DNA from: Bacteroidales bacterium
Lineage (GTDB): Bacteria > Bacteroidota > Bacteroidia > Bacteroidales > JAGONC01
Direction: 5' to 3'
Length of the DNA: 38,154 nt
Assembly (NCBI GenBank): GCA_028716265.1
Contig: JAQUQD010000023.1
Coordinates: 1 to 38,154 of the forward strand
The notes beneath the pieces were generated by a model. The model was not told where the DNA came from. It saw nothing but the letters and a program-made list of their open reading frames with translations, and made no database searches. Position numbers and translations under genes: made by a program. Shown piece by piece: positions 1 to 38,154 of this stretch. Every line of letters begins with the position of its first letter. Positions within the stretch are counted from its first letter, which is position 1.

Positions 1-3000
1 GCTCATGTCGGCATTGCCTTCCTGGAAGGGGATATCCCACTGGATGGGCCATACGCGGACGCTGTCTGCTGGCATATCGTAACTCCCACGGGTGGCCAGC
101 GCCGAGGTGGTTTCGGCAGCAATGAAGTTTTGACCCGGAAACAATCCCGGAAACTGGGCGAAATTTTCCTCATGGTAGTTGTATCCGATCAGATCCAGTG
201 CTTTCGAACGGATAAGATAATTCTCCGGTTTTGGATCGTTACACGCAGCGGTGATGGGCCGGGTGTCATCCAGGTTCCTGACGATGGAGGCCAGTTCCCG
301 CGCGATCCTGGTTCCCGATGTATCCCACTGTTCCATGATCTCGTTGCCGATGCTCCAGATGAACACGCTGGGATGATTGCGGTCGCGCAGCACCAGATCC
401 TCCAGATCACGGCGATGCCACGCGTCAAAGTCATCACCGTAATCGAACGGTGTCTTATGGATTTTCCACATATCAAATGCCTCATCCATTACGATAAATC
501 CCATCCTGTCGCACAGGTCAAGCAGCTCAGGCGCGGGAGGATTGTGTGATGTCCGTATTCCATTGCATCCCATTCCCTTCAGTAGTTCAAGCTGCCGCTC
601 CAACCCGCGGGTGTTGATTGCGGCTCCCAGGCAACCCAGATCGTGATGATTACATACTCCTTTGATTTTGAATTGCTTACCATTCAATAAAAAGCCACGG
701 GAACTGTTAAATTCGAACGTCCGTATCCCAAAGGGAGTCATGTATTCGTCAAGGACCTGATCCCTGGAAAGTAATGTGGTGACGACCTGATACATCGTCG
801 GATCATCAACCGACCACAGTTTGGGATTGGTCACATCCAGGGTTTGTTTGACCTCACTGCCGGAAGTGCCGATCAGGATCCCGGGAGAGGTCACTTCGGA
901 TACCAGTTGGTTATTGTGATCGTAAATGCCTGACCTGACCGAGATCTTGACCGATGTGCCCGTGGTGTTACGGATCCGGGTGCTTATTTCGACTCTGGCA
1001 TTGTTTTCTGTCACCGATGGTGTTGTGACAAAGGTTCCCCAGTGGTCAACGGCGATCGTGCCCGTTTTTACGAGCCACACGTTCCTGTAGATCCCTGATC
1101 CGGAGTACCACCGGGAGTTTGGTTGTTGCGAGTTGTCAACCCGCACACTGATTACATTCGGCTCATTGCCGAACTGAAGGTGAGGAGTCAAATCATACCT
1201 GAACGAGGAATAACCGTATGGTCTTTTTCCCAGGTAATGGTCGTTGATCCAGACCTCTGCCATGCGGTACACTCCGTCGAATTCAATGTAGATGTTCTTT
1301 CCCCTGTCGGAGGGGGGAAGGTAAAACGTTTTCCGGTACCATCCGATACCACCGGGCAGGGCTCCTCCCCCCGGAGTGGCAGGATTTTTAATATCAAAAT
1401 CTCCTTCAATGCTCCAATCGTGTGGCAGGTTCAATGTTCTCCAGACTGAGTCATCAAAGGACACCGCTGATGCTGCAGGACGGTCTCCGGGATTGAATTT
1501 CCAGTCCCGGTTGAAACGATCCCTGGTTCGCATGGTGGAACCGGATATCGGCAAGGTATCAGGAAAAAAAGTCTTCCGGATGAATGCCATTTTTTTGAAA
1601 TAAAAGTCTTCCGGGAGTCCATGCCCACTCTCGGGGTAGACGATGTATTGTTTTTCAGATTTCACCTGGTTGTATGCAGCAAAGTTGATATGGGGCGGAC
1701 AGACATCGTCGGCGAGCCCGACTCCCATGATCATGGGTGCATTGATCCACCCTGCCAGGTTTTTAATGTCGATATAGCTGAGTGTGTTGTATACGTCTTC
1801 CCATGTTTCCTTTTTTTGTTCCACGACCAGGTTGATGAACTCATTCCCGGGCCAGGAGGCTATCTTGAAGTAATCTTCAAAGTCGGAAAGGAAGGGCACC
1901 TGGGGTGCGCAAGCCCTGATCCGGTTGTTGCACAGGGCCGCTGTTGCAAAGGTGAGCGCTCCTCCCTGGCTGGCACCTTCCACTGCCACCCTGGTGGTGT
2001 CTACCTCCGGCCGGGAGAAGAGGAAATCCACTCCGCGGACGCAATCCATGTAGCCTCCGCGGTAAATATACATCTCCTTATCATCAATGAAATGCTGCAG
2101 AAATCCAGGGAATCCCGGATTGACATGGTCTTTGCTGTTGCCATGGCCCCGGATATGAAGGCCGAATCCGATGAGGTCATCACCATAATCAACATATTCC
2201 GGGAGAATGACACTCGAGTATCCATGCACCTGCATTACTGCGGGATAGGTGCCCGGAGCGGCTGGCACCGAGTACCATCCGCGGATGAGGATATTGCCCA
2301 GCGACCGCATTTCAACCAGATATACGTTTCGCCGGGAGGTGCACAACGAGTCGATCCTGATCATGTTGAACCGGGGATCAACAGCCTTCAGCTCCCTTTT
2401 GGCGCGGGCCCAGTAGTCGTCAAAGTCCGGGCGCGGATCAGGTGGGCTGTAGATCTTTTCAGGCTCATACCCGAACATGAAGGATGTCTTCTTGGTAGAT
2501 GAAGCACCCTTCAGGCTTACGAAGACCTTGTAAAAACCGGGTTCCGGATTGGGAATAATGAAACTGACCGAAGCCTTTTTTTTGGTCTTCAGTTTTACGG
2601 CCTCTTCCTGGCTGAAAATATCCTCACTAAAGTCCGACACTACATGGATCCCGATCGTCCCTTCAAACGGCCGGTGCAAGGTATTGGTCAGGGTGATGAG
2701 GATGACCACATCCGAGGAGCCTTTCAGGATACGGTCCGGTTCAGTGAAGATAGGTTCGATCAGGATGTGTTCTGCCGGCCCGTGTGCGGTTAGGAGGATG
2801 GGCTCTCCGTATATGCCTCCGTCACCATTAAGGTCGAAGACCCTGACGGCCAGGGTATTGGGTTGATCCCACAAGATCTTTTCGGCAGGTATTGAATAAT
2901 TTCGGACAACATCCCATTGGGAGATGTAATTGGGTGGGAGTTCACCTGAGCCTGCCAGAAATTCACCATTCAGATAGGTGTAGTCCACATCGTCGATTTT

Positions 3001-3285
3001 TCCCAGCTGCAGCAAAAAGCCGCCGTATTCCTCGGCATCGGCCCTGCATGTCGACGGGATGACAAACGTGGCACGGTACCATGCAAAACCGTCATAACCC
3101 GGGAATCCCTGCCTTTCCCAGACCTCTCCGGGGGCAATGCTGTTCCATTCCGCATCATTCAGTGAAGGGGATGCCCATGACGGATCATCACCGGTTTTGA
3201 ATTTCCATTGCACGGGCAGCAGATCCTGGGCAAAACATTGGCTGGTGAAGGTCAGCACCAGTAACCAGTAGAGAAATCGTTTCAT
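1..3285 (-). CDS. AXE1-type acetyl esterase fused to GH2 glycosidase (partial at left edge)
   Basis: One uninterrupted frame of at least 1095 residues starts at 3285 and leaves the window without a stop. Order: signal peptide ending near Cys-Phe-Ala-Gln (residue 19); a GH2-like sugar-binding jelly roll (about 25-180); a linker; an AXE1/cephalosporin-C-deacetylase alpha/beta hydrolase (about 275-570) with HGY near 354, nucleophile Ser439 in GASQGG, an Asp in LADDVCPP (526/527) and His555 in ESGH; then a full GH2 start, LPHDWSIEGDF near 620, an Ig-like part, and a TIM barrel with acid/base Glu982 in IWSIGNE and nucleophile Glu1058 in AAETTSALATRG. It is the last visible gene of the PUL, 27 bp after GH31. 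The likely role is removing acetyl groups and cleaving a beta-glycoside (galactoside-like) from the same glycan, in the periplasm or at the surface. The fusion is direct observation; substrate is inference. Confidence 0.9.
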   Translation of the reverse strand, partial: MKRFLYWLLVLTFTSQCFAQDLLPVQWKFKTGDDPSWASPSLNDAEWNSIAPGEVWERQGFPGYDGFAWYRATFVIPSTCRADAEEYGGFLLQLGKIDDVDYTYLNGEFLAGSGELPPNYISQWDVVRNYSIPAEKILWDQPNTLAVRVFDLNGDGGIYGEPILLTAHGPAEHILIEPIFTEPDRILKGSSDVVILITLTNTLHRPFEGTIGIHVVSDFSEDIFSQEEAVKLKTKKKASVSFIIPNPEPGFYKVFVSLKGASSTKKTSFMFGYEPEKIYSPPDPRPDFDDYWARAKRELKAVDPRFNMIRIDSLCTSRRNVYLVEMRSLGNILIRGWYSVPAAPGTYPAVMQVHGYSSVILPEYVDYGDDLIGFGLHIRGHGNSKDHVNPGFPGFLQHFIDDKEMYIYRGGYMDCVRGVDFLFSRPEVDTTRVAVEGASQGGALTFATAALCNNRIRACAPQVPFLSDFEDYFKIASWPGNEFINLVVEQKKETWEDVYNTLSYIDIKNLAGWINAPMIMGVGLADDVCPPHINFAAYNQVKSEKQYIVYPESGHGLPEDFYFKKMAFIRKTFFPDTLPISGSTMRTRDRFNRDWKFNPGDRPAASAVSFDDSVWRTLNLPHDWSIEGDFDIKNPATPGGGALPGGIGWYRKTFYLPPSDRGKNIYIEFDGVYRMAEVWINDHYLGKRPYGYSSFRYDLTPHLQFGNEPNVISVRVDNSQQPNSRWYSGSGIYRNVWLVKTGTIAVDHWGTFVTTPSVTENNARVEISTRIRNTTGTSVKISVRSGIYDHNNQLVSEVTSPGILIGTSGSEVKQTLDVTNPKLWSVDDPTMYQVVTTLLSRDQVLDEYMTPFGIRTFEFNSSRGFLLNGKQFKIKGVCNHHDLGCLGAAINTRGLERQLELLKGMGCNGIRTSHNPPAPELLDLCDRMGFIVMDEAFDMWKIHKTPFDYGDDFDAWHRRDLEDLVLRDRNHPSVFIWSIGNEIMEQWDTSGTRIARELASIVRNLDDTRPITAACNDPKPENYLIRSKALDLIGYNYHEENFAQFPGLFPGQNFIAAETTSALATRGSYDMPADSVRVWPIQWDIPFQEGNADMS

Positions 3286-3312
3286 CGTGTTGTTATTTCG
3301 TAATATATTGAT

Positions 3313-6171
3313 TTACAGACTTGAAAGATCAATAATCTGTTCGGTGCCATCGTAGGTGATCACTTTGTCGGGCACTCCCGTGAGGTCCATTTTCTCCGGT
3401 TTCAGGGGGGTGACCACAATGACCTGAATGGTCCGGTTCCGGAGCATCCCTTCAAAAGCGCCCTCACAGCGGCCAATGGTCAGCATTTTCCGTGACTCGC
3501 TATAATGAAAGGGGATGGTCGCAAAAGCACCCTTTTCGTAGTTATAGTTGGTGTCTTCATCTTCATACAGGACAAATTGTCCGTCACGGCCGGTGAAGAC
3601 GAACAACGTGAGCGGGTCGGCCGGTTTCTCTCCGGTATACTGGATCTCAGGTCCCAGGGGAAGGATGGCTCCTTCCCTGACAAAGACCGGTATATGATCC
3701 AGGGGCGAGGGGACCATGATGGTTTGCCCTCCCGGGTAATGCATGCCCGTGAAGAAGTTGTACCAGCCGGTCCCGGCGGGCAGATATACTTCGCGGGAGC
3801 GCACCTTGTACGCGCATACCGGATTGATCAGCAATCCCTGTCCGAACATGTACTGATCCCTGATATCGAGCACACGGGGATCTGCGCCGAAGTCCATGGC
3901 CAGCGGTCGCATCATGGTGTAGTCGTTGAGCCATGTATGACCGGCAAGGGAGTAAATATACGGCATTAGCCTGTAGCGCAGGTAGTTGAATTTCACCATG
4001 GCCTGGTAGGCAGGATGGTCGGCGGGCGCGGTATGGTAGATCTCCCGGTAGGGGTATTGTCCATGCGAGCGGAATATGGGGACAAAGGCTCCAAACTGGT
4101 GCCAGCGTGTCATGAGCTCCCTCCACTCTTCCAGCGTTTCCCCCGCAGCGTCGTAAAACCGGCTTTCCACGGCAAAACCACCGATGTCCATAGTCCAATA
4201 AGGGATCCCGGATATGCAGAAGTTCAGTCCGCAGGGGATCTGGGCGGCCATGTCGTGCCAGCGGGCGGCTATGTCGCCGCTCCAGTTGGAAGCTGCGTAT
4301 CGCTGCAGGCCGGCAAAGGCGGAGCGGGTAAGGATGTATACCCGCTGACCGGGATTGACGCGGCGCTGGCCCTCATATACGGCCTGCGATTGGCCGAGAG
4401 AATAGGCGTTGAAGTACATTGCTGCAGGACCCAGTGCAGTGGGATCCATCAGCGACTTGCGCTCGTCCATGGGAAGATTGGAACAGATATCCGGCTCGGT
4501 GGCATCCAGCCACCATGCGTCCACCCCCTTGCTGTAAATGCTCGTGTTGATCTGCTCCCAGAAAGCATTCTGCGCCTCCGTGTTGTATGCGTCATAAAAC
4601 GTGGAGACATATCCCAGCCAGTCTTTCCTGTCCTTCTCGATATTGAGCTTGTATAGCCAGCCACGACTGTCCATGGCTTCATAGTTGGCTGTCCCTTTAT
4701 AATATTTCGGCCATACCGAGATCATCAGGTGGGTATTCAGCGAATCGTGCAGGGTGGCCATCATTCCTGCCGGATCCGGGAACCGTGAAGCCTCAAACGC
4801 ATGATCGCCCCATTTGTCGATGGGCCAGTACTGCCAGTCAAGGACAATGTTGTCGATCGGTATCCCGCGTTTCCTGTATTCCCGGACCACCCCTAGCAGT
4901 TCTTCCTGTGTCTGGTACCGCTCGCGGCTCTGCCAGAATCCCAGGGCCCATTTGGGCATCATCACGGCCTTCCCGGTAAGGGTACGGTAACCGCTGATCA
5001 CATCATCCAGGTTCTGTCCGGCAATGAAATAGTAGTCGATCTGGTCAGCCACCTCCGAGGTAAAGGTGATCCGGTTTTGCTCGGCGGCCGGCAAAGGGGA
5101 AAGATGTTTCAGTGCGATGAACGATTCTCCGCCGTCGGGGATCCAGTCGATCTTCAGGGAATAGCGTTTACCTGCTTCCATCGGCAGATCGAACCGGTTG
5201 GAGCAGGTGTTCCAGCATTGGCGCCAGCGATCGTACAGAAGGACTCCGCCGATCCATAACCTGGCATAGCCCGCCGAGGTGAAGATGAACTTGTGTACGC
5301 CCGGTTCTTTTGCCTCCATGGCTCCTTCCCAGACAACAGCCCCTTCCCCCAGGTTGAATCCTTCGGGCAATTTCACCAGGTCGGGGATGAACTGGTAATT
5401 GATCTCTTGTTCCTTTCGTGTTGTAAAAACTTTTGTCGTATCGTTCCTGTCCGTATAGATGGCCGTAAGCCCTCCCTCTGCCCCGTCTTTGTCATACAGC
5501 TTCAGTCCTGACAATTCCTGCGGCTCACGTGCGTCACCGAATTTGGTCCTGGAATAATTATCCCACAGGATACCATAGTTCTTTGTGGAAACCAGGAAGG
5601 GAACAATTGCCTGGGTGTTGTACTGGAAGAGATCGGCATCCTTTCCTTTCAGGTTCATGTAGCCGGTCTGGTTGGATCCCAGCCCGTACAGGGATTCGTC
5701 GCCGGGGGACTCGAACTGCTGCCGGATGGACAGGTAGTTCTTATTATTTAGCGACACGGTTTCAAAAGACTTCCCGCCTCCCTGCTTTTCGGCAAGGTAT
5801 ACGTTTCCCGCGGGATCGCAAAAGATGACTTCTCCGGTTGCCGGCTCTATCCGGGCCTGCAAAGCGGAAGTTTTCAGCATGATCCCACCTTCCTGTTCCA
5901 CGATGTCAAAGCCGGTGGCAGATGACAGCGTATCCAGTATGATAAGGCTTTTTGCCCCGCTGAACGCATCATCGGGCAGGGCAGTAACACGAATGATGTG
6001 ATCCCTGATCACCTGAAGCCTGACGGCATGGGCGGGCTGGTTTTCAGTTTTCTTAACGTGGATGATCAGTCCGTCGGGGATCTTTTCATAAGATGCTTTC
6101 TGACAGGAGATTATAAAGAAAGGAATGGTAAGGATGATAAAATAATGAAGGATGGCGCTTATGCTTTTCAT
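3313..6171 (-). CDS. GH31 alpha-xylosidase-like lipoprotein with PA14 insert
   Basis: 952 residues. The N-terminus is a lipoprotein signal (hydrophobic stretch, then IIS-Cys23), so the enzyme is probably membrane anchored. A GH31 N-terminal beta-sandwich is interrupted by a PA14 domain (about 255-375), an architecture known from xyloglucan-active alpha-xylosidases. The barrel carries the family signatures: nucleophile Asp556 in WWLDATEPD and acid/base Asp633 in SNWSGDIAARW. The C-terminal beta domains follow. The start codon lies one base from the stop of the upstream GH-A gene, so the two are almost certainly cotranscribed. Expected reaction: removal of non-reducing alpha-linked xylose (or glucose) from oligosaccharides. 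Family and catalytic residues are clear; alpha-xylosidase rather than alpha-glucosidase is inferred from the PA14 domain and the neighbourhood. Confidence 0.92.
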   Translation of the reverse strand: MKSISAILHYFIILTIPFFIISCQKASYEKIPDGLIIHVKKTENQPAHAVRLQVIRDHIIRVTALPDDAFSGAKSLIILDTLSSATGFDIVEQEGGIMLKTSALQARIEPATGEVIFCDPAGNVYLAEKQGGGKSFETVSLNNKNYLSIRQQFESPGDESLYGLGSNQTGYMNLKGKDADLFQYNTQAIVPFLVSTKNYGILWDNYSRTKFGDAREPQELSGLKLYDKDGAEGGLTAIYTDRNDTTKVFTTRKEQEINYQFIPDLVKLPEGFNLGEGAVVWEGAMEAKEPGVHKFIFTSAGYARLWIGGVLLYDRWRQCWNTCSNRFDLPMEAGKRYSLKIDWIPDGGESFIALKHLSPLPAAEQNRITFTSEVADQIDYYFIAGQNLDDVISGYRTLTGKAVMMPKWALGFWQSRERYQTQEELLGVVREYRKRGIPIDNIVLDWQYWPIDKWGDHAFEASRFPDPAGMMATLHDSLNTHLMISVWPKYYKGTANYEAMDSRGWLYKLNIEKDRKDWLGYVSTFYDAYNTEAQNAFWEQINTSIYSKGVDAWWLDATEPDICSNLPMDERKSLMDPTALGPAAMYFNAYSLGQSQAVYEGQRRVNPGQRVYILTRSAFAGLQRYAASNWSGDIAARWHDMAAQIPCGLNFCISGIPYWTMDIGGFAVESRFYDAAGETLEEWRELMTRWHQFGAFVPIFRSHGQYPYREIYHTAPADHPAYQAMVKFNYLRYRLMPYIYSLAGHTWLNDYTMMRPLAMDFGADPRVLDIRDQYMFGQGLLINPVCAYKVRSREVYLPAGTGWYNFFTGMHYPGGQTIMVPSPLDHIPVFVREGAILPLGPEIQYTGEKPADPLTLFVFTGRDGQFVLYEDEDTNYNYEKGAFATIPFHYSESRKMLTIGRCEGAFEGMLRNRTIQVIVVTPLKPEKMDLTGVPDKVITYDGTEQIIDLSSL

Positions 6172-6172
6172 A

Positions 6173-8098
6173 TCAGTAAATCATCAGTTTTTTGGTAAAT
6201 AGTGTGTCTTTACCTGTGAAAACACACAGGTACAATCCGGGTGTCAATGGGATCGGGTACTCCCTTTCCAGTTCCTCACCCCTTCTGCAAAGATAAACAT
6301 ATAGGATTCTCCCACCCATATCGCTGATTGTTAATTTATTAATGTTAGTTGGGACCCCGCTGATCTGGAAGTGGCCGTGAACGGGATTGGGAGAGAGGAC
6401 AATGGAATCAGCGGGTAGCAGCGGAGGGATCCCGGCGATGTCCTCGTTGATGACCAGTTCCTTGTTACCCGGTTCCACCAGGATGAACGTGGTGGAGTAA
6501 CGCGGTAGTTTGATTTTGATCTCTTCACCAATAAGACTGGATAGCGCCTCAATAGATTCATAGTTGCCGGGACCGCCTGCCACGCCAGGATTGCCAATAT
6601 CGTTTACGAAAACCTTTCGTGAGAAATCTTTTCCGTCCCCTGTCAGCGTATACGTGTAATACCGGTCTCCGAACCCAAAATCCTGGATGTTCAGCCGCGT
6701 CACAATATCGTATGTGGCCTTGTTTACCATGGTGACAGCCACCTGTCCTGACGAAAACGCTGTTGGGTAGGCCACCACGTTGGTATCTCCCCGTTGCGTC
6801 ATGTTCAGCAGGACATCACCTGTGAACCGGCGCTGATAATACAGGTGGTAAAAAGCAGGCCTCGGTGCGTACTGGACAACTCCGGGCTCGTTGCCGTATG
6901 AGTACATTCCGTGGTCGTTGCCGTTGTCCCAGCCATTGGCCAGGTCCCAGCGCAGAGCGGCGCCGTAGCCGGTTTTCATTGCCTCACCGGTCACCAGCAC
7001 GGCGTGCATGCCGTTGGCATGCGAAACGGGCTGGTTGGAGCCGACGGCAAAGATATTATATTCCGTCAGCGCCACCGGCAGGTGGGGCATGCCTGCTTTA
7101 TCCACTTCGGCATAGACGTATTCCTTGAATTTGCCGGTACGCCTGTATGAATTCAGGATCGTTGCGATGGCTGAGTTCTGGTTCCAGGGAGTAAAGTAAC
7201 TGTGCACGACATAAAAGTCGGCCTTATCGCCTGCGCTGGCAGCCACATCCCTGTTCCACGTTGAATTTTCCCAGCTGTACGCATCCAGCATCACCACGCC
7301 GATACGGATATCCAGGCCGAGCTCCGCCGCAGCCATCTTCATGCTGTCGATGAATACCCGGCAATGTTGTCCGTAGAGTGTCCCGTTGATGTATTCCGGC
7401 TGGCCGTCCTGGTTCAGTTCCGTGTCGATGCGGTAGCCGGCTTCCCAGTTTCCGTAGACCTCGTTGCCGATCTCCCAGAATTTGGTGCGGCCGTTGTCGT
7501 ACCGGACCCAGTCGGCTGCCATGTGCGCTGCTGTGGCTACGGGTGCAGGGCCGGTACCATAACGGGCATATCCGTAATTGACGGTCAGCATGCCGGTCAC
7601 ATTCGTTTGATAGAGGATCCGGTAAAAGGAATCGATGTGCATGGTCCAGCTTTCCCAGGAATTGGGGCGTATGCCATACCAGGGTTGAAAGGGCTTATCG
7701 CGGCCGGCCAGTGTGTCCGGGATATCCACGGGCCGGTCATCGGTGACTCTGTTCCAGAAAAACTCATCCGATACGGAGCCGGCTGGCCCCCGCAACACAC
7801 CCATACGCCGGTCCCGGATGTGCTTCATCAGGAGTGTGTCGTCGGACATGCAGCCGGTCCACAGGTTTGCATTGTCGCCGAACAGATAGGCTGGCACACA
7901 GGTGAGGGTGTCATGGAAAAGCACTTTCAGCGACGCTTTCACTGGTTCCGTGGTTTGATCTTTGTCAGTATACGGCGGGCTGGAGAAGACCGCCGGCCTC
8001 CATTCGTTCAGGAAAAAGCCCTGGTCCTGTCCCAATACCCCGGCCATATTTACAGCGAGCAGCAGGGAAATGATGAATAATGGGTGTGGTCTTTTCAT
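6173..8098 (-). CDS. Secreted clan GH-A glycoside hydrolase with T9SS sorting domain
   Basis: 641 residues with a signal peptide ending near GVLGQ. The central TIM-barrel-like region has a clan GH-A acid/base signature, KFWEIGNEVYG (Glu213), and a likely nucleophile, ALTEYN (Glu346). This is reminiscent of arabinofuranosidase-type families (GH51/GH39 region of sequence space), but I cannot fix the family. A beta-sandwich follows, then a type A T9SS C-terminal domain from about residue 555 (SPNPVHGHFQISG, ending in KKLMIY), so the enzyme is probably exported and anchored at the cell surface. It is the first gene after the intergenic terminator at about 8.3 kb and is followed with a one-base gap by the GH31 gene. 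Likely an endo- or side-chain-acting enzyme of the PUL. Confidence 0.8.
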   Translation of the reverse strand: MKRPHPLFIISLLLAVNMAGVLGQDQGFFLNEWRPAVFSSPPYTDKDQTTEPVKASLKVLFHDTLTCVPAYLFGDNANLWTGCMSDDTLLMKHIRDRRMGVLRGPAGSVSDEFFWNRVTDDRPVDIPDTLAGRDKPFQPWYGIRPNSWESWTMHIDSFYRILYQTNVTGMLTVNYGYARYGTGPAPVATAAHMAADWVRYDNGRTKFWEIGNEVYGNWEAGYRIDTELNQDGQPEYINGTLYGQHCRVFIDSMKMAAAELGLDIRIGVVMLDAYSWENSTWNRDVAASAGDKADFYVVHSYFTPWNQNSAIATILNSYRRTGKFKEYVYAEVDKAGMPHLPVALTEYNIFAVGSNQPVSHANGMHAVLVTGEAMKTGYGAALRWDLANGWDNGNDHGMYSYGNEPGVVQYAPRPAFYHLYYQRRFTGDVLLNMTQRGDTNVVAYPTAFSSGQVAVTMVNKATYDIVTRLNIQDFGFGDRYYTYTLTGDGKDFSRKVFVNDIGNPGVAGGPGNYESIEALSSLIGEEIKIKLPRYSTTFILVEPGNKELVINEDIAGIPPLLPADSIVLSPNPVHGHFQISGVPTNINKLTISDMGGRILYVYLCRRGEELEREYPIPLTPGLYLCVFTGKDTLFTKKLMIY

Positions 8099-8155
8099 GT
8101 TCGTTATGAATGTACCCCTAAGGCTGTGTCAAAATGCATGATTTTTTATTAAACA

Positions 8156-8226
8156 ACGGAGATCACTGAGGAATGCGAATAACACAGAGGGATGATAACG
8201 AGTCATTTAAACTTCGTGATCTCCGT
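8156..8226. repeat. Intergenic imperfect palindrome (CTCCGTG-type repeat)
   Basis: In the 287-bp gap between the surface lipoprotein and the GH-A gene, ACGGAGATCAC (8156-8166) is matched exactly by its inverse GTGATCTCCGT (8216-8226). It is followed by more CTCCGTG-like words up to about 8250. It looks like a dispersed intergenic repeat rather than a gene. I see no coding sequence or clear promoter in 8099-8300. Confidence 0.5.
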
Positions 8227-8306
8227 GAATCCTCCGTGCACTCCGAGGTTAAATTGTATTTTTTATGCACCCTCTGGGTAAAATGGGTAAAATTCCCCAA
8301 ATGAAT

Positions 8307-8353
8307 AAAAAAAAGCCTGGTCCGATGCTCCGTTGCCTTTGCATGAACCAGGC
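8307..8353 (-). terminator. Rho-independent-like terminator after the susC-susD-lipoprotein unit
   Basis: Reading the minus strand after the lipoprotein stop, GCCTGGT (complement of 8347-8353) pairs with ACCAGGC (complement of 8315-8321) over a long, partly structured loop, and is followed at once by eight T. It would end or attenuate transcription before the glycosidase genes, giving more SusC/D than enzyme. Confidence 0.65.
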
Positions 8354-8385
8354 AGCCAACCAGTCAACCTAAAACTGAGTCGTCA

Positions 8386-9435
8386 TTATTCTTTAATAAA
8401 TACAATGTTGTCGAAATAGACCGTATGACCTTCCTCGTACATCTGGAATGTAATGTTGTTCACTGCAGTCTTGTCGATGGTCGGATAGTCGATGAGCAGA
8501 TCGTACTTGTAATAGGTCCAGACGTTGGCCGGTATGACCACATCCACTTTCTGATCCTGCCAGTTGATCCAGAACTGCATTTTCTTTTCCACATCGGCTC
8601 CCTTGATCCAGAAGGTGAAGTAGCGGTATTCGGTCACATTGATAGATCCACCGTTTCCGAGCTGCAGTCCTCCCCAGGTTCCTGCGGGGTCATATGCAGC
8701 TTTCATGGAGCTGGTTCCGGTCACCACGTAATCGGATGAAGGCTCGAATGTACCGCCCCACGACCAGCTCTCAAAACCGTTCATCAGCGCGTCCGTGAAG
8801 ACGGGCAAGGCTTTGTCGATATTAATGAAGATCAGGTCGGTGGTCCTGTCCCCGGCAGGGCTGGTCAGTACCAGCCTGCATTTGGTCAGTTCAGTGGAGG
8901 GCATTTTGATGACCGCGGTATTCAGGGAGGAGGACACGATCTGTGCTTCGTCTGTACTGCCTTCGAGAACCACCTTTGAACAGACGTCAAGGTTGTTGCC
9001 GCTGAGTGTAATGGTGCTTCCTGACTGAAAATCGGTCGGGAAGGCGCTGTTCACGATGGAGTAGGCCAGCACGTCAAATGGCACGGTCAGCGTCTTGCCG
9101 TCCACATTGGTAAGGATGATGTTTTGCTGACCGCGGAAGGCTGTATCGGGAACGCGGAACAGGATGCTGGTTTCGGTGTTCAGGTTCGGGTTGATGACAG
9201 CCGATGCGTTATTCAGGTCGAAGACAATGCTCACCATCTGACCAAGACCCTGGCCCCTGAGGGTTAGCATCGTTGTGGTCGGACCTGCCGTTGGGGCTAT
9301 GGATTCAAAGACCGGCGTCCCGGCAGGGACATCGGGGCTTCCGTCCGTATCCTTTTTGCAACCGCTGAAGATCCACACCGTGCTGAGCATGATGAGGAGC
9401 AGTGCTGAAATTGTGGTTACAGATATCTTTTTCAT
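8386..9435 (-). CDS. Surface glycan-binding lipoprotein with IPT/TIG domains (SusE/F position)
   Basis: 349 residues. A lipoprotein signal ends at Ser-Gly-Cys26. Two IPT/TIG-like immunoglobulin folds follow (about 45-125 and 130-205; for example the pattern PTAGPTTTMLTLRGQGLG), then a C-terminal beta-sandwich of about 140 residues rich in Trp and Tyr (ESWSWGGTFEPSSDYVVTG, TFWIKGADVEKKMQFWINW) that looks like a carbohydrate-binding module. It starts 18 bp after susD and is followed by a terminator. In such loci the gene after susD usually encodes a surface glycan-binding protein that captures polysaccharide for the SusCD complex. The role is inferred from position and architecture; the ligand is unknown. 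Confidence 0.8.
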   Translation of the reverse strand: MKKISVTTISALLLIMLSTVWIFSGCKKDTDGSPDVPAGTPVFESIAPTAGPTTTMLTLRGQGLGQMVSIVFDLNNASAVINPNLNTETSILFRVPDTAFRGQQNIILTNVDGKTLTVPFDVLAYSIVNSAFPTDFQSGSTITLSGNNLDVCSKVVLEGSTDEAQIVSSSLNTAVIKMPSTELTKCRLVLTSPAGDRTTDLIFINIDKALPVFTDALMNGFESWSWGGTFEPSSDYVVTGTSSMKAAYDPAGTWGGLQLGNGGSINVTEYRYFTFWIKGADVEKKMQFWINWQDQKVDVVIPANVWTYYKYDLLIDYPTIDKTAVNNITFQMYEEGHTVYFDNIVFIKE

Positions 9436-9453
9436 AGGGTATGCGTTTTAAGA

Positions 9454-11034
9454 TTATTGATAGTAAGGTACCGGTGGGCCAGCCAGGGCTGGATCCTGGG
9501 TGATTTCGCTGGCAGGAATGGGCAGATACATGTATTGCTCAGTGAAGGTAACGTAAACCGGTGTACCCATTTGCCCTCTGTTCTGTGCCTCGATGATCTG
9601 TTTGGCTTTGGCAAATCCCTGACGCTGGATGTCGTACCAGTAGTCTCCTTCGAATGCAAATTCAACGCGGCGTTCCTGAAGGATGTCCTCTTTGGTGATG
9701 GAGGCTTTGGGCTGCAGGCCGGCGCGCAGGCGGACCCTGTTGAAGGTGTTCAGTGCCTGTGCGTCACTGGTGGAAGCATTATTTCCCAGGATCGCTTCGG
9801 CGTAGATCAGCAGGACGTCTGCGTACCGCTGGACCATGAAGTTCTGACCGGTATTCATGCCGATTACTTCTTCCCCACCATATTTGGCACCTGGTCCCAC
9901 GACATATTTGGCTATATTGGACCGCGTACCGTTGAACTGACCTCCTTTACCGGCAGGCTGCGCCGTATCGTAGACATACCCGTTGGCCATGAATGCATTG
10001 TAATCCGCATCGCCGCCCTGGGGCTTCCAGGCAGGCATCGACCAGCCATGTTCCATGATGGTGGCAGGTCTGCGGATGTCTCCCGGTTCGAAAGCATCTT
10101 TGAAGTCCAGTGAAGGAAGGAAAAGCTCCCACATATTGGAAACATCGGTTTGCAGGTTGCTCGGACCCCGGTCGCATTGCAGCTGATTGCCCGTTCCCCA
10201 TGGATTCTGCGCGAGCTGATGCTGGATGGCGAAGATCGATTCGATATTGTTGTTCCATGCGCTGGAGTTGAACATCGACTGGTAATCTTCCTTGGAGACT
10301 AGGTCATAGTAACCGGAGGTGATCACTTCCTGTGCCTTGGTGGCAGCGTTTGTGTAATCCTGAAGGTAAAGGTACAGTTTTGCCATCATGGCCTTGGCGG
10401 CCCAGGTGGTTAATCTTCCGGAGACATCGCTCGTGGGAAGGCCCGCTTCGGCGAGTTTCAGCTCCTCCAGGGCATACCTGAAAACATCTGCCTTCAGGTA
10501 ACGGGGGATGTCGTAGTCTCCTGACAGGGCAATGGCACCCGGATCATCCACGATGGGGACGTCGCCCCATACGCGGGCCAGATAGAAATAGACCACGCCC
10601 CTCATGTAATGGCACTCGGCAATGGCAGGATCCAGGAAGGAAGCATCGCCACCCAGACTTTTCTTCATTTCGAAGGCCTGAAGCAGCGAACCTGACCATC
10701 CCGCCACCTTGTAGAAGGATTTCCAGCTGTCCGCTACCAGAGCGTTTGTTGATGACAGGGTAAAGTTGACAAACGCGGCATAATCCCCGTTGGAGGGATA
10801 GCTGAAGGCATTGCCTGCCATCACATCGCCAATGTCGTCCATGGCGCGGCTAAGGAAACCATGCCATGGCAGGCCGCTGTACAAAGTACTGGTTCCGGCC
10901 CGTACCTCATCAGCCGTGTTATAGTAGTTGTCGACCGTCGTGCTGTCGAGGGATTCACGTTCGGTAAACTCTTTCTGGCACGCCCCCAGTGTGATAAGAG
11001 CTAGGGCCAGCGTATATGAGATTATTCTTTTCAT
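9454..11034 (-). CDS. susD: SusD/RagB-family outer-membrane lipoprotein
   Basis: 526 residues. The lipoprotein signal ends at LGAC19. The body shows the alpha-helical TPR-like SusD fold: the conserved early segment YYNTADEVRAGTSTLYSG, the region ECHYMRGVVYFYLARVWGDVPIV, and a C-terminal part with LNTFNRVRLRAGL and QERRVEFAFEGDYWYDIQRQG. It caps the SusC channel on the outside of the cell and binds the incoming glycan. The gene lies 34 bp downstream of susC and 18 bp upstream of the glycan-binding lipoprotein, the standard order. The symbol denotes the family, not starch specificity. Confidence 0.96.
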   Translation of the reverse strand: MKRIISYTLALALITLGACQKEFTERESLDSTTVDNYYNTADEVRAGTSTLYSGLPWHGFLSRAMDDIGDVMAGNAFSYPSNGDYAAFVNFTLSSTNALVADSWKSFYKVAGWSGSLLQAFEMKKSLGGDASFLDPAIAECHYMRGVVYFYLARVWGDVPIVDDPGAIALSGDYDIPRYLKADVFRYALEELKLAEAGLPTSDVSGRLTTWAAKAMMAKLYLYLQDYTNAATKAQEVITSGYYDLVSKEDYQSMFNSSAWNNNIESIFAIQHQLAQNPWGTGNQLQCDRGPSNLQTDVSNMWELFLPSLDFKDAFEPGDIRRPATIMEHGWSMPAWKPQGGDADYNAFMANGYVYDTAQPAGKGGQFNGTRSNIAKYVVGPGAKYGGEEVIGMNTGQNFMVQRYADVLLIYAEAILGNNASTSDAQALNTFNRVRLRAGLQPKASITKEDILQERRVEFAFEGDYWYDIQRQGFAKAKQIIEAQNRGQMGTPVYVTFTEQYMYLPIPASEITQDPALAGPPVPYYQ

Positions 11035-11068
11035 TGTTTTAGGATTTTAGAGTGAGTGATCCGTTTCT

Positions 11069-14000
11069 TTAGAATTTAACATTGACACCGAATGTATAAA
11101 CGCGTGGGTTGGGAAAGTGCCCCTGGTCCACGTTCATGAGCAGGATCGTGTTGTTGAACGCTCCGATCTCCGGATCATATCCTGAATAGCCGGTAAAGGT
11201 GTACAGGTTTTGTCCTGAAAAATACAACCTCAGGTTGGTCATTTTAATATGTTCTATCCATTTCTTCGGCAGGCGGTAGCCGATGGTTAGGTTCTGGATG
11301 CGCAGGTAGGAACCGTCTTCCACATACCTTGTCGAAACATAGGTATTGTTCGAGTTGGTGGTGGTGAACCTGGGCAGGCTTCCATTCGTGTTGGTCTCAG
11401 TATACCTGTCCGAAACTGTTTCAAGCTGGTTGTAATAAGTGTTGTCCATCTTTTCCAGCTGCCATTTCAGGAAGTTGTAGACATCGGCTCCGTAACTTCC
11501 CTGCAGGAACAGGGATACATCAAAATTATAGAAGCTGAAGTTGTTGGTGAAGCCGAAGGTGAATTCAGGGATCGGGCTTCCGATATAGGTCATGTCTGCC
11601 TCATCGATCTTTCCGTCCGGTTTACCGGTCCGGTTTCCCTCTTCGTCTTTGCCATCGATATCCTTGAACCGTACGTCGCCCAGCCAGGTATGTGTTTCAT
11701 CAACGGGAAAACCAAACTGAGGCAATGCATTGTCAAGATCTTCCTGGGTGCGGTATATGCCATCGTAAATAAGCCCGTAGAAGGAGCCAACCGGATGACC
11801 GGGGGCTGTCAGGGTGAGCGTATACTGGTCATAGTACACTTTTCCCGCCAGGGTAGAAGCTTCATTCAGCAACTTATCCAGTTTATTGTTGTAACGGGAG
11901 AAAATAAGGGAAGCGGTCCAGTTAAAATTTTCTTTCATGAAGATATAGCCATTCAGGTTGAGGTCGATCCCCTTGTTGGTCATCTGGCCCACATTTCCGA
12001 TGGGCGCCTTCAGGTCATCCCAGTTCGAGCCAATACCGAGGAAAGTTGGGCCCGTAGTGAACAGCAGCATGTTGGAGGTGGTCTTCTTGTAAATGTCGAT
12101 GGACGCCTCCAGCCTGCTTTTGAAGAAGCCGAGGTCGACACCCAGGTTGGTGGTGATCACTTCTTCCCATCCCAGGTCGGGATTGGCGATCCCGTTGATA
12201 AAATTGGTGACGGACGTACCGATGGTCCCGAAGCCAACAGGCCCCGGCCAGAACATCACGCCCGATGAATAGGGAGGATTCTGTGCCCCGCTGGGCAGAT
12301 TCTGGTTGCCTACTCCGCCATAACCAAACCGGATCTTCATGTAATTCATGACATTTTCAAAGGAGGCGGCGAACTTCTCGTTGGTGACCGTCCAGCCTAC
12401 GGATACTCCGGGGAAGTAACCCCATTTGTTGTCGGGGTGGAAATTGGAGGATCCGTCAGCCCTGAAACTGACCGACAGGGAGTAGCGGTCGTCAAAGGCG
12501 TAGTTGGCCCTGATAAAATAGGATTCCATTGCCCAGTTGTTCTTGCCTCCGCTCAGCTCCCAGGAGGATTGGGTGGTGCTGCCAACGTTCAGGTCGATGA
12601 TGTTGTTCTGCAGATCGAGTTTTTTACCCGTGATCTGTTCCCAGTACGAATATTGTGCTTCGTGACCTGCAGTCGCACCGATAAAATGCCTGTTGAGTTT
12701 CTTGGTATAGTTCAGGTAGTTCCTTAAAGCCCAGTAGTAGGAGTTCTGGCGGTTGTCATACAGCTGGCTCTGCTGGATACGGGTGCCGATATCTGCGGCG
12801 AGCTGATAGGCCGTGTTATTCTGAAGATTCAGGCTGTAAGACACCTCATTCTTAAATGAAAAATCTTTCAGGAATTTGAAGTCAGCATATAGGTTTCCAA
12901 ATGCCTGTTCTCTCATGACGGTATTTCCGCGGGTTTCAGCCTGGGCGACAGGATTGTCTTGGTAGTACTGCACCCCGCCGATGATATCGCCTCCACCCCA
13001 GCTGTCGTCAATTTCTTTCACCGGGATCAGTGGGCTTTGGATCGCTGACAGCCAGATGGTGCCGGAGGGCGCGTTATCGGTAAGGGCTACGTTCTGGTCG
13101 CTTCTGAGCACGTTGGCACTCATGCCGATATCCAGCCACTTTTTGATCTGGTGGTCAATGTTGAACCGGCCCGAATACCTCTTGAAGTTCGAACCGATCA
13201 CGGTACCTTCCTGGTTCAGGTAGCTAGCGGATATATAGTACGAGGTTTTTTCTTTGGCTCCTGAGAAACTGATCGCATGGTTCTGGGTCAGGGCGTTCTG
13301 GAAGATGGCCTCCTGCCAGTCAGTTCCCGGACCGAGGAGCGAAGGATCCTTGAATTCCTCCGCAGGTTCCAGTCCTACCAGGGGCATGACTTCGTTCTGA
13401 TACGTCGCAAACTGGGGCAGATCCATCAGGTCCAGTCTTGTTGGAATTTGTCCGACACCAATCGATCCGTCGTAGGTCACCTTGCCGTCAACAGATTTGC
13501 CTTTTTTCGTTGTGACCATGATGACCCCGTTGGCGGCCTGTGAGCCATAGATGGCCTGTGCGGAAGCATCTTTCAATACATCGATGGATTCGATGTCGTT
13601 CGGACTGATGCTTGCCAGAAAGCTGTTGCCAATCTGGCCGTTGCCACCTCCCATCTTGTCGTACCCGAAGCTGTTTACCGTGTTCGTAGTGAATGGAACA
13701 CCGTCAATAACGATCAGGGGATCATTGCTGTTGATGGACGTCAGCCCCCTGACACGCAGGGCAACACCGCCACCGGGCTGACCGCTGTTGTAAGTGACCG
13801 TCACGCCCGACAGCTTCCCCTGCAGACCCTGGTCCACCCCGGTGATCTGTAGATCCTTGAGTTCTGTCGTTTTTACAGAGGAGATGGCCGATGTGACCTC
13901 ACTCCTTCGTACAGTCCCGTACCCGATCACCACCACTTCACTCAGGGAAGTCAGCGCCGATTTCATGGTGATCTCCATAGGCCCGGCAGATATGGGCACC

Positions 14001-14260
14001 TCCTGTGACTCCATACCCACAAAGCTGATCTCCAGCATGGTGGCCGTGACAGGTACCTGTAAGGTGAATTTTCCGTCCATATCGGAAATAGTGCCTACAT
14101 TGGTGTCTTTGACCTTGATCGTGGCACCGGGCAGCGTCGCATTGTTTTCATCATATACGGTCCCTGTCACAGTTCTAGTCTGCTGTGCAAAAACCTGTGA
14201 TGACAGTACCAGTGCAACGACTACAATTAAAGCAAATGCTTTGAGTAATTTTTTTTGCAT
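11069..14260 (-). CDS. susC: SusC/RagA-family TonB-dependent outer-membrane transporter
   Basis: 1063 residues, a normal SusC length. A signal peptide ends near VFAQQ. A carboxypeptidase-regulatory-like (CarboxypepD_reg) domain follows (about 28-110, RTVTGTVYDENNATLPGATI), then the SusC-type plug with SEVVVIGYGTVRRSEVTSA and RVRGLTSINSNDPLIVIDG, and a long TonB-dependent beta-barrel ending in VNVKF. No STN domain is seen, so FecR/ECF-sigma signalling through it is not indicated. It imports glycan fragments across the outer membrane with TonB energy and partners with the SusD encoded next. It is the first gene of the PUL; a TAnnTTTG promoter element lies just upstream. Confidence 0.97.
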   Translation of the reverse strand: MQKKLLKAFALIVVVALVLSSQVFAQQTRTVTGTVYDENNATLPGATIKVKDTNVGTISDMDGKFTLQVPVTATMLEISFVGMESQEVPISAGPMEITMKSALTSLSEVVVIGYGTVRRSEVTSAISSVKTTELKDLQITGVDQGLQGKLSGVTVTYNSGQPGGGVALRVRGLTSINSNDPLIVIDGVPFTTNTVNSFGYDKMGGGNGQIGNSFLASISPNDIESIDVLKDASAQAIYGSQAANGVIMVTTKKGKSVDGKVTYDGSIGVGQIPTRLDLMDLPQFATYQNEVMPLVGLEPAEEFKDPSLLGPGTDWQEAIFQNALTQNHAISFSGAKEKTSYYISASYLNQEGTVIGSNFKRYSGRFNIDHQIKKWLDIGMSANVLRSDQNVALTDNAPSGTIWLSAIQSPLIPVKEIDDSWGGGDIIGGVQYYQDNPVAQAETRGNTVMREQAFGNLYADFKFLKDFSFKNEVSYSLNLQNNTAYQLAADIGTRIQQSQLYDNRQNSYYWALRNYLNYTKKLNRHFIGATAGHEAQYSYWEQITGKKLDLQNNIIDLNVGSTTQSSWELSGGKNNWAMESYFIRANYAFDDRYSLSVSFRADGSSNFHPDNKWGYFPGVSVGWTVTNEKFAASFENVMNYMKIRFGYGGVGNQNLPSGAQNPPYSSGVMFWPGPVGFGTIGTSVTNFINGIANPDLGWEEVITTNLGVDLGFFKSRLEASIDIYKKTTSNMLLFTTGPTFLGIGSNWDDLKAPIGNVGQMTNKGIDLNLNGYIFMKENFNWTASLIFSRYNNKLDKLLNEASTLAGKVYYDQYTLTLTAPGHPVGSFYGLIYDGIYRTQEDLDNALPQFGFPVDETHTWLGDVRFKDIDGKDEEGNRTGKPDGKIDEADMTYIGSPIPEFTFGFTNNFSFYNFDVSLFLQGSYGADVYNFLKWQLEKMDNTYYNQLETVSDRYTETNTNGSLPRFTTTNSNNTYVSTRYVEDGSYLRIQNLTIGYRLPKKWIEHIKMTNLRLYFSGQNLYTFTGYSGYDPEIGAFNNTILLMNVDQGHFPNPRVYTFGVNVKF

Positions 14261-14770
14261 AACTGGTTTGGTTTTAATACTTCAAAGTTAGACCTTGACC
14301 TATACGATATATTAATACTTTTTTATCTCTTTGTTATAGAAATTTGCTTAAGGGAAAAGATTTTATTTAGTTGTAAAACCAGACACCACACATTTAACAT
14401 ATTGATAAACAGTAAATAAGATGAAGGGTTATTGTATCAATGAAGCGAAAAAAAAATCAGAGGAATCATTGTATTAATTTACTGAATACAGAAAATCAGG
14501 AACATAGATCATCCCTGCACCTTTCAAGAAATTCCCCTAAAGTTAACACTCTTTAAGCAGAATTGTACACATTCCACGGTAAAATTTTTCAAATCAGCAT
14601 GCATTATCCATCATCTGCTGAATGACGACCCTGAATTCAGGGAGCAGATCGATGACGGTTTTGAGATCGAGGCAATGATGATACGTTAAATTTCAAATTC
14701 CATTCACCAAAATTCCTTTCTCCTTTCTCCTCTCTTTTTGCCCGGGTAATGGGTTTTTCAAAAAATGTCA
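14261..14770. other. AT-rich intergenic region between the PUL and the next gene
   Basis: About 500 bases that include the susC promoter region. Beyond the promoter element I see no gene I can support. A short open stretch on the plus strand (about 14588-14689) reads like protein (NDDPEFREQIDDGFEIEAMM) but has no usable start. It may be the tail of a decayed gene. Confidence 0.4.
14283..14290 (-). promoter_or_regulatory. Candidate -7 element of the PUL promoter
   Basis: On the minus strand the sequence is TAACTTTG, a match to the Bacteroidota -7 consensus TAnnTTTG, about 23 bases before the susC start codon. No clear TTTG -33 box is visible at 19-20 bases upstream, which would fit a promoter needing an activator. 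Confidence 0.4.
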
Positions 14771-14778
14771 TATATTTG
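14771..14778 (+). promoter_or_regulatory. Candidate -7 promoter element
   Basis: TATATTTG matches TAnnTTTG and lies 24 bases before the chosen ATG of the small membrane protein. A TTTG at 14737-14740 is about 30 bases away, too far for a normal -33 box. Confidence 0.4.
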
Positions 14779-14802
14779 TCAGTGAACTTAATTCCCAGCA
14801 CC

Positions 14803-15000
14803 ATGAAAAAATATTTCAAACCCCTGGCTTGGATTTTTTCCATTATCGCCATTGTGATGATGGTGATCGGTATTATCCTTGGACTTACAGGCAAGCCCTT
14901 GATCAGTGTAAGTGGCTACACCTGGTATTTTGCAGCTGCCAACTTTATTCTCTTCGCTATCCTTTTTTACCTGGCAGGTACACCTTACAAAACCGAGTAA
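14803..15000 (+). CDS. Small two-helix membrane protein, unknown function
   Basis: 65 residues from the ATG at 14803 (MKKYFKPLAWIF), chosen over the in-frame ATG at 14749 because the promoter-like TATATTTG lies between them and because a Lys-rich start before a hydrophobic helix is natural. Two membrane segments are visible: about 8-30 (LAWIFSIIAIVMMVIGIILG) and about 39-58 (YTWYFAAANFILFAILFYLA), separated by a short loop. No functional motif is recognised. It precedes another small two-helix membrane protein by about 400 bp, but the two have different tails. Confidence 0.65.
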   Translation: MKKYFKPLAWIFSIIAIVMMVIGIILGLTGKPLISVSGYTWYFAAANFILFAILFYLAGTPYKTE

Positions 15001-15413
15001 CGGACAGATCGCACCTGTTTCTGTTGCGTTATTCTTTCGACGATAGTATTCCCCACTTACGATTATTAGCGTAAGCTAGCCTGTATTTTCTCTTCCCTCG
15101 CCCCATAGTTCTCATTCGCTGCTCTTTACAACCCGGTAAATTAAGTATTTTTGCATTTTTCTTACTTTCCGGGTTGGATTTTCCTTTGATCAGTACCCAG
15201 GATCCATTTCATTTTTCAAACTTGAAAACAACACTCTTCACGGTGACCTGACGGATTCGGAATTCTCCATCGAAATTCTTTCCGAACTGAAGATTTCCGC
15301 AAGTAGAATTTTTTTATCTTTGTAGTACGCAGATTCATCAAATCTATTGATTTCAGCGCCGGGGAGGACGAAAACCGTTACCAGAGTAGTCATTTTATAC
15401 AAAACACATCCTT
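15001..15413. other. Intergenic region with promoter-like elements, no supported gene
   Basis: Two plus-strand TAnnTTTG matches occur, at 15146-15153 (TATTTTTG) and 15315-15322 (TATCTTTG); the second could serve the next gene with a leader of roughly 85 bases. Between them an open stretch (about 15130-15325) reads plausibly as protein, but it lacks a start codon and is not called. Confidence 0.4.
15315..15322 (+). promoter_or_regulatory. Candidate -7 element for the Cys/Met/His-rich protein gene
   Basis: TATCTTTG is a full match to TAnnTTTG. A weak TTTC -33-like word ends 17 bases upstream (15294-15297). The ATG of the downstream gene is at 15414. Confidence 0.4.
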
Positions 15414-15872
15414 ATGATCGCTTTATTATTCATTTCCCTGCTTGCCATCCTGGCCGGTACCCTGTTGCTTGCAAAGGAGAAGAAAGAACAGCTTGGAAAA
15501 ATCTTTTGCTGGATCTCATGGTTCTTTATTGCAGTAGGCTGTCTCCTGTTCATTGTTTCCGTCATAGGTGGGATCTGCCGCGCCACTCACGGCTGGAAAC
15601 CGGGTCAGCCCTGCTGCCCACAGGAAATGATGATGAAAGAATGCAAACCTGGAATGCAAGCCGGCACATGCAGTCCGTATGGGGCTGGCGCCTGTATGCA
15701 CATGGATAAATGCAAGCAGCACGGCGATTGCTGCATGAAACACGAAGGCAGCATGCAAAAGGAAGGTTGCATGAAACACGACAGCATAATGAAAAGATGT
15801 CACGCTCACCAATCTGGTGACAGCATTAAAATGCCCTGCCCTAAGGAAAAGGAAATGAAAGTTCCTGAATAA
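15414..15872 (+). CDS. Membrane protein with Cys/Met/His-rich metal-binding-like tail
   Basis: 152 residues. Two hydrophobic segments, about 2-20 (IALLFISLLAILAGTLLLA) and about 31-53 (ICWISWFFIAVGCLLFIVSV region), are followed by a tail of about 95 residues. By eye the tail has about 12 Cys, 12 Met and 7 His, with a repeated CMKH pattern (HGDCCMKHEGSMQ, EGCMKHDSIMKRCH). Such composition is typical of proteins that bind soft metals such as copper or silver, or possibly zinc, but no named family is recognised and metal binding is inference. The gene is followed after 26 bp by a secreted protein gene on the same strand. No heavy-metal ATPase or regulator lies nearby. Confidence 0.8.
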   Translation: MIALLFISLLAILAGTLLLAKEKKEQLGKIFCWISWFFIAVGCLLFIVSVIGGICRATHGWKPGQPCCPQEMMMKECKPGMQAGTCSPYGAGACMHMDKCKQHGDCCMKHEGSMQKEGCMKHDSIMKRCHAHQSGDSIKMPCPKEKEMKVPE

Positions 15873-15898
15873 AAGGATTTAATTAAAAATTTTCGAAA

Positions 15899-16534
15899 AT
15901 GAAGAGAGTCGCCCTGAACCGGAATGACCGGAGGATTATGTATTTGTTCTCGACCTGGTTAACCTTTGCCGTTATTTTCTCTATGTCTTTCACCGTCCCA
16001 CCGGATGATCCCCCGGTTTCTGCCGGTCAGGACGCCACCATCTGCGAGGGGCAGAACTATCCCCTTGCGGAGGCCTCCGCTCCGAAATCTGCCCGCCTGC
16101 TCTGGACCACCTCGGGGACGGGCTCTTTCAACAAGTCCGCCATCCTGAACCCAACCTACAAGCCCAGTACAAAGGACGCCGTTGCCGGATCGGTCACCCT
16201 GACCCTTAAGGTCACGGGCCCGGAAGGCCAGCCGGATACCATCTGCAGCATGGTCCTTACTATCATACGGTCACCCAGGGTGTACGCAGGGGGTGGGGAC
16301 GCCATACGGCCGGGGGAAAGCTACATGCTTTCGTATTCAACGGCGGAGAATCATACCGAACTCACCTGGTCAACCTCGGGTACGGGATTCTTCAATGATT
16401 TCCACGACCTTCATCCCACCTATACACCCAGCGCAGAGGATATCCGGTTCGGCTCCGTGACCCTTACCCTGACCGCCAAAGGCAAGGACAATTGCCCGCT
16501 GGCCGTATCGGAAATGGTGCTGAATATCAACTGA
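15899..16534 (+). CDS. Secreted protein with two Ig/PKD-like repeats
   Basis: 211 residues. A late hydrophobic segment (about 14-33) could be an uncleaved or long signal peptide. Two tandem modules of about 85 residues follow. Each has a core of the type W-T/S-TSGTG-x-F, then N/HPTY-x-PS and GSVTLTL: LLWTTSGTGSFNKSA...NPTYKPS and LTWSTSGTGFFNDFH...HPTYTPS. This module occurs in many copies in large Bacteroidota surface proteins; here there are only two and no T9SS tail. A role in adhesion or extracellular structure is possible but unproven. ATG chosen at 15899; a later in-frame ATG (MYLF) would also keep the hydrophobic segment. Confidence 0.75.
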   Translation: MKRVALNRNDRRIMYLFSTWLTFAVIFSMSFTVPPDDPPVSAGQDATICEGQNYPLAEASAPKSARLLWTTSGTGSFNKSAILNPTYKPSTKDAVAGSVTLTLKVTGPEGQPDTICSMVLTIIRSPRVYAGGGDAIRPGESYMLSYSTAENHTELTWSTSGTGFFNDFHDLHPTYTPSAEDIRFGSVTLTLTAKGKDNCPLAVSEMVLNIN

Positions 16535-16542
16535 TAAGATCA

Positions 16543-16620
16543 AAGATCAAAAAGCAAAGATCAAAAGTAGTTTTTCCCAATCTGACAAACTTTTAATCTT
16601 GCTATTTGCTTCTTGATTTT
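16543..16620. repeat. Imperfect inverted repeat rich in GATCAAA words
   Basis: A left arm of repeated GATCAAA/AAGCAAA words (16543-16567) is approximately inverted in the right arm 16590-16620 (CTTTTAATCTTG, TTGCTTCTTGATTTT). It lies just after the stop at 16534 and may act as a weak terminator. The remaining 16621-16847 holds no supported gene. Confidence 0.4.
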
Positions 16621-16847
16621 AGAACAGGGAAAAGGAAATATTGTACCAGTAAATATATATATATTTACATCTTCTGAAACAGAGATTGCGATAACATTGT
16701 CCTTCAGGCACATGCGGCATCGTAGGCATCAAACCTGCACTCGGACTCTGATCAACCCGGAGGTAATTCTTAAATTCATCATTCCCGTAGAAAAGTCCTG
16801 AAAAAGTTGTACCTTTAAGGTGCTTTAAATCTTAAAGACGTCAACAT

Positions 16848-17552
16848 ATGAAAAAGGTCCTTATTCTTATTTGTCTTGGCTCCTTTTGCCTGTTCTCCAG
16901 TGCGCAAAACGGGACCATCTTTGCCGAAGTGAAGGGCGATACGGCAATCCTCTGGCAAACCGAAGCGGAACGCAACTGCGCCGCCCTGTACGAGATGATC
17001 GTCACCCCGGATGATTTTCACCTTCATTGGCTTCAGCGGGATACGGGCGATGCAGTATTTTGTATCTGCTACTTCGATCTTTCGGTCACCCTTGCCTCCC
17101 TTGCTCCCGGAATGTATACGGTCGATGTTTGTCATACAGAGATCGTCAGCCCGGATACGATCTGGGATGGTTCAGCGACTTTTGTCATTGAAGGGCCGGA
17201 CGCCCGTGATCCTGTCCAAATGATCGCTTCTTTTCAGAGTGAGTGCCATGGTGCGGTGGGATCAGGTGAGATCCTGGATGAAAAAACTGTCCGGCTGGGA
17301 CAGAACTATCCCAATCCATTCTCTGATGTGACGTTCATACCCTTTTATTGTCCTGAAAATGACAAATGTACGTTGCGTATTTTTGATGTTTTCGGGAGCC
17401 TGGTGAGAGTGTTCGGCCTGAACGGAAATGATGGATTGCTGCACTGGGATGGCAGAGATGGCAATGGGATTCCGGTACCACCGGGAATTTATTCCTATTC
17501 GCTGAACTCATTGACGGGAGATGATTCCAGGAGGATGATCCTTGTCCGGTAG
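16848..17552 (+). CDS. Secreted protein with T9SS C-terminal sorting domain
   Basis: 234 residues. A signal peptide ends near LFSSAQ. The N-terminal 120 residues form a beta-rich domain I do not recognise, with several Cys. From about residue 148 there is a T9SS type A / FlgD-like sorting domain: RLGQNYPNPFSDVTFIPF, LRIFDVFGSLVR, WDGRDGNGIPVPPGIYSYSL, ending in RRMILVR. The protein is therefore expected to cross the outer membrane through the type IX system and become attached at the surface or released. Its function is unknown. The gene is convergent with the lipoprotein gene at 17602-19467. Confidence 0.85.
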   Translation: MKKVLILICLGSFCLFSSAQNGTIFAEVKGDTAILWQTEAERNCAALYEMIVTPDDFHLHWLQRDTGDAVFCICYFDLSVTLASLAPGMYTVDVCHTEIVSPDTIWDGSATFVIEGPDARDPVQMIASFQSECHGAVGSGEILDEKTVRLGQNYPNPFSDVTFIPFYCPENDKCTLRIFDVFGSLVRVFGLNGNDGLLHWDGRDGNGIPVPPGIYSYSLNSLTGDDSRRMILVR

Positions 17553-17601
17553 AAGGTGGCTCCTTCTGTAAAAGCAAAATGATCCATCAGAGATAATTCT
17601 T

Positions 17602-19467
17602 CTATGTTGGTGGATGCAGCCTCTGGGCGAACCATTTCCTGACCGACTGCATGGTCTTCTGCTGGTACGGCGGGGCCCGGCGACTGCACGTGGACCGCTC
17701 GTCGCTATCCTCCGGCGCGCCCCAGCGTATTTCAATACAATCGTTCGGATTGTACGCCATCTCAAAAGCGTCCCTCCTGCTGAGGATTTCCGCGACGGTA
17801 AGTTCCCGGGTGGAACCATCCGAACGGGTATAGCTGATGGTAAGTTCGGCAACCTTCCTTTCCAGGAGCGATTGCAAGCTTTTCCTGATTTCTTCCGGAG
17901 ATCCTGATTTGAAAGGCTTGTAGTCTTTGGGTGCGCTAGCAACCCTGAGGGGAAATTCAAGTACTGCATCCATTGCGATCAGCAGCCTGAGATCCCTGTT
18001 GGGTGTCGAAAAATCTTCCCACGGTCCGCCGGCCAGGAAGATACCGTTGGCACCCGACGGCATCGGGATCACGGTTCCCGGATGCGATCGGAGATACGCT
18101 TCGCCATTGTCCACGGATCTGACGCGTACCAGAAGCTGCTCGTGGAGGGCCCGGACCAGGTCTTCCAGCGCTTCCTCCGGATTGAGTGGCTCCGCGTTGA
18201 TCAACCTTTCCATCGTCCGGTAGAACTCATCTCGGCCCATGCCTCGTTGCTCCACAGAATAGGCCGCATAACCCTCCGCTGACGCCAGCGCTTCATTGCG
18301 CACCAGGGATAATTTGCCGTTTTCAATCATGACCGGCCGAAAAGCCTTAAATCCTGGCTCCCCGACGACCTCCGATGTGTTGAAGAGAAAATTCCCTTTC
18401 CAGAAACGTTTGACAGCAATGGTGTTGTCAGGCTGGGCATCCACGGCAAGCAGCAGTCCTGGTTCGTCCCTGGTCTGAGGCACCCAGCTGATAATGGTCA
18501 GCGTATGCCCGTAGGGATCGGCGAATACGGTGCCGGGACGAAGGGCTTCCCGGTCCAGTGAAACAGGGTAATAATCGGAATGTTCATCGTCGAGGGCGGT
18601 GCGTGCCGTCCCGGAATGCACGCCATCCATCATTTTCCGCACAAAGGAATTGAACGCCAGCACCGGATCGCTTTTCGGGGAAGAAGATTCGTTGGTGACC
18701 CATTGGCCGGTTTTTGGACTCCTGCCCACCCAGCCCCTGTCACAGAGATGGTAACCGAACGGGAGCCCCAGTTTCCACGCAAAATAGGCCCTCATAAAAA
18801 ACGGATTGTCGGCACAGTCGGGTTCCATGATCACATGGTTCCTGCTGGCAGGATCATCTTCGCCCAGGGAAAGGTAATTCCAGAGCAAATTACGCTCCCG
18901 GTCCTGGGTCACCTCATGGAGCGCTGACCATGAAGTTTGTTCGTCGCAACCCTGGAACAACGCATTCACCCAGGCCGAATACATGGTTTCCATAGCGCCG
19001 TCCCATCCTCTTGTTGTCTTCCAGACCTTCCCCTCCCAGGAGATCTCCTGCCGGGGGGCGATTTCAAACGCCAGACTGTTGACCTCCCTGTTCTTCATGG
19101 TCAGGGTGGCTGTATACTTTCCGGCAGGGCATCCCGTAAAGTCATCCAGACGCCAGGATGGCAATTCCTCCCCGGTTTTTGTTCTCAGGGGTCCTTTATC
19201 GCCCGGTGGGCCACTGACCGTGATCTTCCCTTTGCCGACGTTCCTCCCGCCTGTGGCCAGGATACGGAAGCCCTCTCCCGGAGCCGGATTACCGGGTAGG
19301 ATCAGCATGGCATATACCGGACGGTATGGTTCCTGGTCCTCTGCGACTGTATCCTGGACCGGTGGTTCGCTACCTGCAGAATCTTTTATAACTGTCCGGT
19401 TTCCCTCACAGGAAATCAGGATAAGCAACAGAAGAGGAATGACCAGGCTATGAAATTTCAATCGCAT
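17602..19467 (-). CDS. Lipoprotein with transglutaminase/papain-like Cys-His signature
   Basis: 621 residues. The lipoprotein signal ends at LISC20. An Ig-like beta domain (about 45-140) is followed by an alpha/beta domain. In it DCADNPFFMRAYFAWKLGLP (Cys218) and DPYGHTLTIISW (His321) resemble the catalytic Cys and His of transglutaminase-like or papain-fold hydrolases. The C-terminal third is charged and helical. I cannot name a family. The gene lies 68 bp downstream of an NlpC/P60 cell-wall endopeptidase in the same orientation, so a role at the envelope on peptide or peptidoglycan substrates is a reasonable guess. Catalysis is inferred from motifs only. Confidence 0.8.
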   Translation of the reverse strand: MRLKFHSLVIPLLLLILISCEGNRTVIKDSAGSEPPVQDTVAEDQEPYRPVYAMLILPGNPAPGEGFRILATGGRNVGKGKITVSGPPGDKGPLRTKTGEELPSWRLDDFTGCPAGKYTATLTMKNREVNSLAFEIAPRQEISWEGKVWKTTRGWDGAMETMYSAWVNALFQGCDEQTSWSALHEVTQDRERNLLWNYLSLGEDDPASRNHVIMEPDCADNPFFMRAYFAWKLGLPFGYHLCDRGWVGRSPKTGQWVTNESSSPKSDPVLAFNSFVRKMMDGVHSGTARTALDDEHSDYYPVSLDREALRPGTVFADPYGHTLTIISWVPQTRDEPGLLLAVDAQPDNTIAVKRFWKGNFLFNTSEVVGEPGFKAFRPVMIENGKLSLVRNEALASAEGYAAYSVEQRGMGRDEFYRTMERLINAEPLNPEEALEDLVRALHEQLLVRVRSVDNGEAYLRSHPGTVIPMPSGANGIFLAGGPWEDFSTPNRDLRLLIAMDAVLEFPLRVASAPKDYKPFKSGSPEEIRKSLQSLLERKVAELTISYTRSDGSTRELTVAEILSRRDAFEMAYNPNDCIEIRWGAPEDSDERSTCSRRAPPYQQKTMQSVRKWFAQRLHPPT

Positions 19468-19535
19468 TTTAATCCTTCATCTCGTCCAATCAGATTCAAT
19501 GGCTTTTGCACACATGAACAATTAACAATTGACAA

Positions 19536-20426
19536 TTAACTACCCCCATACCACCCATGGCTTCTCACCCGTGTAATCCCTTCGGTATCCGGTGAATTCA
19601 CGATCCGCCGTGCGGCAACAAAATTCCGTTCAGGATCGTGTTTCGGATCGCCTGGCAGGATGCTGCTGATGTGCACTCTGCCTGAAGAATGGATGAAATC
19701 CCCTTTTCCCAGGTGAATGCCCACATGGCTTGGCCGCTCCGCCGAACTACCGAAGAAGAGCAGGTCCCCTGGTCGCAGGTTGTCAGGGCAACAGATGTCG
19801 ACCGGTTCGCCGTAACAGGCCTGTTGGGATGAATCACGCGCAAGGATGATCCCCTGGGTATAGTAGACCAGCTTTACAAATCCCGAACAGTCGACCGCTT
19901 TGCTGGATGCCCCGCCCCACAGATACGGAGCCCCCATCATCTGCCTGGCATATGCCATCAATGATGCGGCATCCGGTTCCAGGCCGCTCCACTCCTCAAA
20001 GGGAATGCAGTCAGCCTCCATGACATATCCTCTGCGACCATCAGGGAGTCTCATTTTCAAAAATCCCTTTCTGTCTGGTTTCGCTTCGAAAAGGTCACCC
20101 AGCACCAGATCAGTCACAACTTCACTCTCAGGATCAGCAGTATAATAAGCAAAGCCCGAAATAGTATGGTAGAAGTAACGGTCCGATCTTTTCCAGGATC
20201 CCATCTCCTGTTCCGTGAGCAGCTGCAATCCTTTAGCGTCCATCCATCCAAAATAATGCTCGGGTGTTTCGACACGGTAGAATTTATCCTTGTACGCTGT
20301 CACTTGAAGAGGCGTTCCCATCATGACCTGCGACACCAGTTCCGAGGTCTGGTCGGGCAGGGCGCGCATGGTTGACACCGACAGAGTAGCCAGCGCCCAG
20401 GATTTATCTGTGAATGTTTCAGCCAT
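19536..20426 (-). CDS. NlpC/P60-family peptidoglycan endopeptidase with SH3-like domains
   Basis: 296 residues. Two bacterial SH3-like domains (about 10-70 and 80-145) precede an NlpC/P60 domain (about 155-280). The catalytic set is visible: Cys180 in KAVDCSGFVK, His234 in SHVGIHLG and His246 in DFIHSSG. The layout matches YkfC-type gamma-D-glutamyl dipeptide endopeptidases, which cleave cell-wall stem peptides such as L-Ala-gamma-D-Glu-DAP. No signal peptide is visible at the start MAETFTDKSW and an in-frame stop lies just before it. The protein may therefore act in the cytoplasm on recycled muropeptides, or its exported start is elsewhere. Neighbours are a deaminase-fold gene, an amino-acid permease and a Cys/His lipoprotein. 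Confidence 0.9.
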   Translation of the reverse strand: MAETFTDKSWALATLSVSTMRALPDQTSELVSQVMMGTPLQVTAYKDKFYRVETPEHYFGWMDAKGLQLLTEQEMGSWKRSDRYFYHTISGFAYYTADPESEVVTDLVLGDLFEAKPDRKGFLKMRLPDGRRGYVMEADCIPFEEWSGLEPDAASLMAYARQMMGAPYLWGGASSKAVDCSGFVKLVYYTQGIILARDSSQQACYGEPVDICCPDNLRPGDLLFFGSSAERPSHVGIHLGKGDFIHSSGRVHISSILPGDPKHDPERNFVAARRIVNSPDTEGITRVRSHGWYGGS

Positions 20427-20472
20427 TTATACAAGGTTGTGTTCATCAGGAGTATCAGCTCCCCACTTTTCT

Positions 20473-20823
20473 TTACTTGACTTTCCTGATTCGGGCATAC
20501 CCAATTCTTTCAGCACAACATAATTTTGGCGGTTTTCTGACGCCTGGCCCACAGGGTTCCAATGTGGCGAACACCCAGCAATCCGAAAGATCTTTAGTGC
20601 GAAAATTTTTATCCAGTAAAGTATATTCAGCATGGTCTCCTTCGCGAAACTCACCCCGGTAAGCCGTTTCGTAAGCCCCATCCGGAGAAACAATCACAGC
20701 GCCTACCCGTGGGCTTGGAGCATTTTTATGCAATTCGTCTACTGACCTTTTCATGGTCTCAATAGCTAGCTCCATATAAAAGCGTGGTATCTTTCTTTGA
20801 TCTTTCATGGGATCTTTATGCAT
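20473..20823 (-). CDS. CMP/dCMP deaminase-fold zinc protein, probably C-terminally truncated
   Basis: 116 residues. The zinc deaminase signature is present: His64-Ala-Glu66 (GDHAEYTLL) and TLEPC91GPGVRKPPKLC102C103AERI, giving one His and two Cys ligands plus a catalytic Glu. The reading frame stops at ARIRKVK, where relatives of this type as I remember them continue with an acidic DPDPT-type segment and more sequence. The loss looks like a truncation. The substrate (a nucleoside, nucleotide or other amidine) cannot be assigned. It sits 46 bp before the NlpC/P60 gene and 55 bp after the permease, same strand. The start could also be the ATG at 20808 (MKDQ). Confidence 0.7.
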   Translation of the reverse strand: MHKDPMKDQRKIPRFYMELAIETMKRSVDELHKNAPSPRVGAVIVSPDGAYETAYRGEFREGDHAEYTLLDKNFRTKDLSDCWVFATLEPCGPGVRKPPKLCCAERIGYARIRKVK

Positions 20824-20878
20824 ATTTTACCAGAGTGATTCAATGTTTTCTTCCAGGTATCCAATGATTGCTATACTA

Positions 20879-22282
20879 TCAACAGTTTCCCCTTTTTGAA
20901 TATTTTCTTTGCAGCAGCCAGTAGACCGGGATGCCGGCCAGAATCAGTGCCGTTCCGATGGCAGCTTCGCGTGGCCGGGTAATGATCGTGTTGAAGAACA
21001 AAAATAGGCAAAAAATGATGTAAAGGGCTGGGACGACCGGATATCCCCAGACTTTGTAGGGACGGTGGGCATCGGGCATCCTGCGGCGCAGGATGAATAC
21101 ACCCAGGGAAGTGGCCCCGTAAAAAATGAACACGGCAAAAATGATCATGTCGGTTAGCTGATCGAAGGTTCCTGACAGTACCAGCACGGAGGCCCAGATG
21201 CCCTGCCACAGCAGCGAATGGGCGGGTACGTTGGCGGCGTTCAGTTTTCCGATGCTATGAAAAAAAAGCTGGTCCCTCGCCATCGCATAATAGGGACGGG
21301 CGCCGGTAAGAATGCTGGCATTGGTGCATCCCAGCGTGGTCAGCAGGATCAGCAGGGAAATGAACAATGCACCTCCGGCACCCCAAAAACTCCTGACCGC
21401 CTCCACCGCAGCGATCTGGTTGTCGGACGCATTGATCTGCTCCAGCTGCGGAATGGATAAAAGAGCAAGATAGGTCACGTTGACCAGCAGATAAATGAAG
21501 ATCACCACGAAGACACCGATCACGATTCCCCTGGGGATGTTCTTGTTCGGATCTTTGACCTCACCGCCTACGTAACCGACGGAAACCCATCCCTGGTATG
21601 CCCAGAAGGCGGCAAGCATGGCCGTGAAAAAAGAGGATACCGTAACGGTTCCCCCTGTCAGGTCACTCATGTTCATGAAATTCGCCGGGATTTTATCAAT
21701 GTGGATCAGACCAAAGAATACGATCATGAACAGCCCTGCGAAGACCAGTCCCAATATGATCTTACTGGTCCTTGCGCCACTTTTCAGACCCGTGATGTTC
21801 AAGAATGTCAGAAGCAGGATCAGGAGGATGGCGGTCAGCTTCACTCCGGAATTCTGAAAGGGAAAGAATACGCCCCCAATGGTATAATCCTGCAGGGATG
21901 GAAAAAGTTCAGGTACAGAGATGATGCTGTTCAGCGATTGGGCAAAAACATAAGCCAGTGAGGAGATCGTTGCCGTCTGGATGACGGCAAAGAGTGACCA
22001 GCCGTATAAAAATGAAAAGAACCGGTTGTAAATTTTCTTCAGGTAGACATAATCCCCGCCCGTATCAGCCAGCAAACCCGCTATTTCAGCATTGCTCAGC
22101 GCGCCAAAAACAGTGATGATCCCTGCCACGATCCAGGCCAGGAGGATCCATACCGAAGAGTGGAGCTCGGCCGCCATTGGAGCGATCTTTTTATACACAC
22201 CGGAACCGATGATGTTTGCAACAACAAAAATGATCACATAGGTTAAACCGAGTGTCCTGACCAGATGCCTTTGATACATCAT
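20879..22282 (-). CDS. APC-superfamily amino-acid permease
   Basis: 467 residues, about 12 membrane segments along the whole length. Family features: an early helix with NIIGSGVYKKIAP, the motif of APC carriers where an unwound helix 1 binds the substrate amine and carboxyl; GLLADTGGDYVYLKKIY; and the C-terminal HRPYKVWGYPVVPALYI, typical of the LAT/YbeC-like branch. It imports or exchanges amino acids at the inner membrane. Position beside a murein-peptide endopeptidase suggests, but does not prove, uptake of released amino acids. The second Met (residue 2) is an alternative start. Confidence 0.92.
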   Translation of the reverse strand: MMYQRHLVRTLGLTYVIIFVVANIIGSGVYKKIAPMAAELHSSVWILLAWIVAGIITVFGALSNAEIAGLLADTGGDYVYLKKIYNRFFSFLYGWSLFAVIQTATISSLAYVFAQSLNSIISVPELFPSLQDYTIGGVFFPFQNSGVKLTAILLILLLTFLNITGLKSGARTSKIILGLVFAGLFMIVFFGLIHIDKIPANFMNMSDLTGGTVTVSSFFTAMLAAFWAYQGWVSVGYVGGEVKDPNKNIPRGIVIGVFVVIFIYLLVNVTYLALLSIPQLEQINASDNQIAAVEAVRSFWGAGGALFISLLILLTTLGCTNASILTGARPYYAMARDQLFFHSIGKLNAANVPAHSLLWQGIWASVLVLSGTFDQLTDMIIFAVFIFYGATSLGVFILRRRMPDAHRPYKVWGYPVVPALYIIFCLFLFFNTIITRPREAAIGTALILAGIPVYWLLQRKYSKRGNC

Positions 22283-22368
22283 GGGTATTCAACTGAAATG
22301 TAAACTGTCAAAATTAGCCGATTTCTGTTACTGATCCTTTGTTCCAGGCCACATAAGCATCCTCGCTT

Positions 22369-23031
22369 TCAATACTGCTCCGGAGCAGTATCGGAGGGTC
22401 TTGTAATCAATCCTTTGCAGTTATGACGACGGCAAAATACCCACCAGTGTATTCCTGACTGGGCATAACAACTGTTAAGGTCATACATTCTGGTTTCGAC
22501 CTTCCCACGAACCAACCGCTCCGATAACTTCCTGATGTGCTGTAACTGCTTTAACATCATTATTTTATTCAGAACAGAAAAAATGACAAAGAATCCTTTT
22601 GAAGACAGACCCGTATTAAAATACCCCCTGACCTTGCACCATAATCTGGATTTGGCACCCTGTTCCACTATCCGGTATTCGATGAACATCCCCTTCATAT
22701 AACGGTTAATCGGCGGATTCACCGGTTCACAGAAGCGGCTTGCTATGAAAGAATTTTCCTCAAATTCCAAAATGTGGAATGCCAGCAGAAAGTGAGTGTG
22801 GACCTTCAGGGGGGGAAGGTTATTGATGATATAATCAGGCGATTTTCTGCATCTGTTATCAATAAAATCATAACTGTAAGGTGCAACACGCAGTTGTTTT
22901 AACCATACAAAAATGTCTGGTGCACCTGCCCGGATTTCAATACAGCGGAGCAAATCCCTGCGGTGCGCGTTCAGGATATCAGGAAGGGAGTCAATAAAAA
23001 AGGATGGTATGGCTGTAGATGTTATCTTCAT
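22369..23031 (-). CDS. SRPBCC (START/polyketide cyclase-like) family protein
   Basis: 220 residues. The segment IEIRAGAPDIFVWLKQLRVAPYSYDFIDN is characteristic of SRPBCC-fold proteins (beta strand, helices, then a conserved R-V-A-PYSYD motif), followed by alternating strands and a long helix (about 150-180, ending near the basic stretch RKLSERLVRGKVE). The fold binds hydrophobic ligands; no catalytic role can be assigned. The last 40 residues, Cys- and Trp-rich, are unlike the rest and may be a replaced or frameshifted end. The gene precedes the permease on the same strand with an 86-bp gap. Confidence 0.65.
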   Translation of the reverse strand: MKITSTAIPSFFIDSLPDILNAHRRDLLRCIEIRAGAPDIFVWLKQLRVAPYSYDFIDNRCRKSPDYIINNLPPLKVHTHFLLAFHILEFEENSFIASRFCEPVNPPINRYMKGMFIEYRIVEQGAKSRLWCKVRGYFNTGLSSKGFFVIFSVLNKIMMLKQLQHIRKLSERLVRGKVETRMYDLNSCYAQSGIHWWVFCRRHNCKGLITRPSDTAPEQY

Positions 23032-23099
23032 TACTATAAGTTACAATACCGCGCTTTACCTGAGTTGTTCGACCGATACCCTGGCTAACCAGACCTTCG

Positions 23100-23135
23100 G
23101 ACCCCATCCCCTGTCCCCCATAGCCGTCAAGCTAA
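23100..23135 (+). repeat. Left terminal inverted repeat of the IS relic
   Basis: Starts GACCCCATCCCC and ends CCGTCAAGCTAA. Its inverse at 23686-23721 differs at five positions (8, 13, 14, 15 and 32). Confidence 0.8.
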
Positions 23136-23245
23136 TGTGTTAATATTGATTATCAACAAGATGATGTTTAAAATAAATGTGTCGGGAATCTTGAACTAAG
23201 TGATGACTTCAATAAGATCGCTGAATCGACCAAAATTTAGCACTT

Positions 23246-23668
23246 ATGAAGCAATCAAGTAGTTCAATTGTAGCGAAAGTAACACATTTTTTAATACAAT
23301 CCTTCGGCAAAAACGATATGGAAGAACTTGCAAGGAATACGTGTTTTGTAAGGAAACGGAGCAGAATAACCGGGTTTGTTTTTACCATGGCAATGATTTT
23401 TGAATTGCGGCAGCCCCGGATAGCCAGTCTGAATGAATTGAGCACAAAACTTTTTACCTATTACAGGACCATGTTGTGGAATCGCTTAAAGCTTGTAATA
23501 AGTGATTTAAAATCAACGAAATACCTCCTGACTATGCTTGGTCAGATACGGATATTTGCAATAGCACGAGCCACTAAGAAAATGAACAAATTGCTATTAG
23601 ATACCTACGAAATCCTGGTAAGAAAATGCAAAAAAGAAAGAAAAAAGGACACCAAACCCCTATGGTGA
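23246..23668 (+). pseudogene. Shortened IS4-like transposase (N- and C-terminal parts joined)
   Basis: 140 residues. The first 60 (KVTHFLIQSFGKNDMEELAR, RKRSRITGFVFTMAMIF, SLNELSTKL) resemble the N-terminus of IS4-group transposases. The last 70 (MLWNRLKLVISDLKS ... LLLDTYEILVRKCKKERKKD) resemble the C-terminal helical end of such proteins. The central RNase H-like DDE domain is missing, so an in-frame internal deletion is the simplest explanation. The protein would be inactive as a transposase; it could at most bind ends. Family assignment is from memory of the pattern and is moderately sure. Confidence 0.6.
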
Positions 23669-23685
23669 TTATGAGTCATCTGTCC

Positions 23686-23721
23686 TTAGATTGACGGCTA
23701 TGGGGGCTGGGGGGTGGGGTC
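23686..23721 (-). repeat. Right terminal inverted repeat of the IS relic
   Basis: Inverse of the 23100-23135 repeat; reads TTAGATTGACGGCTATGGGG on the plus strand at its start and ends GGTGGGGTC. Confidence 0.8.
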
Positions 23722-23940
23722 AGTTACTTCCGACCTCTTCTCCTGTTGAAAATTTATTTTTCCCGAAATTTAATGAATATATCGGTAAAAGTCAAATAAA
23801 TAAGGAATTAACAGCGACTTATGACAGGGACAGATCAGCTGAGCCGGAGGGGAAGCAGGGAAGTACGAACAAGGAATAATGATCTCTGATCTCTGAAATA
23901 AATGAGAAATCCCAAATCTCCAAATACTGAATCATAAATC

Positions 23941-23966
23941 AAAAAGCCCTGGCAACAGGGCTTTTT
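23941..23966. terminator. Strong terminator, originally that of tRNA-Phe
   Basis: Perfect 11-bp stem AAAAAGCCCTG / CAGGGCTTTTT with a GCAA loop, symmetric and so bidirectional. It lies only three bases outside the left attachment repeat. In the minus direction, removing the inserted element would put it directly behind the tRNA-Phe gene now at 31122-31194. It probably ended that transcript before insertion. Confidence 0.85.
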
Positions 23967-23969
23967 ATC

Positions 23970-23984
23970 GTGGTACCACCCGGA
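23970..23984. repeat. attL: copy of tRNA-Phe 3' end
   Basis: GTGGTACCACCCGGA, identical to 31121-31135. It corresponds to the last 14 bases of the tRNA plus one base beyond it. Confidence 0.9.
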
Positions 23985-24022
23985 TTATGAACCTTTTACA
24001 TAAGTGGCTTTATATCAGTGGC

Positions 24023-24562
24023 TTATTCAGTCGGTTTTTGATCTCTGGTTAACCCCTGGTCAACAGTATCACCTTTTCCTTCAAGCCATTTATTCCAAAT
24101 GCCAATTAAAGTACTATCTCTGATTAAATCCCTTTCAAAAAGTGTGTAAATCCCAGGAACATGAGCAAAAAGTTTAAATAAAACATCCTTATCCAACTCG
24201 AGTAAAATATACTCAATTTGTATAATAAGCATTCTGTTATCTATATTCCTGTATTCCAAGTCTTTATTTACTTGGGTTAACTCTTTAATTTGTTCTTCTA
24301 AGGACCTGATCTTATAGACAAATATCTTTTCATTATCTGGTATTGCCGTTATCTGATGACCGGCTAAAATATCAGATTCAACCAGAGCATACAAGGGTAC
24401 ATCCAAGGCTTTTGCAAACTCTATTAAAGTTGATATTTTATAATCATTTCTTTTCAACATCCTGTGAATAGAGGGTTCTGGTATTTTGGTTTTATCTGAT
24501 AAATACTTAACAGTTAGCTTTTTTTCCTTTAGTATGCTTCTGATATTCAGTCGTATATTCAT
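24023..24562 (-). CDS. XRE-type HTH repressor with coiled coil
   Basis: 179 residues. An N-terminal helix-turn-helix of the XRE/Cro type (about 3-62: SILKEKKLTVKYLSDKTKIP, EPSIHRMLKRNDYKISTLIEFAKALDVPL) is followed by a Glu/Lys/Leu-rich coiled-coil stretch (about 80-110, KIRSLEEQIKELTQVNKDLE) and a helical C-terminus probably used for oligomerisation. It is transcribed away from the excisionase-like gene, with a dyad in the space between, the usual layout of a lysogeny-type control region. It probably keeps the element quiet. No peptidase (LexA/CI-type) domain is seen, so derepression by self-cleavage is not indicated. Confidence 0.82.
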   Translation of the reverse strand: MNIRLNIRSILKEKKLTVKYLSDKTKIPEPSIHRMLKRNDYKISTLIEFAKALDVPLYALVESDILAGHQITAIPDNEKIFVYKIRSLEEQIKELTQVNKDLEYRNIDNRMLIIQIEYILLELDKDVLFKLFAHVPGIYTLFERDLIRDSTLIGIWNKWLEGKGDTVDQGLTRDQKPTE

Positions 24563-24576
24563 ATATAACAGATAAA

Positions 24577-24610
24577 TGTTAATAAAAAAGTATTAACAAA
24601 AAGGTTAACA
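24577..24610. promoter_or_regulatory. Candidate operator between repressor and excisionase-like gene
   Basis: Perfect 8-bp inverted repeat TGTTAATA (24577-24584) / TATTAACA (24591-24598) with a 6-base spacer, followed by a third related half-site GTTAACA (24604-24610). It begins 15 bases upstream of the repressor start and overlaps the -33 region of the rightward promoter. Confidence 0.6.
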
Positions 24611-24623
24611 ATAATAAAAACGT

Positions 24624-24631
24624 TATCTTTG
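24624..24631 (+). promoter_or_regulatory. Rightward promoter -7 element
   Basis: TATCTTTG, a full TAnnTTTG match, 64 bases before the ATG of the excisionase-like gene; the candidate operator half-site GTTAACA lies at the -33 distance. Confidence 0.6.
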
Positions 24632-24695
24632 TGTCGTTGAATATCTTTATATGTCTTCACAAAAGTAACGTTTAAATCTTCAAATATTAACGATT

Positions 24696-24944
24696 ATGGG
24701 AGAAATTATACTTACTACTAAAAGCGAACTTGCTGATACTCTGGAACAAGTTCTCAGAAAGTACGATAAAGAAAAGGCAGATAAGCAGCCTACTAAAACC
24801 TACACAGTTAACCAGATAGCTAAAGCCCTGGGAAAAGCTCACTCAACTATTAAGCGTTTGATCCGTGCCGGTGTGATCAAAACAACCCGGGACGGACTGA
24901 TCCCTGAATGGGCCTTAAACGAATATCTGAATAAAAACATTTAA
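24696..24944 (+). CDS. Excisionase/AlpA-like HTH protein
   Basis: 82 residues. The C-terminal half is a winged-HTH of the excisionase/MerR-like kind: YTVNQIAKALGKAHSTIKRLIRAGVIKTTRDGLIPEWALNEYL, where the pattern T-V-x-Q-I-A ... S-T-I-K-R-L-I ... G-V-I is diagnostic. The N-terminal 30 residues are charged and helical. As first gene of the rightward operon, opposite a repressor, it probably directs excision with the integrase at the far end or activates the replication genes. A terminator-like hairpin follows at 24984. Confidence 0.8.
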   Translation: MGEIILTTKSELADTLEQVLRKYDKEKADKQPTKTYTVNQIAKALGKAHSTIKRLIRAGVIKTTRDGLIPEWALNEYLNKNI

Positions 24945-24960
24945 TGCCAGGCATTGAGTG

Positions 24961-24978
24961 AGGGCCGGCACCCCTAAA
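24961..24978 (+). repeat. Short repeat shared with the integrase end of the element (copy 1)
   Basis: AGGGCCGGCACCCCTAAA; the same 18-base word with one mismatch occurs at 31034-31051, and both are preceded by CATTGA at a distance of three or five bases. Confidence 0.6.
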
Positions 24979-24983
24979 AAGAA

Positions 24984-25008
24984 GGGAGCCAGTATCCATC
25001 TGGCCCCC
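24984..25008 (+). terminator. Terminator-like hairpin after the excisionase-like gene
   Basis: GGGAGCCAG / CTGGCCCCC stem with one mismatch and a 7-base loop, followed by TTCAATTT. It may be an attenuator separating the excisionase-like gene from the replication genes. Confidence 0.5.
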
Positions 25009-25061
25009 TTCAATTTAAAATCTTGGTTCATTGAAACTCTAAACCCTTAAAACCTTTAAAT

Positions 25062-25373
25062 ATGGATGCAAATATATTACAAAAAATCCAAATTTCACAC
25101 GGTATAAGTATTTTATTTTCATGCGCTTTATCCGGTGACATCATCCAACAAGAGTCTGACCAAAATTTTAAGGCACTTTCAGCGGTATCAGATTTTCAAA
25201 CGGAACTTTCAGAAGAGATACGATCTGCCATCCTGGATGTAATGGACGACAGAATGAAGCTATTCCAGGAATTAGAGAAATGGATCGATGATCCTGAAAA
25301 GCTTAAGCCAGGCCCAGGGAACAAACATTTTTTGGCAAATATTGGTAACAGAATAGTTCGGGATCTCCAATGA
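25062..25373 (+). CDS. Hypothetical protein of the integrative element
   Basis: 103 residues, no recognised domain. Mostly helical and acidic (SDFQTELSEEIRSAILDVMDDRMKLF...) with no signal or membrane segment. It precedes another small gene and the helicase gene in the same direction. A role in replication control or in the element's biology is possible from position only. Confidence 0.65.
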   Translation: MDANILQKIQISHGISILFSCALSGDIIQQESDQNFKALSAVSDFQTELSEEIRSAILDVMDDRMKLFQELEKWIDDPEKLKPGPGNKHFLANIGNRIVRDLQ

Positions 25374-25413
25374 AAGATGATATGGCCACATTTTAAAAGA
25401 AGGCCATCTTTTT
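25373..25413 (+). terminator. Imperfect hairpin between two small genes
   Basis: AAAGAT-(bulge)-GGCC at 25373-25387 pairs with GGCCATCTTTTT at 25402-25413, which ends in a T run. A weak terminator or attenuator is possible. Confidence 0.35.
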
Positions 25414-25423
25414 AATTTATGTT

Positions 25424-25720
25424 ATGGATGAACAAGATGTAAACCTTTCGAATAGATATAATCAGATCATTCAACATTTTATATCCATGGACGGCAAAAC
25501 ATTCCTGGATACAAAAAGAATTGACCAGTTAAAAGCTGGTTTACGATCAGATCCGCGAAATCCTATATTTTTTGCTTTACTCATTGAAGTGGATAAAATG
25601 GAAGCCTATATTGCTCAACTTGAATGGGATAATGCTCAACTTTTTTATGAATATTCTAAACTACAGGAGGATATTCAACAGAATGAACGCATTATTAAAG
25701 TACTAATGAAACACTTTTAA
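25424..25720 (+). CDS. Hypothetical helical protein upstream of the helicase
   Basis: 98 residues, no recognised domain. Strongly helical, with a C-terminal stretch suited to a coiled coil (EVDKMEAYIAQLEWDNAQLF, YSKLQEDIQQNERIIKVL). Its stop is one base from the helicase ATG, so the two are cotranscribed and probably translationally coupled. It could be a helicase loader or partner; this is a guess from position and size. Confidence 0.7.
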   Translation: MDEQDVNLSNRYNQIIQHFISMDGKTFLDTKRIDQLKAGLRSDPRNPIFFALLIEVDKMEAYIAQLEWDNAQLFYEYSKLQEDIQQNERIIKVLMKHF

Positions 25721-25721
25721 T

Positions 25722-26996
25722 ATGAAAGATCCTAAAAATGATAATTCAAACAATCAGTATATCCGTGTAGGTGATGATTATTTTAAGCTTATAACGTACA
25801 CCGACAAGAATAAAAATATCATACCTAATCAATTAGCATTTCGGAAACGACAAACCATTTTAGATGATTTTAACATGGATTTTTTAAAAACAATTCCTAG
25901 ATACGATTCATTCGTAAACGTACCATATAATAAAGGAGAAGTACCAATTTTCCCCACTAATTATAATTTATATTTCCCTTTTCAATATAAGCCAATGAAA
26001 GGATCCTGGACTTGGAGCGAACATTTTATTAAACATATTTTCGGAGAACAATATGAATTGGGATTAGATTATATCCAACTATTATATGAACAACCAACCC
26101 AAATGCTACCCATCCTTTGTCTTGTAAGCAAGGAAAATGAAACAGGGAAAACAACATTTGTCGATTGGTTAGTTCATTTATTTTATGGTAATGCTGTTAT
26201 AATTGGAAGTCAAGATGTTCATGGAGATTTCAATGATCATTTTATATCAAAACTCATTATTGCTGTTGATGAATCAAAAATCGATAAACAAACCTCACTT
26301 GAAAAAATCAAACATTGGTCGACCCAGCAACAGGCATTTTTCCATGCAAAATGGCAGGGAAAAAGGACCATTGATTTTATTGGGAAAATTATTCTTTTAT
26401 CGAATTACGAAGACAATTTTATCACTGCCAGAGATGAGGATATACGCTATTGGATTAGAAAACTACAGAAGCCAAAGGAGTATAATTTTAAAATCATTGA
26501 CGATTTAAAAAACGAGATTCCTGCATTTATACATTTTCTGGATCATCGAACTCTTTCAACTAAACAGGAATCCAGGATGTGGTTTCATCCGAAAGACCTT
26601 GAAACAAAAGCTTTAGAGGTAGTACGTGAATCATCAAAAAGCTGGTTATACAAGGACCTTTTTGAATATTTCAAAGAGCATTTCAGTGAAAATGAAAACT
26701 TGATAAGCTTTAAGGCATCACCCACCGATATTAAAAGTAAATGGTTTGAAAGGAACTCAAACGTGCAGGTAAGTTACATCAGAAAAATATTGAAGGATGA
26801 GTTTAATTTACAACCTTCGGAAAAAGATGAACGTTATGTTCCTTTCGGAGTAAACTTGTCCCCGAGTAAAGTCGGCACTCCATTCACTATCGAAAAATCA
26901 TTTTTCAACAATACGAAAGAGATAGTTAATACCAATGTAAACGAATCTAACCTATTAATGGACAATGTATTAGTTGAAAACAATTTACCATTTTAA
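25722..26996 (+). CDS. SF3/D5-like replicative helicase (VapE/primase-helicase group)
   Basis: 424 residues. The ATPase core has a Walker A, SKENETGKTTF (Lys143), a Walker B-like LIIAVDES (Asp183-Glu184) and a downstream IILLSNYEDNF sensor-like segment, as in helicases of phages, satellites and small plasmids. The N-terminal 100 residues are too short for a primase and show no catalytic primase motif, so it probably relies on a host primase. The C-terminal 150 residues are likely DNA binding. Directly downstream lies a repeat-rich candidate origin, the usual place for such a protein's target. It implies the element replicates after excision. Confidence 0.85.
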   Translation: MKDPKNDNSNNQYIRVGDDYFKLITYTDKNKNIIPNQLAFRKRQTILDDFNMDFLKTIPRYDSFVNVPYNKGEVPIFPTNYNLYFPFQYKPMKGSWTWSEHFIKHIFGEQYELGLDYIQLLYEQPTQMLPILCLVSKENETGKTTFVDWLVHLFYGNAVIIGSQDVHGDFNDHFISKLIIAVDESKIDKQTSLEKIKHWSTQQQAFFHAKWQGKRTIDFIGKIILLSNYEDNFITARDEDIRYWIRKLQKPKEYNFKIIDDLKNEIPAFIHFLDHRTLSTKQESRMWFHPKDLETKALEVVRESSKSWLYKDLFEYFKEHFSENENLISFKASPTDIKSKWFERNSNVQVSYIRKILKDEFNLQPSEKDERYVPFGVNLSPSKVGTPFTIEKSFFNNTKEIVNTNVNESNLLMDNVLVENNLPF

Positions 26997-27199
26997 ATGT
27001 GTTGAAAATATGTTGAAAACAGGGTGTTGAATAAAAAAAATCCATGTGTGCGCGTGCGCGTGCGCATGTATATTATATTATATTATATATAAAATAATAA
27101 ACAAAAACAGTAAATAATAGAATATCAATAAATTACAGCGTTGAAAAATTGTTGAAAAGGCGTTGTAAATCAGTCGAAAGTAGAAATAATCAACAAACC
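26997..27199. other. Candidate replication origin: phased repeats, alternating G/C tract, AT-rich tract
   Basis: GTTGAAAA-type repeats lie at 27001, 27012 and 27026 (last one GTTGAATA), and again at 27140, 27151, 27162 (GTTGTAAA) and 27173 (GTCGAAAG), mostly at exact 11-base steps; a further GTTGAAAA is at 26973 inside the helicase gene. Between the groups is alternating purine-pyrimidine sequence (about 27046-27068, TGTGCGCGTGCGCGTGCGCA-like) followed by about 50 bases of almost pure A/T (27069-27120). Iterons flanking an unwinding region next to a replication gene are the classic origin layout. Function is inferred. Confidence 0.6.
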
Positions 27200-27436
27200 A
27201 TGAAAGCACAATTGATCATTTCAAATGCCCGGTTATTTTCCAGGAAGGTAAAGGATATAAACCTAAAGGGCCTGACCGGTACGGATCATCATAACGGGAT
27301 CCTCGGCAACGTTTGTTTTACCGGGAACCTGTCGATCCGTACCCGGGCGGGGGGCTGGAAAGACATCACCGGTGAACACGGTTCCCGGGACTATGAAAGC
27401 GAATATGGTTTTATCTTGGAATGCAATGATCACTAA
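27200..27436 (+). CDS. Small hypothetical protein, ends in the tandem repeats
   Basis: 78 residues from the ATG at 27200 (MKAQLIISNARLF). An earlier in-frame start at 27149 would run through the phased repeats and is less likely. The sequence is basic to neutral with a repeated Gly-rich pattern (GLTGTDHHNGILGNVCFTG, RTRAGGWKDITGEHG) and no known domain. Its stop codon lies inside the first 48-bp repeat. GC content is higher than in the helicase gene before it. Confidence 0.6.
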   Translation: MKAQLIISNARLFSRKVKDINLKGLTGTDHHNGILGNVCFTGNLSIRTRAGGWKDITGEHGSRDYESEYGFILECNDH

Positions 27437-27681
27437 TTCCAGCCTGTCGTTTACAGAATTAGTCAGCGCTATAGTGATCACTAATTCCAGCCTGTCGTTT
27501 ACAGAATTAGTTGGCGTTATAGTGATCACTAATTCCAGCCTGTCGTTTACAGAATTAGTCAGCGCTATAGTGATCACTAATTCCAGCCTGTCGTTTACAG
27601 AATTAGTCAGCGCTATAGTGATCACTAATTCCAGCCTGTCGTTTACAGAATTAGTCAGCGCTATAGTGATCACTAATTCCA
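27426..27681. repeat. Five tandem 48-bp repeats plus a partial sixth, each with two dyads
   Basis: Units start at 27426, 27474, 27522, 27570 and 27618, with a 16-base partial unit from 27666. Each contains the palindrome GTGATCAC (the first copy starts AT instead of GT), a hairpin ACTAATTC / GAATTAGT with a 16-base loop, and AGCGCT. Unit 2 differs by three transitions near its end; the others are otherwise identical. Because 48 is divisible by three, two frames stay open across it, but no start or composition supports coding. The array lies directly before the promoter and gene of an RHH DNA-binding protein. Confidence 0.9.
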
Positions 27682-27716
27682 ACCGTATGAATGACAGACG
27701 TTTACAAAAAGTGTCC

Positions 27717-27747
27717 TTTGGTTTGCATTTTCCCGGGATTATGTTTG
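27717..27747 (+). promoter_or_regulatory. Promoter of the RHH gene
   Basis: TTTG (27717-27720) and TATGTTTG (27740-27747) are separated by 19 bases, a full match to the Bacteroidota -33/-7 pair. The start codon is at 27760, so the leader would be under ten bases. Confidence 0.65.
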
Positions 27748-27759
27748 CACAAAAAAGCC

Positions 27760-27927
27760 ATGAGAGTACGCAAAAAAAATCCCTTAAATCATACCCTGGC
27801 GTTCCGTGTAAGCGAATCGGACTACCAATCAATAGAGAAGGAAGCTGCAGCCAGTGGAATCAAAAAAAGCGAACTGATCAGAGAACTTTTAAAAATTTCA
27901 ATAAATGGAAGCAATGATCAAAATTAA
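27760..27927 (+). CDS. Ribbon-helix-helix DNA-binding protein
   Basis: 55 residues from the ATG at 27760 (MRVRKKNPLNHTLAFRVSES). The sequence has the Arc/CopG/MobC-like pattern: a basic beta strand HTLAFRVSE, helix DYQSIEKEAAASG and helix KKSELIRELLKIS. Such dimers bind direct or inverted repeats and serve as autorepressors, centromere-binding proteins or relaxosome accessories. No relaxase gene exists nearby, but a tandem-repeat array does, immediately upstream. A start further upstream in frame is possible but would lie ahead of the promoter. It overlaps the next gene by 23 bases. Confidence 0.75.
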   Translation: MRVRKKNPLNHTLAFRVSESDYQSIEKEAAASGIKKSELIRELLKISINGSNDQN

Positions 27928-28150
27928 GCCTTCAGAGCTCGTAAAGCTTCAGGAAGCGATCAGACTATCCAACCAGTTAAAACGTTGCTCCCTGGAGCTC
28001 CTGGAAGTCCAGGGAAGTGATATCCGGATCTTATATCAGGATCCCCGTGAACTTTTTATCCTGGGCCGGATCTTTCAGCCCTTAAAACTACCCCTGCAGG
28101 CCGGCAGTATTCAGATTGAACTGGACAATTCATTTATTCAAACCATTTAA
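27905..28150 (+). CDS. Small hypothetical protein coupled to the RHH gene
   Basis: 81 residues (72 if the ATG at 27914 is used). No recognised domain: a helical N-terminus (SELVKLQEAIRLSNQLKRCS) followed by alternating hydrophobic segments (SDIRILYQDPRELFILGRIF). It overlaps the end of the RHH gene and precedes the ATP-grasp gene by 12 bases, so all three are probably one operon. It could be a partner or a substrate of the ligase; there is no direct evidence for either. Confidence 0.65.
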   Translation: MEAMIKIKPSELVKLQEAIRLSNQLKRCSLELLEVQGSDIRILYQDPRELFILGRIFQPLKLPLQAGSIQIELDNSFIQTI

Positions 28151-28162
28151 AAAACAAACATT

Positions 28163-29437
28163 ATGAGCTTAACAGAAGAGGAACTCCGAGTAGCCAGGAG
28201 TGAAGCAGAAAACGAAAGAAGGAAACGGCATATTTATTTAATAGCGGTAGAAGAAGAACGTCGCTTACGCCTTGAAAAGCAAAAAGAGGAAAAGGAAAAG
28301 GGGAAAAAATGTCTGAATATTACGATCCTTTCAGCAGCCCCGGGAAGTGAGGCCACGCAAAGTATTATCAAAGCAGGGGAAAAGAGAGGCCATAAAATGA
28401 CCGTTCTGGATCCGGCGAAACTTTACCTTTATATTTCGGACAAAGAAAACGGTTATGACCGGATCTATGATGGCTCGACCGGAACGGATAAACCGGAACG
28501 GATCAAAGCGAAAGAGATTGACGCGGTCATATCCAGGATAGGGGCTAACCTGGAATACGGTGCAACCGTCCTGGAGCACTTTAACCGGAACCTGAATATC
28601 TTTTGTACTCAAAGCGCAAACGGTATAAAGACGGCTTCTAACAAGCTTATAAGCCTGCAGCGTTTGAGCCAGGCGGGGATCCGCACACCTCAAACAGTTA
28701 TCGGCAACAATATCATACATTGCTCCTGGTTGATCGATAAGATCGGCGGTCTGCCAGCTATAGCCAAAACGCTGCAGGGATCCCAGGGAATAGGGGTTGT
28801 GCCCTTGAAGGATCCGGAACAGACTAACGCAATGTTGCAGAGCTTCCACAAATCAAAGGTCAATCTACTCCTACAACAGTACATTGAAGCGGGGGCAAGG
28901 GATATACGGGTAATTGTAATTGATTCAAAGGTGATCGCTGCAATGGAACGTACTGCAGTAAAAGGATCCCTGAGGGCGAACATATCCCAGGGGGGATCCG
29001 GGCGAAAGATCGAGCTTTCCCAGGATGACCAAGATATTTGTATTAATGCAGCCAGGGCTGTAGGCCTGGCCGGTGCCTGTGGGGTGGATCTGATCAAAGA
29101 CAAGGATGGATCCAGTTATATCATTGAGGTAAATTCAAACTATGGGTATCACGTCGAAACAATCACCGGCGTTGATATATCGACACCCTTAATCCAGTAT
29201 GTTGAACACAATTGGAAGCGGGGCGGGTTGGCTACTGAAGGGATCGCTTCTGCAATGACGGATCCGATGATTGATTATTTTTTGTCGCTGTCGATGATGG
29301 CCGGGATCCGGGTTGCAGAGAACCTGGAAAGGGAAGAACTCAATGAGTTGAAAAATTCCATTTTGAGCTCAATTGAATCTTATAATATCGATCCTGAAAC
29401 CTTTGAAAAGGATCTGAGGGAATGTTATTTTCAATAG
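28163..29437 (+). CDS. RimK-like ATP-grasp peptide ligase
   Basis: 424 residues. A charged coiled-coil-like N-terminal extension (about 1-48, rich in Glu, Arg and Lys) precedes a RimK-type domain (about 50-350). RimK hallmarks: the nucleotide loop AKTLQGSQGIGVV (Lys202), DIRVIVI (247-253), LRANISQGG (270-278, Arg271 and Asn273), GVDLI with Asp309, and the Mg site IIEVNSNYG (Glu322, Asn324), where most relatives have N-x-x-PG; here Tyr replaces Pro. A further 75-residue helical C-terminus is extra compared with E. coli RimK (about 300 residues). The family adds glutamate or other amino acids to a protein or peptide carboxyl end. Its presence as cargo of an integrative element is unusual; the substrate is unknown. 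Confidence 0.88.
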   Translation: MSLTEEELRVARSEAENERRKRHIYLIAVEEERRLRLEKQKEEKEKGKKCLNITILSAAPGSEATQSIIKAGEKRGHKMTVLDPAKLYLYISDKENGYDRIYDGSTGTDKPERIKAKEIDAVISRIGANLEYGATVLEHFNRNLNIFCTQSANGIKTASNKLISLQRLSQAGIRTPQTVIGNNIIHCSWLIDKIGGLPAIAKTLQGSQGIGVVPLKDPEQTNAMLQSFHKSKVNLLLQQYIEAGARDIRVIVIDSKVIAAMERTAVKGSLRANISQGGSGRKIELSQDDQDICINAARAVGLAGACGVDLIKDKDGSSYIIEVNSNYGYHVETITGVDISTPLIQYVEHNWKRGGLATEGIASAMTDPMIDYFLSLSMMAGIRVAENLEREELNELKNSILSSIESYNIDPETFEKDLRECYFQ

Positions 29438-29611
29438 TAAACAATCAGAAAATCAGTAAATTATCCCATATCACTGTATTTTCCTCATATTTGTAATTCA
29501 ATGCCTCTTCCCAGCGTGACCGGTTAAGAACCTTACACCTGAACCAGTGATAAAATAAGAATTCATTGTAAAATGATGAAATTGTGAATGATAATATTTT
29601 CAAAATAGGAT

Positions 29612-29636
29612 AAAAAGGTCATTTATTGACCTTTTT
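29612..29636. terminator. Bidirectional terminator between the ligase and integrase genes
   Basis: AAAAAGGTCA / TGACCTTTTT, a perfect 10-bp stem with a 5-base loop, followed by further T. It lies between convergent genes. The rest of 29438-29718 shows no gene. Confidence 0.8.
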
Positions 29637-29718
29637 TGATCATTTATTGATTGTCTTAGATCGACCCAAAAAGCCCCGCAAAATCTTACGGAATTAAGCT
29701 ATACCGACGTTTTTCAGA

Positions 29719-30963
29719 TCAATTTGATGAAATATTGTTCAATAAACCTGAAAAATCGGACTTTTCACAACTGTTTGTAACCACCACTTTCGAAAATCCC
29801 TCTTCCGGATCCCTTTCAAGCTTTTTCAATTCTTTGATCTTTAATTTATCCGGGTATTTCGTGTAAACCTGGGTAACTTTCAAGCTACTGTGTCCTAAAA
29901 TATTGCTGATAACATCTATCGGAACGCCCAGTTCAATGCAATGAGTTGCAAAAGTGTGACGGCTGCAGTGGAATGAAATGATCTTATTGATCCCTGCTAT
30001 TTTCATTATCTCTTTTAAATGTCGGTTTGTAGGCTGGTTTGATATAACCCTGAACACCTTCAAACCCTCACAAACCGGATCCGGTTTAATCAATTCCAGG
30101 GCCTGTTTGATCAGTGGGATCCTTACAAAACGTTTACTTTTGTGCATCACCACATTTAAAAACGGTTCATTGGATCCCAGGCCTTCAATATTGGAGTATT
30201 TCAAGTCCTTTACATCCCGGTATCTTATGCCGGTATAACAGGAAAAAAGAAAGTATTGTAATACAATCTCGTATTTTCTTTTCAGGGATCCGGCCCGGTA
30301 AAGCCTTACCAGGATTTGTAATTCAGGACCGGTTAAAAACTCTCTCTTGCTTTCAATTCCGCCGGTGATCCGAAACTTCTTGTAAGTGGTGGACTTCAAT
30401 AAATTCCTTTCAACAGCCAGGTTCAACAGCACCCGTATAACCTTTAGCGACTTTACAACCGTGTTGGGATTATTCTTTTTCGTACCCCTTAAAAACCGTT
30501 CATATTGCTGAAAAAAGGTATCTGATATTTCATTGAATGATAATTGCAGACGGTATGTCTTCAGCTTATTCACCTGGGATTTATAACATTTGATCGTATC
30601 CGGTGAAAGTTTACCCTTCAATAATTCAATCTCATTATCTGCAAACTGATAAAAGGAAGTTGTATTGTACTCATGTAAGTACCTTTTATCAAACTCCTCA
30701 AAGGTCAAAGGGGTATCATTTATTTTAAGGCCTGTTAGTATATCATTGGCCCGGTTAACCTGCTTTTCAATAAGCATATTTTTTGATCGGTAACAAGGAT
30801 CTGATTTTTTAACGGTGATACCGTTTAAATCTTCTGGTCTAACATTGATGTTCAAAGAATAAAACCGGGCCTTATGGCCTAATATTATTCTCATGCGAAT
30901 AGCGCATGTTCCATCCTTACGGATGACATCATTTCTGGGAATGATTTTAACTGAAGTTTTCAT
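29719..30963 (-). CDS. int: Tyrosine recombinase (integrase)
   Basis: 414 residues in the layout common to Bacteroidota element integrases: an N-terminal arm-binding part (about 1-95), a SAM-like core-binding domain (about 100-195) and a catalytic domain (about 205-390). The catalytic set is visible: Arg247 (YTGIRYRDV), Lys275, His332 and Arg335 (FHCSRHTFATH), His358 (LGHSS) and the nucleophile Tyr367 (KVTQVYTKY). The gene lies about 160 bp from the tRNA-Phe attachment site and is transcribed inward. It should catalyse insertion into, and with the HTH protein excision from, the tRNA 3' end. Confidence 0.95.
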   Translation of the reverse strand: MKTSVKIIPRNDVIRKDGTCAIRMRIILGHKARFYSLNINVRPEDLNGITVKKSDPCYRSKNMLIEKQVNRANDILTGLKINDTPLTFEEFDKRYLHEYNTTSFYQFADNEIELLKGKLSPDTIKCYKSQVNKLKTYRLQLSFNEISDTFFQQYERFLRGTKKNNPNTVVKSLKVIRVLLNLAVERNLLKSTTYKKFRITGGIESKREFLTGPELQILVRLYRAGSLKRKYEIVLQYFLFSCYTGIRYRDVKDLKYSNIEGLGSNEPFLNVVMHKSKRFVRIPLIKQALELIKPDPVCEGLKVFRVISNQPTNRHLKEIMKIAGINKIISFHCSRHTFATHCIELGVPIDVISNILGHSSLKVTQVYTKYPDKLKIKELKKLERDPEEGFSKVVVTNSCEKSDFSGLLNNISSN

Positions 30964-30964
30964 T

Positions 30965-31019
30965 TTGGCAAGTGTTTAAAAGTGAATTTCTGGATAACCA
31001 CTGGATAACACTTATGCCA
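30965..31019. promoter_or_regulatory. Repeat-rich control or recombination region upstream of the integrase gene
   Basis: Two direct repeats CTGGATAAC (30990-30998 and 31001-31009) sit 11 bases apart inside a larger imperfect inverted repeat (TTGGCAAGTGTT at 30966-30977 against AACACTTATGCCAA at 31007-31020). They could be integrase arm sites or an operator for the int promoter. Confidence 0.45.
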
Positions 31020-31033
31020 AAACATTGAAGAAA

Positions 31034-31051
31034 AGGGCCGGCACCCTTAAA
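31034..31051 (+). repeat. Short repeat shared with 24961-24978 (copy 2)
   Basis: AGGGCCGGCACCCTTAAA, one mismatch from the copy behind the excisionase-like gene; it lies about 70 bases from the attachment site. Confidence 0.6.
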
Positions 31052-31120
31052 CAATCGAAATTTTAAAGAACTGAAAGTTAAATGTTTACAATTTTTGTTT
31101 TCAATCTTTAAACGTTCTCA

Positions 31121-31135
31121 GTGGTACCACCCGGA
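31121..31135. repeat. attR: 15-bp repeat in the tRNA-Phe 3' end
   Basis: GTGGTACCACCCGGA, identical to 23970-23984. The tRNA remains complete because the element restores its 3' end. Confidence 0.9.
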
Positions 31136-31194
31136 ATCGAACCAGGGACTCACGGATTTTCAGTCCGTTGCTCTACCTGCTGAGCTATGGTACC
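31122..31194 (-). tRNA. tRNA-Phe (anticodon GAA)
   Basis: 73 bases on the minus strand fold fully: acceptor GGTACCA / TGGTACC with discriminator A, D stem GCTC / GAGC, anticodon stem ACGGA / TCCGT with loop CTGAAAA (anticodon GAA), and T arm CCTGG-TTCGATT-CCGGG with one G-U pair. CCA is not encoded. The integrative element abuts its 3' end. Confidence 0.97.
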
Positions 31195-31297
31195 GCTTCG
31201 GAGGCGCAAAAATAGGAAAAAAAGATCAAAGAGCAAAATTCAAAAATCAAAAATCGTATATTCGCTCTTTCGAAGCCTTTTTATTGATCTTACCGCT

Positions 31298-32062
31298 ATG
31301 AACCTTGTCATTGATTACGGCAATACGCTGAAGAAAATTGCCCTCTACGACCGGCAAAACATGGTCTACTTCAAGCCTTTCAGGGAACTCGACGCAACCA
31401 TCCTCTGTCACCACCTGCCGGAAAAGGAACAGATACGCGCCGCCATCCTGGCCTCTACCGGCAACTGCCCGCAGGAACTGATCCAGTGGCTGAACAGCTC
31501 CTACCGCTTCATCGAACTCACTGAACAGGTCCCCGTCCCCATCACCAACCGCTACGAGACGCCCCTGACCCTCGGCAAAGACCGCCTGGCCGCCGTGGTG
31601 GCCGCCCAGGAACGGTTCCCCCGCCAGGATATCCTAGCCGTCTCCGCCGGAACATGCATCACCTACGACTTCATCAACGCCTCCAAAGAATACCTGGGCG
31701 GCAGCATCTCCCCCGGTATCCATATGCGCTTTAAGGCACTGCATACTTTTACGGCCCATTTGCCGTTAATCGAAATGGCGCCCCCTCCCCGGCTTACCGG
31801 AGAAAATACTGAAGAATCCATCCTCTCGGGTGTCATGAATGGCATCGTGGCGGAAATGAACGGGATCATCCACCAGTACCGGCAGGAATACCCTGATATT
31901 AAGATAATTTTGTCGGGCGGCGATGCGAATTATTTTGAGAAAAGACTAAAAAATAACATCTTTGCAATTCCAAATATTGTGTTGGAAGGCCTGAACCTAA
32001 TCTTATCCTTTAACCTTGGTGAAAAACACTCGATTCGCCCTGCTGCTGTGGATCCTGATTAA
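31298..32062 (+). CDS. coaX: Type III pantothenate kinase
   Basis: 254 residues from the ATG at 31298 (MNLVIDYGNTLKKIALYD); a longer upstream reading would run through the tRNA and is rejected. CoaX motifs are present: the phosphate-binding DYGNT near residue 6, LGKDRLAAVVAA, and AGTCITYDFI with SGG near the end (ILSGGDANYFEKRL). The enzyme phosphorylates pantothenate, the first step of coenzyme A synthesis, in the cytoplasm. It heads a tight cluster with an outer-membrane protein, two TPR proteins and lptC, an arrangement common in Bacteroidota. The last 44 bases overlap the next gene. Confidence 0.95.
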   Translation: MNLVIDYGNTLKKIALYDRQNMVYFKPFRELDATILCHHLPEKEQIRAAILASTGNCPQELIQWLNSSYRFIELTEQVPVPITNRYETPLTLGKDRLAAVVAAQERFPRQDILAVSAGTCITYDFINASKEYLGGSISPGIHMRFKALHTFTAHLPLIEMAPPPRLTGENTEESILSGVMNGIVAEMNGIIHQYRQEYPDIKIILSGGDANYFEKRLKNNIFAIPNIVLEGLNLILSFNLGEKHSIRPAAVDPD

Positions 32063-33290
32063 CGGGATGGGACTGACTGCCCAGGATATCAATTCACCCT
32101 ACTCACACTTCGGGGTAGGAACGCTTTACCCCGGCCAGACAAGCTTCAACGCCGCCATGGGCGGGATCGGCCTCGGCCTCCAGGGGAACTCATTCGTCAA
32201 CATCCTCAATCCTGCCTCCTATAGCTTCTTTGACTCCACGTCCTTTTTACTGCAGGGAGGACTGCTGGCCGACTTCATCAACACACAAACCGAAGAGCTG
32301 TCAGCCAATTCACGCAACGTTCAGCTGGGCTACCTACTGGTCGGCTTTCCCATCACCCGCTGGCTGAAGACCAGCCTGGGACTGACGCCCTACAGCCAGG
32401 TGGGCTACCTGATCTATGAAGACAACGAACAGGACAGCATCGGCCGGATCACCAATGAGTACAAAGCTTCCGGGGGCATCAACAGGGCCCATATCGGTCT
32501 GGCCCTCCAGCCCTTCAGGAACTTCTCGGTGGGTGCCAACGCCTCGTTCCTCTTCGGACCGCTTGATTACCAGCAGATCGTCGACTTCCCGGATTCGGCC
32601 TTCATCTACAGCATGCGCGTGATCAATAACCGGTTCGTGCAGGATTTCATGTTCGAGGTGGGAGTACAGTATGCCGTCCGCCTCTCACCCTCCCTGACAC
32701 TAACCACCGGACTGGTCTATGAGCTTCCCGCCTCCCTCAATACAAAACGGTACCTGCTGGCCGAAACGTTCGTCCCTGCCCTGAACGACATCGACAACAT
32801 TTACGACACCATAGCCTATTACCCCGATCAAAAAGGTGCGATCGAGCTCCCCACAGCCTATGGCGGAGGCATCACCCTGCAGAAAGCCAACCGGTGGATG
32901 GCAGGCGTGGACGCCTACTACCAGAAATGGGAAGACTTCACATCGTTTGGCGTTAACGACTCGCTGGACAACTCCTTCCGCATTGCCGCCGGAGGCCAGT
33001 TCATCCCGTCGGCCTCAGTCACCGCCGGCTATGCCCAGAGGATCAACTACCGGCTTGGATTTCATTATAACAAGACCTACCTGAAACTCCACGGACACCA
33101 GATCAATGAGTTTGGCCTGACTTTTGGTACGGGACTGCCTCTAAAAGGCCTCCAGTCGATGGTAAACATAGCAGTGGAAATAGGACAACGCGGAACCCTC
33201 AACGATGGCCTTATAAAAGAAAATTATGTACGGATCAGCCTGGGATTATCAATTTACGAACGATGGTTTATCAGAAGCAAATTCTACTAA
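32019..33290 (+). CDS. Outer-membrane beta-barrel protein (FadL/OmpP1-like)
   Basis: About 423 residues. A GTG at 32019 is preferred (MKNTRFALLLWILINGMGLTAQ, a good signal peptide); a TTG one codon earlier is the alternative. The mature part begins DINSPYSHFGVGTLYPGQTSFNAAMGGIGLG and NILNPASYSFFDST, typical of the uncharacterised Bacteroidota outer-membrane protein found next to coaX. Alternating amphipathic strands follow to the C-terminal Tyr. It resembles FadL-like transport barrels but the cargo is unknown. It overlaps the coaX end, so its translation is probably coupled. Confidence 0.88.
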   Translation: MKNTRFALLLWILINGMGLTAQDINSPYSHFGVGTLYPGQTSFNAAMGGIGLGLQGNSFVNILNPASYSFFDSTSFLLQGGLLADFINTQTEELSANSRNVQLGYLLVGFPITRWLKTSLGLTPYSQVGYLIYEDNEQDSIGRITNEYKASGGINRAHIGLALQPFRNFSVGANASFLFGPLDYQQIVDFPDSAFIYSMRVINNRFVQDFMFEVGVQYAVRLSPSLTLTTGLVYELPASLNTKRYLLAETFVPALNDIDNIYDTIAYYPDQKGAIELPTAYGGGITLQKANRWMAGVDAYYQKWEDFTSFGVNDSLDNSFRIAAGGQFIPSASVTAGYAQRINYRLGFHYNKTYLKLHGHQINEFGLTFGTGLPLKGLQSMVNIAVEIGQRGTLNDGLIKENYVRISLGLSIYERWFIRSKFY

Positions 33291-33292
33291 CA

Positions 33293-34669
33293 ATGAAAAC
33301 GACCCGATCTTTTCTTCTTCCATTGATCATCTCGCTCTTCCTTGTTGCAGGAACAGGTCACATTGCGATTGCTCAGGTGAAAGGCCCTAAATACGGGCAG
33401 GACAGCGTTAAATGTGTTATGGAGATCTCCCTCTACCGCGAGTTCTTTAAACAATGGAAAAGCAGTGACTATACCAACATTTCGGTCAAGGATGCGGTCG
33501 TACACTGGCGCTGGGTTTTCTTCAACTGCCCGCTGGGTACCGAAAACACTTACCTCGATGGTGTGAAGATGTACAATTACTTCATTAAGACTGAACCTAA
33601 CAACGCCCGCAAGGAGCTGCTGATCGACACCCTGATGATGATTTATGACCAGCGGGTCACGTATTTCCCAAACCACTACAAAACAGGCCAGCAACAGGCC
33701 GGGAACATCCTGGGACGGAAAGGTGTTGACCTTTACCAGTGGAGGCCGTCCGCCACGCAGGAGGTCTTTGATATACTGAAACAGTCGGTCGGGCTGGACG
33801 GAAACCAGTCGCAGACGGCTGTGATCGTATATTATTTCCGTACGGCTATCGAACTGGTGAACAGCAACATACTTGGAAAAGATGTACTGATCGAGCTGTT
33901 CGACCAGTTAATGCAGATCGTTGAGTATAACATCCAGAACAACCCTGAAGGACGCGATGACTTTGAAAGCGTGAAGGCCAACCTGGAACTTTCGGTCGAA
34001 CCCTATGCAAACTGCGGGGACTTGGTTCCGATCTTCCGGGCCAAATTTGATGCCGGGGGAGATACCAATCCTGAGTTGCTCCGGAAGATCATCAACATGC
34101 TCGATAAAAAGAATTGTACCACCGATCCCCTTTATTTTGACGCAACGGTCAAGTTGTATGAACTGGAACCCAACCCCGAATCTGCCTTTCTCATCGGGAG
34201 GATGCTGTATAAAAGAAATGAAATCAACAAGTCGTCCCAATATTTAACACAGGCCGTTGATATGGCCGATACCAATGCCAGGGCTGACTGCTACCTTTTG
34301 CTGGCAGATGAGTTCCGCACGATGAAGGATTTCTCCCGGTCCCGTTCGTATGCCTATAAATGTGCTGAACTCAGACCTAATGATGGCAATCCCTATATCC
34401 TTATCGGGGACTTGTATGCTGCCAGCGCGGATGTCTGCGGCACCGACGAAATTAGCAAGAAAGCCGCCTACTGGGTTGCGGTGGACAAGTACTACAAGGC
34501 CAAAAGTGTCGATCCCTCGATAGAACAGGTGGCCAATGAACGAATCTATTCGTATTCGCGCGCTTTCCCTGCATTGGAAAGGCTCTTTTTCCATGACCTT
34601 AAAGAAGGCGACAGCTTCACGGTGGGTTGCTGGATCAATGAAACGACCACTGTGCGGGCATCTAAATAA
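33293..34669 (+). CDS. TPR-repeat periplasmic protein, paralog 1
   Basis: 458 residues from the ATG at 33293 (MKTTRSFLLPLIISLFLVAG, a signal peptide ending near IAIAQ), two bases after the previous stop. Tetratricopeptide-like helix pairs occupy about residues 280-430 (YELEPNPESAFLIGRMLYKR, ADCYLLLADEFRTMKDFSRS, NDGNPYILIGDLYAAS). The segment ending LKEGDSFTVGCWINETTTVR is shared almost word for word with the next gene. The protein is probably periplasmic and scaffolding; the precise role is unknown. Confidence 0.88.
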   Translation: MKTTRSFLLPLIISLFLVAGTGHIAIAQVKGPKYGQDSVKCVMEISLYREFFKQWKSSDYTNISVKDAVVHWRWVFFNCPLGTENTYLDGVKMYNYFIKTEPNNARKELLIDTLMMIYDQRVTYFPNHYKTGQQQAGNILGRKGVDLYQWRPSATQEVFDILKQSVGLDGNQSQTAVIVYYFRTAIELVNSNILGKDVLIELFDQLMQIVEYNIQNNPEGRDDFESVKANLELSVEPYANCGDLVPIFRAKFDAGGDTNPELLRKIINMLDKKNCTTDPLYFDATVKLYELEPNPESAFLIGRMLYKRNEINKSSQYLTQAVDMADTNARADCYLLLADEFRTMKDFSRSRSYAYKCAELRPNDGNPYILIGDLYAASADVCGTDEISKKAAYWVAVDKYYKAKSVDPSIEQVANERIYSYSRAFPALERLFFHDLKEGDSFTVGCWINETTTVRASK

Positions 34670-34693
34670 TCATTTTATTTTATCCATTGTATC

Positions 34694-36043
34694 ATGAACA
34701 GAAAAGCAATAATCACATGGCTTCTGATCATCTTCATCCTTCCGGTGGTGTATGGCCAGAAATATGGAACCGACAGCCTGAGATGCGTTGAAAACCTATC
34801 CCTCTACAAGATCAACTTCCGGATGTGGAAGGATTACAACTTCTCCCAGGAAGTGATCGACCAGGTGCCGGTATATCAACCGTGGAAGTGGGTCTTTGAG
34901 AACTGCCCGCTGTCGAGTCAGAATATCTACGTGGATGGTGTTGTGATCATGAAATATTTTTTTGAGAATGAAACAGACTCGGCCAGAAAAGACCAGCTGG
35001 TGGATTCGATCATGCTGGTCTACGATAAACGCATCGAATACTTCGGAAACACCTCCAGCAGCCGGGAAGGGCTCGTCCTCGGACGGAAGGGGATCGACCT
35101 GCTTATCCTCAGGCCCGAACGCTTCCATGAAGTGTACCAGATCCTGGACAGATCCGTCGTACTGGAGGGTAACAAAAGCACCGGGCCCGTGCTCGTATAT
35201 TATTTTCATTCCACCATCAATAGTGCCCGGGCAGGTCTGATAGACTCGTCGCTGATTGTGGAAAACTTTGACAAGATCATGGGCATTGTCGATTTCAATG
35301 AAAAACAAAACCAGGAAAAAGAGCAGGAACGTACCGAATGGCAAGGGATCCGGCTGAACATCGAAAGCCTTTTTGAGCCCTTTGCCACCTGTCCCGACCT
35401 GATCAGTATCTATAAAAAGAAGTTTGAACAGACCCCTGATGATCCCGAATTGCTCAGGGAGATCGTCAAGATGCTCGATAAAAGAGATTGCGGGAACGAT
35501 CCCTTCTACTTCGACATCATCGTCAAACTGTATGACCTCGAACCCGATCCGGAATCGGCTTACCTGATCGGCCGTATGCTCTACAGGAAAAATGAATACA
35601 GCAAGGCTGTGGAGTATCTGCTGCAGGCGACCGACATGGCTGATACGAACAGCCGTGCGGATTGTTTTCTACTGCTTGCCGATACCTACCGAAATCTGAG
35701 GGATTTCCCCAGGTCCAGGTCCTTTGCCTATAAGTGTGCCGAGCTGCGGCCCAACGACGGGAATCCGTACATCATGATCGGCGACTTGTATGCTACAAGC
35801 GCCAGCGATTGCGGCTCTGATGAAATCAGCAAGAAAGCTGCATACTGGGCTGCCGTCGACAAGTACCTCAAGGCAAGAAGCGTGGATCCTTCCGTTGAGC
35901 AGGTGGCCAATGAAAGGATCAGCTCCTACTCACGAGCTTTCCCTCCCATGGAAAGGCTTTTTTTCCACGATTTAAAGGAAGGTGACAGCTATACTGTCGG
36001 CTGTTGGATCAATGAAACCACTACCATCAGGGCTGCCCGTTAG
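34694..36043 (+). CDS. TPR-repeat periplasmic protein, paralog 2
   Basis: 449 residues with a signal peptide (IITWLLIIFILPVVYGQ). It has the same layout as the preceding gene, 24 bp away. The N-terminal parts match in pattern (KYGTDSLRCVENLSLYK against KYGQDSVKCVMEISLYR), and the C-terminal 140 residues are mostly identical (CAELRPNDGNPYIMIGDLYA, DEISKKAAYWAAVDKY). This is a clear tandem duplication in which the TPR/C-terminal half has been held and the N-terminal half has diverged. Its end overlaps the lptC start. Confidence 0.88.
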   Translation: MNRKAIITWLLIIFILPVVYGQKYGTDSLRCVENLSLYKINFRMWKDYNFSQEVIDQVPVYQPWKWVFENCPLSSQNIYVDGVVIMKYFFENETDSARKDQLVDSIMLVYDKRIEYFGNTSSSREGLVLGRKGIDLLILRPERFHEVYQILDRSVVLEGNKSTGPVLVYYFHSTINSARAGLIDSSLIVENFDKIMGIVDFNEKQNQEKEQERTEWQGIRLNIESLFEPFATCPDLISIYKKKFEQTPDDPELLREIVKMLDKRDCGNDPFYFDIIVKLYDLEPDPESAYLIGRMLYRKNEYSKAVEYLLQATDMADTNSRADCFLLLADTYRNLRDFPRSRSFAYKCAELRPNDGNPYIMIGDLYATSASDCGSDEISKKAAYWAAVDKYLKARSVDPSVEQVANERISSYSRAFPPMERLFFHDLKEGDSYTVGCWINETTTIRAAR

Positions 36044-36596
36044 GCAATTCCCGGCCTGGTGCCTGGCTGTCACGGGATTGCTGCTCATGGGGTCATGCGA
36101 GAATGATTTACGGCAGATCAATATGACCAGCACTCCCGATACCCTGTCGGTGGAGACCATTCTGGACATGGAAGTTGCCCAGAGCGAAAACGGAAAACTT
36201 ACCCTTAAACTTACCGGCCCGCGCATGGAAAGCTATGAAGGTGATGATCCCTATATTGAATTTCCCGAGGGTGTACACGTGGTGTTCTATGATACCCTCA
36301 AGCGAATGAAATCGGAGCTGAGCGCCAATTACGGGATCAGCTATGAAAAACGCAATGTCATGGAGGCCAGGGGGAATGTGGTCGTGATCAATCACCTGAA
36401 GAACGAGCAGCTGAATACCGAACACCTGATCTGGGACCGGAACAAAAAGATCATCTACTCGGAAGTGTTTGTTAAGGTCACTACACCCGACAAAACCATC
36501 TTCGGAGAGAACGGTCTGACCTCCGATGAACAGTTTGAGTCGTGGAAGCTGAAGAAGGTCAGGGGGGATATCCGGGTCAGTAAGGAGAAGTTCTGA
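36012..36596 (+). CDS. lptC: LPS export lipoprotein LptC
   Basis: 194 residues from the ATG at 36012 (MKPLPSGLPVRQFPAWCLAV), 32 bases inside the previous gene. A hydrophobic segment leads to MGSC, which may be a lipidation site. The body shows the LptC beta-jelly roll (GKLTLKLTGPRMESYEGDDPYIEFPEGVHVVFYD; EARGNVVVINHLKNEQLNTEHLIWDRNKKIIYSE; IFGENGLTSDEQFESWKLKKVRGDI). It passes lipopolysaccharide from the LptBFG transporter to LptA in the periplasm. Overlap implies coupling to the TPR genes. Confidence 0.92.
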   Translation: MKPLPSGLPVRQFPAWCLAVTGLLLMGSCENDLRQINMTSTPDTLSVETILDMEVAQSENGKLTLKLTGPRMESYEGDDPYIEFPEGVHVVFYDTLKRMKSELSANYGISYEKRNVMEARGNVVVINHLKNEQLNTEHLIWDRNKKIIYSEVFVKVTTPDKTIFGENGLTSDEQFESWKLKKVRGDIRVSKEKF

Positions 36597-36599
36597 AAG

Positions 36600-36656
36600 G
36601 TACCCCTCCCCCGGCCCCTCCCCTGCTAGCAGGGGAGGGGTGCAGGGGTGGGGTAC
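36600..36656. repeat. Long GC-rich intergenic palindrome (REP-like), possible bidirectional terminator
   Basis: Centred on GCTAGC, the arms GTACCCCTCCCCC...CCCCTCCCCTGC and GCAGGGGAGGGG...GGGGTGGGGTAC pair over most of 57 bases. It begins four bases after the lptC stop and lies between convergent genes. Elements rich in CCCCTCCC are a familiar dispersed intergenic repeat in this phylum. Confidence 0.7.
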
Positions 36657-36663
36657 TATTTTC

Positions 36664-37311
36664 TTACATACTTCTCAGCATAGCCTTCACGATGGCGTCG
36701 GCTCCTTCCCATATCTGGACAATGTTGGCGTCGAGCATGTAGCACGGCGTCGTGAACAGTTTCTTTTGCTTATCGACCACCACTTCACCATGCCCCGTGG
36801 TTACATGGGTGGCGCCCATCTTCTCGACCGCTGCCGCGGTGCCTCTGTCCTGTCCGATGGTGATCTCGATATCTCCGAACACCCGTGCCAGGAGCACCGG
36901 GGCAATGCACAGCGCGCCAATGGGTTTGCTCTTTGCGGCCATGGCCTTCATAGCCCGTTCCACATCCGCATCCACCGTGCAGTCCGCCCCCTTGAAGGCA
37001 TAGTTACAGAGGTTCTTTGCCACACCGTATCCTCCGGGAATGATCAGTGCATCAAAATCGTCCGCTTTCAGCTGGCTCAGCGCCCTGATGTTCCCCCGTG
37101 CGATACGGGCCGATTCGACCAGCATGTTCCTGCTCTCCCGCATTTCCTGGTTGGTGATGTGATTCACCACATGATGCTGTGGCTTATCGGGTGCAAAGAT
37201 CTCGTACGTGGCGCCGTTCTTCTGAATGGCGAGCATGGTCATGGTGGCTTCATGGATCTCCGATCCGTCCTTGGAGCCACAACCTGCGAGGATGATGGCA
37301 AATCGTTTCAT
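36664..37311 (-). CDS. elbB: ElbB-like glyoxalase (ES1 family, DJ-1/PfpI superfamily)
   Basis: 215 residues from the ATG at 37311 (MKRFAIILAGCGSKDGSEIH). The extended upstream reading is rejected because it would overlap divergent promoter elements and the polymerase gene. The family start AGCGSKDGSEIHEATMTMLA, the GGYGVAKNLCNYA segment and the GALCIAP turn with a Cys in nucleophile position match ElbB, a class I glutamine amidotransferase-like fold with reported glyoxalase activity and a loose link to isoprenoid synthesis. Its physiological role is unsettled. A TACCTTTG element lies 15 bases upstream. Confidence 0.93.
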   Translation of the reverse strand: MKRFAIILAGCGSKDGSEIHEATMTMLAIQKNGATYEIFAPDKPQHHVVNHITNQEMRESRNMLVESARIARGNIRALSQLKADDFDALIIPGGYGVAKNLCNYAFKGADCTVDADVERAMKAMAAKSKPIGALCIAPVLLARVFGDIEITIGQDRGTAAAVEKMGATHVTTGHGEVVVDKQKKLFTTPCYMLDANIVQIWEGADAIVKAMLRSM

Positions 37312-37325
37312 GGTGTCTTTTTGGG

Positions 37326-37333
37326 CAAAGGTA
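37326..37333 (-). promoter_or_regulatory. Candidate -7 element for elbB
   Basis: TACCTTTG on the minus strand, 14 bases before the elbB start codon; no clear -33 box seen. Confidence 0.4.
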
Positions 37334-37345
37334 AGAATAAATGGG

Positions 37346-37353
37346 TAAATTTG
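37346..37353 (+). promoter_or_regulatory. Candidate -7 element for the polymerase gene
   Basis: TAAATTTG on the plus strand matches TAnnTTTG, 77 bases before the proposed start at 37431, back-to-back with the elbB element. No obvious LexA-type site was recognised. Confidence 0.4.
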
Positions 37354-37430
37354 GTAGGTAATTAGCTGCAAGCTACAAGTACTGGTCTTGAAGCTTGTAT
37401 TGTTCCGTTTGTAATCCTTATGAAGAACAT

Positions 37431-38154
37431 TTGAAACCATCAAGTCCCATTTTCGCCCTGGTCGACTGCAACAACTTCTACGCGTCATGTGAGAAGGTGT
37501 TCGCTCCCGGACTGGAAGGCAAACCGTTGGTGGTCCTTTCCAATAACGACGGGTGCATCATTGCGCGTTCGGCCGAGGCGAAGAAACTGGGGATACGGAT
37601 GGGAGTGCCGGCCTTTGAGATCAGTGAACTGCTCGAAAAGAACGACGTGGCTGTTTTCTCGACGAACTATGCCCTGTACGGTGACATGTCGCAGCGGGTG
37701 ATGACCGTCCTGCAGAAGTTCACACCAACGCTTGAGATCTATTCCATTGATGAGGCATTCCTTGACCTTACCGGCATCCCTGTCCCCGACCTCGCAGCAT
37801 ACGGCCGTCAGATCACCGCGACGGTGGGCAGGTGGACCGGTATTTCCGTGAGCATCGGCATTGCTTCGACGAAAACGCTGGCCAAGCTGGCCAACGACAT
37901 GGCTAAGGACCACCCGGAAAAAGAGGGCATCATGGTATGGTCAGATGAGGGTGCGGTTGACCGGGACCTGGAATCCCTTCCCGTGGGCCAGGTGTGGGGC
38001 ATCGGCCCGCATCATGCCCGTTTGCTGGAAAAACATGGCGTGCTGACGGCGTACGACCTGAAGCATGTCAATGAGAAATGGGCCCGTCAGCACATGGGCG
38101 TCATGGGAGAGAGGACCGTGCTTGAGATGAGGGGTATTTCCTGCTATCCTGTGG
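37431..38154 (+). CDS. umuC: UmuC-type Y-family DNA polymerase (partial at right edge)
   Basis: 241 residues are visible before the window ends. The fingers/palm of a Y-family polymerase are clear: IFALVDCNNFYASCEKVF with the first metal-binding Asp, VLSNNDGCIIARSAEAKKLG (the SNNDG form typical of UmuC rather than DinB), and YSIDEAFLDL with the catalytic Asp-Glu. A helix-hairpin-helix-like segment follows (VWGIGPHHARLLEKHG). The enzyme makes error-prone bypass synthesis over DNA damage. No ATG precedes the conserved start in frame; TTG at 37431 (MKPSSPIFALVD) is the best choice. No umuD-like gene lies directly upstream, which is unusual for a umuDC pair. Confidence 0.9.
   Translation, partial: MKPSSPIFALVDCNNFYASCEKVFAPGLEGKPLVVLSNNDGCIIARSAEAKKLGIRMGVPAFEISELLEKNDVAVFSTNYALYGDMSQRVMTVLQKFTPTLEIYSIDEAFLDLTGIPVPDLAAYGRQITATVGRWTGISVSIGIASTKTLAKLANDMAKDHPEKEGIMVWSDEGAVDRDLESLPVGQVWGIGPHHARLLEKHGVLTAYDLKHVNEKWARQHMGVMGERTVLEMRGISCYPV

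Follow-up and report, generated by a model that had tools for sequence, protein, structure and literature searches.

Introduction

The described systems closest to the element reported here are phage satellites. PICIs measure around 15 kb, and their interference genes follow rep and ori, according to the accessible part of PMC6092414. A PICI is further recognized by an att site that prophages never occupy, by packaging through terS or cos/pac, and by induction, packaging and interference that depend on a phage. PICMIs, the minimalist satellites of Vibrionaceae, are defined in the accessible part of PMC10803314 by a model of four mandatory gene classes, including an integrase (PF00589), PF12728 or PF05930, and PF19263 or PF13148, and the same text indicates that capsid-remodelling genes can be missing from a satellite. 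Elements of the iOriT type, which are relaxase-less, are described in the available portion of PMC11389934. They are characterized by an oriT that a helper relaxase recognizes.

Here we analyze a window (the whole stretch of DNA, 38,154 bp) from a Bacteroidales genome, which contains an element of ~7 kb (7.2 kb; positions 23970-31120) inserted at a tRNA-Phe gene. A first-pass annotation had proposed an integrative element with the plan of a phage-inducible island or satellite, and had remarked that satellites are poorly described in this phylum; the accessible parts of the literature on Bacteroidota phage satellites and on Bacteroides phage-inducible chromosomal islands yielded no such element. 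We suggest that the element may well be a phage-satellite-type parasite, a reading that we favor with slightly less than even confidence. What the first-pass annotation missed is a RimK-family ligase as a recurrent, distinguishing gene.

Results

Searches with Pfam, PHROGs and NCBIfam covered nine ORFs of the element. The features of the element and its site are as follows.

23941..23966, minus strand: terminator-like hairpin of tRNA-Phe, outside the element and now at its far side (sequence and congeners)
23970..23984: attL, 15 bp matching the 3' end of tRNA-Phe (perfect repeat; empty site in two congeners)
24023..24562, minus strand: divergent Cro/C1-type repressor, HTH_26 (Pfam 28.7 bits, cut-off 22)
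24696..24944, plus strand: HTH_17 excisionase/AlpA-type regulator (PF12728, 33.3 bits, cut-off 27)
25062..25373, plus strand: 103-aa ORF, no family above chance (Pfam, PHROGs, NCBIfam)
25424..25720, plus strand: 98-aa ORF, no family above chance (Pfam, PHROGs, NCBIfam)
25722..26996, plus strand: SF3-like helicase, PF19263 (DUF5906; 49.2 bits, cut-off 27.6), predicted replication initiator
26997..27170: predicted origin, with an AT-rich core between two iteron sets (window p 0.02 and 0.013)
27200..27436, plus strand: possible 78-aa ORF ending within the first 48-bp repeat unit, no Pfam family
27427..27681: 48-bp repeat in 5.3 copies (97%); every copy contains a 12-bp palindrome and a hairpin
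27760..27927, plus strand: ribbon-helix-helix (RHH) protein, start perhaps at 27691 (NikA-like, 29.7 bits, cut-off 27)
27905..28150, plus strand: orphan 81-aa ORF with a single other homolog
28163..29437, plus strand: RimK-family ATP-grasp ligase (TIGR00768, 193.6 bits, cut-off 143.4; tree, residues and model)
29719..30963, minus strand: tyrosine integrase (PF00589, 61.0 bits, cut-off 27.1; SAM_5, Arm-DNA-bind_5)
31121..31135: attR, the same 15 bp as the 3' end of the intact tRNA-Phe (repeat and empty sites)
31121..31194, minus strand: tRNA-Phe (gaa), the target gene (ARAGORN; Rfam 71.8 bits)

The borders are marked by a perfect 15-bp direct repeat, GTGGTACCACCCGGA, at 23970-23984 and 31121-31135, which is identical to the tRNA-Phe 3' end. 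The site is empty in two congeners, G003 and G002, where the left flank leads into a single 15-mer, tRNA-Phe and the right flank (206/240 and 212/261 alignment columns identical, respectively). The left flank aligned over 104 bp in G003 and 122 bp in G002, including the terminator-like hairpin, which lies directly 3' of tRNA-Phe in both congeners. G+C content is 0.31-0.47 within the element, 0.40-0.44 immediately to its left and ~0.5 farther outside. The proposed integration at a tRNA site is thus borne out by the borders and empty sites, as are the integrase, the divergent repressor, the excisionase-like regulator and the SF3 helicase by Pfam matches over cut-off. The genome holds one copy of the element, and its attP circular junction is absent from the viral_contigs collection.

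The HTH_17 protein falls below the cut-off of the excisionase family TIGR01764 (26.5 versus 28.8) and has 43-48% identical proteins in three other loci (L146, L151 and L178). Its weak match to a terminase small subunit (phrog_57, E 7e-5) runs through the HTH only and was set aside, as was a role of the element's genes in defence: the ligase and the helicase had no PADLOC match at E 0.01, and the HTH_17 protein matches mad1 via its HTH. For the orphan 81-aa ORF, the one other homolog (85%) lies on a 3524-bp contig, and the contig of the 79% RimK relative P0002 is also 3524 bp long.

The profile of the helicase matches PDB 6k9c/6k9e, named 'Primase', with 47 bits, and family searches found no primase domain or gene in the helicase protein or the element ORFs. 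Directly 3' of the helicase gene lies the predicted origin, in which GTTGAA-core iterons on one side (27001, 27012 and 27026) and the other (27140 and 27151) flank an AT-rich core (27066-27135, G+C 0.09). Repeats (p<=0.05) occur 3' of the PF19263 helicase in 20/24 loci, as opposed to 0/24 upstream and 0/24 in the gene body, and helicase loci on viral contigs have them 3' in 54/72 cases versus 3/72 within the gene body; this rule helps predict origins from sequence for PF19263 replicons. The candidate origin proposed next to the helicase therefore stands as an origin-like region, but its likely location is the iterons at 26997-27170 and not the 48-bp array, since the short iterons lie where relatives have theirs. 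The array has no other match in its own genome and no exact match in viral_contigs.

A missing primase, together with the single copy and the fact that no excised form was seen, might suggest a remnant, decayed and probably no longer mobile, left by a mobilizable element after the loss of its relaxase and primase. However, we consider this quite improbable: the nine ORFs are uninterrupted, the att repeats are perfect, the tRNA is reconstituted, the element is absent from two congeners, and bounded relaxase-less relatives of 7.6-9 kb recur.

Measured against SaPI/PICI islands, as far as these are set out in the accessible part of PMC6092414, the element shares the divergent repressor (24023-24562, minus) and xis-type gene (24696-24944, plus), with int adjoining the repressor across attP on the circle; rep followed by ori, whose function is predicted from sequence, with two iteron sets (27001-27031 and 27140-27156) around an AT-rich core; and the lack of structural or lytic genes among its nine ORFs. 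It differs in its length of 7.2 kb, its Bacteroidales host, a helicase without primase, the lack of capsid genes and of terS (none by Pfam or PHROGs), and a RimK-type ligase at the interference position. Of the PICMI classes given in the available text of PMC10803314, it carries three of the four (PF00589, PF12728 and PF19263, all over Pfam cut-off), so that it resembles the Vibrionaceae satellites in its integrase, HTH_17-type regulator, PF19263/PF13148 replication protein and absence of capsid-remodelling genes, whereas its site is tRNA-Phe instead of fis, no Fis family match was found and a ligase is present. The island or satellite plan that had been proposed thus holds for gene order (PICI) and for three of four gene classes (PICMI), but it is not diagnostic of a satellite, because the same helicase family is accompanied by a relaxase in 10 of the 20 fetched helicase loci without RimK.

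These relaxases are of MobV or PF03432 type (five were put to Pfam and four matched, L164 being unmatched). The mobilizable elements of the same taxonomic order that carry them (L162-L176) share with ours the helicase family, mostly the 3' repeats, and the integrase cluster, but ours has no relaxase, so it does not belong with relaxase-type IMEs. Indeed, the nine ORFs matched no family of relaxases, coupling proteins, capsids, portals or tails in Pfam, PHROGs and NCBIfam, in line with the earlier claim that relaxase and phage structural genes are lacking. Across the RimK-clade loci, several of them on short contigs, two in-house profiles detected a relaxase in 0/21, versus the 10/20 above (Fisher p 1.6e-4). 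Where relatives have a Toprim primase, RimK comes next to it on the far side, at the position of the relaxase.

This pattern bears on the possibility, which we regard as real but rather doubtful, that the element is a relaxase-less mobilizable island of the iOriT type, probably relying for its transfer on a relaxase and pilus supplied by a resident conjugative element; its 48-bp array would then form an accessory relaxosome/oriT together with the RHH protein. Precedent elements appear in the accessible text of PMC11389934, relaxases accompany the same helicase family elsewhere, and the RHH protein, the sole mobilization-named match among the nine ORFs, passes the NikA-like cut-off (its score against RHH_1 is 20.0, cut-off 20.5). 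Nevertheless, RHH domains are too generic to prove a relaxosome, the RimK-clade loci are devoid of detected relaxases, and phage morphogenesis genes are present in two of the relatives.

The small cargo block noted earlier is present and can now be specified as the RHH gene, the orphan 81-aa ORF and the RimK-family ligase, which also matches the RimK ATP-grasp Pfam family (137.5 bits, cut-off 21). Together with 19 relatives the ligase forms one clade (20 rows, 100/100 branch; L013 was omitted as too short) apart from 73 control RimKs. An integrase lies near 12/20 loci of the clade versus 1/73 controls, a control count that may miss foreign integrases because the profile was built from these elements; eight of the controls can be assigned to Bacteroidota from their title or kinship (L024, L061, L062, L067, L075 and L155-L157), and none has an integrase. 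The labels 'mobile' and 'chromosomal' were assigned by rank and context, L155-L157 being chromosomal by their neighbors, one of which we take to be a RimB-like protease. The setting of the ligase clade is mostly mobile DNA.

Beyond the loci with an integrase, two further members of the clade lie on circular ~3.9-kb Rep_1 contigs (L006, 124-bp terminal overlap; L152, 89-bp). Two others, L153 and L154, are bounded by att repeats: the former (21-bp repeats, 8,962 bp) has a terminase small subunit (phrog_83, 80.8 bits) and the latter (16-bp repeats, 12,308 bp) a tail tape measure protein (phrog_27166, 212.5 bits). Both belong to a different branch of the ligase clade and use DnaB. A cultivable relative, Dyadobacter koreensis DSM 19938 (L008), carries RimK together with an integrase, a helicase and a primase next to tRNA-Arg; no borders were found for this locus. 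Among 395 genomes across the phylum, the clade was recovered at E 1e-75 in the element's own genome only. Phage, plasmid and viral collections gave only distant matches: 17 loci in viral_contigs (best 35% identity), 29 matches in phage records (all <60%, the 20 listed <36%), and none in any of the 80 viral helicase loci kept. The cyanophage 'ribosomal protein S6 glutaminyl transferase' (phrog_2599) is likewise a RimK-like ligase on a virus, but differs in showing <=35% identity over 54% of the query among the matches listed. In the accessible literature on RimK and mobile elements we did not find a mobile RimK described; PMC12324425 was considered as a precedent and rejected, as the terms RimK, ATP-grasp, glutamate ligase, primase and helicase are absent from its available text.

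The circular contigs would fit an integrative plasmid-like replicon in which the ligase probably serves maintenance (e.g., by modifying the element's own RHH or replication proteins) and transfer is a matter of chance, as would the RHH-like small proteins found beside RimK in L004 (E 0.001), in the window and in L006 (by eye). Yet these RHH proteins have no common C-terminal tail that we could see, and integrases accompany 12/20 of the ligase relatives; we judge this explanation unlikely.

The structural model of the ligase (pLDDT 88.9) superimposes on RimK 7qyr with a TM of 0.93 (by target length) and an rmsd of 1.8. In the P. aeruginosa enzyme, the poly-glutamate chain is contacted by S7, R8, S14, R64, S68, R189 and N262 (PMC10092738). 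Compared with RimK S6:glutamate ligases (PDB 7qyr, 5zct and 4iwx; PMC10092738), the ligase and its relatives retain the ATP-grasp fold and R64, K141, R189, N213, D248, E260 and N262 (K141, N213, D248, E260 and N262 in 96-100% of 51 alignment rows), and S7 in 72%, whereas the contact residues R8, S14 and S68 are lost (replaced mostly by A, A and N), H215 is changed to S, and the ADP-site E178 is not conserved. Further differences are an inserted G-Y/F/H-D motif (residues 97-99 of the element's ligase), a helix at the N-terminus (residues 5-46) and a C-terminal tail that is helical. By TIGR00768, fold and catalytic residues, E178 apart, the protein is a RimK ATP-grasp enzyme, while it departs from RimK at the polyglutamate contacts. 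As three of these contacts are replaced and most ATP-, metal- and carboxylate-binding residues are retained, it likely uses ATP to ligate amino acids to some acceptor that is not the S6 tail. The host S6 (L275) ends in KTEENAEA, which is not decisive for the acceptor.

Discussion

The status of a satellite is made plausible by kinship, given the terminase small subunit of L153 and the tail tape measure protein of L154. These phage genes need not speak for the present copy, since the two relatives, which use DnaB, fall on a different branch of the ligase tree. If the element is a phage-satellite-type parasite, its repressor would control excision, the helicase would act as initiator at the iterons, with a host primase supplying priming, and a helper phage would package the DNA, for which the element would need a cos or pac signal, of a kind recognizable only against the genome of the helper. 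No terminase large subunit was detected at E<=1e-8 in its own genome or in 10 of the 11 genomes searched, so no resident helper is seen, although a virulent helper would leave none. A terminase-like match of 18.5 bits in the same genome (L276) fails E 1e-8.

The ligase would be the effector, as it sits behind rep and ori, in the position of PICI interference genes, and is found again with different replication modules. It is tempting to speculate, though we think it on the whole improbable, that a deep, single RimK-type lineage is the signature effector of a Bacteroidota-wide satellite-type set (tRNA islands whose replicons differ, an island bearing TerS, and tiny plasmids), adding amino acids as a tag to the C-terminal end of a protein of the phage or the host and thereby turning phage production or translation to the benefit of the element.

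If the satellite reading is true, it would give access to a class of these elements that is little known in the phylum, as well as a concrete, searchable family consisting of the ligase profile, the helicase with its usual 3' repeats, and small elements with defined borders, among them one that has a terminase small subunit. It would also make testable the question of whether satellites tag host or phage proteins with amino acids. If the tagging reading is also true, a protein-tagging ligase would for the first time define a class of satellites.

Insertion site and gene content

The host genome spans 3.09 Mb, with the window as its contig C23, and carries a single copy of the element. The last 15 bases of the tRNA-Phe gene are repeated at 23970-23984, and in two congeneric species, where the left flank beside tRNA-Phe was matched over about its last 100 bp only, this flank, which contains the tRNA's terminator-like hairpin, joins one copy of the 15-mer, followed by the tRNA. 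Because the site is uninterrupted in both species and holds one 15-mer, we place the element at 23970-31120 (7,151 bp, or 7,166 bp counting both repeats). The island and its borders are well founded, and its insertion restores the tRNA-Phe end.

Genes of the element and its target
minus strand: HTH_26 repressor
plus strand: HTH_17 excisionase-type gene
plus strand, after the HTH_17 gene: two unknown ORFs
25722..26996, plus strand, after these ORFs: PF19263 helicase
plus strand, 0.7 kb after the helicase: ribbon-helix-helix gene
plus strand, between the ribbon-helix-helix gene and the ligase: orphan 81-aa ORF
28163..29437, plus strand, last of the plus-strand genes: RimK-family ligase
minus strand, far end of the element: tyrosine integrase
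31121-31194, minus strand: tRNA-Phe, target gene

In the excised circle the integrase would adjoin the repressor in the same direction, which is the order described for phage-inducible chromosomal islands (PICIs) in PMC6092414. Pfam, PHROGs and NCBIfam scans of the element's ORFs turned up no family of primases, relaxases or phage structural proteins; its ribbon-helix-helix protein exceeds the cut-off for NikA-like mobilization proteins. A 48-bp array at 27427-27681 keeps its frame open on both strands. Outside the element, at 23100-23721, lies a 622-bp block in which imperfect 59-nt inverted repeats (73%) flank a 140-aa ORF without a Pfam match; the block has the look of an insertion sequence that has suffered a deletion.

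A predicted origin 3' of the helicase

Five iterons with a GTTGAA core (27001, 27012, 27026, 27140 and 27151) directly follow the helicase stop codon and lie to either side of a 70-bp AT-rich core (G+C 0.09). In 24 helicase loci (the window, three relatives with RimK, and 20 that we picked ourselves from 31 non-own matches) the most frequent 7-mer was tested against shuffles, taking 300 bp downstream or upstream of the gene, and its body. Downstream enrichment was found in 20 of the 24 (P ≤ 0.05; 16 at P ≤ 0.01), an effectively smaller sample since L162/L163, L168/L169 and L170/L177 are near-copies in helicase length and layout, and upstream or gene-body enrichment in none. The window's own downstream repeat reached P = 0.02; L165, L174, L175 and L178 had downstream 7-mers without enrichment. 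Likewise, among PF19263 loci on viral contigs (72 of the 80 kept, L195-L274, with the gene on the plus strand, at least 250 bp downstream and 100 shuffles), iteron-like repeats were enriched downstream in 54 and in the gene body in 3 (P ≤ 0.05). The repeated word varies by element (TGTTGAA, TGGAACA, AAAGTAG, GGTAACA, TGATGAA and others), as would follow if every helicase recognised an origin of its own. PICI origins have the same position and structure according to PMC6092414. As a prediction from sequence, an origin directly 3' of the helicase is well supported by the comparison of loci.

A mobile clade of RimK-family ligases

The ligase scores 193.6 bits against TIGR00768 (cut-off 143.4), and its predicted model (mean pLDDT 88.9) superposes on RimK 7qyr over 303 columns (rmsd 1.8, TM 0.93 by target length), with a long helix at its N-terminus (5-46) and a tail, also helical, as extra parts. 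A profile built from 31 homologs, including that of the window, was run on genome contigs, where 361 of 453 pattern matches encode relatives; among the best 80 of these 361, which were kept, the top ten are 42-65% identical and the other 70 are 31-38%. The clade is patchy, since it occurs in 15 of 393 genomes of the host's order (probably Bacteroidales) at E 1e-70, our own among them, and at E 1e-75 in our own alone among 395 genomes across the phylum. For comparison we set 20 relatives (L004-L013, L146-L154, L158) against 73 controls (other RimK proteins; L014-L083, L155-L157). A 93-row maximum-likelihood tree, from which L013 was omitted, placed the window and 19 relatives on one side of a 100/100 branch; inner placements are unsure because of some long branches within the clade.

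The residue comparison covers 51 rows of the clade (31 from the profile, 19 from loci and that of the window, some proteins appearing twice), numbered as for P. aeruginosa RimK in PMC10092738, with a Marinobacter row as ruler. R64, K141, R189, N213, D248, E260 and N262 are kept in 96-100% of rows, H215 is S in 98%, R8 is mostly A (58%), S14 is A (68%), and S68 is N (72%); at E178, an ADP-site residue, Q stands in 43% and E in 17%. Clade rows also share an insert of three residues (G-Y-D at residues 97-99 of the window's ligase), whose G and D are invariant in the clade; every control row has a gap there. From these kept and altered residues, the core seems fit for ATP use and carboxylate binding, with a changed acceptor side; the enzyme probably joins amino acids to another acceptor.

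An integrase lay within the available stretch of 12 of the 20 relatives versus 1 of the 73 controls. Of the eight relatives lacking one, two are circular contigs, and the rest are short contigs or carry RimK near a contig end. The circular contigs, L006 (3,923 bp) and L152 (3,848 bp), close by terminal overlap and encode a Rep_1 protein; they are Rep_1 plasmids of about 3.9 kb, each with a mobile-clade RimK, and the Falkowbacteria label of L006 is taken for a binning error.

Replication partners of the ligase loci
PF19263: window, L008, L010, L012
VapE: L011
AAA_25: L007, L151; L147 by clustering
Toprim-type primase, in addition to AAA_25: L147, L151
589-aa primase-like protein with Toprim: L146
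DUF3987 with DUF6371: L158
DnaB: L153 by Pfam; L150, L154 by clustering
Rep_1: L006, L152

Exact or nearly exact att pairs delimit six elements, each with the ligase placed after its replication genes; in 7 of 12 tRNA-bearing RimK loci no pair was found within the available stretch.

att pairs and element lengths, counting both repeats
Window: 15 bp; 7,166 bp
L158: 45 bp; 7,741 bp
L010: 18 bp; 7,601 bp
L153: 21 bp; 8,962 bp (299-9260)
L154: 16 bp; 12,308 bp (806-13113), at tRNA-Leu
L011: 26 and 32 bp, broken by mismatches; 16,140 bp

L151 also lies at tRNA-Phe, and its neighbouring gene types match the window's by eye. Upstream of the helicase, L010 (5394-6509) and L012 (1501-2625) encode proteins, alike by eye, that combine hydrophobic segments with a cysteine/histidine motif at the C-terminus; neither has a Pfam family above cut-off.

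Relaxase and phage genes among relatives

Two relaxase clusters were present in 10 of 20 helicase loci without RimK versus 0 of 21 RimK loci (Fisher P = 1.6e-4), some of the latter on short contigs where misses are possible. When five of the ten were searched with Pfam, four matched Mob_Pre or Relaxase, and the L164 protein had no match.

Phage genes were found in two ligase relatives: a terminase small subunit in L153 (Terminase_4, 56.7 bits; phrog_83, 80.8 bits) and a tape measure protein in L154 (phrog_27166, 212.5 bits). Comparison of five ORFs from either element with PHROGs gave no further morphogenesis protein. Between its repeats (299-9260) L153 carries an integrase, DnaB, RimK, a second recombinase and the terminase gene, and in L154 the tape measure gene stands between DnaB and RimK. 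The L153 repeat looks like a tmRNA 3' end; ARAGORN called no gene there. No packaging family appeared in ten further unknown proteins from seven other RimK loci, and a terminase large subunit (E 1e-8) was absent in 10 of 11 genomes, including our own, G076 (source of L153) and G270 (source of L154).

By its plan and by the two relatives with phage genes, a satellite life is the leading reading of the element, and rival readings still stand. The mobile ligase lineage is the part for which the literature searched held no published description.
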